DNA from: Adineta ricciae
Lineage: Eukaryota > Rotifera > Eurotatoria > Adinetida > Adinetidae
DNA: 64,000 bases
Assembly: GCA_905250025.1 (NCBI GenBank)
Contig: CAJNOJ010000007.1
Location: forward strand, 124,001 to 188,000
Direction of reading: 5' to 3'
The notes beneath the pieces are model-generated. The model saw nothing but the letters and a program-made list of their open reading frames with translations. It ran no database searches and was not told the origin of the DNA. A program made the position numbers and the translations under genes. Below are positions 1 to 64,000 of the stretch, in pieces. Within the stretch, counting starts at the first letter, position 1, and every line of letters begins with the position of its first letter.

Positions 1-2117
1 CTAAACCTTACAGTGATGTCTTCATGGAAGCAGTTTATGGACGTTCGCTATATCAAAAAATTAAACGAGAAGGTAAACAGCCATATTTCAAATTAAAACA
101 TCAAGCAACTCAACAGCCAAAACAGCCAAAGCAACTTGAACAAATACCTGTTCGAGACACTGGTCTAGTAAGTATATAGATATAAATAAGACAGTTCATT
201 GTTTCAAATAATTTATAGAAACCTTCACCACGTGCAACTGCTCCTCGTAAAATAGAGCAAACAATACCGATACACCATCCACCGCCACCAGGACAGCCTA
301 TTTACGAACCAGAATACTATACTCGTCCAGATGGTGTAATTCTTCTCGGTCCACCACAAATCCGTGATACGCGTACTTTTCAACCAACTTACATATCCTC
401 ATCGGCAGTAGCACCGTCGAAATTAACACCTCATGCTTTACCTAGTGTCGATGTTGATGGATCGAACAAGAAAGTTCGTTTTGGTCAAAAATTTGAAGAA
501 ATTAGGAGTGGTCCGGATGAAAACGAGGAAGAGGATGATGGACAAGGTATTGAGATTCCCGGCTATCATAGATCGCACGATGATGACCAACAAACATATG
601 ATGGGCCGAGATTTCCTCCAACAATACCTCACGACGAAGGCTATCGTGATCGACAATACGATACATTACAGTCAGGTGCAGTCGATTGGCTCGAACAAGA
701 ATTGATTGCTCGTTTCATGAGTCAATTACAAAGTCAACAAACGACTGTACCTATTCGACAACATCGTGATGTGATCAGTGCACGTTCGTCAACAAGTTCA
801 AGTAGCGATGATCGAAGTATACACGATCGTTTACTTGACTTACTTGGACAGGACGGTTTTCAATTATTCATTGATATGGGACAACCCATTGATCAAGATC
901 TCATTCAAGCGCTAACACGCGAAGTTCTTGAAGAACGTATCGCACAAATGATTGGCTTTCGATCACCAAGAGAAAGTATTCATGTTGTACAACCACCACC
1001 TGCCCCTCCTCCCCGCACAACAACACCGACGTCAACCATACAACCGGTACACGTACCGGATAATTATTATCAAGGGCAGCATTCCCAATGGCCACATGAC
1101 ACTAGTGTACCAACGCCGCAACCAACTCCACCACAATCGCCACCGCCTCCGACACAACGGCCACGCGTTGTAACACCAGAAATCACAGGTAAGCACTTGC
1201 TCGCCGTGTATGGATCTGAATCGATCGGAGAATACCTTCTATATAATTTAGGTCAAGACATTTCATCAGAAAGTGAACCTACTACGCCACGTTCAGTAAC
1301 ACCACGTGAAGATACGGACCGTCCACTACCATCTGTGCTTCATCACAGTATCGGTACACCTGATGCAAGCGATAGTCCATCTCCACCATCAACTCCACAA
1401 CCACCTATCATTCTACCACCTCGTGTACGAACACCGCCACCAGTTATTGAAAAACGTGACATAGGTACAATGCCAATCGCTGAACTAATTACACCACCGC
1501 CACCACCCCCACCTGTTATTATTCAACCACCGCCGCCTCCTCCCCCTCCTCCTCCACCACCAAGACAACTTACGCCACCCAAGCCACGAACACCACCTTC
1601 ACCAGTATCCTCAACATCTTCATCGTCCTCGTCGACAGAAAGTTCAAGTAGTCTGTCAACGTTTTCGATTCCATATTCACCAACAGATAGTTCGTTGAGT
1701 GATCATCGATGGTTCGAAGAACGAAGTGAAGGTCAAGTTGATCTACCTTATGGAGATCGTCCACAAACAGATCTGATTATGCGACAAGTACAACGCATGC
1801 TAGAGCAAAGACGTCGATACTCTTCAACGACACCTCTCGGTATGAGTTCCGTGACACCTCCGTTTTCACCAGCTGGTGCTACTCATACATTATCTATTGG
1901 TGAAGTACCTCCTCAATTTCCGAGCTCAGCTCCTTTTCAACAGCACGAAAATGGACATACAACACCGCCAGGATCTGACGAAAGCAATAATTCGGGCAAA
2001 AGCGAAGGCGAAGTGACGTCTAGTATGATGATGGTGCATCAACAACCACAATCGATACATATCAAGTATCGTAAACCATCTCAGGGTTTTCTAGGTAAAA
2101 AGAACAATCGAAAATAA
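1..2117 (+). CDS. TALPID3: TALPID3-like ciliary/centrosomal protein, 3' part
   Basis: This is the C-terminal part of a gene that begins upstream of the window. Exon 1-167 is joined through a 51-bp GT-AG intron (168-218, phase 0) to an exon of 219-2117. The opening segment (YGRSLYQ, then QPYFKLK) resembles a conserved block of TALPID3/KIAA0586, and a helical segment around WLEQELIARFMSQ fits the C-terminal region of that family. TALPID3 is a centriole distal-end protein needed for ciliogenesis and Hedgehog signalling. The rest is low complexity: proline runs at about 1490-1565, serine runs at about 1600-1660 and many TPP repeats, so a disordered tail is expected. A poly(A) signal lies at 2247. 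The family call rests on short blocks recognised by eye; the reading frame itself is certain. Confidence 0.62.
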
Positions 2118-2246
2118 ACTGTCTTCTTCTTCTCTACTTTGCTTCAAACTTTCTGTTTTCATGCACACAAATCGATTTTCAACGCGTAGTGTCGCTTTGT
2201 TTTGTTTTTTGTACTACTAATTATTATTTATATACTTATAGATTAG

Positions 2247-2252
2247 AATAAA
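2247..2252 (+). terminator. poly(A) signal of the TALPID3-like gene
   Basis: AATAAA lies 130 bp after the stop codon, in AT-rich sequence. The remaining bases between this gene and the convergent DGAT2-like gene (2118-2435) look like 3' UTRs and hold no other gene. Confidence 0.5.
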
Positions 2253-2435
2253 GCTTCTATCTTATTCAACGTTTAGAATGTTTTTCTTTTCTTAAACGAG
2301 CCTATCGATTATAAATCTATATGTACGCGTAGTCCCGAAAAAAACTTCGATCTTTTTTACTAGAAATTGTTTAGTAAACAAAATGAATCTATTCTCAATG
2401 TATACATGAACAAAAATTACTATGAGAGATTATTT

Positions 2436-3646
2436 CTATTCGTTATCGTTGATATATTTGATTGTTGCATCAGCATTGCCGTGTTTCGCTTTGTATGTAT
2501 CAAATAAACGTCTCAATGCATCCATGTATTGCCCGTGATATTTGTCGATGATATCTGGAGTGATCTGATCATTATCTAATTTAGGCAATTCGATAGGTTC
2601 ACCAACATATGTGTCAATAGCATGACGATTCGGCATAAATCCGAAGGCATATTGAAAAATACCACGCCCTTTAAAGACTGGTGTGGCAAAACCTAAACGC
2701 TTTTGTATTTTGATTTGTATCTGTCGTAGTTTGGAACCGAATGGATTGGCTAGCTGATCATAGAGATCGTTTTCACCAAAGGAAAAAACGGGAACAAGGC
2801 TTGCACCATTTGCTAAACCTATTTTCACGAAACCTTTGCGGTTCTTTAACGTTAAGATGTATTCATGGGACGGATGTGCATCTAATGACTCTTTTGCACC
2901 TCCTAAGACTAACATAATGCTATTTCCATTGCCTTTCTTCAGAACATAATTGCACGATTCTTTCGAAGCATCACATAAACCCATCATGGATAGATAAACA
3001 CCGTAGAATGGAATACGAAAATTAACTTTTAGCGTTAGAAGACGAAGATCAATTCCGGGAAACTTTTCTTCGAAGCCTGTTGCTTCAGTAGCAAAATTAC
3101 AGAGTGCACCTAAAGAAATAATTCCATGCGGATGATAACCAAATATATACGGACGATCAGGTGGTAAATCATATGTTTTATGTAAGTGAATGGGGAAGTA
3201 ATCTAGAATAATTCAAATTCAATCAGATTAGCAGAAGAAACAGTCGAAATTTCTGAAGCGTTCTTACCAGCAAACCATTTCCACCATTTTAATCGTCGAA
3301 ACCACTGTTGTTTCAAGCCTCCTTCGTATGGATACTTTTGAAAAAATACCATCCATGTTAAGTACGCAATAAATGCACCGACGACATACCAATTGTGACA
3401 ACGAAGTAGAACTAAGGATATATAGAGGCATATCCATGGCATTAAAAACCATGTGAGTATAGTTAAAGTTTGTCGTCGACGATATAGAGGAATGTTCAAT
3501 GGGGCAAACGTACGATTTGTAGGTGTCGATGGTGCGAGTATCATCGACTCTCTGGCTAGTTTTTCTTCCGGTACCATTTTGGTATTTTCATCTTCAGGTT
3601 CAGTGATTACCGGTGATGATGAAGGGGCTACGATTTCTTCCGTCAT
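2436..3646 (-). CDS. DGAT2: Diacylglycerol O-acyltransferase 2-type acyltransferase
   Basis: Two exons, 3646-3268 and 3202-2436, are separated by a 65-bp GT-AG intron (phase 1) and give a 381-residue protein, close to the usual 350-390 of the DGAT2/MOGAT family. The family acyltransferase signature HPHG is present at about residues 149-152, just after the splice junction. A pair of hydrophobic segments at about residues 58-95 (ILTWFLMPWICLYI and LVLLRCHNWYVVGAFIAYLTW) forms the ER-membrane hairpin. Further family features are GGAKESL and the run around LANGASLVPVFSFGE. Family members transfer an acyl chain from acyl-CoA to diacylglycerol or monoacylglycerol at the ER and lipid droplets. DGAT2 and MOGAT cannot be separated by eye. 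Confidence 0.9.
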
Positions 3647-4437
3647 GATTACACGTAAAGAATGATGTGAAATAGATTGAATGGACTGTCTTTTTATATT
3701 GTGCTTATCTCCTTATCATCCAATGGCCGTCATAAGAAACGATACGACCTTTTGTCTTTCGCCAAAAATACAATTATACCATTACCTCTGATATCAATAG
3801 ATGATGAATTTGGTGTACATGTGTACTTCACATCTATATCAGCGTATACTATCTGATATATTAAATTTTATTTTGTAGACTATGGACTTTGAAAAGCGGT
3901 AGTATCAGTGTAAAATGCAAAGGTGAAGTGTATGAATCATCGAATGGAAGTGTTCTATTTTTTTGTTTCTCTTCGTTTGAGTCGATAGACTGTACGCCTT
4001 TCTGTCAGCAACGCAAAAGAAAGAGAAAAATAAGAATATAAAACTTCGAACTAAAAATATTTTCGTATGAGAAAAAAATGTAAATAATGGAATTTCTTGT
4101 TGACATGTATATGCAATAGAAGAATAGTTATCTAGTTTATGCTTTCAACTATCTACAGTTGATTTTCAATCGGAGACAAATAATGGTAAAATCGAAAGTG
4201 ACAGTTATCGATATCTCTCAGATATCGGTGTCAATATTATTCAATCATATTTTCTCGCTATACATCACATGGCCATCGACCCCGTGATTAGCAATGATGA
4301 ACAGGAGAAAATAAAGGTAGAATAAAAACAAAAGTAAATCGCAAATCGACAGAAACTATAAGTACGCACTTAACCAATCAAATCAAAAGACCGAACTGTC
4401 AGTGCATACATAACAATAACTAAATAGTAGATGAACC
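3647..4437. other. Intergenic region between divergent DGAT2-like and TIR genes
   Basis: AT-rich sequence of about 790 bp with no convincing reading frame. It must contain both the DGAT2-like promoter (minus strand) and the promoter of the first TIR gene (plus strand). No clear core element could be assigned. Confidence 0.6.
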
Positions 4438-6858
4438 ATGGCAAGTAGTTTTGACCTTCTTGTAGCTCAACTTACAGTTGATGCCAACCTCCGCGAAATA
4501 ACAAATGTTCTCAAAAGTCAGAACTCCGTACTGGAATCAACATTCATTTCTGAATTTTATCAACCAATACTTACTCTCGAACGATGGACCTGGCAGCTGT
4601 TTGGCAAAAATTCGCATCAAAACTTTCAACAGTCAACTTATTTCGATTTCTTCCGAACCTTGGCATTATTCAATAAAAATCTAGTCTTTCATTATGACAC
4701 GATCGATAGTGTCACAAAAGCTGCTGTCATTATTCCTGATACGATCGAATGGATAAACGATATATTCACGCAATTAGCAAACATTACTGATGAAAATGAT
4801 ATATACATTTATATTGTGAGTATGTGGTTTGATAATCTCTCATTGTTCTTATTTGACAATCCTGAACACGAAGCATCTCCTGCTATCGTTCATATCAATC
4901 GATACATTGCGCAGAATTATATTATGACTGATCAATACAAATTTTATTTATCTCAACTAGCACAACCGTCAGTATCACAAACAATTTTCACTGCGAAACA
5001 ATTGTTCTATATAAAGACATGTTCATTGTCTTTGAGTGCGTATTTATTTGCTAAAGCACAAGATTTTCTTTATACAAGTAGCGACATCCTCCAGCATCTT
5101 GGTCCCTATTACACACAAATAATCATCCTTCATACTCAGACAATCGAATCATGGAGTTCGTCTTTACTTACTTGTATTACACATTTGATTAGCTTTTTCG
5201 TTTCTTGTTGTTGGTGGGGAGGAGAAAAAAATTCACCTATTCGAATTCTCTTTGCCAACGACGCGGGTGCTGGCGTATATATCGACGCTCTCATTCGTAT
5301 TGTCGAGCACAAACCATTTCGTCAATATCTCTCATCACAACAATCATCCGACCATACCATTCTCCTTGACAGAACTTTATTCTCTCTGATTAACATTTCA
5401 CAAAATCAAGAAATGATTTGGTTCCTACGCTCAAAACCGATGCTAGTAGATGTGTTAATAGAACTTGCTGAAACATCGGTATACGATAATGTCTGTTTGT
5501 GTATATTTAGTATTCTAGCTGAAATTTTGAGTAATGAACGTTTAAAAGAATTAAAGATCCCAGATAGTGCGAGTAGTTATTTCTTTCGTATTCTTGAGGA
5601 TGCGTGGAACCATCCGTTGAAAAAGTTTAAACAGATACCGATTTATTACATACTGAAACGTAAGTCATACCGGTGATTCGATCGAAATCTGTGATATTAA
5701 TTGATTCCTATTGTTTTAGTTTATATTACCTTATCGAAAATCGATGCTATTCAACAGACAACAGCAAATACAAATAAGATTCCACTCTTGATTGAAATGT
5801 GCGATGAATATCCAATGATATTCGATATCCTTTGGGCATTATCCTTCAATCATGATGTTCAACAGCAACTGCGTTCCAATTCGTCGTTTATGACAAAATT
5901 AAACCATCCACCTAAAGAATACAATAACGAACAGATAAGGAAAATCGTGCAAGGAATTCTATGGAATTTAGAAACTACTCACAAAGATCGAACTACATCG
6001 TTGACGAGCGATGAAAAAATGTTCGATATTATGATTAGTTACTCACATAAAGACGAAGTTATTTGTCGAAAAATATACGATGAATTAATCAAAACCGGTT
6101 ATCGCATTTGGATTGATTTCGATCAACTACACGGAAACGTTATGGATGCTATGGCACAAGCAATTGAACGATCCAATGCAATCGTCATTTGTATGAGTGA
6201 AGAATATCGTCGAAGTAATTATTGTCGAGCAGAAGCTCACTATGCATTTCAACGACAATTGAAGATGGTTCCCATTCTACTGAAAGAGCATTATCAACCG
6301 GATGGTTGGCTACTATTCCTAGTTGGTCAATTGTTTTACATTGACTTCACAAAATACGAATTTTCACAAGCGATCGAAATGTTAAACAAAGAATTAAAAG
6401 CACCAGTGATTAACGATTTCGGTTTGTTGCGTATTTGTTCGAAAGAAGAAATTGAAAATGCAGAACCTGCAACACCATTTTGTCTATCAACAGCATCGTC
6501 AGTATCGATAATCCCAAAAAATTTGCATGAATGGAACTCAACACACGTACAAGATTGGATGATCACGCACGATTTATCACAACTGAGTCGTGTATTTGCT
6601 AACTTCAATGGCTCAAGTTTGATTCATATGTATGAATTTATCGAAAAACTTGATCTTCAACAAGTTGTCACTCTGCTTCAAGACGATTCTGTACGGCGAA
6701 CAGGTCAAAATCTATCATTGGTCGAACTATCGCATTTTCGATCTCTCATGAAACAACAAATACAATCTTCTCCACCATTTTCCAGCACTCTAAAACGAAC
6801 GAAACGAAATCTAAACAAATGGAAACATAAGCCTCTTGTTAGTTGTCAAATAATTTAA
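4438..6858 (+). CDS. ARM-like/TIR/SAM-like protein with C-terminal CaaX box (paralogue 1)
   Basis: Exon 1 (4438-5659, 1222 nt) and exon 2 (5720-6858) are joined over a 60-bp phase-1 intron and give 786 residues. Residues 1 to about 480 are all-helical and resemble an armadillo/HEAT-type scaffold, with a CCWWGG motif midway. Residues about 509-617 are a TIR domain: FDIMISYSHKD opening, a BB-loop-like segment (RIWIDFDQLHG), and a glutamate in CRAEAHYAF (about E579) at the position of the catalytic Glu of SARM1-type NAD-cleaving TIR domains. Residues about 676-757 look like a SAM domain (VQDWM, FNGSSLI, LVELSHF). The tail is strongly basic and ends CQII, a canonical CaaX prenylation box. The domain order differs from SARM1 (ARM-SAM-SAM-TIR). 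NADase activity, signalling role and membrane anchoring are inference. A poly(A) signal lies at 6878-6883. Confidence 0.88.
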
Positions 6859-7117
6859 TAAAAACAATCGTTTTCATAATAAACAGTGATGACTCACAGA
6901 GTAGCTTGTAAAACATCTAATATTTAGTTAAGCCGGTGAAAGTCGTAGAAATGTATCAATATGAGTCTCTGTTTTTCTTACTCTATCCACATGTCAACGT
7001 CATGATACTAAGAAAAGATGAAAGAGAAAAATAAATAGTACCTGTTTTTGTTTGAAAATATTGTACACAATGAGAGTCAACCAAAGGCACATTTCATTCT
7101 ACGTCGTACGTTAACCA

Positions 7118-9504
7118 ATGACGAACAATATCGAAGACCTTGTTGCTAATCTTTCTTCAACAACGTTGGCAGATACAGTTTCTAGTGAAATAGCAACTAT
7201 TCTCCAAAACGTTGACACGAAATCTTTACTCAAATTCGTTTCCGAGAATTTCAATGCCTTACTCGTACTCGAACAATCGATATGGCAAATACTTAGTGAA
7301 GACTCTCGTCACTGTTTCGACCAATCGAAATGTTTCGAAGAATTATTTCACACTCTTCTTTCGTTCAATAAAAATCTCATATTCACATCCGATGAAACAA
7401 ACTCCGATATGAAAGTTTCTCTACTCACTCCTCAATCACAAGACATTATAACTGGTATATTAAAACAGCTTGAAAACTGCAATGACGACAATGATCCGTA
7501 TTACGTGATGATCAGTCTCTGGTTGGATAATTTTTCATATTATATGCATGAAGAAGCACAATATGTCATGTCGTCTGTGGTGAACGATTTAGAATACTCA
7601 ATTGCCGATAAATTCATCATGGTAGATCAATACAAGGCCTATTTAAATCAATTGCAGCAGACAAATTTTAGTCACAAACAATTATTTTACTTGCAAACAT
7701 GTTCATTTTCAATCAGTTCGTACCTTTTCTGCAAGGGTCAGAAACTTCCTTTTACCAGCGAAGAAATACTTCATTATCTTGCGAAAGATTATCTTCAATT
7801 AATTCAGCAATCTAGTTTCAACGTTCAATCGTGGAGTAAAGACTTTCTTTCGTGCATAACACAAATTAATAATCTTATCAATGCATGCTGCTGGTGGAGT
7901 AGCGACAAAGAAAAAAGTATTAAGATACTTCTACCATCGAAAGATATTTCTCATATGCACATTCAGTCATTGATTCGGATACTTCAATATAAGCCATTTC
8001 ACCAAGAAATTCAAGTACAACGATCAAATACCGAAACGATTCTAATCGGTACAATAATGAATCTCTTGATTGTTATATCAGACATCCATAGTTTAGTTTG
8101 TTTCATACGTACGGAGACGAAATTAATCGAAATACTTTTACCCTTAGCAGAAACATCGAAGTACAACCGAATCAGTTTATTCGCATATGTAATATTAGGT
8201 GAAGTTCTGTCTGATGAACATTTAAAAGAATTGAAAATTACGACTAACATTTGTGATTACTTTTTCTATATGCTCGAACATGCTTGGAATCATCCAGCAC
8301 ATCATTTTCAACGTACATCTGTACCACAATTACTTCGAGGTAAGAATCAAATTCTTTCAAATGACGCACATGCGCTTATGTCTCCATTCTATTCAATGTA
8401 GGATTTCTAAATTTGGCTAAGAATGATATTATACAACAAAAAACTGCGGATACCAATCGAATTCCACTTCTAATTAACATGTGTGATCAATATTCAATAG
8501 TATATGATATTCTCTGGGCATTATCCTTCAATCACGATATTCAACATCAATTACGTTCCAATCGTAAACTAATGATGAAATTAACTCATCTGAAACAAGA
8601 ACTTAACAATGCTGCAATGCGTAAAATAACTCATGGAATACTGTGGAATTTAGAATCAATACATGAAGATCGAGCTCCATCGGAAAACGAGGATGGAACA
8701 ACGTTCGATATCATGATCAGTTATTCACACAAAGACAAGCTTTTATGCAAACAAATTTATGATGAACTCATCAATACTGGTTATCGCGTTTGGATTGATT
8801 TCGATCAGTTACGCGGAAACGTCATGGATGCCATGACACAAGCAATTGAACGATCGAATATGATCGTCATTTGTATGAGTGAAGAGTATCGTCGCAGTAA
8901 TTATTGTCGAGCAGAAGCTCACTATGCATTTCAACGACAATTGAAAATGGTTCCGATTCTTCTCGAAAAACACTATCGACCAGACGGCTGGCTTTTATTT
9001 CTTGTCGGTCAACTATTGTACGTTGACTTTACGAAGTATGAGTTCGCACGAGCAATGGAAATGTTATTCAAAGAACTCGAAGCACCCATTCAGCAAGACC
9101 ACAAAGTTACATTGACATTGACTGAAACAACGGATCCAGCAGTTGTTATCAACAATGATGAAACAACGTTGTTGGAATCATCATCTCTACCGGATGATAT
9201 TTCCGAATGGAGACAAACCGATGTTCAAAATTGGTTAATAGGACTAAATCTCATGCAAACATCTCGTCTGCTGTGTGACTACAACGGTTCGAATTTAATG
9301 AATTTGAATAGATATTTATCAACTAGTGAACCACAGGTGATTCTAAAATTTCTTCAGGATGATGCGATCGAAAAAACCAATCAGAATCTATCGTTGATCG
9401 AATTTGCCCGTTTTCAAGATCTTCTCGGTCAGCAGATTTCCTATTCGAAGAAATTCAATCGTCGACAAAAGCCATCTCGTTTTCTATGTTGTACTATTTT
9501 GTAA
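7118..9504 (+). CDS. ARM-like/TIR/SAM-like protein with C-terminal CaaX box (paralogue 2)
   Basis: Tandem paralogue of the preceding gene, 259 bp downstream on the same strand. Exon 1 (7118-8339) is again exactly 1222 nt, and exon 2 (8402-9504) follows a 62-bp phase-1 intron at the same position; the product is 774 residues. The TIR domain again starts at about residue 509 and is nearly identical to paralogue 1 over FDQLRGNVMDAM to QLLYVDFTKYEF, with the same glutamate at about 579. The ARM-like N-terminus (CCWWSSDKEKS at the matching place) and the SAM-like region are far more diverged. The C-terminus is basic and ends FLCCTIL: a CaaX box (CTIL) with a second adjacent cysteine that could be palmitoylated. 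Function is inferred as for paralogue 1. Confidence 0.88.
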
Positions 9505-9604
9505 AAAACAGAAAACTGTCTTTCATATTACAAAAATTGTTCGCATATTTCCATGCGTTTTGCAAAACAAAGAATTAATAAGAATACTATGGATCGAACT
9601 ATTT

Positions 9605-9610
9605 TTTATT
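9605..9610 (-). terminator. poly(A) signal of UBXN4
   Basis: AATAAA on the minus strand, about 27 bp downstream of the UBXN4 stop codon. The TIR paralogue 2 gene converges on it from the other side, with only 132 bp between the two stop codons. Confidence 0.45.
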
Positions 9611-9636
9611 TATATAAAGAGAATAAAAGAAGAAAT

Positions 9637-10986
9637 TCACAATTGTTGTGTCGAGTTTCCATTCCATGTGCGTTTTTCTTCATCATCACTATCATCTTGT
9701 GTATTATGAAATCGACGAACGGTTGATTTACTAGTTGAATCCGTTTTGAAATTCTCTGATTTATTGACTTGGCGGTCGTTTGTTACTCGCGACGTTGATC
9801 TCGTTTGTTCTGGCTGTTGGGGACGATTACCAAATAATTTTGCAAAAACAAGTTGATATACAAAATTGAATTGCATCATGAACCATGTAAAAACCAATGG
9901 AATGGATTGAAAAACATTAGTTGAACTCACAGCAGACGAAGAACTATGAACATTGCCGCGATTTATAACGAGTAGAACAGCTGTTGGAACCAGTTCTAAT
10001 TCTTTCAATGTACTCGGATTGTCAATTGTTAATGTTACACGCGTATGTGTTGTACGCAGTATATAGGAACCGACTCTATATTGATCAGCTGGTAATGTTT
10101 CGTTCAAATATGCATAAACATCTTTCATGTGAACATCACATGGAAAATCCTCGGTGAAAAATGAACCGTCAGTCAAACGGAATTGTAAACGTGAACGAGT
10201 ATAGTTGATCTTTGGTGTTTCGACGTCGGCTGTCGTAACTTTAGCTTTGGCTTGTTCGGGCGGTGATGAATGTTCTTGCTCGAACTTGCGACGTTTCTCT
10301 TCACGATCTTGTTGAATTTGTGCTTTAATCTTTTCTTGTAATTTCTGTTGCTCAAGGCGGTCGCGTCGTATTTCTTCGGCTTGTTTACGTAAGAGTTCTT
10401 CGTCTTTCTTTTGCTTATCCAATTGAATTTGTTGTCCGAGACGGCGACGATTGATTTCATCTTCTTTTTCTTTGGCTTTTGCTTCTTCTTCGCGTTTATC
10501 ATAAATTTCTTTAAGACGTGCACGAGCTTCAGCAACCTACATATGTCCAAATATCATTAAAAATAGAAACGAATGATAAGACGTTACTTTTTCTTCGACG
10601 CTTTTTGTTACTTGCGGCGATGCCTCTTGTTTTGGTGCGATTATTTTCAATGACTCTTCGATAAGTTCATGCAATTTACTGGAATCTTCTCCTATTTGTT
10701 CGACCACTTTCAAGACTTGGCCATTTTGACCGTTAATAAAATAAATTGTTGGATATGTTTGCACTTTGTAGATTGCTGTAAATTGATCACATCCTTCTGA
10801 ACCTTTGTTCAAACGTAGAACGATCATATTGGACGTATCATTTATTACTGCCCATACATCCGACCAGAGTTTGTCCACGACTTCCGACTGCTCGTTATCA
10901 TCGCGAACATAAACAATAAAAAGAGCTCGGCGTGATTTAGCCTCACGCACAGCGTCAACAACAGCACCTGAATACCACAGTTCCAT
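9637..10986 (-). CDS. UBXN4: UBX domain-containing protein 4 (erasin-like)
   Basis: Exons 10986-10588 and 10536-9637 are joined over a 51-bp phase-0 intron, giving 432 residues. The N-terminus (start LWYSGAVVDAVREAK) is the thioredoxin-like domain characteristic of UBXN4. It is followed by a charged coiled coil (about 135-225), a UBX domain at about 242-325 (SRLQFRLTDGS opening) and a hydrophobic stretch at about 340-367 (IPLVFTWFMMQFNFVYQLVF). The start ATG was chosen because it aligns with the family N-terminus. UBXN4 is an ER-membrane adaptor that recruits the p97/VCP ATPase for ER-associated degradation. A poly(A) signal (AATAAA on the minus strand, 9610-9605) sits about 27 bp past the stop. 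Confidence 0.88.
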
Positions 10987-11677
10987 TTAATCTGAAAGAA
11001 TGAAATACAAATTTTGGAAATACGTTAAATAACGTGTCAACTATTTCCACCGATTCCTTCTTTCGACTGCCATTTACAGAAGACGATGTACGTAGGCGAA
11101 TGAATGCGTGCACGATAGCAGTTTACATAAAAGAAAGCACCAATAGGAATATAACTTCAGTTAAGTAATTAACTAAGTAGTGACACGTTTGTTCCTCGCA
11201 TTATTTTCGAGAAAATAAACATCTTTTACCAATCGTTCGCTATTGTAAGATTTGTGGATCAATAGCGCCGACTATTTACGGATTACCGGTAGTACGAAGC
11301 GTAAATGTCGCTACTAGCAACGTATTTATTTGCACATGAGTAATAACAGCTATATTCATTCAAAGAAAACTTTTCTTTTATTACAAAATGAAATTATATC
11401 ATAGAAAAGGAATGAATAATAATGAGTCAAATACATAAACAAATTGAGAATGTACAAAAAACAGCGACGAGTGAAAAAGCTCCTACAGTATCATTCTACT
11501 AAAAAAATTGCTAATATATCAATACAAAAAAAGAGATACGTGGAAAACAAGTAAGTAGCGACTATATAAAATTCATATTATATGTTCTAGAGATTCACAC
11601 CCTTGGATGGAATGGTTAATGATTATCGAAAATGAGTACTATATACATAATGATATTGATTAGAAGGAATGAGCGAA
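10987..11677. other. Intergenic region upstream of UBXN4, 3' of the Ly6-like gene
   Basis: AT-rich stretch of about 690 bp without a supported gene. It should contain the UBXN4 promoter and the 3' UTR of the Ly6/quiver-like gene; a minus-strand AATAAA occurs near 11375. Confidence 0.5.
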
Positions 11678-12280
11678 TTAAAGATTGAATTTCCATTGCC
11701 ATAATAAAAAGCTAATACCAAATAGCATGAGTATATCTGAAAATTGTTGCCTGATACTTCCATTACACCCATCTTTGTTATCACATTGACAATACCACAT
11801 TTTAGTTTTCCATGTGCCTGTCAAAAAACGAGTAAGCATTTTTCTACGATTAAAAGCTTATGTATACATACCGACACGTTCAATACAATCGCGACCTTGC
11901 TTTCGACTAACACGACCACGTAGAGCGCATCCACGCATATAATATCTCGTTCCATCGCCAACTTTAAAAATATCATTAGTAAAAATCACAAATTCCGTCA
12001 ACATTCGTTCTTTACTTACTTTCCCACATATACTTTCGACACATTGTTGCATTGCCCATGCCGACCTGAGAGCAATCTTTCAAAAACATGGTATCATTTT
12101 GGAATGGGTCACGACATTTTCGATCAGGTTCTTTGCACACATAACATTTGATTGATACAACTAAACAATTAAAATTGATCATGAAAAGAAAATTCAATTA
12201 TCCATGTTTGAAGTCTCCTCACCTGATAATGCATAAAACGCAAGGATAACAAATGAACAGTAAAATATTAGATATTTCAT
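11678..12280 (-). CDS. Ly6/uPAR (quiver/sleepless-type) GPI-anchored protein
   Basis: Four small exons on the minus strand, 12280-12223, 12160-12020, 11961-11872 and 11817-11678, all with GT-AG introns in phase 1, give 142 residues. A signal peptide (MKYLIFYCSFVILAFYALS) is followed by the three-finger motif CYVCKEPDRKCRDPF, MRGCALRG, and the diagnostic C-terminal CQCDNKDGCN. A hydrophobic tail typical of a GPI-anchor signal ends the protein. The CYVC...CxDPF pattern is that of the quiver/sleepless branch, whose members sit on the cell surface and modulate ion channels or act in septate junctions. The exact role is not predictable. The gene would be missed by single-ORF calling because every exon is short. 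Confidence 0.82.
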
Positions 12281-12729
12281 TTTTTTTTCTTCTTTCTATC
12301 AGTTGAGTCGAGATAAACTTTCGTCGAAGAGAAAAAAAAGAACTTCACCTCAGCAAGCAAATACCAATAAACAACAGAGAATTCTTTCCTCCAATTGAAA
12401 TCTTTCGAATGACCTCTATCTAAAGTAAATGTTCGCCGTCGAGAGGAGAGCAGACAGAATAGGAGAAAAAAGAACACAATCTGAAGTCACACAGAATGTT
12501 TCAAATCAAAACGAGAAACTGCTTATTGATGATTATTTTTCCTATGAGGATTTGACTTTTGCTTTAATAGAACGTCCATTTTTATCTATTGTCTTCTTTT
12601 CTCCGAAGAACATCAGTCAATCCATTCAGCCATCCCACATTCAATTAGAGATTCTCTATCTTTAAACGATCTTTATCATTTTAGATTGAGATAAGACAAG
12701 ATAGTCGAAGAGAAAAACGAAAAATTACT
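12281..12729. other. Divergent promoter region, Ly6-like and peroxiredoxin genes
   Basis: A 449-bp interval between two divergently transcribed genes. The open frames here are short and lysine/phenylalanine rich and look like chance. It presumably holds both promoters; no specific element could be identified. Confidence 0.5.
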
Positions 12730-13478
12730 ATGTATCGTCAACTTTTTCACAATCTAACTTCACTGGCTAAGAAAACAACATCTATCTCATTACAGCATCT
12801 TGCATCTTTAACAACTAGTCAATCTTTCCTGCCAGCAGTAACGAAACCAGCGCCTCAATTTAAAGGTCAAGCGGTCATTAACGGACATTTTAGAGATATT
12901 CAATTATCGGATTATAAAGGAAAATATGTCGTGCTGTTTTTCTACCCACTAGATTTTACATTTGTTTGTCCCACAGAACTTGTTGCATTCAATGAGCGTC
13001 TCGATGAATTCCATCAATTGAACACACAAGTTATCGGTTGTAGTACTGATTCAGTACATAGTCATTTGGGTAAATGAAGAGAGCTTTTCAATAAACATCG
13101 ATATTGATCTGTCTTGTTAATGTAGCTTGGATAAATACCCCGAGAAAACAGGGTGGCCTTGGTGAACTCAAATATCCACTCTTGAGTGATTTTTCCAAAG
13201 AAATATCGCAAAAATATGGTGTTTTGATCGAAGATAATGGCGGAATTGCTTTGCGTGGTTTATTTATTATTGATAAACAACAAATATTACGACAAATAAC
13301 AGTGAATGATCTACCGGTCGGTCGATCGGTCGACGAAACCCTCCGTCTCGTAAGAGCTTTTCAATATGTTGAACAGCATGGTGAAGTGTGCCCTGCGGAT
13401 TGGAATGAGAAAACCAATCCGAACACGATAAAACCAGATCCAGTGAAATCAAGAGAGTATTTCCGAAAACAAGATTAG
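12730..13478 (+). CDS. PRDX3: Mitochondrial typical 2-Cys peroxiredoxin
   Basis: Exons 12730-13069 and 13126-13478 are joined over a 56-bp phase-1 intron and give 230 residues. The N-terminal ~35 residues are basic and hydroxylated ([15 protein letters not shown]), fitting a mitochondrial presequence. The peroxidatic cysteine lies in [13 protein letters not shown] and the resolving cysteine in EVCPADW. GGLG and the C-terminal YF, which mark hyperoxidation-sensitive eukaryotic 2-Cys enzymes, are both present. The enzyme reduces hydrogen peroxide using thioredoxin. All key residues are intact. Confidence 0.93.
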
Positions 13479-13631
13479 TTTGAAGAAAAACAAGAGAAAT
13501 TCTATTTTCATTTTTGTTACATGCGTCTGTTTTTTTTCTCATTCAATTTCCTTTTAGAATTGTTTTCTAGATATATATTTTCTATTTATACATACACATA
13601 TATATTCTCATCGAACTAGAAGTAAATTAAT

Positions 13632-14761
<1,130 letters not shown>

Positions 14762-15377
14762 TCAAACGCTCATACTGAACGAACAGTGTTTCTTTTGTTC
14801 GAGCCAATATCGTATCAAAGACTTTGAGATAATCGAAATACATTAAGGACTTTTTTCGTCCAAAAAAGAGAGATTTTCTTCTTGTCTTTTTCGTTGAAAT
14901 GACATCTGCTTGTAAGTTGGTTTTATTAAATGCACGTGTTTTAGTTTTAATTAGTACTTATCACCCATCAATATTCGTTTACGTGTATATGTAAATATAT
15001 CTACTCATTTAATCCTCTTGTTAAAGTACAACTGTATGATGAATTCGGCATTATTTTCTTTTTTTTCCTTCTTATTCAATAGATTGGTGCTCTCCTTCAT
15101 TCGTTTCTGATAGGAAGACATTTTGCGTTTATTATTCTTGTTGTTATTATTCTTGATCTTCTTCTTCTTGTAGTCCTTTTCTTTTGTCTTGTATTCTCCT
15201 TTCCTAGTGATCAACAAACAAACATAAATAATAATAATAAAATAAATTATCAGTCAACTGGAGCGAAATAAATGTGAGATTGTATCCCTGTAATATGATT
15301 AAAAGTTCGATAAAATGTCAGACATTTACAGAAAAGATTTTATTTCGTTGCTTTATCAAAAAAAAAGATCAGAAGTT
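14762..15377. other. Gene-free stretch downstream of the GRB2-like gene
   Basis: About 600 bp of AT-rich sequence with lysine-rich chance frames only. It ends at the minus-strand terminal exon remnant. Confidence 0.5.
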
Positions 15378-15484
15378 CTACGATGCCGTACGAATCGCAT
15401 GCTGTCTCTTTTGAACTAAATCCACTTCTGCTGGAGTCATCGTATCCAATTCATATACATTTGTAAGCGATTTCTTTTCACAGC
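15378..15484 (-). pseudogene. Possible 3'-terminal exon of an otherwise missing gene
   Basis: On the minus strand a good acceptor (TTTAG at 15485) opens a frame of about 35 codons, reading CEKKSLTNVYELD, TMTPAEVDLVQKRQ and ending AIRTAS-stop. An AATAAA lies about 35 bp past the stop, as expected for a real gene end. No matching upstream exon with the right phase could be found between here and the 5S gene at 15683, so the rest of the gene is absent or unrecognised. The protein family is not recognised. It could be a relic left by a rearrangement, or chance. Confidence 0.35.
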
Positions 15485-15682
15485 CTAAATTTATGAACAT
15501 CAAATCAAGTTGAATCAGAGCATTTTTCATATTACCCTTTTACGAACACTTGTCAAGTAGTAATAAAAAGCATACAGTTCATATTGTCGTATTATATAGA
15601 CTTAGTCAATGATCAGCGATCAGTGTATTGTAATATATTTCATATCGATCGATTTGAAATGTTGTAAAATAAATAAAAAAAA

Positions 15683-15800
15683 GCTTACGACACTCGGTAT
15701 TCCCAGGCGGTCACCCATCCAAGTACTAACCGAGCCCGACGTTGCTTAACTTCAGTGATCGGACGAGAACTGGTGTATTCAACGTGGTATGGCCGTAAGC
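15683..15800 (-). rRNA. 5S ribosomal RNA (copy 1)
   Basis: A complete 5S rRNA of about 118-120 nt, transcribed on the minus strand and starting GCTTACGGCCATACCACG. The internal control region is intact (GTTAAGCAACGTCGGGC and TTGGATGGGTGACCGCC), and the ends pair (GCTTACG with CGTAAGC). A minus-strand run of T directly after the RNA is a Pol III terminator. The sequence is identical to the copies at 17091 and 45888. Confidence 0.97.
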
Positions 15801-15891
15801 ATTTATCTCTATTTCAAGAATTCCTTTTATGCAGATTTTCGTTGCAAAATAAATTCTAATAGGTCTTATTACTAATTTTCAGCTACGACGA

Positions 15892-17047
15892 ATCGTCATA
15901 TTCGGAATTAAAATATCGCTGTGCCGCTGAAATACCGCGTGATCTTAGTGATTCATATAAAGGGAAAAATATATGGGTTGAAATAATTAGCCGAGATGTT
16001 GATATCGTACGCAACGTATTATCTTATTTCGATGCTCATTCCTTGGTTATTGATGATGTTCAAACATATGATCAACGAATGAACCTGTCCATTTTAAATG
16101 AAGATGTTTATCTTTTACTCGATCTTATTTACTTGAATAAAGATAGCCATATTGTCGAACAACAAAAAATGAGCTTTTACCTGTTTGAAAACACCCTTAT
16201 CACCGTACAACAGTACTACACCGGCGGTCTATTCTCAACAATTAAATATCGTCTAAGCAAAAAGACTGCTCAATCGAAAGGTCTCTTGAAAAAGATGAAG
16301 ATAGATTACTTATTCTATCGTTTACTCAATGTTGTCATTGAAAGCTACGTTCTTGTCTTAGATTCTATTTTACATGAAACCGAATTAATCGACAAGCAAT
16401 TAATGTTTTCAACTAAACCAAGAGCTGATACTATCACTATTGATACATTGAAATTAATGTTTCACATCAAGCATGATTTACTTCATTTCAAAATCGTCTG
16501 TGCACCACTGAAAGATATTATTATCAAACTTCAGAAAACTCGTGAAACGGTTGTGCCTAAACGACAACGCCCAGCATTACGTCAATGTCGTCGCCGATTG
16601 AAACGACGTTTGCGACTAGTGGTAGGTCACAAATGTTCGTTTGTAGCACCAACGACGACTTCGCTTGCTGCGACTAACGACGACGATGATTATGCACTTG
16701 ATGATGGTGTATTAGTATTCAATGATTATATTTATAAATACTTCCGACGTCTTCTTGATCATACTGTTGAATTAAATGATATGATTGATTCATCTGCAGA
16801 TACGATCACGTCATTGATTGATTTTTACATGATCTTAAATGGTGAACTAATAAACGATACGATGCAGACTTTAACAGTCATGTCGTGCATTTTTATGCCT
16901 TTAAATTTTTTATCGAGTGTTAGTTCAATGAACTTCGAACATATGCCACAAATTCCAATGCGCTACGGATATTATGGGCAGCTGGGACTGATGGGCGTCA
17001 TATTGTTTACAATGATTGCTTATTTTAAGTTTAAAAAGCTAATTTAA
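15892..17047 (+). CDS. CorA-like (2-TM-GxN) metal-ion transporter family protein, 5' end missing
   Basis: The frame is open from an acceptor (TTTTCAG, ending 15891) to the stop at 17047, about 384 residues. No start codon or first exon is visible; the 5S gene copy 1 lies immediately upstream. The C-terminus has the CorA arrangement: a long helical region, a first membrane helix (QTLTVMSCIFMPLNFLSSV), the signature loop, then MPQIPMRYGY and a second helix (GLMGVILFTMIAYF) with a basic tail. The signature tripeptide is SMN rather than the usual GMN. CorA/MRS2 proteins are pentameric magnesium channels; the Gly change makes function uncertain. An insertion rich in Arg/Lys then Asp lies at about 16560-16700. 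It sits between two same-strand 5S copies. Likely a partial gene or pseudogene, or one whose first exon lies elsewhere. Confidence 0.68.
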
Positions 17048-17090
17048 CTTGTACGAAGTAAACTTTTGAAAAGAGGGAATAAATAAAAAA

Positions 17091-17208
17091 GCTTACGACA
17101 CTCGGTATTCCCAGGCGGTCACCCATCCAAGTACTAACCGAGCCCGACGTTGCTTAACTTCAGTGATCGGACGAGAACTGGTGTATTCAACGTGGTATGG
17201 CCGTAAGC
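17091..17208 (-). rRNA. 5S ribosomal RNA (copy 2)
   Basis: Identical to copy 1 over all 118 nt, on the same strand, with a T-run terminator on its 3' side. It starts 44 bp after the stop codon of the CorA-like gene and lies 72 bp before the first ATG of the giant gene. Confidence 0.97.
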
Positions 17209-17279
17209 ATTCGTACATCTAATATTCCTCGCTTTTGATGATATTATGCAGGCTCTTTGCCAAAAAGTAAACATAACGG

Positions 17280-20200
17280 ATGTTTGGCAATAGTCATNGT
17301 TGGGGTGATGACACGAAAACTGTTGTTCGACAAGAAGGGGAATTGAAAATCGAAGATTTTGTTGAATTTGAAGAAACTGAACCGACTGTTGTCGAAGAAA
17401 TACTCTACGAACTTGTTTACTCTGGTGATAACTTGAAAACCTGCCGTCAAATTCATCGTTCTCGTTCCGAATCGCGAAACTTTCGCAAAATTAAAAAACG
17501 CCGCACTAAACGAAAAGTTCATCCGAATGACGATTCATCTTACATAACTTCACAAGCAACATCGAGAGATACAAGCGGTACACGTTCACCATACTACAAT
17601 GATGGTCAATACAGTCCTGATCGTTCATCCACACCCACCCAATCAGTTTTGTCAACATCCTGGCAATCGACAGGATTTACATCAACAGACAAATCAAATG
17701 AACTACCTTTTCGCAGTCAATCTCATGAAGGCAATTATGTTAATAAAGTCCCAGTGAATGAATATCAAACATATCCACGTACAACAATCACGCAGAACAA
17801 TATACAATATGAAACATTCGAAACAGACAATAATGATAAACAAAAGATCCACCTGGTTGATGAAATGCGATATATATCAAATCAAATTGATACGTTAATT
17901 ACAGCTGATGATGATGATGGTTTAATTGAAAATGACAAATACACGCCTATCATTAGTGAAAAGCGAGGAATCACTCAAATAACACTTGCACCGACAACTG
18001 CCGATCGAACTGATGACAGTGTGCAACTTGATCTACATTCATTCGATACAAATGAACTTCTACCGTCAAAAGGAAACGATCAATTTAGAACAACTTCTCT
18101 ATCAACAGACGACAAAGAACAATCAAGGATAAACATTATCGAGCAAACATCTCTACCGAAAGAAACCAGTCGTAAGTAATTATTCTATCTTTCTTCCAAA
18201 TTCTTTTATCTGTTATTCGTAAACTTCCCATAACATAAACATGCATTAAGTGTCTCTTCAAAGCTCGAAATCAATTGTGAAAACATTGAAATTAATCGTT
18301 TTAACATTAGTTGAGAGCAGGAAGGTTTCGCTATTTAAATATTTGAGAAGATATTCAAATGCTAACAAACTAAAAATTTCATCGAAGAAAAAAAGGACTT
18401 ATCTTTCCTGTCCGTTTTTTTTACTTTGATTTTAAGTACATATGATTTGTTAGTAAGAATAATAACCTATCATTTCTTAATTGTCTTTTCAAGGCCAACA
18501 AATTTATTTAACTGGTAATGAAAAACAAATCAATGACATAATTTCAACGAAATATGATGAATCGGAAAAGGAGGATGAGGACCTATCAAGTACAACTGGA
18601 CCGACCGTACAAGAAAATGAAAAAGATGGACAAAGAACGGGAAAAGATACTGATGAGGACGCTTCTTTTTCCGAAGGTGAACAATTCTCATTGAACTCTG
18701 CCAAGTCAGATACACATCAACAGGCACAACATACGATAACTGATCAATTTCATGCATCACCTCTAACTTCATCAGCAATAATTAAAGATGAAAACAAAAC
18801 TATTGATGAAACAAAACAGTACCTCATCGATGAACTCAATGACATCGAATCTCAATTGAAATCCCTTGAATCCGAAGAAGAACAACTACGAAATGTTCTC
18901 GATCGAAAGGTAGTAGTTCAGTTCCTCCTCTCTCTCTCTCTGTCTATCGCAAATTGCTCAATTTGTCTTTTTAGGATACGGAAGAGCTGTTTCCTAGCGA
19001 TGATCAGTCGGAATCTGTTGAAACTTTTTCATCGAATGTACCTGAAAAGACCGTATTGTCAGTGACAATCGATGATGACGACAGCAATGAATCAATTCAA
19101 GAGAGTGAAGAAGATCTTCGGCCATTTTTGAACTCTTTAACAGCTCATCTAATGCCAGAATTACCAAGAGTATTCGAAGACGAAACCGAAGATGAACTCT
19201 CGTTCACATCGGAATCGAAATCATTCGAAGAGCCGACTTCTCAAGAAGATCACGCCACTACTTCAGAAGTACAACAAACTAAAGAGAAGTCTCATCAGCA
19301 TATTTCATCAGAACAAATTGAAACAAAGTAAATAGAGTTGCTAGTCTTTGTTCTTTGTTCTTTTTTCAATTACATCACTTGAATTTGAACTTCACTTTTG
19401 TTTGATTTAGAACTCAAGATAATCTACCGAAAGATCAAACAATATCTGACAGAGATGAAGCCAAACAAGAACAGAAAGAACATGGCATAGTTTCGGATAT
19501 TCAAGAAGATCTCTTGGATCAACACGTACCAACAACGAAAGAAACAGCACATTCGATTGATTCTTCAGTTGATATTATTCAAGAACTCATAACAACTGAT
19601 AAAATATCTCAAGATCAGAACGAACAAGAAACAATTTCTCTAACCTCTTCCACTCCATTGCAATCAAGACAATTAACATTTGAAGAGACACATGAGGTGA
19701 CAGACGAACAATCGAGCAATGTTGATTCTCTTACTGATATTGTTCGGCAAGCAAACACTCAACCTTCGAACGAAGAGGAAGATAAATTACCATCTGTCGA
19801 TGCTGGTGCTGACCGTACGCAACCTGTTAGCACATCTGAGCAGAAACAGCAGGAATTAGGTTCCAGTATCTCATATACTGCTAATGAAACTGGTGAAAGA
19901 AGAACATCTATCGATCGTCAAGGACGATCACTTGAGCTGCAATCATCAAAAGTATCTGATGAACAATTATCATCAGATTCTCTCGTCGATATTGTTCGTC
20001 AGATTCGTACAATACCCCAAATCACTCGTCTTCCATTTACTGATACGAAATTAGCAACGACTGACCTCACTGAATACGAAATTGAAAAGCCGTCCGTTGA
20101 TTATCATATCGATATCATAGAAACAAACGAAAGCATTCCACATGAACCGGTGACAATAACTGAAGAACGTCTATTATCTACAGCAAATGAACGAGCTCCT

Positions 20201-23200
20201 GTCACAGAGACTCGATCTGAATCAACTCCTCAAGATACGGTGCAAGAAGCTCAAACTGAACGTCTTTCATCTGAACCTGAACCTACCGCAGGTGAAGAAC
20301 ACTCTACGACACCGTTGGCTACGCAAATCAATTTACGCGATTCAATAACAGAAACTCCTGTGTTTACAGAAAAACAAGCATTGAATGAATCATTTGATAA
20401 AAGTGTTGATGAAAACATCGAGTAAGTTATTTTTCGTCTTTTTTTCTACGGTAGAGTTATTAATTATTGTTTTAATAGCAAACAACAAGTGTTGCCCGGT
20501 CAACAAGCTACGCACAGTTCTAATCTTTCAATAACAGAAAAACATTTTACTGATGAATTCGTCACAGACGCTATTCCAATTAGTACGCAATTCGTGGAAC
20601 AAACAGCACATGACATTCGTCGATCATCGGTTCAAGAACAAAACAAAGAAGATGTAGCTGAACAATTGTCAGCTAATGCTATTACTGGAGCCATCGAAGA
20701 TATTCATGTTACTCCATCGCCGGTTGAACGATCAGAAGATAAAATCAAGCCCGATTTGTCCACGTCAACGACCGTATTAGAAGAGAAACCATTAGAAAAG
20801 CCCAGTGAAGTTGAAGTAATTGCAGATAATGAAAGCCAGTCAAAAACACAAATAACATCTGATTTACAAGCGCCAGCAACAGAAGATATTGACACGGAAA
20901 AAGTACAAATTATCGAGTCAACAACTTCCACAGCGATTACTGATGTTCGACCCAAGCATGAAGAGGCTGTCGCTGACCAACTATCATCAGAAGCTTTGGC
21001 TGATGTTGTTCGTCAAATTCATGCAACACCACTTGCTACTCGGCGTACGGTGACGCAAACCAGTGAGACAAAACACGAGGATTACGTAACATCTGCCGAT
21101 TCGACTATACCAACGAATGAAAAAGAACTTACATTGACTACATCCGAAATCGCACAGAATGACATTGAGTCTGTTGAAACACCATTGCATCAAGGCAAAG
21201 AAAACGAAAATGAAGCTGATCGTCTCTCATCTGATGTGTTAGCTAATGTAGAATGTGAAGTTCTCGCTCCATCTCCAGCGTCCGAACAACAAACTCAACA
21301 GTCAGAAGAAAATAAACAACAAGAAACCGAAGCTCAACGTCTATCAACAGAAACATTGACAACCGTTGTTCATGAACTTCTTAGTGCACCAGCAATCAGC
21401 CAATCTTCTTCAATCGAACACGAAGTCGAAAAGATAACTTCTCAAGACGATTCGACCAAGTCAAATATCCCGTCGAAAGACACTTTTGAACTTCAATCCA
21501 CTCCAGAACAACAAATTGTGTCAGCTAAAGATACGTCTGCAACTGGCCAACATGAGCTCGAACAAAATTTGATGGATGTATCCAAAGATGTTGATACTAG
21601 TTCAACATCGTTATCTTATCAAACACCGACACAAGAAACAAGGTAACATAATCTACATATGATGACGACGTGTTAATATGTCTACTTTTCGCCTATATCT
21701 TCAGATTCAAACAAGTGACCGAAGAAATTACAACAGATGTAACGCCTCATGTGATTGAAACTGGCAAAGACATTAGTGAACAAGAATCCGCACCAGAAAT
21801 TGTTGCCGAAAATCTATCAACGAAAGTTCTGACTGAAGTTGTTCGTGAGGTGCTCACCAAACCGTCAGATACTCGTGTTCCAGAAGTGAAAGAACAATCA
21901 CAGATTATCACAGAGCAAGCACCGTCAAGTGAAGACCAACAACAACCTGGAAAAGTATCTGACGAAGCTGAACGATTAACATCCGAAGCTTTAATTGGTG
22001 CTGTTGAAGAAATACGTTCAACTATACAAGACGAAACACACAAGTCTGCTACAACAACTGAAGTGAGTCGTGCTCTTGCTGATGAACAAGCCGAACAGAA
22101 AGAAGCTGATCATCTACCTACACAAGCCTTAACTGATGTCGCACAAGAAATACTTGCCGCAACAGCCTCTGCTAATGCGCCATCAGAAGTTGAAAAAGTA
22201 CGATCAAGTGATCAATTGACAGAAGCTGCAGCAGAAAATGTAACAACGGATGTGCTAACTGAAGTTGTGCGTGAAATGCTGGCCAGTCCAGTTTCTGTTC
22301 GTACATCATCTATTGCAAAAGAAACAACCGTCTATGACGAGATACCTAGTGAAGAAGTAATGAATAAATCTGCAGGGGCAACAACATCGGCTGTACCAAC
22401 AGAACAAGGCGTAACAGTTCCCGAAGAAGTAAAACAATTGCCAGCGACTACTGAAGAAATTCGTTCCAGCACAGATGAACAAACACAAAAGCCTCATACG
22501 ATCACAACCATCACTGAAACAACAACTGAAACTACTGCTGACGATAGTCGTCCACTTTCTGATGAGAAAATCGACCATCGACCTATACAAGCATTGACCG
22601 AGACTGTGAAAGAAACACATGTCACACTCGCCCCCGTTGGTATACCATCACAAGAAACTATAGCAGAGAAGAAAGCTCAACCTAGCGAAGCCGTCGAAAT
22701 GTCATCGTCACCGACAGTCACTTCCACTGCAGAAGAAGAAACTGCAGCAGGAAATGTAACAACAGATGTGTTAACAGAAGTTGTTCATGAAATGCTTGCC
22801 AGCTTACCTTCTCCTCGTTCAGCGTCAGATGTCCCTGTGTCAGAAGTGGCTGCCGTTATCGAAGAAGTAAAAGAATCCTCCACCGAACCATCACAGACAA
22901 CTATGGAACTTGTTAAGCCAAGTGAAATTCCATCAAAAGCACCGATCAATCTTGTTCAAGAGATTCGCTCATTTCCAAACGACACCATCAACCAAATCGA
23001 AACTGATCATTCAGCTGGAGAATCTGTAATCGAATCGATTGAAAAGACGCTCTCTGAAGATCAGAAACCAGTTGAAGAATCGACATCGAATGAAGGTCTC
23101 ACTAAAATCGTTCAAGAAGTACTCACCAAACCATCGGACATTCGTACATCAAAGGAGACTATTGTCATCGAGGAAGCAGAACAAGTTGAAGCGGAACGGT

Positions 23201-26200
23201 TAACATCAGAAGCGTTGACGGATGCTGTTGAAGAAGCTCGTTCGAGCACAGAAGTACCGACACAAAAATCTGATACAACCACGGTTATTACTGAAACAGC
23301 GGTATCATCCGAAGAGACCCGTCTACCTACCGACGAAAGAATCAATGATCACGAGACGGATCGTCCAACTGGCGAAATACAAGCTGAAGCGCTCCAGGAG
23401 GCTGTTGCAATACCGAAAGCTACAGATTTTCCGTCAGAAGATATTGTACTCCAAACAGAAAGTGTAATGGCCGCCGAAGAAAAACCGCCATCGGCACAGG
23501 CAACCACAAGTATGGCGAAAGATCATCAGTTATTGTCAAATGATCAAACAAAAGAGCCTGAACCTGAAATCCCACCATCAGAAGCATTAGCAGAAGTAGT
23601 ACAACAAATGCTTGCTACACCACTTTCAATGCCCCTGTTAGCCACAGCAATCGAACAGCAAAAATCAGTTGAACAGATATCAGAGAAAGTCACCGAAGAA
23701 ATGGCAACTTCTCCAGCTATTGTCAGGACATCAGAGACTTCTACACTAGCGTCGACCGCTTCACCAGAAGAACAGACAACTGCTAGGGAAATAAAACAAG
23801 ATGAAACCATATCTAATGTAGGAAGAACTGAAGAAGTTGAAGCGGAACAATTATTATCGACAACTTTAACTGAAGCTATTGAAGAAATACGTCTAGCCAC
23901 CGAAGAATCAAAAATAAAACCTGAAACGATCACAATTACCACTGAAACGAAGACAACTACTACGACTGAAGAGAGTGGTCCTCTTGTCGATGAGCAACTT
24001 GTACAGAAAGAAACTGATCATTCATCTACACAAGCATTAACCAACGTCGTAAAAGAAATACTTGCTACACCCTCTTCTGCAGAAGTAAGCACTTCTGCTA
24101 CAGCAGATGAAAAAGTAGTTGATGAAATACCAGAGAAATCTACAGAAGAAACGGCATCGACAGAAGTTCTGGCCAGTATAGTTCGTGATGCGCTCACGAA
24201 GCCATCGCTTGTACCCACACAACAAGATACAATAATCATTGAACCATCAGACACCACCATTGAACGAATAACGTCGAGTGAAGAACAACAGCAACGACAA
24301 CAACCTGAAACAGCAGTAACAACAGAAAAGACATTTGATGAATACAAAGCTCAAGAAGTCGAAGCCGAGCGGCTATCATCAGAGGCATTAACTGATGTTG
24401 TCACAGAAATTCGTTCTATCGCTGCACAAAAACTACAAAAACCTCGCGCACCTGCCATCATCGCGAAAACAACTACAACAACAACAGCAAAAACATCTGC
24501 AGAGACTGTTCCACTGCCATCTGAGACAATCAATGAGAAAACTGATCGATTGACCACAGATGCAATACGCGTTGCTGTGCAAGAGGCTGCTGATCTTTCA
24601 TCAGCAGATTCGACTGCAGACAAAACAACGATTGCTATTGAAGAAATGGAAATAACATCACCTCAAACGGGCACTTCCACTACAGGAGACCGTCAGCCGT
24701 TATCAGATAATCTTGTAGAAGAAGCCGAAAATGAAACTCGATCAACAGCAGTTCTCACTGAGGTCCTTCGTGAAATGCTTGCCAGTCCGCTTTCTGCGCC
24801 TAAGCCATCGATTACGCTAGAGCCAACTGCTCAAGATGAAAAACCAGCAGAAGAAGTACTCAAAACACATACTGAAACAACAACATCTACCGACACTCTC
24901 ACAGATTTAGTCCGCGATGCACTTCAAAATACGTCAGATTCTCTTCTTCCGCCAGCGACTACCACGACAGAACAGCAGATCGTTGTTGCCGAAGAGAGAA
25001 GACAGTCATTCACCGAACCGTCACAGACAACTATGGAACTTGTTAAGCCAAGTGAAATTCCATCAGAAGCACCGATCAATCTTGTTCAAGAGATTCGCTC
25101 ATTTCCAAACGACACCATCAACCAAATCGAAACTGATCATTCAGCTGGAGAATCTGTAATCGAATCGATTGAAAAGGCACTCGCTACGCCGACAGATGTT
25201 GACGTACCATCACAAGACACTCCAGCCGATAAGAAAACTGAAGTTGTTGATGAAATCCTGGAAAGTTCACCATCCAATGCCTCGACACCTGCTGCAAAAG
25301 AGACACTCTCTGAAGATCAGAAACCGGTTGAAGAATCGACATCGAGTGAAGGTCTCACTAAAATCGTTCAAGAGGTACTCACCAAACCATCGGACATTCG
25401 TACATCAAAGGAGACTATTGTCATCGAGGAAGCAGAACAAGTTGAAGCGGAACGGTTAACATCAGAAGCGTTGACGGATGCTGTTGAAGAAGCTCGTTCG
25501 AGCACAGAAGTACCGACACAAAAATCTGATACAACAACTGAAGAGAGCCATGTTCTTGCTAATGAAAGCATGGGATACAAGGAAGCTGATGATCAACATA
25601 CTCAATCACTAACTAGTGTCGTTCAAGAAATACTTGCCACACCGCTGTCTGTCGCTCTGTCATCAGAAGATTCTACAACAGAAAAGAGAAATGAAGTTAC
25701 CGAAACCTCACCTACAGAAGCCGTCGCTAGTACCACAGAAGATGAAAAGGTACCATCAAACGATCAGATGATAAGAAGCGCAGCAGAGAATGTAGTAACA
25801 GAAGCACTAGCTGAAGTTATTCGGGAGATGCGTGCTAGTTCACCTTCTACTCTTTCAACATCTGCTCCAAAAGAGACAACCAGTGAAAATCAAGAGCCAA
25901 TCGAAGAAATGAGACAGACGGCTACAGCCGTTTCTGAACCACTATCAGTTGCTTCCATAGAAGACGAAGCAACGGTGATAGAAGAAGAGAAACTACTATC
26001 TGCCGAACCATCACATACAACTGTTGAGGAGGTGAGATCAAATGAAGAAGCACAAGAACACTCTGAAAAGGTATCTGACAAAGTCAAAGCACAAGAAGCT
26101 GAACGTTTATCATCGGAAGTATTGGCCAGTGCTATTGACGAGATCCGTTTCACCGCAGAAGAACCAACAACAACCATCGAAGAGGATCGTTCATTTGCAG

Positions 26201-29200
26201 ATGATACAATGAAAGAAAATGAAGCTGAACGTTTGATTGAAGAAGCAATAACTGATGCTGCTCAAGAGATTCTAGCTGCCTCGTCATCGAATGATCTTCC
26301 ATCGACTGAGACTAGGGCAGGAACTGAAACGTCATCGCCAAAAACAGTCACTGCCGCCAAAGATGATGAACAAGCACCATCACGTGATCAGTTCAATGAA
26401 ATCCAAGCGGAGAATCTATCATGGGAAGCGTTAACAGGTGTAGTCAATGAAATACTCGCCACGTCACCCGCCGCTGTGGTTCAAAAGATCGATTCTACCA
26501 GTCAGAAAGTAGAAACAACATCGTCAACATCAGAACAAAAGCTTGATACACAAACGGATGAGGCTGAATCTTTAGAGAAACGTTCATCTACTGAAGAAAC
26601 ATCGCAGAAAGATAAACCTACAGAAGTCGAAACTGTTCGTGAATATCAGACTACAACACAGAGTGATTCTCTTCCATTGGTGCCTGAAGCGGCAGTGGAC
26701 ACTAGTGAAATCGAGCATTCAAAGGAACTGCCAACATCTGACACTCCTATACGAATTCGTCAGCAGACTAAGGCGATGACACCACCGACAGTTATCATTA
26801 CAAGCGACGACGATGTGGAAATCTCGGACGTCACCGGTGAAATATCTCAACCAACGGAGCTATCGTCTATTATCGAAACTAACGAAGAAACAACACCAGA
26901 CAGTGCAACAAAACGAGAAGAGTTGGCAGAACAATTAAGTTCACCAGCGCCAGCTGAAGCTGAAGGTGAATTGTTTACAGTTTCACCTTCTGCACATCTT
27001 CCAGTTGACGATGGTCAGCAAGTCGTCGAACAATTGCCATCAACTGCATTAGATGAATCTCATAAAGAAGAAACTCTGCCAACAGATGCTCTTACTGAAA
27101 CTGTACGTCAGATTCTATCAACGCCTATATCCATCAGATACTTAACAGAATCCACTATCGAGTCTCCAACGATAACATCTGGAGAAATAACGAAAGTTGT
27201 AGTTTCGTCTGTGCCAACAGCAGATACTGTAATACCAACCGAAGTGACATCTACTCCTGAGCTGAAACTGGAAAAAGCGCCAGAACAAGCTGAGACAGAA
27301 AACGTAACAACTGATTCCTTGGTTGAAACAGTTCGTTTGATCTTAGCCACACCATTGACAATACATCTTCCATCAGCGGATGTCAAATCAGAATCTGCTC
27401 TAGAACTTGTCGCTACTCCTGTGAAAGATCAAGAAGAAAAACCATCAGTGGATTCTCTAGTGGAAGTTACGCGTCAAGTTATCGATGTACCCCAACTCAC
27501 TGAACTGTCCGAAGTATCGAAGCAGCCTGAAACTTCATCTGCTTCTGAAAATGAATCACCATCCTCATCAGCTGATGATGCACGTCATTTGCCTGAACAA
27601 AGAGAGCCAGCGGTTGTACCGAAAGTCGGTTCGGATGAAACATCGGATAAAACTGATGTAACTGACTCGTACGCCGAGTATTACCCAACATCGAGCTTAG
27701 TGAATATTGTCAATACAATACTAAATCTTCCAAACCAAATATCTTCCGAATCTTCTGTTCTACATGAAGAAAATCAAATCATTGCCAGTTCAAAACCTGA
27801 TTTCGACGAACAATTCAAAACTACTGAACTTGCTAATATCAACGCAATGACAACCAAAATCGTCAACAGTCCAGCACACACACCGGAACAATCAGATACA
27901 ACTGAAGATGTATCCTCACAACGCGCCAGTGCCGTTCAATCGACATTGATTGACGAGATTCAAGATAATGTGACAGATTCTGAAAAACTATCAACATTTT
28001 TCGTTCCGCAAGAATCTACTCTCTCAGAAAAGGACTTCCGAGAATTATACGAACAACGTCATTTTATTACAACTGGTGACGAAGATCTATCCACTCAATT
28101 TGCTTCAATTGATCAACCAGAGCCTGATCAAGTAGCTATCTCCACTGACGAAAAAAAATCTATTCCAACTTCGCCATTAGCCTACTATGAAATACAAGAA
28201 CAACGTCATACATTGATGTCTCCTCAAAATTCAGTCGTCAATGAAACCAATGAAACAACGGCTCCAACTTTAACAACATGGACCACTGTTCAACCACGAA
28301 TCGAATACGAAGAAACAGAAATCACAGAGGAAAAGCCTACTATCAACCTGGACGATCAAGCTTACGAACTAGCTCGACGTTTTGATTTAGAATCACCTGC
28401 CATTATATCACACTTGCCAATCCGAGAATATCGACAGGTGTTCGGCATATCTGATGATATTGTAAACACCGTTGATGACATGACTCACCATGTTGATCAC
28501 GTTCTTTCAATGGAATCAAAAAATCAAGAACAAAAACAAGAACGACAACCAATTGTAATCGATGAAATCAAGAGTCTTCCATCGGAATCAAGTGAAAATT
28601 CTGAATTACCCATTGTCGATACACAGGTGTCTGAAAATATCAAAATAATTACTGAAGCAATCCATGCACTTGACTCAGAAATAATCGAACAAGAAGACAC
28701 AGTAGCAAAACATGATCAACAACAGCAGCAAGAACCAAGTTCAGTATCCAGCACTGTTGAGGGTTTGATCAATGAATTAGAGGATCTCGGACCAAGCATT
28801 CAGTCAGCAGCTCTTATTAATGACATTCGAGAAACACTTGGACATGAATCTACCGTTTTTCCATCGAAAGATGAATTACGTGATGAAGATCTACTACCAA
28901 GAACAGCTAAACAAGAACCAGCTAATGACAAATCACTTACAGTCGAATCAAGTTCTCAGTATTCTATTCTACTCGATCAAATCGGTGATTTAGAGAAATC
29001 GCTGCTTGATTCACAACCATCTTCATCAACTGTTGCCGAACGAGAGGAGACAACAATCGAAACTGATGATAACAAAGACGACGAGCATCAGTTACATCAA
29101 CGCTATGATACTTTAATTGATCATGCTAGACGACTGGAAGATGCACTCATCAAAAATCTTGCTCATACAAGTACACACACTGATGAACAAACCGATGATG

Positions 29201-32200
29201 CTACTAGCATCGATAATCTAAGTCAAACAATGGAACAAATTCTCGTTACACCTATTCGCACAGTAACAGGTCCACATGAAGAACCAGTTGCTAGTTCAGG
29301 TCTTGAACATGCTCTCGAACAAATACTAGCAACAACACATTATCCAACGTCATATGCAAAATTGAGTCCGCCAACAGATACGACTGTGCCAGTAGCTAAA
29401 CAAGACGATGTCCTCAAGAGTGAACCTCTGGATGAAGATATCGTGTCAACTGACACACGCAAAGACGAGGCTACAGTATCTGAAATAGAAGAAATAGTGA
29501 CGACTAAAACAACGCAACCGACCACTGCTGATGAGAAAGAATCAGCCCTAGTCGTACTGCCATCGGAGGAAAATAGCTCAATTGAATCTGTCGAAGAGAA
29601 GCAAGCAGTTATATCCCTAGTACCCAATTACTTTACTAGCAGCGATGTATATCACGCATATAAACAACCAGTAAATGCGGTTGTACCACAACAAGATGAA
29701 TCAACTCTTTTGGAAAAAGCAACAACGATCGTCAATAACGTTATCTCCAATGTCGCTAGTATTTTACCAACTGAAACTGAACAACCGAGTATTCCCGCTG
29801 AGAGCCAAGCTATTTCAATTGTTACAGATGATGAAAATGATGCTGAAGGAGAATTATCATCAGAAGGCTTGATCGAAATCATGAAAAATCTCTTACCCAA
29901 CAGTCTTCGACCGCTTGAATCTGATCAGACTGCCTCTGAAGAGCCAAGTGCACCAGATGAAGATGATCAAGATAGCCTGTCGTCGTCAGTAACAGGAACG
30001 ACAGTACAAAGCATTTTCGAAGGAGAAGATCTAACAAGAATCAATCAGACTACAGTAGAAGTATCGTTAAACGAAGAACTATCAATTCCAGTTCCTGAAT
30101 ATTTCACTAGCAATGACGTTTACCATGGTTACAAACAGCCAATAGTACGATCTAGTGAAGAAAAACATGCAGCATCTCTTAATGAAAGAGTGACATCGAT
30201 GGTTGCCGAAATTTTGTCGAGTGCGGTTCATATTTTACCTACATTGGAATCTTTGGAAGAGCCAATTATCTCAAATAGCAACGAACCGCCAGTTGTACCA
30301 GCTACATTGGAAGAAGCTAATGATCACATTCTAAGTTTAGAACAAGATGCGACAGAAACGCGTGCTGCTGACCAGAGAGCGCCGATCGCAAGTTATACAC
30401 CTGGATATTTCATCAGCAGTGATGTTTATCACGCATACAAACAGCCGACCGAAACGATTGTGACACAGAAAGAAGCACCGTCTACCAATGTGTCTGAGGT
30501 ATTATCCACAGCAGCACCTCACGAATCAGCTTCACTTCTTACTGAAGAACATTTGACAACTTCGGGCTTGATGGAAATTATTAAGGATCTTTTACCAACG
30601 AACTTTCAAGCAAACAAAACCGAACTCAATCGTTCTGAAGATCTAAGCTCATTAACAGAAGATGACGGAGACAGCATGTCATCATCGATGACCGGAACGA
30701 CCGTAAGAACTTTATCGGAAGAGGATCTAACGAGAATGACTCAGTCATCAATGGATACGTCATCGAAAGACGAAACATTAACACCGGTACTCGATGATCT
30801 TGGCGGCAGCGATATTCACCGTCCAGCTCAGCAACTATTCGAATCTAGAGTTGAAACGCCAGATTCTCTAGAGCTAAGCGATAGAAAGACACCGATTGAT
30901 GTCAGTGTAACATCTAGTACACTAGACGAAATATCGACGTCTATGGATACTAGTCTCACAGAACAACAGAGTGAGCAATCACGCGTCACAACAACTGAGT
31001 CAACACTTATCGAAGATCAAGAATTACCATCGACTTCAGATGATAGTGAAGCTGTTCTTCTTTTAAAACCTATCGAAGAAAATAGGAATGAACCAACATC
31101 ATCAACAGGACTTTTAGAAATAATGACGAGTTTTCTACCTGTAGTGAAGTCGGAAACCTCTGAAGAACATCCAGTAGAAAGTAGTATATCATCAGACAAT
31201 CAAATATCAGCCGATACCGGAGAAACTGACAGTGGTATTTTATCAAAACTCACATCTGCAGTTACTGATGCCATCACTACAGTTCAACAGATTTTACCAG
31301 CGTCCCTTGTTCAAAATACTGACGCCCAAGAAGAAGCAGATAAACTTGAATCAACAGTAAGTTTAAAACGTGATGTTCTGAACATATTTTACTCCTTTTC
31401 TTTCTTATAGGCACAAACATCAGAGACTGCTCCAAACGAACAACATAGTGTAGTTGATTATGTGATTGAAACGACATCAAACATCAAAGAAGCACTAGCT
31501 CATATTATTCCTGAGGAAACACCGATAGAATCGCTTCAATCGTCAGTGGATACTGATGAAAAAGTGATTCCAAAAGAGAACGAGCAATCGACGATTCAAT
31601 ACAGAAGTGATAGTCAGGTACAAATACAAGAGGATTCAGATCAATTTGATTCGTCCTCTGATATGACTTCCGTGTCAGAAGAAATTAAACCGCATTATCC
31701 ATACAAAGCAAGACAACCTCAAGCACTTCAAGTTCTCAACGATGAATATCCATGGTATGCAAGTTACTATACCATCGCCGATGCAGATGCAAATATGGGT
31801 CACTTGTACAAACGTTTGAGTCGTACGCTCGAACAGCTCGAGCAGCGACCTCCGCCAACAACCGTTCAATTCGAACCCGAACCGTATCAAATCTTAAAAA
31901 CACCAGAATATGATCGACAAGCATTGTTAGATACTGAAGACACACGGGAAAAAGTACATGAACTCGCTCAAATCAGTAAGAAGATTTCTCCGTCAAGTAC
32001 CATGCATGAGTCGGATGAAGATGACGAAGTTCAAGTTAAGCAACGTCGTAAACAAAAGTCTGTGCCAGCCACGAAAGAAAAGACTTCGTCACCATCGACC
32101 ACACCTAAGAATAAATTGTCTCTTAGTCCTGAAAATGAGCAAGCAGATGAATCGGTACCTGTTGCCCAAACAATGAGCACCATCAGTAGCAAGAAGAAGA

Positions 32201-35200
32201 ACAAGAAGTCGAAGAAAGACAAAAAAGATGCAGCCACATCTGAATCTCTTGTTCTATCCAAACCTGATGTGGACGAACCAAAACCAGAACCAACACTGTC
32301 TTCAACGAAAGTCGAACCTGTTGAGTCAGTAGAATCGAAACAAACAACATCCTCTGTTGCAGCTGACTCAGCTCAAATCGAAGAACAACAGAAAATATCC
32401 GATGGACGAAGTGAAGAGCAACAAGCAGAGCCATTATCATTATCGGTTCATTTGGATGCTGAAGAACTTAAAATTCACGATGATGACAAGAACGATTCGA
32501 CATCATCCGATGCTTCACAATGGTCAACGAGTTCATTTGTGATGACCTCAGATGATCAAATAATCGATAGCGAATCACGTGAGAAACTGGCCGATACTCA
32601 AACAGCAGCGATAGCGTCTTCACCAATTTATGAATCAACTAGATCAGAAATAACGACTAGTAGTTTATCAACGCCGAAAAAGAAGAAAGTGAAGCAACAA
32701 AAACAGCAACCATCGGAGAAAGATATTTCTCAGCAATCAAAAGTTTCGACATCTCCAGTAATTCTTGAAGCACCCAAAGTAGTGGAATCCAAACCATCCG
32801 CATCAACACCCTCAAAAATAATGCCAACTGTCCGTACAAAGATCGTCACACTACCAAAAGAGGAAGGAGAAATCGACGATGATGACGAAGGATTTCAAGT
32901 TGTCTCTTATCGTAAACGCGTATCCTCAGTTACAGGGCCGGAAAAAGGTTCAGGATCCTCGTCGTCAGCACCAGTAACGCCACCAGCGAAGAAACGTTTG
33001 AGTGCTGGCGCCGATACTCGACCAAGCACAACGTCCAGTCGTCAAAGTTCGTCTATACCGGTGCTGACATCCATCCTACCGAAACAGAAGAAAGATAAGA
33101 AGGACTTGATACCATCGTCATCTGTCGATGCTGACAGTGTCTTTTCACCAAGTATCGACACTCAGCGTTCTAAACAAGCGGAACAACTGAAAGAGAGCAG
33201 CGATACAACATCGCCAAAATCACTATTTTCTTCACTGTTGACATCAACTAGTAGTCCTTCTATCAGCACAGAAGACAAGTCTGAACAAAAACCAAAAGTG
33301 CAAGACACGAACTTACAAACTCAAATTACACCATTATCGGTATCAACTACCGAAACATCTAAAGCTCAGCCGGAACCCGCTTCGCCAGCTCACACGAAAC
33401 CTGCTGCGAAAGCAACATTGCGTACCAAAGCATCAACTTCGCCTGAAGAAGACTATGACGATGATGACGAAGGATTTCAAGTAGTTCGTCATCGTAAACG
33501 TTTGTTATCAGCACCAAGATCAGCGAAAACATTACCACCTGTGGCAACCGGTCAATCGTCATATCGACAGAACCTTGGTCGTACCATCGACCTGAAGCCA
33601 GCTGTTATTCGTGGGCGATATGGATCAGGCTCGGGATCTGGCTCTCGTTCAGCTCCACGATCAAATACCAGCGGCCAAACTACATCAGATAAACGACAGC
33701 AGAATAAATCGAAACGAGATCGACCCCAGCTGTTACCACTGACCAGTCCGCGTGCAGTAGTCTCCAGAGAACCGCAATCTCAATCTGTATCATCAATGGA
33801 ACCTAAAAAAACAGCTCAGTCAACTGTATTACTATCTAATGAAGAGCATCAACAAGCAAATGAAACGCCGCTACAATCATTAATCACTGAACAAGTGTGG
33901 AAACCAATCGAACAGTCCCAATGGACAGCGACAAATATACAGCAGCAACCAAAACCGATCGATAGTAACAGTGTTCTTCTTTCGACAAAGCCTACATCAA
34001 GCGATCAAAATCAATCGGAACAAAAGACTATTTCAACTACTCCTTTGCTAAGCACAATTGTTTCAACCCAAGTTGAAAAAACAAGCGAACAAAAACCAAA
34101 TGAACAGAAAATTTCTAGCAAACCTGCTGCAGTACAACAGCCCACAGCGAAGGAGACTATTGAGACTTCCAAAGCAGTATTGGCTGATGATGAAGAAGAT
34201 GAAGACGGCTTCCGAGTAGTACGCTATCGTAAACATCCAACATCAGCAACCACGACACCGACATTCCCAAGATCATTCACCCTAACATCCGATCCGGAGA
34301 AAAGAGCACCTAAAATATCCAAAAAGCAACATTCGCTGCCATCGACACCTGCGTCTACGCCGACAGCTATCAGATCCATGATATTCAAAAGAACACCACT
34401 GAAACCAAAGAACAGTGGTGATCAACCTGGTAAATCAATGAATCGCCAAGCCGGTGGCAGTCTGCCATCATCTACTATCAACACCGCAGATCTCCTGCCA
34501 TTGATGCCAGAAAGTTACCCACGCCCAAAACCAATTGAACCAGTTTCTTCCCCTCGCTCGACACCAGCTGCGCCAATCGGCATCGCTAGTACAAAAGAAA
34601 TAAATACCAAAAATAAAAAGGAGCCCACGCGAAAACTACTAGATGATACTGATGAAAAGGTACAATCCACAACATCGCCAATAGTCACAAGCGCAGATAC
34701 AAGTGATGAACAATCGAACAGAACGAAGAAAAAACACAACCGAACAAAGAAAGAAACGGCTGGAGCGGACTTACCTACTCCGTCCGAAGAAGCTTCTCAG
34801 CAAATTGAGACTATTTCATCAGTGACAACTGCACCAGCGATTCATCAATCTCAAACGACACTGACGACGAGACCACTAATGGAAATCGAGCCAACCATCG
34901 AACAATCTGATCTAATCAATTCGCAAGCAAATGCACGTCCGTTGACATCAATGGATTCCAGTACAAATGTCGAAGATGAACAAGATAAAAATACGGCAGC
35001 AAAAAAATCTACGAAAAGACGTAAGAAAAAAGTGCATGCTGCTGACAAGCAAGAGCAAGAAGAAAGCACAGCACACGCTTCCACTACAAGTGTCACCGAT
35101 AAAGAGAGTAGTAGTACAGAAGCAACAACACCAGACAAACAGAGTTCATTCGAATCATCCGTTGCTGTTCGTGCGACATCCACTGATGATAAACAAGAAC

Positions 35201-38200
35201 CAGTATCGACTAATGTCCTGAGTCCAGTGGAAACATCACAAACCATCGAGATAACTGAACAACAAATAGCAACTGTTTCACCGCCTTCAATATCGGATAA
35301 GATGTCAGATAATATCAACAATGATCAATCCGAAGTACAGAAAGAAGATGAACGCTTACCGGCTGAATCAGATCTATCAGGGACTGTGATCGAGCAATTG
35401 CAACAAGTACCTCTCTCATCTTCCGAACAAACTACAGAACAACAGTTGACCACTGATGAAGAAACTACTATCGAGAAATCGACTACTATACCTACAAAGA
35501 ATGATACAGAAACGGAAACAGAACAATCAACAAAATTAATTGAAAGCAGTGGAACTGGTGATGAAATACATTTAGATGCTTATCGTGATCAAACCGGCCG
35601 CCTTCGTCGAAAGAAGCCACGAAAGCATGTCCGCAGTAGTAGTAGTAAACAAGAAGAAGTTCTTTCTACTCCTCAATTGCCGCCATCTGAAGAGCCTACA
35701 CTTGATCCAAAAGTTATCAGTGAACATTGGGCTGATGTGCTGGCAACGCCCATCTCGTCTGTTGATGATGGACTAAAGCTAACATCTGAATCAATCGAAG
35801 GCGATCAACAGTATGTGAATGAAGATTTGCGTAAAGAAAGTAGCAAACTAGACTCGTTCTTACCCGAATACATTCGTCAACAAATCAGATCAGGTTCATC
35901 ACCTCGGTCATCATCATTTACCGAACATCGTTCTAAATCATCCTCTGTAGAACCAAGAACAACGAGCACTATTCAATCAAGCATAACCGAACGCATTTTA
36001 CAACAAGGATCATCTAATCAATCGACCAGCGCTGATACATCTGAAAACGAAGGTCAAAAGCAAATACATAGGTCTTTCATTGACAAATCTTATTCAGTCG
36101 ATGAATCACAATTGATGTCATCGATGAATTTGACAGAAAGTAATACATCATTGAATTCATCATCTTCGTCACCATCTGACTCGATTCGAAAGAAAAAACA
36201 ACGGCCGAAAATGTTGAAGAAAGATGTCGAAGCCAAGACACTACTAACGCATGAATTCGATGATAGTCCACTTAATACCACAGAGATTCGACAAACTTTA
36301 CCGGTGACACAGCTCGACGATGACGAAAATAAACATCAATCGTTTCTAACCTCAGTACGTGATCAATTTGATTCTGTTGTCTCGGCAATTTCCAACACGT
36401 ACAGTACTGCTCTATCCTCAGCAAAAGAAACATCAGCCGATGGAGAGCAAGGAGCCATCCTTAGCAACGAGCAAGTACCATCGATTTCAGATTCAAGCAA
36501 TATTTCACCAAAACCATCTTCTGAAACAACAATATTGCCAGCAACAACAAAGAAATCTTCTACACGCTCACCACGAAAACGATCCAAACGCGACAGTGGT
36601 CCTGATTATGAAAATCTAACTCTACAATCATCTATCGATTCCGATCATTCGGTATCAAGTGTGAAAGCTATTTCAACGTCTAGTGACAAAGATCAGCCAG
36701 ATTCGATTCGAATCGAAAGTCAAAAACAACATTCACGACAACGCACATCATCCGGCAGACATATTTCCAATACGGAAGATGACAATGAACAGCAAGCTGT
36801 CCTAGCCGATGATGAAGAAGAGAAGCAACCTGTCTATAGATCACGGAAATCGTCGACAAGAACATCAGAAAACCGTACGGAATCTGAGTCTTTACAATCC
36901 TCTACTCATGCTATAACAGATGTTACTAACACAGAAAAGTTGGCAGCAGATGAACAATCAACGACAACAACGAATGAGCAACTACGTGTTGTACAAGGTT
37001 TCCACTCGTATACACCAAATAAATATCAATACAATCAGTATGAAGAAGGATCGGCCGTTCCAAATGAACAATTGAAACCTTCAGCAGCTGAAACTGAAAG
37101 TGAAGATACCGTTCTTTCACGTGGCTTCGGTCGTTGGCTACAGCAAAGTAATGAAATCAAAACAGCAAGTCCGTCAGCATCTGAAAAACAAGAGTCACCC
37201 ATCCTAGGCAGTGGATTAACACGTGCTATGCAAAGTCTCATCATACAGCCAGTTGAAAGTGATCTTGACGACGATGAAGAAGAAGACGATTCATGGAATG
37301 GACCACGAGCAAAGAAACCAACATACACAACTGGTGTTCGAATCGAAAAACGCATTCACTCAGTAAGTGGTTACAATATCAATCATCCACGCTCGGCTAC
37401 GTTACCACCAGCATGGTTAATGTCTTCATCGAATGATAATACGTTTCACGACGATCAATCAAAATTTGATCCGGACGAGGAAGACGATTCACTAGATGAC
37501 ACATCTGACAAGCCAACAACATCGAAAACAATTGAAACACAATTCTCAACGCAAGATGAACGAAAAACACAATTGAATAATTCAGCTGATCTATCTTTTC
37601 AACCGGTCATAAACAGTCTATCACCTTCATCATCATCATCATCACCACTATCATCAGCAGCAGCTAAATGGAATGAACCAACAATACGTTCTGATGATAC
37701 CAGTCAACAACAAACCAGCTTCACCGATGATGATGTACAACGTTGTTTAGGTGAAGATTTCTATCGAGAATCTCTAGCTGTAAATACGCTTCAGAATGAA
37801 CGACGATTAATCAACGTTCTCGAAGATCTTGTCGTCAAACCAACCGAAGTGCTAGAAGATATCGATGATGAAGAGAACAACAGCGCAGATGACAACAATA
37901 ACAGCAATATTCAACAAAATCGAAATAATAATAACAATAATAATAACAATCGTCCAACTCATTTCGATGAATGGGCACATTTTCTCGAACGTCAAACTAG
38001 TCCAAATATGTTTCTACCATCTGCATCAGCTTCGTCACAAGCCATGCAAGATCTTTCATCAGCACAAGAGAGTTCCTATGCTCGCGTATTAGACGATGAT
38101 ACACTTGTCTCAGATAAAGATCGAACAAGCATCATGGAACACGTTCAATACTCATTCGAAAACGATCAACAACGCTACGGCGATTTCTCACCTATCAGCG

Positions 38201-38451
38201 AAATATCCAATGTACCACCACCAACTATCGATCATACAGTATCGTCAACAGTCGAACAAGAACAAGAACTTTTATCACAACAAAAACCTTCGGAAACCTT
38301 TCTCCGATGGCGTAGTCAAGTAAGTCAACAACCTGATGTACTTCATTCAAATTCATCAAATCTAACTTCAATGGATGCTACCAATGACGATGAAATATTT
38401 ATCTCTCACTCAGACCATGGTCTTAGTCGGCGAGTGAGCCCTTCAACATAA
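17280..38451 (+). CDS. Giant (~6842-residue) acidic repeat protein, unknown function
   Basis: Seven exons: 17280-18171, 18494-18909, 18975-19327, 19411-20421, 20479-21642, 21705-31356, 31411-38451; all introns are GT-AG and the phases agree. The last two exons are about 9.7 and 7.0 kb, very large for an animal. The N-terminus has a short basic block (KIKKRRTKRK). Residues about 640-3280 contain some 40 degenerate copies of an amphipathic module of the form AERLSSEALTDVVREILATP, spaced about 60-75 residues. Residues about 3900-4500 hold another family (YFTSSDVYHAYKQP, ILPT helices, SSSVTGTTV). Residues about 4990-5430 hold three DDEGFQVVxYRKR blocks; an Asn run follows near 37920-37950. It is rich in Ser, Thr, Glu and Gln and largely disordered, with no recognised catalytic domain. 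A base at 17298 is unresolved and the start may lie further upstream. The protein looks structural or cytoskeletal, but this is a guess. Confidence 0.75.
22881..23279 (+). repeat. Internal direct duplication, copy 1
   Basis: About 399 bp, nearly identical to 25011-25535, which lies 2130 bp downstream. Only a few single-base differences were seen. This copy lacks 126 bp (42 codons) present in copy 2 between the sub-blocks ending at 23046 and starting at 23047. Confidence 0.9.
25011..25535 (+). repeat. Internal direct duplication, copy 2
   Basis: Matches 22881-23279 in two blocks (25011-25176 and 25303-25535), separated by a 126-bp segment absent from copy 1. The short sequence CACTC occurs at both edges of that segment, suggesting a deletion in copy 1 through microhomology. 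The reading frame is kept. Confidence 0.9.
32860..34245 (+). repeat. Three DDEGFQVV-YRKR motifs in the giant gene
   Basis: Three blocks near 32870, 33455 and 34190 encode an acidic run followed by GFQVVSYRKR, GFQVVRHRKR and GFRVVRYRKH. Each is followed by Ser/Pro-rich sequence. The acidic-hydrophobic-basic form suggests a short linear interaction motif. Confidence 0.8.
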
Positions 38452-41400
38452 TAAACTAACTGATTTTTCCTTTCAATTTTTTTACATTTGGTTTTCTCCC
38501 TGCACTCCCTTTTTTTTAAAATCTTCATCCACGATTTGCTTATTCTTTCTAATTGCATTAACTGTTTCTTTTTCTACTTTGGCTTTCTTTCTCATGTCGC
38601 TCTTTAATCTAGTCGATCAACATATTGATTCTCTATTGAACAGACATTTTCATGCACAAAAGAAAAAAAAACAAAAACTTCTTCTTAGCCTCTCAAATTG
38701 CTCGTGGCAAATTCCACCTACAGAAAACAAAAGACGGATAACATTGGACCTGCACATTCCGGTTTCTTCTCACGTGTCAATGCATTTTTATCTTGGGTTT
38801 CTCGAAGAACACATCCCAGTATTCTTCATTGATTTGCTGTATTAATGGCAAATCTTACCGCACTTCTTTATTACCATTATGCTTACTGTTTTCTACTATT
38901 GAAATCGGTGACAATTTATTCGATTTATTTTTTTACATATTTTCACAAAGCAATTCGAAGATTGATGTGAGCAATCACTCTTCGTTCCAAAATGCAACCC
39001 AAGATCATCTACACAAAAAAAAACCAAGACAAATATACAAAAAAAAAGAAGTTTTTCTATATTTGTTAGATTATTTACGTTGTTTTCGTTGGCATATACA
39101 CAAATTCTATTCTTATATTTATCTCGCTTCAATTTATTGATTGATCGTCTCAATTTTTCAATGACACGTTTTACCGAAGGAGAAGAAGAAGAAGTTCAAC
39201 CGAACAATCTTGAAAATAGGACTATTCTTTGCCTCTTGTAATTCTTTCTCCATTGTTTTTGTTTTCATTTCGCTTCATATTTACGTGTATTACATGTGAA
39301 ATATTCTTTGTGTGCTTTGCATCTATCAGTTTTTCTTTTCTTCTGCGTCTGTCATTCACTCATTCGTTACACACAGTGTCACAAATACCTTTGTTTTGTT
39401 GAATGCGTTGATGTGTACTATTTGTTCATGTGTTTTTTTTCGTACAGATTCACTTTTAGTTGAATTGATTAGATAAAGAGAGAAAGAGAAAGTGAATTAT
39501 ATAATAAAACTTCGAAACATTTACAGAACTTGTCTTCTACATGACGAATAATTCAGTACGGTTACTTCTGCATAGACAGACTGGATCGATTTTCATCCTC
39601 GACGAGCAATTACCGGATTCAGATGGATCGAATATCTCGTTCTAATCCTCTTCTTTAAAACATTACATGAATGTTATCCTCGAGTTATATACTTGCAGCA
39701 CATCTCCAGTCGTGATAACGCACGGTAGACGAATATTTGATGGTGGTTCAAGGTTTGAAATGAAAGAATGTGCTCTTTACATGAAATTATATGCAAATTG
39801 AATGTGGTGTGATAGAAAAAAGACAAGTCGAAAGCGAGTAACATATACATGCACACACACTTGTTACTTTTCATAGATTTCACATCGTTTTGAAAAGGTG
39901 AAAGAAGTTAATCAATGAGAAGTTAATCACATCGACTTCCCGAATGGAATTTATTTACTGTGTTACATAAACAAATATTTATTATCATCAAAAGGTAATG
40001 CTCGCAATTCGCTTTTTATGTTTTATTTATGATTGATCGAAGAGAAAGAAAAGTCATCAAATTTGTCTATTAAATACTTGTTGATGTACTTGAGCATATT
40101 TTTATTAGAAAAATCAATAATGCCTCGTTTTTCTTCAATTATGTCTGTCTTGTTTGATGAGACATCTGGCTCTTTGTAAGGATGATGATGATGATGATGT
40201 ATACTACGTTTGTATATGTCAACAACATCAACTTTGATTTAGCGAGGTCGACATGTCTGTAGCTTTTATTTAGAATGATAATAATGATGATGACGATGGT
40301 AACAACAAGCTAGTCGAGTAATCGACGTATCCGACATTCATAATAGTTGATTGCTGTATGGATAAGCTTAAGTATTATTACTGACGAGCGATGTCTACGC
40401 TGAAAGCTTCATTGCTTTTCTCGATACAGTTATGTTGCTATTCTCTACGATTACAGCATCGAAGAAAACACTATCTAGACTGTAAGGAAGAAAGAGCAGA
40501 CGTGTGTACGATAGAACCAATTCTTGTCTTGTACGAAGACAATTTTTTTCAGTTATCGAATAAAGAAAGCAAAGGAATAAGGTAGAAGAGATTTGATCGT
40601 ATTCTATTACACATCATACGTTCGAACAATTTGTCTTTCAGGTTTTTTCTTCTCTCTCTCTCTTTCTTCCTCACTCCCTCTCGTTTTATTTCAATAAAGT
40701 ATTCGGTGGTATCGTAGATGTCAAATGAAATTAAAGTTTTGATTTTATTCAACAATTATTATTGCTCATACGTATACTTATAGAGGAAAAAAGAACGTCG
40801 ACAACGACAATAGTAAGTGTAACATTCAAATTGGCACTAGACTGTTGAATACCAAGGTAAGCACATGGTACATATATGTATATAGTAGTAATAATTGAAG
40901 TATGTGCACGTCCTACCACTACCACTGCCGTTTACATTGATTTCACATGTGGTTTTAGTATTATAAGTAAAGAGAAAAGAAAATCGAAAGAACATGGATG
41001 CGAATGTTGAGTTACAAGAGAACAAGCTATTTTAAAAGAGAATAGAATTTGATGTAATCCATCAATTCAATAGTATTGAACTGAAGGTTTCTCACGCCCA
41101 CGAAATGTACTTCTCACATGTTCAACATTTCCTTTTCATTGCAAGAGCTATTTTCTGAGGTTAGGATCAAAGTTTTCAGCAAGATCTCACATAACTGGTC
41201 TTCTGCAGAAAAAGTCAACTTTTGTACGATGTATGTGCTTTTTTTTCTACCACGATCAATGTTACATCATTGACTATTAAGAATGGAATTGTTACTTGAT
41301 GTGCCAGTAATCCTGTTGAGTACTCAGCTGGGTCAAATAGGCCAATTAGGATTTGTATTACATACATTACGTGCATAGCGTCATAGCAGATAGAAAAGTA

Positions 41401-41830
41401 AGAAAGTGAATATGGACAATCGTTTGTCTGTTTAGGTGATCTTCGTTCTTTGTCGATCTATATAAATAATGATTCTTCTTTTCTTCGAAGAAAGTCGATA
41501 AACGAAAAAGAATGACAATCTTCTGTAATAGGACTCCCGTCATCTTTTTCGTCTTTACATTTTTCCTTCCTCTTCGTCATTTCGTTGTCGTCATCTTTCG
41601 TTTCTTGCACACATACAGACACATGCACCTCTACTTAACTGTAACAGAATAAAAAGAGCCTCTTATATGGTTTTAAGTTCATAAAACGAGCAAAGAAAGA
41701 TATGAGGTGATCGATTTTGTTTCATTACCTATCTTCTTAGCCGTATTTCTATTTCATCGTCATTTCTCACCCATTACCTTCAAATTCGTTTACGTACATG
41801 CATGTGAATATTTAAACTTTTTATCGAACA
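38452..41830. other. Gene-poor region with simple repeats
   Basis: About 3.4 kb of AT-rich DNA after the giant gene. Frames are short and phenylalanine/lysine rich and look like chance. Simple repeats include a GATGAT tract near 40182-40200 and a CTCTCT tract near 40650-40670. The first part is presumably the giant gene's 3' UTR and the last part the promoter of the HSPA12-like gene. No RNA gene or transposon was seen. Confidence 0.55.
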
Positions 41831-44800
41831 ATGGTCATACCTCATGATACACTAATATGTACGATAGATTCAACAAAGATTCTCTATGTTCTCCGAGAAG
41901 AAACAACATACACATATGATAGAGATGACAATAACAAAGAAGATGGATCATCACAAATTGGTGAGTATGCATGAAAACAGAAGAACTCGATTTTTTTTGG
42001 TCGCTATTCAATTTTCGTGAAGAAAATTAATATCAAGGTTTAAACTTCGCAGTTTAATCCCGTTCAGTAGACATAGTCATTTGAGACTATAGGGATGATT
42101 GCATTTGTATGTCTAAGCAATTATTGTTAACGTAGCAAGACAAGTGTTTCGTGAGTTAAGTGAACATTTTAATGTTGACTGTCTTGTCTTTCTTTCGTTT
42201 TATGCTAGTCTAATCCTTACCTCTCTTTTCAAATAATCCTCTTCTTCGATATGAATCATGTGAACGTCATCATCATCATCATCATCATCGTCTACATCTC
42301 TCGCTGTCGAAACGATTGTAGGAAGGAAGGAGAGAAATGACTACTAGACAGATAACATCCATGATATCAATAAATATGATTGGAATCGATCACCTTGTTG
42401 TCATAAGCACGTATTGTATACGTTATAGAAGTGTTCGTGTTCTCTCTCTCTCTTTCTCTTCTCTTTCTCTCTTATTTTTAACCGCTACTGCTGTTGTTGT
42501 TATTGTGGAAGCAATAATGACTGCAAGACGATGCTGCTCCATCTCCCCGTTCTATATACATCTTAGGTTTGGTCCAGATACGTGTATCCTGAGAGAAAGA
42601 GAGTATGGGATAGTAGGAAAGAACAAAAGAAAAAAGGCAAAGGGATGGAATTGTACAATGACTGGAACAAATCTCTTCTGTTGTCTTCTCTTCGCGAATG
42701 GGCATATATTAGTCTTCCGCATCTTTGCATTTCTCTCCCTCTCTCTTTTGTAGTGTAACTAAAGATAAATGTTTATTTTGTACGTCAAAGCTCAGTAAGA
42801 GAGGAAGAACAAAGATTCATCCTATTCGCATAGTAGAATATTAATTCCGAAGCACATTACGATGATTCAATAGTCTATTAATGATCAAAGTCTATACTTC
42901 AACCTTTTTTTTTCGACAGCTATTGATCCTCTAGGAATAGTGATATGGGTAAGAAGAAAAGTTCATGTCTTTATAGAAACAAACATGGAATTCTTATTGT
43001 TCTTCTTCTTCTTTTAGACTCGCCCGAGATTATGAATATCAATCAATCATTAACTTCTTCTTTATCTCGACCCACCAATGAACCACTACACGAACAGCAC
43101 ATACGAAAAGAAGAATCACATTTTGAGCGAAGTATACCCGACACATATCATCATTCATCATACGAATATCTTGCGTCGACGACTACCAACGTTCCCGTCG
43201 AAGAAGTAAACAACAATAATAACAACAATCAGACTCAAATACCAACTAGTATATCCAATCATCAACGAACAACTTCTCCATCGCATAGATATTTAAATGA
43301 ATATGTCCCACCATCAACATCATACAGTCCGACATCTTACTGCTACTCATCCGGACCGATTCTCGATGAATCTCTCGTTCATTCGTATTCAATGAATCGT
43401 CCAGCACAAGCACAACTATCGACAAATTCACTTTCAGCTTATGTTCCTCAGCAAAATCATAATAATAACAATATGAATCGTCATTCATTACTTCCAGCAA
43501 CATCGGATGATTCCGGAAATGAGTCATCTGTAAATTATCAACAACAATTAACGACGAATACGCATTTTGTTGTTGTTGCTATCGATTTTGGTACTACATT
43601 TAGTGGTTATGCATTTGCATTTACGCGAGATATTGATTCAATTTTAATGATGCGTAAAGTCGATGGCAATGATCCCGGTTTGTTTCTTCTTTTGTTATTT
43701 TTCTTTCTCAATATTGACTTTTCATTGATGTTTTCCCATTGTTAATAGGTGTAATCAATCAAAAAACGCCAACGACGATACTTTTAACGCCACATTTAGA
43801 ATTTCACTCGTTCGGATTTTTCGCACGCGATTTTTTTCACGATCTCGATCCGGACGAAGCGAAACGTTGGCTGTACTTCGAAAAGTTCAAAATGCATCTT
43901 CACTACACTCAAGTAAGAGACGATCTCCTTAGCCGAGCGAATCCTTCGACAAACAAGATATTTACTCTCTAATAGAAAAGAGGTTAGAGTCATTATGCAA
44001 GAAAATAGCAACATATAGATGTGTATATACACACTCCATAGATCATCTCTTACATAATCAAGAGCAGTACGAGAGAAACTGACGACCGTTTAATAGAGCG
44101 AAGAAGAAATGGCACAATCGCATAATTAATGTTTTTGTCTTCGTCCGATTTGTTGTTATTCTATGCTTCGATCATATAATTACACTTCTTCGCTTGAGAG
44201 CGAAACAGTGAAAAGAGAATCACTTTTACTAATGAACAACAGATATAAGCAGCTGTTCGAGTAAACAATGCACATGTCACTAACTTTTTCTCTCATTTTT
44301 TTCTTCTTCTTTGCGTCAAGTAACTACACTAAAAACAATATACATTGATACTTTCTCATACAAACCATAACATACTTGTGTTCTCTGACGCGAGTGCAAT
44401 TAAATCTAACAGCTGTGTGTTATATATAGTCGAAGTTATATAATCAAGTTTGACTTTGATCAAATTTCTTAAACAGGATCTCAATACTCAAACATTAATT
44501 CCAGCGAGTAATGGCCGCAAAGTTCCTGCGTTGACCATTTTTACATATGCATTACAATATTTTAAAGAACACGCACTACGCGAACTTTCGGATCAATCAG
44601 GAACACGATTTGTTAATGAAGATGTTCGATGGGTTATTACTGTCCCGGCTATCTGGAAACAATCAGCTAAACAATTTATGCGCGAAGCTGCTTATCAAGT
44701 ATAGAGCGATATACTTTTGTTCATGACTATATCATTTATATTTCAGGCTGGTATTGCCTCACGTGAATTTCCTGAACAATTACTTATTGCTTTGGAGCCA

Positions 44801-45481
44801 GAAGCCGCATCGATCTACATACGCAAACTTCGTATGCACCAGTTCGTTCCGGATGAGACGCCTGCATTCTCTCGAAACACAGTACGACGTGATCATAGTT
44901 TATTTTCTTCGACAATATCTGATCATTCATCCGCCATTCTGCACGATCCAGAAAAACGTTCGTTATTGTCTGTCATTCGACTGAATATCTAATTGCATTT
45001 CTCATACCTTTTAGTATCAATCGATCAGAACGAGTTGTCCAATCAACAAAATCAGACTTTTGAAGTTTTTCTTGACCGAGGCACGCGTTACATCGTTGTT
45101 GATTGCGGTGGTGGAACAGTGGATATAACCGTACACGAAATGGACAATAAAATGGGAACATTAAAAGAATTGTACAAAGCTACAGGCGGACCGTATGGTT
45201 CAGTTGGTATGACTTTTTTTTTTAGAAAGACAATCATGAGAATAATAAATTGACATTTGTGTTTTTCTTTTTTCGAAGGTGTCGATCAAGAATTCGAAAA
45301 ATTGATGAATGCTATATTTGGTAGTGAAATTATGGATGAATTCAAAATCAAACGACCAGCTGGCTATGTCGATTTGATGATTGCCTTCGAAGCGCGCAAA
45401 CGAACAGCTAGTCCATTCAAGAACAATCCATTGAACATCTCATTACCATTTTCATTCATTGATTTCTATAAGAAGAAAAAG
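41831..45481 (+). CDS. HSPA12A: HSPA12-type Hsp70-like protein, C-terminus missing
   Basis: Best model exons: 41831-41960, 43018-43677, 43749-43912, 44477-44698, 44747-about 44957 (donor uncertain), 45015-45206, 45279-45481. The first exon is a good ATG exon with a strong donor and matching phase, but translation could instead begin at the ATG at 43032. A Ser/Asn-rich leader precedes the Hsp70-like ATPase fold: phosphate-1 [34 protein letters not shown], phosphate-2 [18 protein letters not shown], and [11 protein letters not shown]. All match HSPA12A/B, an atypical Hsp70 branch. Homology stops at the LPFSFIDFY block; some 200-250 C-terminal residues, including the FLVGGFAE adenosine motif, are absent before the ambiguous base at 45797. 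This is either a truncated gene or an assembly break. Confidence 0.85.
41961..43017 (+). other. Long first intron of the HSPA12-like gene
   Basis: About 1.06 kb between a strong donor (GTGAGT at 41961) and an acceptor with a long pyrimidine tract ending at 43017. It contains a CATCAT tract near 42268-42290 and a CT-rich tract near 42440-42475. No other gene is supported. A second long intron (43913-44476) in this gene also holds nothing recognisable. Confidence 0.55.
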
Positions 45482-45887
45482 GTGAATTGATGGGCTCGAA
45501 ATCGATTATCATGCATGCACCTTCGTCTTTCTTTCTTACTCGTCCCTATCAAGCCTGCGAGTTCATGTACATCTTCTTCTCCTTGTTCGTTCCTTTTCCC
45601 ACCCTTCCCCAAGCACACTAGTTTTAGAGCGATGATTAACATCAAATTAGATACCATAAAACACCTCTGTATCCTTAGTTATTGTCGAGTCTTCCTTTAA
45701 AAACTCAAGTGCGTGCGTATGTGGCCAAACTCAACAAGGTGGGAATGGATGTTTTGTTTATACTTATATCTATTCGTGTATTTTCCTTTATTTTTTNAGG
45801 ATAATAATTTTGAACTGATCATTATTCTATAGAAAAACAAATTTAACCGATATTTCGAGATCGAAATTCAAAAAACAAAAGCAAAAA
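45482..45887. other. Gap-flanking sequence after the truncated HSPA12-like gene
   Basis: Begins like an intron (GTGAAT) but no continuation exon is found. It contains an unresolved base at 45797, 91 bp before 5S copy 3. No match to the expected HSPA12 C-terminus was seen on either strand. Confidence 0.6.
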
Positions 45888-46005
45888 GCTTACGACACTC
45901 GGTATTCCCAGGCGGTCACCCATCCAAGTACTAACCGAGCCCGACGTTGCTTAACTTCAGTGATCGGACGAGAACTGGTGTATTCAACGTGGTATGGCCG
46001 TAAGC
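45888..46005 (-). rRNA. 5S ribosomal RNA (copy 3)
   Basis: Identical in sequence and orientation to copies 1 and 2. The minus-strand 3' flank begins TTTTTG, a Pol III terminator. The 5' flank shares ATTTATC-CTATTT (plus-strand reading) with copy 1 but not copy 2. Confidence 0.97.
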
Positions 46006-47182
46006 ATTTATCACTATTTGGAATGTGGTTTATGAGTTTATTTATGTAGAATATGTCGTCTGTGGATTGCACTTTTTCAACACGATTTTACTTACGTTTC
46101 CTGTTCAATTCCTGCCTTAGAAGTGATCTAATCTTTGAAAAGTCGACAATTTTAAGAGATAGAGATTTCATTCGTATTCATGATAGTTAGTAATGTAACT
46201 AAGATCTGGTATGGCGTTCCAGGTTCGCAAATCCGACGACGGAGCTGACTTTGACATCCATTACCTTCAATCTACATACGTTATTTTTCTCTTTTTAATT
46301 GTAGTATTACGAACGGTTCGTCACTATGTACTTGCGTGTTACTGCTTACCAGCATATTGTTTCAGTGGACCTTCTAGTAATTGTCGTTTATCATAAAGAA
46401 AATGAGCAATATATTCAGAAGAACCCGAGCGATTGCTTTTCCTCGTCGCATAGTTGGATGTAGGTTTCATATGGCGTCATAAGAAAGTCTAGTCAACATT
46501 TCAATGCAAGTATTACTCAGTAATTTTTCATGTTTTGGGCACGAGTATTATCCGACTTCGAATTCATAAGTTAACAAGCGTAAAATATGCTCATTTGTCA
46601 GTTCATACTTGTTTGGCAGAGAAAATTTTACAAATTGAAATATTGTTTTCATGAGCGTTTTGAAAGCAAACTTATACAGTATGCTTTTATGCAACAATTT
46701 CTTTTCCTTCTGATATAATTCATTTGAGAGTATCAATGACAAAATGATGTTTAATGATAAGTTTTGAAGGTGAAGTTTATTGAGAAATGAAAGCGACTAC
46801 CTATATTACACAAAAAGCAGTTGATGAAGAATATGGTTCATGTTTACATAGAAGAAGAGAAACTTATGGTATGATTGGAATGAGAGCATAAAAAGAAGAC
46901 AAACATAAATTGAAATGCGTTCATGTTTAGAACATGCTGGAATAAGGAAACGCGTGTTTTTCCAAAGATTATGATAAGAATGAAATGAAAAGTTGAAACT
47001 ACGTACAAATGATATTGACAACAGAAACGATGGAAATGTCTCAAACTATCAATACCACTATAGCATATATAAACTGAGAAGATACAGCAAAAAAGAACAC
47101 AAGAAAAGACTATATTTTTCTCACAGGACAGAAGACAACTGATAAATATAAGTTCATAAACAAGACCGAGAGTTGATTGATT
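46006..47182. other. Gene-free region between 5S copy 3 and prosaposin-like gene A
   Basis: About 1.2 kb of AT-rich sequence with short chance frames. The right end is the 3' UTR of prosaposin-like gene A (minus strand). Nothing else is recognisable. Confidence 0.5.
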
Positions 47183-50100
47183 TTAAATAACGATGTTTTT
47201 ATTTTGCTTCGACCATACGTTCTTTTCACACAATTCAACAGCCTAAAACATTAAAAAAACTTTTAGACATGTTCATCAAGGTATATATTTTTATATTTAC
47301 GTTGCATAATATAGCATTTTGACGACTTGTACACCAATAATTCATACCGAAGATACATTTGCCATAAGGTGTTTTGGTTGACGCTGGAGTTGGAGGAGTT
47401 GATTGGCGACGTGTCGATGTTGATGATAGTTGCGAATTGGTGGCACAAAGTTTCAGGCTTTGACAGGCAACTTTTGGATCGATATCGCTTGATACCATTT
47501 GAACAATATATGGGCCATATTGATTAACAAAATCCTCACATTGTTGTTTGAGGCCAATAATAGCAAATGAATCACACGATTTCTTCAGAGCGGCGATAAT
47601 CTCTTCTTCAGTTTGATTGAGAGCAACTAAACGTTTCACCCGTGAGAAAATAAATTGACAGATTGTACAGGTGGTCTCGCTGCGTACATTTGGTAAACGC
47701 ACATAGTCGTGATTTCCATACGTAATTGGTGCAGGTTTTGCTGTCGTGGTTGTTTCTGCTGGCAGTGAAACTTGACACATTCCAAGATAACGACAAATCG
47801 TATCCGGATCGGCCATTTCAGCAATTAATTCAGCAAGAACTGGTCCATAAGTTTTAACAAATTCAGTGCATTGAGCACGTTCTTTACCTATGGATTCAAA
47901 AGGAAATGTGCATACATTATTCGACCAGATGGTTTTTAAAACTTACTTGGAAGAATACTACACACTTTTTCCAGTGCCGCTTCAACTGCTGCTTCCGATT
48001 TATTAGATTGTAAGACGGCATCCAAATACGACACAACAAAATGGCATAAAGTACATTGTGGAGTGTCATCCAAATTTTTGGTAATGACTCGTTTGATCTC
48101 GTCATCTTTGCTCAATGATTCATGGATAACGGCTGGCTGAACTGTACTAGTTTGATCCTTTTCTGTTTGGCAAATAGTTAATTGCTTGCAGAAATTGCTA
48201 CCCAAATGAAGTTCTAATGTTCGAATATGTGGTCGAAACAGTTCAACTAGCATTTGACATTGCGATGTTTGTTCCGTTGATAAGTGTGAACAAACAGTAG
48301 ACAACGCATGTTCAAGCGATTGATCACTTGGGTCGCGTTTCAATGCAAAATTAATATATGTCGAAACATAATCACAAATACCGCAGGTCGCTTGACTAGC
48401 TTTGGTAATGTGTGACATTTCGACTTTCATTTGTTTGGTGCATAGATTAAGACTTCGACAGACTGTTGATGGATCGAAATGACCAATGAGTGTTGCTATG
48501 ATTGGTGGACCGTAGTTATCGATTAATTCATGACATTGTTTTTGAAGTGTTGCTGGCATGTCGTTACAAACTTTCTGAAGGCTTTGTTCGATTTCTTCTT
48601 CAGTCGATTTTTGATGAATGTAATTCGAAAGAATGTTCATAACGTATTCGCAGAGAATACAAGTTGAGTTGGAGTCGTTGACTACTTCTGGCTCAGGTTT
48701 CTTATGTAGCACGACAACGGATGTATGTGGTAAATGTTTTTCCAATGTTTGTTGATCATGTTGAAGCGAATGTGTAAAGGTATTTAGGACTTCTTCGCAA
48801 GATTGTTGAAAAGCACCCATATTGGCACATAGACTTGAGACATTGCAGAAGCCAAGGCGTGTGCAAAATTGCTTAGCGTCAACATCATCGATACATGAAT
48901 CAACTTGTTTTTCTGTGTCTTGCCAATATTTACGACATTGATCTTTCGACGGGCAATAGTCACAGGCGCGAATAAATACTGCAATGACTTTGTCAACAGT
49001 GCCCTTGGCACACTCTTTCTTTTGGTTGATACTATCGACGCAGCATTGACATTTATCACGGCTACATTCATCTAAACAAAACAAAAAAAAATTGAATAGA
49101 ATTGTTTCTGTTTTAGTTCAATGGAATAGATGCACTTACTGAGATGTGCAGCAGTGAAGAAATTGGCTGTTTTCTTTTCGCCAATCTGCATTAAATCTCT
49201 GATGTTGTAATTAATTTTCGTTGTTTCGATTTGCTTTCGATTTCCTCGGATCATTTGTTTGCACAATGTTTCAAACGGACCAAGTGTTGAGCAAACATTC
49301 TTATCCAATTCATCTTCTAAGAATTTTTCGAATTTGTCAAAATCCATGTTGCTCGTTGATGAACAGAAACCAATAGCGCTACATGTTTGTTTAGGATCAA
49401 ATTGTTTGACAGATTCTTCGAATGAATTTTGAATTTGTTTGACGAATACTTGGCATTGTTGGCCAGCAAAGCGCTGACATAGATCATCGAAATAGTTGGC
49501 AACGCGATCAATACCACGTAGAATAACATCCTTCCGTTGTTGCAGACGTTCTATACATGTAGTACATTTATCTGTTTCAGTCATACGGTGTGATGAAGAA
49601 CAAAGACGAATGTTTTGGCAGAATTGCGTTGGATCAATACTGTCGACATAGGATTTTAAATTGTCAAAGCGTCGGTTGTAGAAATCGCGACATTGATCTT
49701 TTGCTGAACAACGTTCACAAGTGCGAAGAAGCACATCACGAATAGATTCCTAGAAGGAGAACACGATCAAAAATTGCAAGTCAAGCAGAATTCTTACCAA
49801 AGAGCTGATCCAGAAATCTTTCGATGATTGAACTGCGTTCTTACATGATTGACAAACATCAGCATGTACACCTGTAGCCATTTGTTCACGTAAGTCATCA
49901 TCAATCAATTTAGGATTATTAGCTAATAAAGCCGTGTAAGCATAAGCATATCGATGAGCTTGCGGTGATGCGATGAAATGTTCGCACATTGGTCTCAATT
50001 GTCCGAATTGGAAGCAGACATCACTTTTCAAACCGGCTTCCAAACGTTGATCCAAAGCTTCAATTGATGAGCCGATATGATGGTTTGAGTTCAGTAATAG

Positions 50101-53100
50101 ATGTGAAAGGTATCCTGTTGCTTGAGAGGAATGTTCAGCTGCACAGTAACCATAGCGTTGACAATAGGTTTGAGAACTGAATTTACTCAGTTGATTCAAT
50201 GATTGTTCTTGTGCTTTTTGAACCATCGAGCGACAATCATCATCCGTACATTGAGAGAGAAGTGCTTTGGTAACTTCGTTTAACGTTGTTCGGAATTTAG
50301 CTTGTCGAGAATTCAACCGATTGGTACAACATTGACATTTGTCACCATCGATTTTACACTAGAAGTAAATGGTCGTGTCGTTTTTAATTAATTCGATATT
50401 AGAAAATTCTCACTTCTTGTTGCTGATGTTGTTGAACAGGACAGAAACCCATTTGTTTGCAGAAGGTCTCTGGAGTAAATTCATTAACTTTGGCTTGCAT
50501 TCGATCGCAAACGCGGTTGAACCATGAAACACAGTAATCTTTAGTTAAGCTCCAATCGCATGTAGCTAAAAGTCCAGTCCGTAAAGACTCCTGAGAAAAA
50601 ATAATTCTGATCCTAGTTTATTCTTTCCTAATGAATTACTTACAATCATCTTCAAATCATAATCTTTCTTTGTTGAATAGAATTGTATACAACAATCGCA
50701 TTTGTCTTTGCAGTTGTCAACATTGACTGATGGTTTACAGTTGGATGCTCGATCAAGTTCGCATAATTCTTGTTCGATGTGTCCATTTTCATTGAACAGT
50801 GATTTGAATAAACCTTCCATGCGTGCATTGTTTTCATCAGATTCGACTAATTGCTGGCACAATTTCTCGAATGGACTGTTTGATGGACAAACAACTGTAG
50901 TCAGAGATTGACCAGATGCACAAAGTGTTTCAGTATTCAGTTGTGAAAGTTTCTCAGTGACATCCAAGGTTGAACGATCAATGATGGAGTAACAATCTTT
51001 ATTCCACTAAAAACAGAGAAGGTCATGGAGAATTTGAAGAAAAACGGATCTTTTACTGGGATATATTCACATAGTGATTTAAGATTTTTGTTAATTGTTG
51101 TGATCGACGAAAGAAGAAATTGTTTTTTGGAGTCTATGCGTGATTGGCATTGGGACAATGTTTCAATCTACAAATTTGTCCTAATAGTAGAAGTCCAAGA
51201 TGTAAATGACTTACGACAACAGGCGATGACGATGTACAATGGTCTAATAATTGACACACGCGTTTCGAATTCTGTAGAAGAAACAAACATAGTTAAATGT
51301 TCGATCTCTGATAAATATCAGTTTTCAAATACTAAACTTACAAATTGTGAAGTTAATTTGTTAACATTTGCATCCAATCGTGCAGTTGTTTCCGAACACT
51401 AATACAACATTAGAATCGCGATTGTCTATTATTATCATGAACAACAAGCTGTACCTTATCCGATGTTGGCATACGTTGACACAAAGTTTTGATACTTTCA
51501 ACCGTTCCTCGCTACATTAAAAAAACAATCAAATGCATCTCTTATTTGTTTGATATCTATTTAACAATTACCAAGAATGTAGCAACTTGCACTTCATGAA
51601 TTTCGACCTTGTTCATGCAGCATTCACATTTATCGTTGCACTAAAATGTCAGAAATTAGTGAGGCCATAGTGAATAACTTCGTTCGATTTACATTTTCGA
51701 ATGATGAACTTGATACACAAATGCCCATTTCTGCACAAACTTTCTTTGGATCAATATCTTTCGCGATCATGGCGAGTATAGCTGGGCCTTCAGCGTCCAT
51801 GGTTCTCTTACACTAAAACAATCATATGAACAATTCAATTCATAGACCGAGTCTAAATACATACCATTTCAGATAGGGAACCGAGCTTTGAACAAACTTC
51901 TGTTTTCATGTATTCGATGATTTCCTTCTAAAAATAACAAAGAACGTTTAAAATCGAGTTTTCGGTAAAGACAAGGGGATATTATAAATAACCGCTAGGT
52001 TCATTTTTAGGCGTTCGATCTACCTCTGTTGAATTTCTTGTCAATGATCTTTTTATCGAATCAAAAGCCAATTTACACAAAGTACAATTGAGGGAATCCT
52101 TGTTCAGAGGCAATACAAGCTAACAAGCAAATTGAACATTTACACATCCAACAATCTATACTTACATTAAGAACATTATCTGATGGATTGATTTCCGTTG
52201 GTTTACATCGATCTGCACTCAATTGATCACAAAACTTCAAATCAACGCAGATTTGTTTTGGATCCTAAAATGCAGATGATGATATTTCGTAATTGACTAT
52301 ACTTCATAAGTTATATACCAATGATCGAACGAAATTAACCAACGCACTCAATGATTCATCAACAGTCTTGACACACTAAAATGAAATAAAACAGATTAAC
52401 TCAACGAGGAAAAATGAGAATCAAGCAGCATATACCTCATCTTTTTGTGGTAGTTGTTCACAAAGATGACGAAGAAATTCCGATGAATGATTCTGAAATA
52501 AATCGATTCAAATCGAATTGTTTTGAACACAATTTAGTATAGTTCTTTTACCACAAGTTTCTCGGCAATATGCTTTCGTCGTGTGAAATCATCAACGCAT
52601 CGTTGACACTTGTTTTTGTCCTAGAGAACAATAACAGATTTCAGTTCAGTATTTACAAGATGCCCTACATCGTCAATAGCCAGATTGTCCAGGAACGACA
52701 TTCGTTGAGGACAAATGCCAAACATACGACACAGATCTTTGCCTTCCTGCAAAACAAATCATGACTAGATTTGTGCAAATCGAAGAACAAGTCATACCAT
52801 ATCATTGAAAAGAGCTTGTACGAAGCGGTTGCCATCTTTGTCAACTAATGCGTTGCACTGAAGTGAATTATCAGAAAATTAAACTATTATTAATAGAAAA
52901 AGAAACTACATACGACATCTTTGAATGAACCGAGTTTATCACACATGTTTTGTTTGAGAAATGCATCCATGTCATTCTAAAAGAAATACTTTAATCGGAG
53001 AAATATCTCGATTTTATTTACTTTTTGAATGGGACTTGTCTTTGCCATGACATCATTAATACAGACATGAAAACGGGTGCAAAGTAACATTGGTTTCTAG

Positions 53101-55213
53101 AATTGAATTGAATTGTTGCATACATCAATCGCCGTCTAAAACTCGATCTCTTACTGTTCCACGTTTGATGCTATCAATCAAATCGTGGGCTTTCGTTTCG
53201 ATGATATCCTTACAATCCTTCTTTGCTACGCCAGTCAAACGCGAACAAACTTGTTCATCAATGTAAAGAAGTACTTTATCCTGTAAATTGACGAGAATTT
53301 GCAAAGAACCAATCTTACAAGCAATTGTTTCCTTACATCAGTATGTTCTGCATCGAGCATATATTTGGCTGTTGATAAAACAAATGTACATAATTCACAA
53401 TGTACATTAGGCAGGGCCTAAATCAATGAAAATGATGATCGAAACAAGATACAATCGGATTCTCTTACTTGTAAAGTAGAATGATCAGTAAAATCGCTCA
53501 AATAATCGCAGACTTTTGACAGTTCCTATAAAACATTTTGTCCATTTATATTAACTGGAGAAATAGTATGCTGATTACTTACAATATTGCTAGCAACATG
53601 TCCATAAATGTTAATACCATGTTTCTCAACGATATTTCTGCACTGAATAATTAGAAATCGATGATATTCCATTAACAAATGATATTAGAATTTATTATGT
53701 CCCTTACTTTCTGCACGAGTTCTGGTGTTGATAGTTTTTGACAATCATCCTTCAAAAACGATTGAATCTCATCGCGATTTTTATGTTGATTAACATGGAG
53801 TTCATGTGTGGCACGAACAAGAACGTTGCATAACATTTTAGATTGTTCATCGATCGGTACGGGTTTTGGTTCTTCATCTTCGAATGTGATGATTTTCTTC
53901 TCTTCCTCTGTTTCAGCATCAATTGTCACACGTGTTGTCAGTGTAGCCTCCTTACACATATGTGACAAATGACAGATAACACCAGGATCCTGAATCATTC
54001 TCAATGTAGGACCAGAAAATTCGAATGATTTCAACTTACGATATTTGTTTGAACCAATACAAGAATTTCATGAGCATATCGGCTCATTCTTTGTACACAC
54101 TAAAACCATTTTCAAGTAGAACGAATAGGTTTTTAGTTAATTTCTTTACTTCATCGATGGCTTCTTTTGTTGGTAGCATTGAACACGCACCGGATAACCA
54201 TTTTTCAACATCCATCTAAATAGAAGATAAAATTCGTCTTTCATCCGTGTACAACGTATATAATTAGAATATATACTTCAGTTTTATTTTCTTGAACGAT
54301 CGTACGTAGTTTTTGTATGGTAAATTCACAATATTGACAAATATTGTCATTTGGTTTCTTTTGAATGGCTTGTTGAGACCAAACTCGGTTCGAGCAGTGT
54401 TCAATCGAGCTACATTCCCGGGAATTACTCAACGATGAACACCAATACGATGGGCCCCATGTACATCGGTTCTGTCCGAGAAGCACTGCAAACAAAACAT
54501 CTCGAGTTGTTTCATACTAGGAATATAATGATACTTACTTGGCTTTTCGGTTGTTGATTCTTCAGTTACCGGTTCAATCAAACAAATGTCCATCAAATGG
54601 CACAATGTAGTATAACGCTAGAAGTACAGCAATTCATCAATAATTCATATGTTTAGAACAATATGCTTACTTTGTTTTTCATTAACGATGCAACTGATGT
54701 GCCATAGTTTCCAAGGACATTTTTACACTGAAAGAAATATTCACTAGAGAAAAGATTCAAGAAGTTAATTCGAGCTCACTTTTGTTGAAATGCTTGTCAC
54801 TGGAAATAAATCACATGCTTTTACTAACGATGACTGGATTAAATTCTAAGAATCACATTTAGTCGAAATGATTTTCCAAAAGGAACTGACTCACTTCATC
54901 ACTGGCTAAATGTTGAATTTCTTTATGAGCGCTTTCAAGGATCTTTTGACACCAGTTACAGGCAATTGTCGATTCAACATTTGTGTGCTTTGAATCGTAA
55001 CGCCAAACAGTATCAGTACAATGACGTAGTGCACCACAATCTTGTGCCGTTTGAAATGATCGACACCAGTATTCTGGACCGACTGCACATTCCTTCTTGT
55101 ATGCAGTTGTGGAGTAAATTAATAAAGCTAAAAGAAAACTTTTTATTCAATCAAGTTCATCGATTTATGAACAACTTACTAAACAGACAAGTGACAATAG
55201 CGGCTTTCGCCAT
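47183..55213 (-). CDS. Giant prosaposin-like protein A (multiple saposin-B domains, three saposin-A domains)
   Basis: Minus-strand gene with many short exons separated by ~50-60 bp introns. Exon 1 (55213-55180) and exon 2 (55127-54895) encode a signal peptide (MAKAAIVTCLFTLLIYSTTA) and a saposin-A domain (GPEYWCRSFQTAQDCGALRH), then the first saposin-B start (CNWCQKIL). A second saposin-A block (CTWGPSYWCSSLSNSRECSS) lies at 54487-54272. Large later exons include about 50360-49797, 49750-49140, 49074-47945 and 47886-47301. The last exon (47242-47183, after a 58-bp intron) completes a C-terminal saposin-A cap (YWCTSRQNAILCN joined to AVELCEKNVWS). I count at least ten saposin-B-like units with paired cysteines and YGP motifs, against four in vertebrate prosaposin. 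Saposins are lysosomal lipid-binding activators, released by proteolysis. Not every exon boundary was traced. Confidence 0.83.
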
Positions 55214-57233
55214 GGTGTCACACTATAGAATCAAAATTAAGAATAACAAACTTGTTTATCTAAAAGAAATTCAATGTGATACCGACTGATCAATAATATC
55301 TATTCGAATGATCTATACACCTGAGATAATGTATAGAACATGACTCAATTTTTACAATTTCTGATAAAGAGCGCTTCTTATAGTATCGTATCTGATATAA
55401 AAGATAATGTTGAAGAGTTTCAAGCGTTTATTATCTATAAGACAAGAGCAGACGCACGGATGAAGGTAGAATAGCGTATCACAACTACATTTACCTATCT
55501 TCACAAGCACAGTCAACCCTTTTTTTTTTACAAACGCTGCTGTTACGGATGAAGGAGCAAATTTTGTTTGCTCGTAAGTATTGCGATGACTAAGAGAGGG
55601 AACAATCACTGACATATAGCGAGAAATAAATGAAAAAAGTACGTTTTTTTTGTCTGAAATCGATGCGTTTGTTAATGAATGAAATTATATCTGGTAAATT
55701 GATCCGAAAAAGAAGCAATACATTCGTTGAAGAAGAAAGAAATATTCAATAACGAGAAAGAGTGCAAAAATGAAAAACAAAGAACGTAGCAATGGTAGTG
55801 ACAACTAGCAACTGCTGATCAGATGAGTCATACTATTGTGTCATGAGAATATTCTTGAAAGATACATCGATTAGAAGTAATCTTTTTATAGAAAAAAGTG
55901 TTTTATTATATTAATTCATGTTATCATCTGTGTGAGGAAAATTTCTTCACAGTATCAAGGTAGAGGGCGCTAGTGTGCAATATACTGTCGCTTTTTCTGA
56001 CTTACTTGATATAAAAAAAGAATGCTAAAATGTGATCAAGCAATCTTAGATTATCTTATTGTGTTTATTTCCGAAGAGGCAAATGTGAATTTCATGTACA
56101 CACTAACATCTGTTCCGATTCATGTTATACGACTGGCTTTATAAGAGTCATATTCACTGAATAAATATGAAACATCGTACAAAAGAATCGGAGAGGCAAC
56201 CCATGTGGAGAAAATCGATGCGGTTTGAAAAAGTCAGCGTGAAGTTACGATTAACCGTATTTTAGAGGAAAATTATGTTTAATGACGGCTATAAATTGAA
56301 ACATGTTTTTTTTGTCAGAATCCACAGTGAAACAGAATGAATCAATCGGAATATGTGTTGCCATGTTCAATAACTTTGAGATACTTTGATTTGTATTCTT
56401 GGATGTTGCATCGAAAATAATCATAATCGACTCTCATGTCAATAGTATCACTTTCGTGTGACTGTAGAACTCTCTAGAATGTCGATGTTAGTTACTAGTT
56501 GATTATATGTTTAGATATGACATTATTCTTTGATCGGCCTTCGAAGACTGTTTTGAGGCCATTGAATGTTGGCATTAGCCCGGTTGTTGGTCCATTTCTC
56601 TTGGCACATTATGCCGTTTTTTATCGTGACAAGTTAGTTTCTTATTGGTCTGAATGTACATTTCCTTCTGAATCTTCTCACATGCTCATAGAAACAGGAA
56701 CGATTTCCACCACAAAAGTTTTATTTGAATTTCTCTATCAGCACTTAAGTCAATTTTATTTCAGTTTTCAATAATTTTATCGTGGCATATTTACTGTCTG
56801 CTGTAAGGACAACAGCTTATGCTTGTTTTTGTATCATCGCGTTTGTATGCTATGTAAACGATGCTTGCTGTCGAATAAAGATAATTGAAAAAAAAATCTA
56901 CAACTGGTTGATCATCTGTCAGTGAATCGATATGAATAGAAGAATACTATCTCATCCTTAGTTCCATAGACTGACAACCACCTGTCTCACTTTTTTTTTC
57001 AAGAAAGCGGCACTTCTTGTTATAGTATCAACAGTCGTTAATTACACACAACATCGGATCTCCTATTTTACATTTATTTATTAGCAATATAACACAAAAC
57101 AAACGAAAAGTCCACAACAATTCCTCTCTCTCTTTCTCAATGACATTCATTTTATGATTAAAAACGTCTTTTAACAACACTGATCAGGCAGAATAAAATC
57201 TTATAAAATGTGTAAACTTTGTTCACATCTTGA
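55214..57233. other. Intergenic region between prosaposin-like A and rhomboid genes
   Basis: About 2.0 kb of AT-rich sequence. One plus-strand frame at 56499-56774 (91 codons) has no recognisable features and is treated as chance. The left edge must contain the promoter of prosaposin-like gene A and the right edge the 3' UTR of the rhomboid gene. Confidence 0.5.
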
Positions 57234-58273
57234 TTATTTCATACGGATCGGTTTTATATAGAAAACAAGTAATGAGATACAAAAGTAACCGACAATTGCA
57301 ACTAATGCAACAAACTGAATTCGCCTTGCTCCATTTGGCACGCGTTTAGTTATGAACTCTGGCATTTCGCACAGGAAAAGGGCAACTAAAATGCCCATCA
57401 ATGCACCACCGCCATGCGCTGCATGATCAATACGACCGGAGAAATCCACATCAAGAAAAACGCTCATAACAAAGTATGGTATGACCAAAAGCATGATGAG
57501 AAATTGAATGATTTTATCCTGTAGATTCTTGATTGTAAAAATTCGTAATGTATTGTCAATAATACAGAAGAATAACAGACCGTAAACAGCGCCTGATGCG
57601 CCAACCGATACTAGAATAGGGATTACATGTTGGTCCAATACGTGAACTATCTCGAAAATTTCTACATACCCGTCTTTGGTCGAATTAATGCACTCATAAT
57701 ATTTCCGCTGAAACCGAATAGAATATAACTTATTGCGAATGTCTTCGTGCCGTATTTTCTCTCTAACAGAGAGCCAGCTAATGCTTGATAGACAAGATTG
57801 TTCAAAAGATGTGTAACACCACCGTGTAAAAACATTGGTGTAAAAAATCGATAGATTTGATAAGGGAAAAGAAATGCATGGCATTGAGATTTCAATCCAG
57901 AATTGTACATATCTCGTTCTGCTTTGTATGTAAGAGCTTTCATACAAGGAACATATTTACCACCCATCTTAATCCATGTGTCAGACGTAAGCGTTGTTCC
58001 TCGTTGAACAATATACATAATAATCAGCATTAACAGATCGAAGACTCCAACTCCAACAGTGAATAACGGACGGTGTGTAGGTCCTGATGAGGACACATGG
58101 GTTACTCGCTCTTGTCGATCGAGTTCCATAATGACATCTCCATTGAATGCGTACGTTCGCGATGCGTATGGTGGAACAGATGTGTTTGAAGTTGTATTTG
58201 ATGTCGGAGTCCGTTTAGAGGACTCGAATCCATCTCTTATCTTCATCCACATAGCTCTTGTAAACGTTGACAT
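57234..58273 (-). CDS. Rhomboid-family intramembrane serine protease
   Basis: Exons 58273-57670 and 57610-57234 (59-bp phase-1 intron) give 326 residues. After a polar N-terminus of about 70 residues come several membrane helices. Rhomboid features are HGGVTHLLNN on the second helix, the catalytic serine in VGASGAVYG right after the splice junction, and the catalytic histidine in IDHAAHGGGALMG. The serine-histidine dyad is intact, so it is a protease and not an inactive iRhom. Rhomboid-related proteases cleave single-pass membrane proteins within the bilayer, often to release growth-factor ligands. It lies alone between the two prosaposin-like genes, on the same strand. Confidence 0.92.
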
Positions 58274-58915
58274 ATCTACTTGATCCTATCTAAAAATATA
58301 TAGAACAATTTTTACGATTATTTACATATATATCGATCATAAATTCACGACAGCAAAAGAAGTTAGACAACAGCAAAACAACCGTCTTTAATCATCCCGT
58401 TCTTCGAATCAAGGGTTTCAGTTTAAATGATAAGAAAGATAACAAGGAAAAGTCTAGTTAAAAGATTATATAAACATGCTCATTTGACGATTTATATATA
58501 GTTTTGTTAATTATCTTCAGAAACGAGGAACGGTTGACTTTGGTAGTTGAGTACAAATTTCTCTGTTTACTTTTGCTTCACATGATCTCTTCAGAAATGA
58601 AATAATTATATGAGAGCTATCCGACGTTTAATAGAAAAAAAAGGAAGGCTTGTATTACAAGAGTGTTCACATGAGAAAATAATGATGATGATAATAATAA
58701 AACAATGAGGCTGGAATGAATGTATCAAAATCAACACCAGTATTTGTTTTCAAAGATAATATATACGAAAACATATGGCATTGACAGGCGAGAATAGCTT
58801 GAGAAAAAGAGAGATCGAATGAATATGTATGAGAAAACAGAAATAAAATGTGGAAAAACTAAATGTCTTCGTGTAATATGTATGAACAGTGATTAGAAAT
58901 GGATAGTTTGGTTTT
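58274..58915. other. Intergenic region upstream of the rhomboid gene
   Basis: About 640 bp of AT-rich sequence containing the rhomboid promoter and the 3' UTR of prosaposin-like gene B. A GATGATGATAATAATAATAA tract lies near 58682. The sequence was inspected for the C-terminal saposin and saposin-A cap seen in gene A; they are not recognisable. Confidence 0.5.
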
Positions 58916-61900
58916 TCAAACCGGTATACGAGCGTATTGATGATTGGAATACATGACTGGTTTCGATTCTTGCGCTGGGAGAACTTGACACATTCCAAGG
59001 TATCGACAAACCAACCGTGGATCAGCTAATTCAGTGATTAGTTCAGCAAGAACTGGTCCGTATGTTGAAATAAATTCACTACATTTAGTACGTTCGCGTC
59101 CTACAAGGAAAAACAACGAATTTCAAAGCTTTTCCCTTCGTATCAATAACGATTTGCAATCATACTTGGTAAAATAATACAAACAGTTGATAGTGCAGCT
59201 TCGACGGCTGCTTCTGATTTGTTATTTTTCAAGACGGCATCCAAATATGAAACAATATAATGGCACAGCGTACATTGCGGTGTGGCGTCCAAATTATGAA
59301 GTATACGGTTTTTTAATGTTTCATCGTCCTCTTTCGGACCATCAAGATGAACGGCTGGTTTTAATTCAGTCATGGGTGTTTGACAAATGGGTAATTCTTT
59401 GCAGAAATGTTTATCCATATGGAGTTTTGCCTCTCGAATATGTGGTCGAAATAATTCGATCAATGTTCTACATGGTGCATGATGTTCGGTTGATAAATGT
59501 GAGCAAACAGTAGATAACGCGTGCTCAAGCGCGTGATTGCTTGAATCACGTGCCATTGCGAGATTGACATATGTTGAAACATAGTCGCAGACACCACATG
59601 TGGCTTGATTGGCTTCGATGATATGTGATAACTCGACTTCCATTTGTTTTGTGCATAGATTGAGTCTCTTGCAGATTGTTGCTGGTTCGAAATGGCTGAG
59701 GAGTGTTTCAATAATCGATGGACCGTAGTTGCTAATCATTTCATGGCATTGATCTCGAAGAGTTGTTGGCATTTCATTGCAAACTTTTTCAAGACTTTGT
59801 TCAATTTCTTCCTTTGTTGAATCTTCGCGAATGTAACTTGAAACAGCATCCATAACATACTCGCAGAGAATGCAAGTGGAATTGGAATTATCGACTTCTT
59901 CTAATTCTGATTCTGCAGATAAATCTTTCATTCCCATTGTTGAACAAAGACGAAGACTTTTACAGAAATCGTCAGCATCGATATTATCGAGATAAGCTTT
60001 GAATTGATCGAACCGTCGATTGTAATAATCACGGCATTCATCTTTTACTGAACAGTAATCACATGTACGAAGAAGAAGATCACGAACGGAATCCTACAGA
60101 GATTAAACAAATTGACCTTTTTGAAAATAATTACCATGTGTCTTACTAATGAGCTAGCCCAAAAATCTTTTACGGATTGAACGGCATTTTTGCATGATTG
60201 GCAGATATCAGCATGTACATCGGTAGCTACTTGTTCGCGTAAATCGTCATCAATCAATTTGGGATTATTGGTTAATAAAGCTGTATACATGCGAGCATAA
60301 CGCTGACCATTGACTGAGCTTATTAAATGTTCACACATTGTTTTTAATTGGCCGTATTCCGAACAGATATTGTGCGCTTGTAAGCGTTCATCAAGTGTTT
60401 TTGTTTGGTGTTGAACAAAACTTTTCAAACGCAATAATGTTGTGCTTGGTTCGAACGAGCTGTCTGCTAAACAATAACCCAAATGTTTACAGATTTGTTG
60501 TGTTTTGAGTTCGTCGACTTCAACTAATAATTCCCGTTGTTTTGACAGAACTTGTGAGCGACAAAAATCATCTAAGCACAACGAAAAAAGATTTTGCGTC
60601 ATTTGATCGATTGTAGTGCGAAAACGGTTTTGACGAATATCAAGTTCAGCTTGACAAGTTGCACATTGTTCGTCGCTGGTAACAATCTTAACAATAAGCT
60701 CACAGTTGAGCAAAAGTTCAACTCATATATGAAATCTTACTTCTGATTTTGAACAGAAACTTAACAATTCACAAACGCGTTTTGAATCCTACAGAAAAAT
60801 CACTCTTTTTCCATACATCATTACTTTCGACTACTTACAAAACGTGCAACAGTCTTATCAACATTGGATTCAAATATATCAGCTAATCGAAGACACTATA
60901 CGGCAAAAAGAGAGAGATCGACGATTTCTTTTCCTATGCATATCAGTATCTTACTCTATCACGGGCAGGAACATGATCGCACATAACACGTGTACTAGCA
61001 ACAATTGTTCGCTATAAATAATCGAGCATAAATATGTAAGACAAAGCAAAGAATGCTTCTCCTACCATGAATTTCTCTAGTTGTTTTTGATAGAGTTCAA
61101 CTTTGTTTGTACAACATTGACATTTATCTTGGCACTAAAATTTCACGGATAGAACAAAAATTATTCGATGATCTGGCGAATAAACTCACAGTTTTCATGA
61201 CAGGATTTGTTGGACAGATGTCAAGTATGGTACAGACTTGATTTGGATCGATACTCTTTGTTATAAGGTTCAAAAGATTTAACCCTTCTGTTTCCGCGAG
61301 TTCAACACACTAAAGAACATTGTCAAAGTCAAAGTTGAAGATTTCTGCTCGCATGGAACATCATACCAGTGTCGATAGAGAACCAAGCCGACTACAAACA
61401 TCGTTTTTCCAAAATTCAACAATTTCTTCCTGTAAATAAAATTCAAGTGTGAAGTAAATCGAATAGGAAATAATGGTCAAGAGCTTTCAAAACCGAGCGA
61501 GCTACCTTGTTTATAGAAACATTTATTCCTCTATCTTTGAAACATGGACAAAAATCTGTGTCTTCTCCACGTCAAGAAAGAAATTCAAATCTTACATTGA
61601 TGACATTATCTAACGGTGCGATTTCCGTGACTTGAACTGTAATTAATGACTGTTGATCGCACATGTTCAGTTGTACACAAATAGCTCGTGGATCCTAGAG
61701 ACAACTTGTTTCAGTAAAACATTCAAGAGGATCAAACTTTTCATACCAATGATCGGATAAATGTAACCAGGTCATTGAGCGAATCATCAACAGATTTAAT
61801 ACACTAAATGTAGCACGGAAATTAAAAAATATATATATTTCATTTGTTACATGAGACATACTTCATCTTGTTGTGGTAGTTGTCCGCAAAGATGATGAAG

Positions 61901-63962
61901 AAATTCCGATGAACGATTCTAAACATCGATATGTCAATTACTGAATAATATCAATGATCTGTACTTACTACAAGTCTTTCAGCAATATGTTTTCTGCGAG
62001 TGAAATCTTTGACACAACGTTTGCATTTACTTGGATCCTTAAAATACAGAACGAGTGATGAAAATCAAATCAGAACTTGTTCAATCTTACATCTTTCAAA
62101 GCCAAGTCATTGAGAAGCGGCGATTTCTTTGGACATAATCCAAACATGTGACATAATTCCTTACCATCCTATTAAAACAAAGCTAATCTTTCTATTTAAT
62201 CGATTCACTTTGTGTGAAACATACAATTTCATTGGTAAGTATCTGTAAGAGACGTGTACCGTCTTTTTCAATTAACGCTTCACACTAAGATATAAGAGAA
62301 AAATTTGTTAAAAGTCAACAGTAAACTGCATTGAACAACATACTGCACTTTGAAGTGAGCCAAGCTGTCCACATAAGTTCTTTGTAAGGAATGAACGCAT
62401 TTCATCCTAAGAAAGATCGAAAATAATTTGAAGATATATTGCACATAATGGATGTCTCACTTTTTGAACGAGACTTGTTGTGTCAACGATGTTCTTATGA
62501 CAAAGTTGAAGTTGAGTGCAGAGAAGCACTGGTTGCTAAAATACTCATCGACATACGAAAATGAAAGCAATTCAGTCCATTTTGCTCTCCTACCATTCCA
62601 CTTTGGATATTTCGAATGAATTCTCGTCCGTTATTATCAATCATTTCTTTGCATTTCTTCTTCTCTGCACCAGTCAAACGTGAACAAACTTGTTCATCGA
62701 TATAGAGCAATACTTTATCCTAGAACATCAACTGTTGGAATGCATTTGTTTAGTCTATTGATTCCCTACTTCAGTATGCTTTGCATCAATCATTCGTTTA
62801 GCCATGGCCAAGACGAATGTGCATAGTTCGCAGCGTACCACTGGTTTAGACTAGACGAAATATTCGAAAATACCAATAATTTATTGCAGAATTCAGATTC
62901 TCATACTCGTAAAGCTGAATCGTCGAGGTAGTCACATATTTTTGATGATTCCTTAAAGAGATTATCGGTGTTTTCATATCAAAGTCTCGTTCTCTGATAC
63001 TAACCACATTGCTGGCAACATGTGCATAGATTTCATTGCCGTGGCGTTCAACCAAACTATCACACTGCAAAAACGAGAGATTATTTCATGAAATTTCAAC
63101 AAGTCTTTTATTGTTCGCGTACTTTTTCTGTTAAAGGCGTCGTTGGTAATTGTTGACAATCGTTTTTCAAAAATGCTTGAATGTCCATTCGTGTCTTTCC
63201 TTGTTTGACATGTAATTCTTTTGTGACACGAACAATGACATTGCATAACATTTTGGATTGTTCATCGACTGTTGTTGTTCCGGTATTTTCATCTAATTCA
63301 GTTGTTTCAGTTGCACAAACATTCATCAGATGGCACAATGTATCATAACGCTAAACAAAGCAGAAGGGAGAAATTTATTCAGTTGGCCATAATTTCAAAA
63401 CATACCTTGTTTTCCATTAACGCAAGAACTGTGGTTTGATGGTTTTCAACTGTAGTCTTACACTAAATCGAACAGAAGTTCGGTAACTCTTACCACGTAC
63501 AATCTATGTTACGTACTTTAGTCGAAACATCTTCCAATGGTAATAATTGACATCCATTAATCAATGTTGTTGATACTAAATCCTAGAAGAAGACCAAACA
63601 CCATTTCTGATAATGTTCTTTACAGATATGGATCACAAACGTGATTGTGGGCGACGTTTTCAATAGCTTTATGAGTATTTTCCAGAGTGTTACGACACCA
63701 TTCACACTTGGTTGTTGAATCAACGCTTGTATATTTTTCGTCATATTTCCAAACAGTGTCAGCACAATGACGTAGTGCACCACAATCCTGAGCATTTTGA
63801 AATGATTGACACCAATATTCCGGGCCAACGGCGCAATCTTGTTTATAAGCAGTTGTTAAACAACTCGTTATAGCTAAACAAAGAAAAATATTTTCTTCAT
63901 TACGGCATGCACTAATGAACTACTTTACCGATTAAATACGTGACAAAGACGGCTTTCGCCAT
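58916..63962 (-). CDS. Giant prosaposin-like protein B (paralogue of A, shorter)
   Basis: Minus-strand gene starting at the ATG at 63962 (signal peptide MAKAVFVTYLI joined in phase 1 to AITSCLTTAY), followed by a saposin-A domain (GPEYWCQSFQNAQDCGALRH) and a saposin-B start (CEWCRNTLENTHKAIENV). Many 50-130 bp exons follow, with introns of 50-60 bp. Large exons are about 60700-60150 and 59940-59160. The last exon (about 59100-58916) ends CRYLGMCQV...YARIPV-stop. The order follows gene A, but three parts are missing: the second saposin-A plus saposin-B block, a stretch of over 300 residues between LRLCS and NSTCILCEY, and everything after the CRYLGMCQV unit including the C-terminal saposin-A cap. 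It is otherwise intact, so probably functional. Not every exon boundary was traced. Confidence 0.82.
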
Positions 63963-64000
63963 GATGTCACAAAGAGCAGAAGTAAAAGGGAAAGAAATCT

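Follow-up and report, generated by a model that had tools for sequence, protein, structure and literature searches.

The window analysed here, a stretch of 64,000 nucleotides of Adineta ricciae DNA (contig CAJNOJ010000007.1, positions 124,001 to 188,000), contains two neighbouring genes which probably encode cytosolic proteins of the order ARM-like solenoid, TIR and SAM, prenylated at the cysteine of a C-terminal CaaX box and held at a membrane, the box being under selection in a large set of TIR proteins. TIR proteins are a family with functions in immunity and cell death. On the best reading of the data, this rotifer genome encodes a set of prenylated TIR proteins that is built of known parts and has expanded within the lineage, and some of the animal's TIR proteins may be attached to membranes by means of a lipid. 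Prenylation, membrane location, enzymatic activity and a role in immunity or cell death are what we infer for the two window proteins.

Each gene is predicted to contain a single intron at a shared position, codon 408, extending in gene 1 from a GTAAGT donor at 5660 to an AG at 5719, and in gene 2 from GTAAGA at 8340 to an AG at 8401. The predicted products comprise 786 and 774 amino acids and end in CQII and CCTIL, respectively, and their first exons are homologous, with 39% identity. The coordinates of all features are given in Table 1. An earlier note on this DNA had assigned both paralogues to positions 6520-9504, an interval which covers the whole of gene 2 and, of gene 1, no more than the final portion.

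Table 1. Predicted features of the two TIR genes (positions within the window)
Feature	Positions	Strand	Basis
Gene 1 exon 1, helical ARM-like solenoid region (plausible)	4438..5659	+	Open frame and splice model
Gene 1 exon 2: solenoid end, TIR, SAM-like region, basic tail, CaaX, stop	5720..6858	+	
Gene 1 TIR domain (TIR_2), candidate catalytic Glu in CRAE	6028..6381	+	Pfam E=8.5e-24
Gene 1 SAM-like region	6529..6762	+	Family profile seeded partly with gene 1; profile A3
Gene 1 basic linker LKRTKRNLNKWKHKPLVS	6790..6843	+	Sequence
Gene 1 CaaX box CQII	6844..6855	+	Sequence
Gene 2 exon 1, helical ARM-like solenoid region (plausible)	7118..8339	+	Open frame, splice model, low-confidence structure model
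Gene 2 exon 2: solenoid end, TIR, SAM-like region, basic tail, CaaX, stop	8402..9504	+	
Gene 2 TIR domain (TIR_2), candidate catalytic Glu in CRAE	8710..9060	+	Pfam E=9.8e-24
Gene 2 SAM-like region	9205..9438	+	Pfam SAM_3 E=0.0032 (under cut-off); family profile
Gene 2 basic linker with second Cys adjoining the box (putative palmitoylation site)	9439..9489	+	Sequence
Gene 2 CaaX box CTIL	9490..9501	+	Sequence

The boxes had been described as canonical and as lying at the exact C-terminus, and both descriptions hold: in each gene a cysteine occupies position -4 of the last open frame with the stop codon directly after the box, and CQII and CTIL have an aliphatic a2 and a permitted X. In gene 1, the Cys codon (6844-6846) is followed by QII and a TAA at 6856-6858, while in gene 2 two Cys codons (9487-9492) precede TIL and a TAA at 9502-9504. 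The polybasic tail, also claimed at that time, is present in both window genes, with seven (gene 1) and six (gene 2) K+R and no D or E in the 20 residues preceding the CaaX Cys, but it is not a family trait, as 17 of the 25 family tails counted have only one to three K+R. According to PMC1175975, as far as its available text goes, a flexible and mostly hydrophilic linker is expected ahead of the Cys; the window linkers are basic and devoid of acidic residues, yet the residues directly ahead of the Cys (LVS, FLC) are hydrophobic in part.

The box, first noted in these two paralogues, is not peculiar to them. Within the 130-Mb genome, 111 TIR matches were listed by hand and, for 84 of these, the sequence at the match or following it was read; 41 rows were left out of the list, 23 of them weaker matches lying more than 2.5 kb from any listed one. 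Among the matches read, 29 gene ends fit C-x-[ILVM]-[MLSI], a pattern defined after the first boxes had been seen. These ends belong to different architectures, one of them Death-TIR-TIR (C28; Pfam Death E=1.1e-11), and the box was also found on separately spliced SAM exons downstream of a TIR exon. Four weaker TIR matches showed no box in the 0.7-0.8 kb read, and some of these resemble other architectures by eye.

With regard to domain composition, the TIR domain is certain in both window proteins, a SAM domain is likely and an N-terminal ARM-like solenoid is plausible, as judged from sequence and model comparisons; a Pfam scan of both proteins returned neither a Death nor a GTPase domain. 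Pfam SAM_3 matched gene 2 alone of the two genes, and there below its cut-off. When the family profile A3 was compared with solved chains, 23 of 27 matches at E up to 1 named SAM or pointed-domain proteins, the best match with a passing stretch (E 0.0016) covering the first half of the SAM-like domain only. The exon 1 solenoid gave no Pfam match above the cut-off and no convincing PDB sequence match. An AlphaFold model of gene 2 exon 1, built from a two-row alignment, is helical at low confidence (pLDDT 53.5), and the best Foldseek matches to it were mostly helical-repeat proteins, e.g., p120 catenin (E 0.02), which as the sole structure result used lends weak support to the solenoid. A second model, likewise from a two-row alignment, was poor (pLDDT 40.8) and was set aside; neither model gave a Foldseek match with E <0.001.

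The TIR domain of gene 2 aligns with the plant TIR protein RUN1 and with Hydra TRR-2, and the RUN1 alignment runs through the Glu of CRAE, which we take to be the catalytic Glu of SARM1 and RUN1. This candidate residue is present in 26 of the 27 aligned TIR domains of box-bearing proteins, those of the window genes among them (the group takes in C252 as well as C253, which has two TIR domains), and in 33 of 36 aligned TIR domains without a box. As the residue is intact, NAD cleavage is possible, and the window TIR domains may be NAD-cleaving enzymes, an assignment which depends on one residue. Alternatively, the boxes may be prenylated while the TIR domains act as scaffolds in the manner of MyD88-like signalling adaptors, a reading that is favoured by the box-bearing Death-TIR-TIR protein, whose order recalls MyD88, and by C265, in which Gln replaces the candidate Glu. 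The near-universal presence of this Glu in the box-bearing domains and the alignment with RUN1 through it argue against such a role, which we regard as possible if rather doubtful.

The claim that the type of motif is conserved, and not its sequence, was borne out by six diverged pairs of relatives, chosen for having the box in both members, in which the linkers are identical at only 0-6 of 15 positions and the Cys, the aliphatic a2 and the permitted X are all kept. This retention counts, within the limits of such preselection, against the box being a relic passed down by duplication from a single founder gene or a few of them, with little function at present. On the TIR tree the box occurs in several parts, yet its label is clustered, with 7 changes against a shuffled mean of ~17, as a relic would have it. 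Many paralogues are without a box, among them several close ones: in the 11-gene clade of closest genes, five members keep the box and six lack it, so that it is not required by every member. Taken as a whole, we consider the relic explanation improbable. When gene 2 exon 2 was scanned against collections of viral contigs and genome contigs, no relative was found.

Selection on a prenylation box, the preferred reading, is further addressed by the position of the cysteine. Of 71 closed TIR frames, 17 have Cys at -4, and each remaining position between -1 and -15 (14 in all) has it in 0-4 frames; C473, one of the 17, was dropped as a box, since its end, CIFL, results from read-through of an intron with a GTAAGG donor. 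The 49 closed frames that contain a SAM-like region, a count biased by a family profile seeded partly from box-bearing genes, include 18 with Cys at -4, all of them fitting the box pattern, against 0-4 at other positions to -12. Furthermore, a TIR/SAM frame that has Cys at -4 ends in [ILVM][MLSI] in 25 of 27 cases, as opposed to 2 of 70 for frames lacking this Cys. The family ends are hydrophobic and exactly terminal, as are PDZ ligands, and could thus be a C-terminal signal of a different type, for instance one that binds PDZ domains. The class of a PDZ ligand is decided by the residue at -3, which is mixed in the family tails (S, V, N, Q, I, R, E, A, T, M), whereas the enrichment is of Cys at -4 together with [ILVM][MLSI], and a signal of this kind is therefore very improbable.

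CaaX-like ends often arise by chance, a warning given in the available part of PMC1175975. Besides the two genes, 5 of 1980 window ORFs of at least 20 aa have a box end, and of the 54 window ORFs of at least 100 aa, the two that do are gene 1 and gene 2. Genome-wide, 25 of 97 TIR/SAM-matching ORFs of at least 60 aa end in the pattern, as do 7 of 932 other ORFs of this length, four of the seven being exons of TIR genes; this conservative control yields a Fisher p of 2e-21, and ORFs of at least 100 aa one of 1.5e-11, both too small because related genes are not independent. As for read-through, no GT[AG]AG donor was found in the last 75 nt of any of the 29 box ends, from which the last exons appear to stop at the predicted boxes, while all five read-through frames examined have such a donor. 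Four of these, seemingly near-misses or plain ends, conclude with CSLM, CNIL, CNLL and CVLS once the next exon is followed; HVVL, HSIM and YQSIV were accordingly rejected as decayed boxes, the true last exons carrying boxes. Functionless chance ends or read-through artefacts, which these five frames had brought into consideration, are very improbable, because Cys is enriched at -4 specifically, the SAM frames included, and in view of the ORF controls, the missing donors and the box retention in diverged pairs.

Each of the four classes of CaaX-processing enzyme has a profile match in the genome: prenyltransferase beta (FTase and GGTase-I copies taken together), prenyltransferase alpha (PPTA repeats), Rce1-like and ICMT. 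The latter two profiles also match 11 and 5, respectively, of 14 prokaryote control genomes and for this reason constitute weak proof of CaaX processing. In the mechanism that we propose, the CaaX Cys would be prenylated, likely by FTase where X is M or S and by GGTase-I where it is L or I, and the tail probably trimmed and methylated afterwards. The lipid would hold the protein at the cytosolic face of membranes, an anchor that the basic patch of both window proteins, and in gene 2 the second Cys, may strengthen. The solenoid could work either as a sensor or as a brake; confinement to the membrane, together with the SAM-like domain, would gather the TIR domains, and the assembled TIR would cleave NAD or recruit partners.

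TIR proteins are known to reach membranes by way of receptors that span the membrane or of adaptors that are myristoylated or bind lipids, and a prenyl-anchored TIR family would, if true, represent another route. It would also suggest how a bdelloid rotifer without canonical Toll-like receptors could place TIR proteins at membranes; for Adineta vaga, the available text of PMC6043800 and PMC8609888 reports TIR genes and no canonical TLRs. A far broader proposal, which we consider rather unlikely, is that a large part of TIR immunity operates here without such receptors, with a lipid as the only link to the membrane, dozens of prenylated proteins, enzymes as well as adaptors (solenoid-TIR-SAM, TIR-SAM and Death-TIR-TIR), assembling on host or pathogen membranes, as OAS1 and GBP1 do, before cleaving NAD or signalling death. 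A search of the literature, in the text accessible to it, returned no report of a prenylated TIR protein, and in the accessible parts of papers combining TIR, NADase and CaaX, the CaaX belongs to reporter or control constructs.

Several known systems share parts of this arrangement. The ARM-SAM-SAM-TIR NAD hydrolase SARM1/TIR-1, the domain roles of which are described in PMC8494770, has the kinds of parts that are predicted for the window proteins, namely a helical ARM-like region, SAM and TIR with the candidate Glu. Its order is different, the window proteins having a plausible ARM-like region, TIR, one SAM-like region and a terminal CaaX box; to our knowledge, SARM1 has no such box. MyD88 is a Death-TIR adaptor, and C28, a relative of the window genes, likewise has Death followed by TIR, although it possesses two TIR domains and a CaaX box, and the window genes are without a Death match. 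The combination of basic tail and CaaX box in both window genes is that of Rho/Ras GTPases, which differ in having the GTPase domain. Human OAS1 p46, a cytosolic antiviral enzyme of innate immunity, is geranylgeranylated through a C-terminal CTIL and brought to endomembranes by this CaaX box (PMC8357416, in the portion available). Gene 2 ends in the identical four letters. The fold and activity of OAS1 p46 are unrelated to those of TIR proteins. In GBP1, the membrane anchor consists of two parts, a farnesyl group and an arginine patch close to it, and on this anchor the protein assembles in large numbers, as reported in the available text of PMC12091997; it differs in being a large GTPase, and most members of the rotifer family are without a strongly basic tail.

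The two neighbouring TIR-protein genes of the window, gene 1 and gene 2, are tandem paralogues, each with a single short predicted intron at codon 408 and with identities of 58% between their second exons and 39% between their first; the region 6520-9504 comprises the 3' part of gene 1 and the whole of gene 2. Gene 1 ends in ...KWKHKPLVSCQII and gene 2 in ...RRQKPSRFLCCTIL, with TAA immediately after the predicted prenylation motif (CaaX box) of each, and the boxes are thus located at the exact C-terminus of each predicted protein, as the earlier note had claimed. The ARM-TIR-SAM order that it had named describes both proteins fairly, with a certainty that differs between the domains. The TIR domain is certain from sequence (Pfam TIR_2, E about 1e-23 in both genes). 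The SAM domain is likely, as SAM_3 was found sub-threshold in gene 2 by Pfam scan, while a profile from 20 family SAM-like regions matched 27 chains of known structure with E values no higher than 1, of which 23 are SAM or pointed-domain proteins by name, the match spanning the domain's first half. The ARM region is plausible: the sequence upstream of TIR returned no above-cut-off match among Pfam or PDB sequences for either gene, and for exon 1 of gene 2 AlphaFold gave a poor, all-helical model (pLDDT 53.5), its top Foldseek matches being mostly helical-repeat proteins, e.g., p120 catenin, all with E of at least 0.001.

Features of the window and of two further loci
Feature	Location	Strand	Remarks
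Gene 1	window 4438-5659 + 5720-6858	plus	786 aa, two-exon splice model
Gene 2	window 7118-8339 + 8402-9504	plus	774 aa, two-exon splice model
Open frame containing FGYHPHGI	window 2436-3712	minus	by eye resembles a diacylglycerol acyltransferase-like gene
Three dispersed 5S rRNA genes	window 15682-15800, 17090-17208, 45887-46005	minus	equal scores
Long stretch of raised GC	window 20001-38000		GC 0.40-0.44, strong AT skew
Locus L053	C28:410658-416656	minus	Death-TIR-TIR protein, terminal CSIM; Pfam Death 1.1e-11
Locus L090	C280:127200-128000	minus	weak TIR hit, then P-loop-like GPNGIGKTSL in the same open frame; looks NLR- or NACHT-like by eye

Searches of the genome (130 Mb, 1033 contigs) with TIR_2 and with gene 2 exon 2 returned at least 140 and at least 114 matches, respectively, from which a list of 111 hits was compiled by hand with 41 rows omitted, 23 of them more than 2.5 kb away from every listed hit; the stretch at or after the hit was examined for 84 of the 111. 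In a first pass, Cys occupied the fourth position from the C-terminus (-4) in 17 of 71 stop-closed TIR frames and each other position down to -15 in only 0-4, a count that is independent of the pattern C-x-[ILVM]-[MLSI], which was fixed only once the first boxes were known. One of the 17, on contig C473, was dropped because its frame runs on into an intron. Intron read-through also explained four frames lacking Cys at -4, whose donors are GTAAGT or GTAAGA; the exon following each encodes a SAM-like region and terminates in CSLM, CNIL, CNLL or CVLS. A family SAM profile, seeded in part from box-bearing genes, identified 49 closed frames, 18 of which carry Cys at -4 and all 18 fit the pattern; one further end, on C285, was spotted by eye. 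Altogether, 29 box-type ends were recorded among the TIR genes examined, with final residues M (14), L (8), S (6) and I (1), a figure that counts genes and not independent events, because some are near copies. As the first copy in C225 and the C28 gene each contain two listed TIR hits, 31 of the 84 examined hits fall in box genes. Where the box lies on a separate SAM exon, that exon was assigned to its TIR exon from their relative placement and order rather than from transcript evidence.

Box-type ends by contig
Contig	Box
C7 (window genes)	CQII, CTIL
C19	CRMM, CELM, CRLM
C28	CSIM
C52	CVIS
C66	CSIL
C70	CIIM, CSLM
C72	CVLL
C81	CNIL
C94	CALL
C166	CNLL
C171	CNVM
C219	CVLS
C225	CSVM x2
C252	CMLM, CILM
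C253	CVLS x2
C265	CSVM
C285	CILL x2
C298	CVVM
C456	CQIS x2
C483	CSIM

Among open reading frames of at least 60 aa in the window and fetched loci, the pattern closed 25 of 97 with a TIR or SAM match against 7 of 932 others from the same DNA, and four of these seven were themselves TIR-gene exons (two C253 genes, the second C252 gene and C66), which supplied further box ends. Fisher's test, with those four kept as controls, gives p = 2e-21, or p = 1.5e-11 for frames of at least 100 aa (25/89 versus 4/222), both values being too small because the genes are related. Within the window, gene 1 and gene 2 are the only pattern-bearing frames among 54 of at least 100 aa, while the pattern is seen 7 times in 1982 frames of at least 20 aa. 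Furthermore, among TIR/SAM frames, [ILVM][MLSI] is terminal in 25 of the 27 that carry Cys at -4 (the exceptions being C473 and one C52 frame) and in 2 of the 70 that do not. With regard to false stops, a GT[AG]AG donor lies at or near the frame end in all five read-throughs examined and in the final 75 nt of none of the 29 box ends; weaker donor-like strings (e.g., GTAAAA, GTAATT) overlap several box-gene stops, including that of gene 2.

The claim that motif type, not sequence, is conserved is upheld by six diverged pairs (the two C7 genes, two C19 genes, C81/C166, C28/C265, C219/C483 and C72/C94), selected for both members having a box, in which the 15-residue linkers share only 0-6 identical positions while Cys, the aliphatic penultimate residue and a permitted final residue are retained in 6/6; three additional pairs are near copies (10-15/15 identical). 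A basic tail, also claimed, is present in the window genes but in a minority of the family: strongly basic linkers (6-9 K+R per 20 residues) occur in gene 1, gene 2, C19:359 and C28, whereas 17 of 25 counted tails hold only 1-3 K+R. Three tails have an extra Cys immediately preceding the box. The C162 paralogues L017 and L018 end in basic ...KKSKC and ...KKNKC, with Cys as the final residue.

Absence of the box is frequent: it is missing from 6 of the 11 closest relatives and, among others, from C146/C79, C239/C98, C112/C140 and C325. In a rapidly built tree comprising 49 TIR domains (24 box-bearing in the list of that stage, with two omitted as short and five resolved genes outside the tree), the box label changes 7 times versus ~17 when shuffled, gain being indistinguishable from loss. 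A cluster on C19 (L048-L051) comprises seven close paralogues, three with and four without a box; several have almost the same sequence where the TIR domain begins, a resemblance that, judged by eye, hints at gene conversion.

The genome encodes PPTA alpha repeats and yields strong prenyltransferase-beta matches at three locus pairs, candidates for FTase or GGTase-I. Rce1-like and ICMT profile matches are also present, although these constitute weak evidence since both profiles match prokaryote control genomes too (11/14 and 5/14, respectively). Of the 27 box-bearing TIR domains in the alignment, 26 retain the Glu that aligns with the plant TIR RUN1, the candidate catalytic residue, and NAD cleavage by these domains would therefore be allowed.

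Scans of two sequence collections (viral_contigs, genome_contigs) found no relatives of gene 2 exon 2, and searches of the accessible portion of the open-access literature, preprints and most subscription papers being outside its scope, turned up no description of a TIR protein carrying a prenyl group. According to a review, Adineta vaga has TIR and LRR genes and no canonical TLRs (PMC6043800), while a survey found no canonical TLR in several rotifers and one in the monogonont Epiphanes senta (PMC8609888). If the host is a bdelloid rotifer, as its allele-like pairs of loci suggest, the setting is notable given this reported absence from A. vaga.

SARM1 is reported to combine an ARM brake, a SAM multimer and a TIR enzyme (PMC8494770), but its domain order differs from that of the window genes, which for this reason are not classed as SARM1. 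The C28 protein recalls MyD88 by domain order and adds a predicted lipid box; as a Death-TIR-TIR-CaaX protein, it makes adaptor use possible in parts of the family. The nearest working models are GBP1, which reportedly forms a large assembly held on bacterial membranes by its farnesyl group and an arginine patch (PMC12091997), and human OAS1 p46, which is reported to be geranylgeranylated via, and thereby sent to endomembranes by, a C-terminal CTIL (PMC8357416) identical to the box of gene 2.
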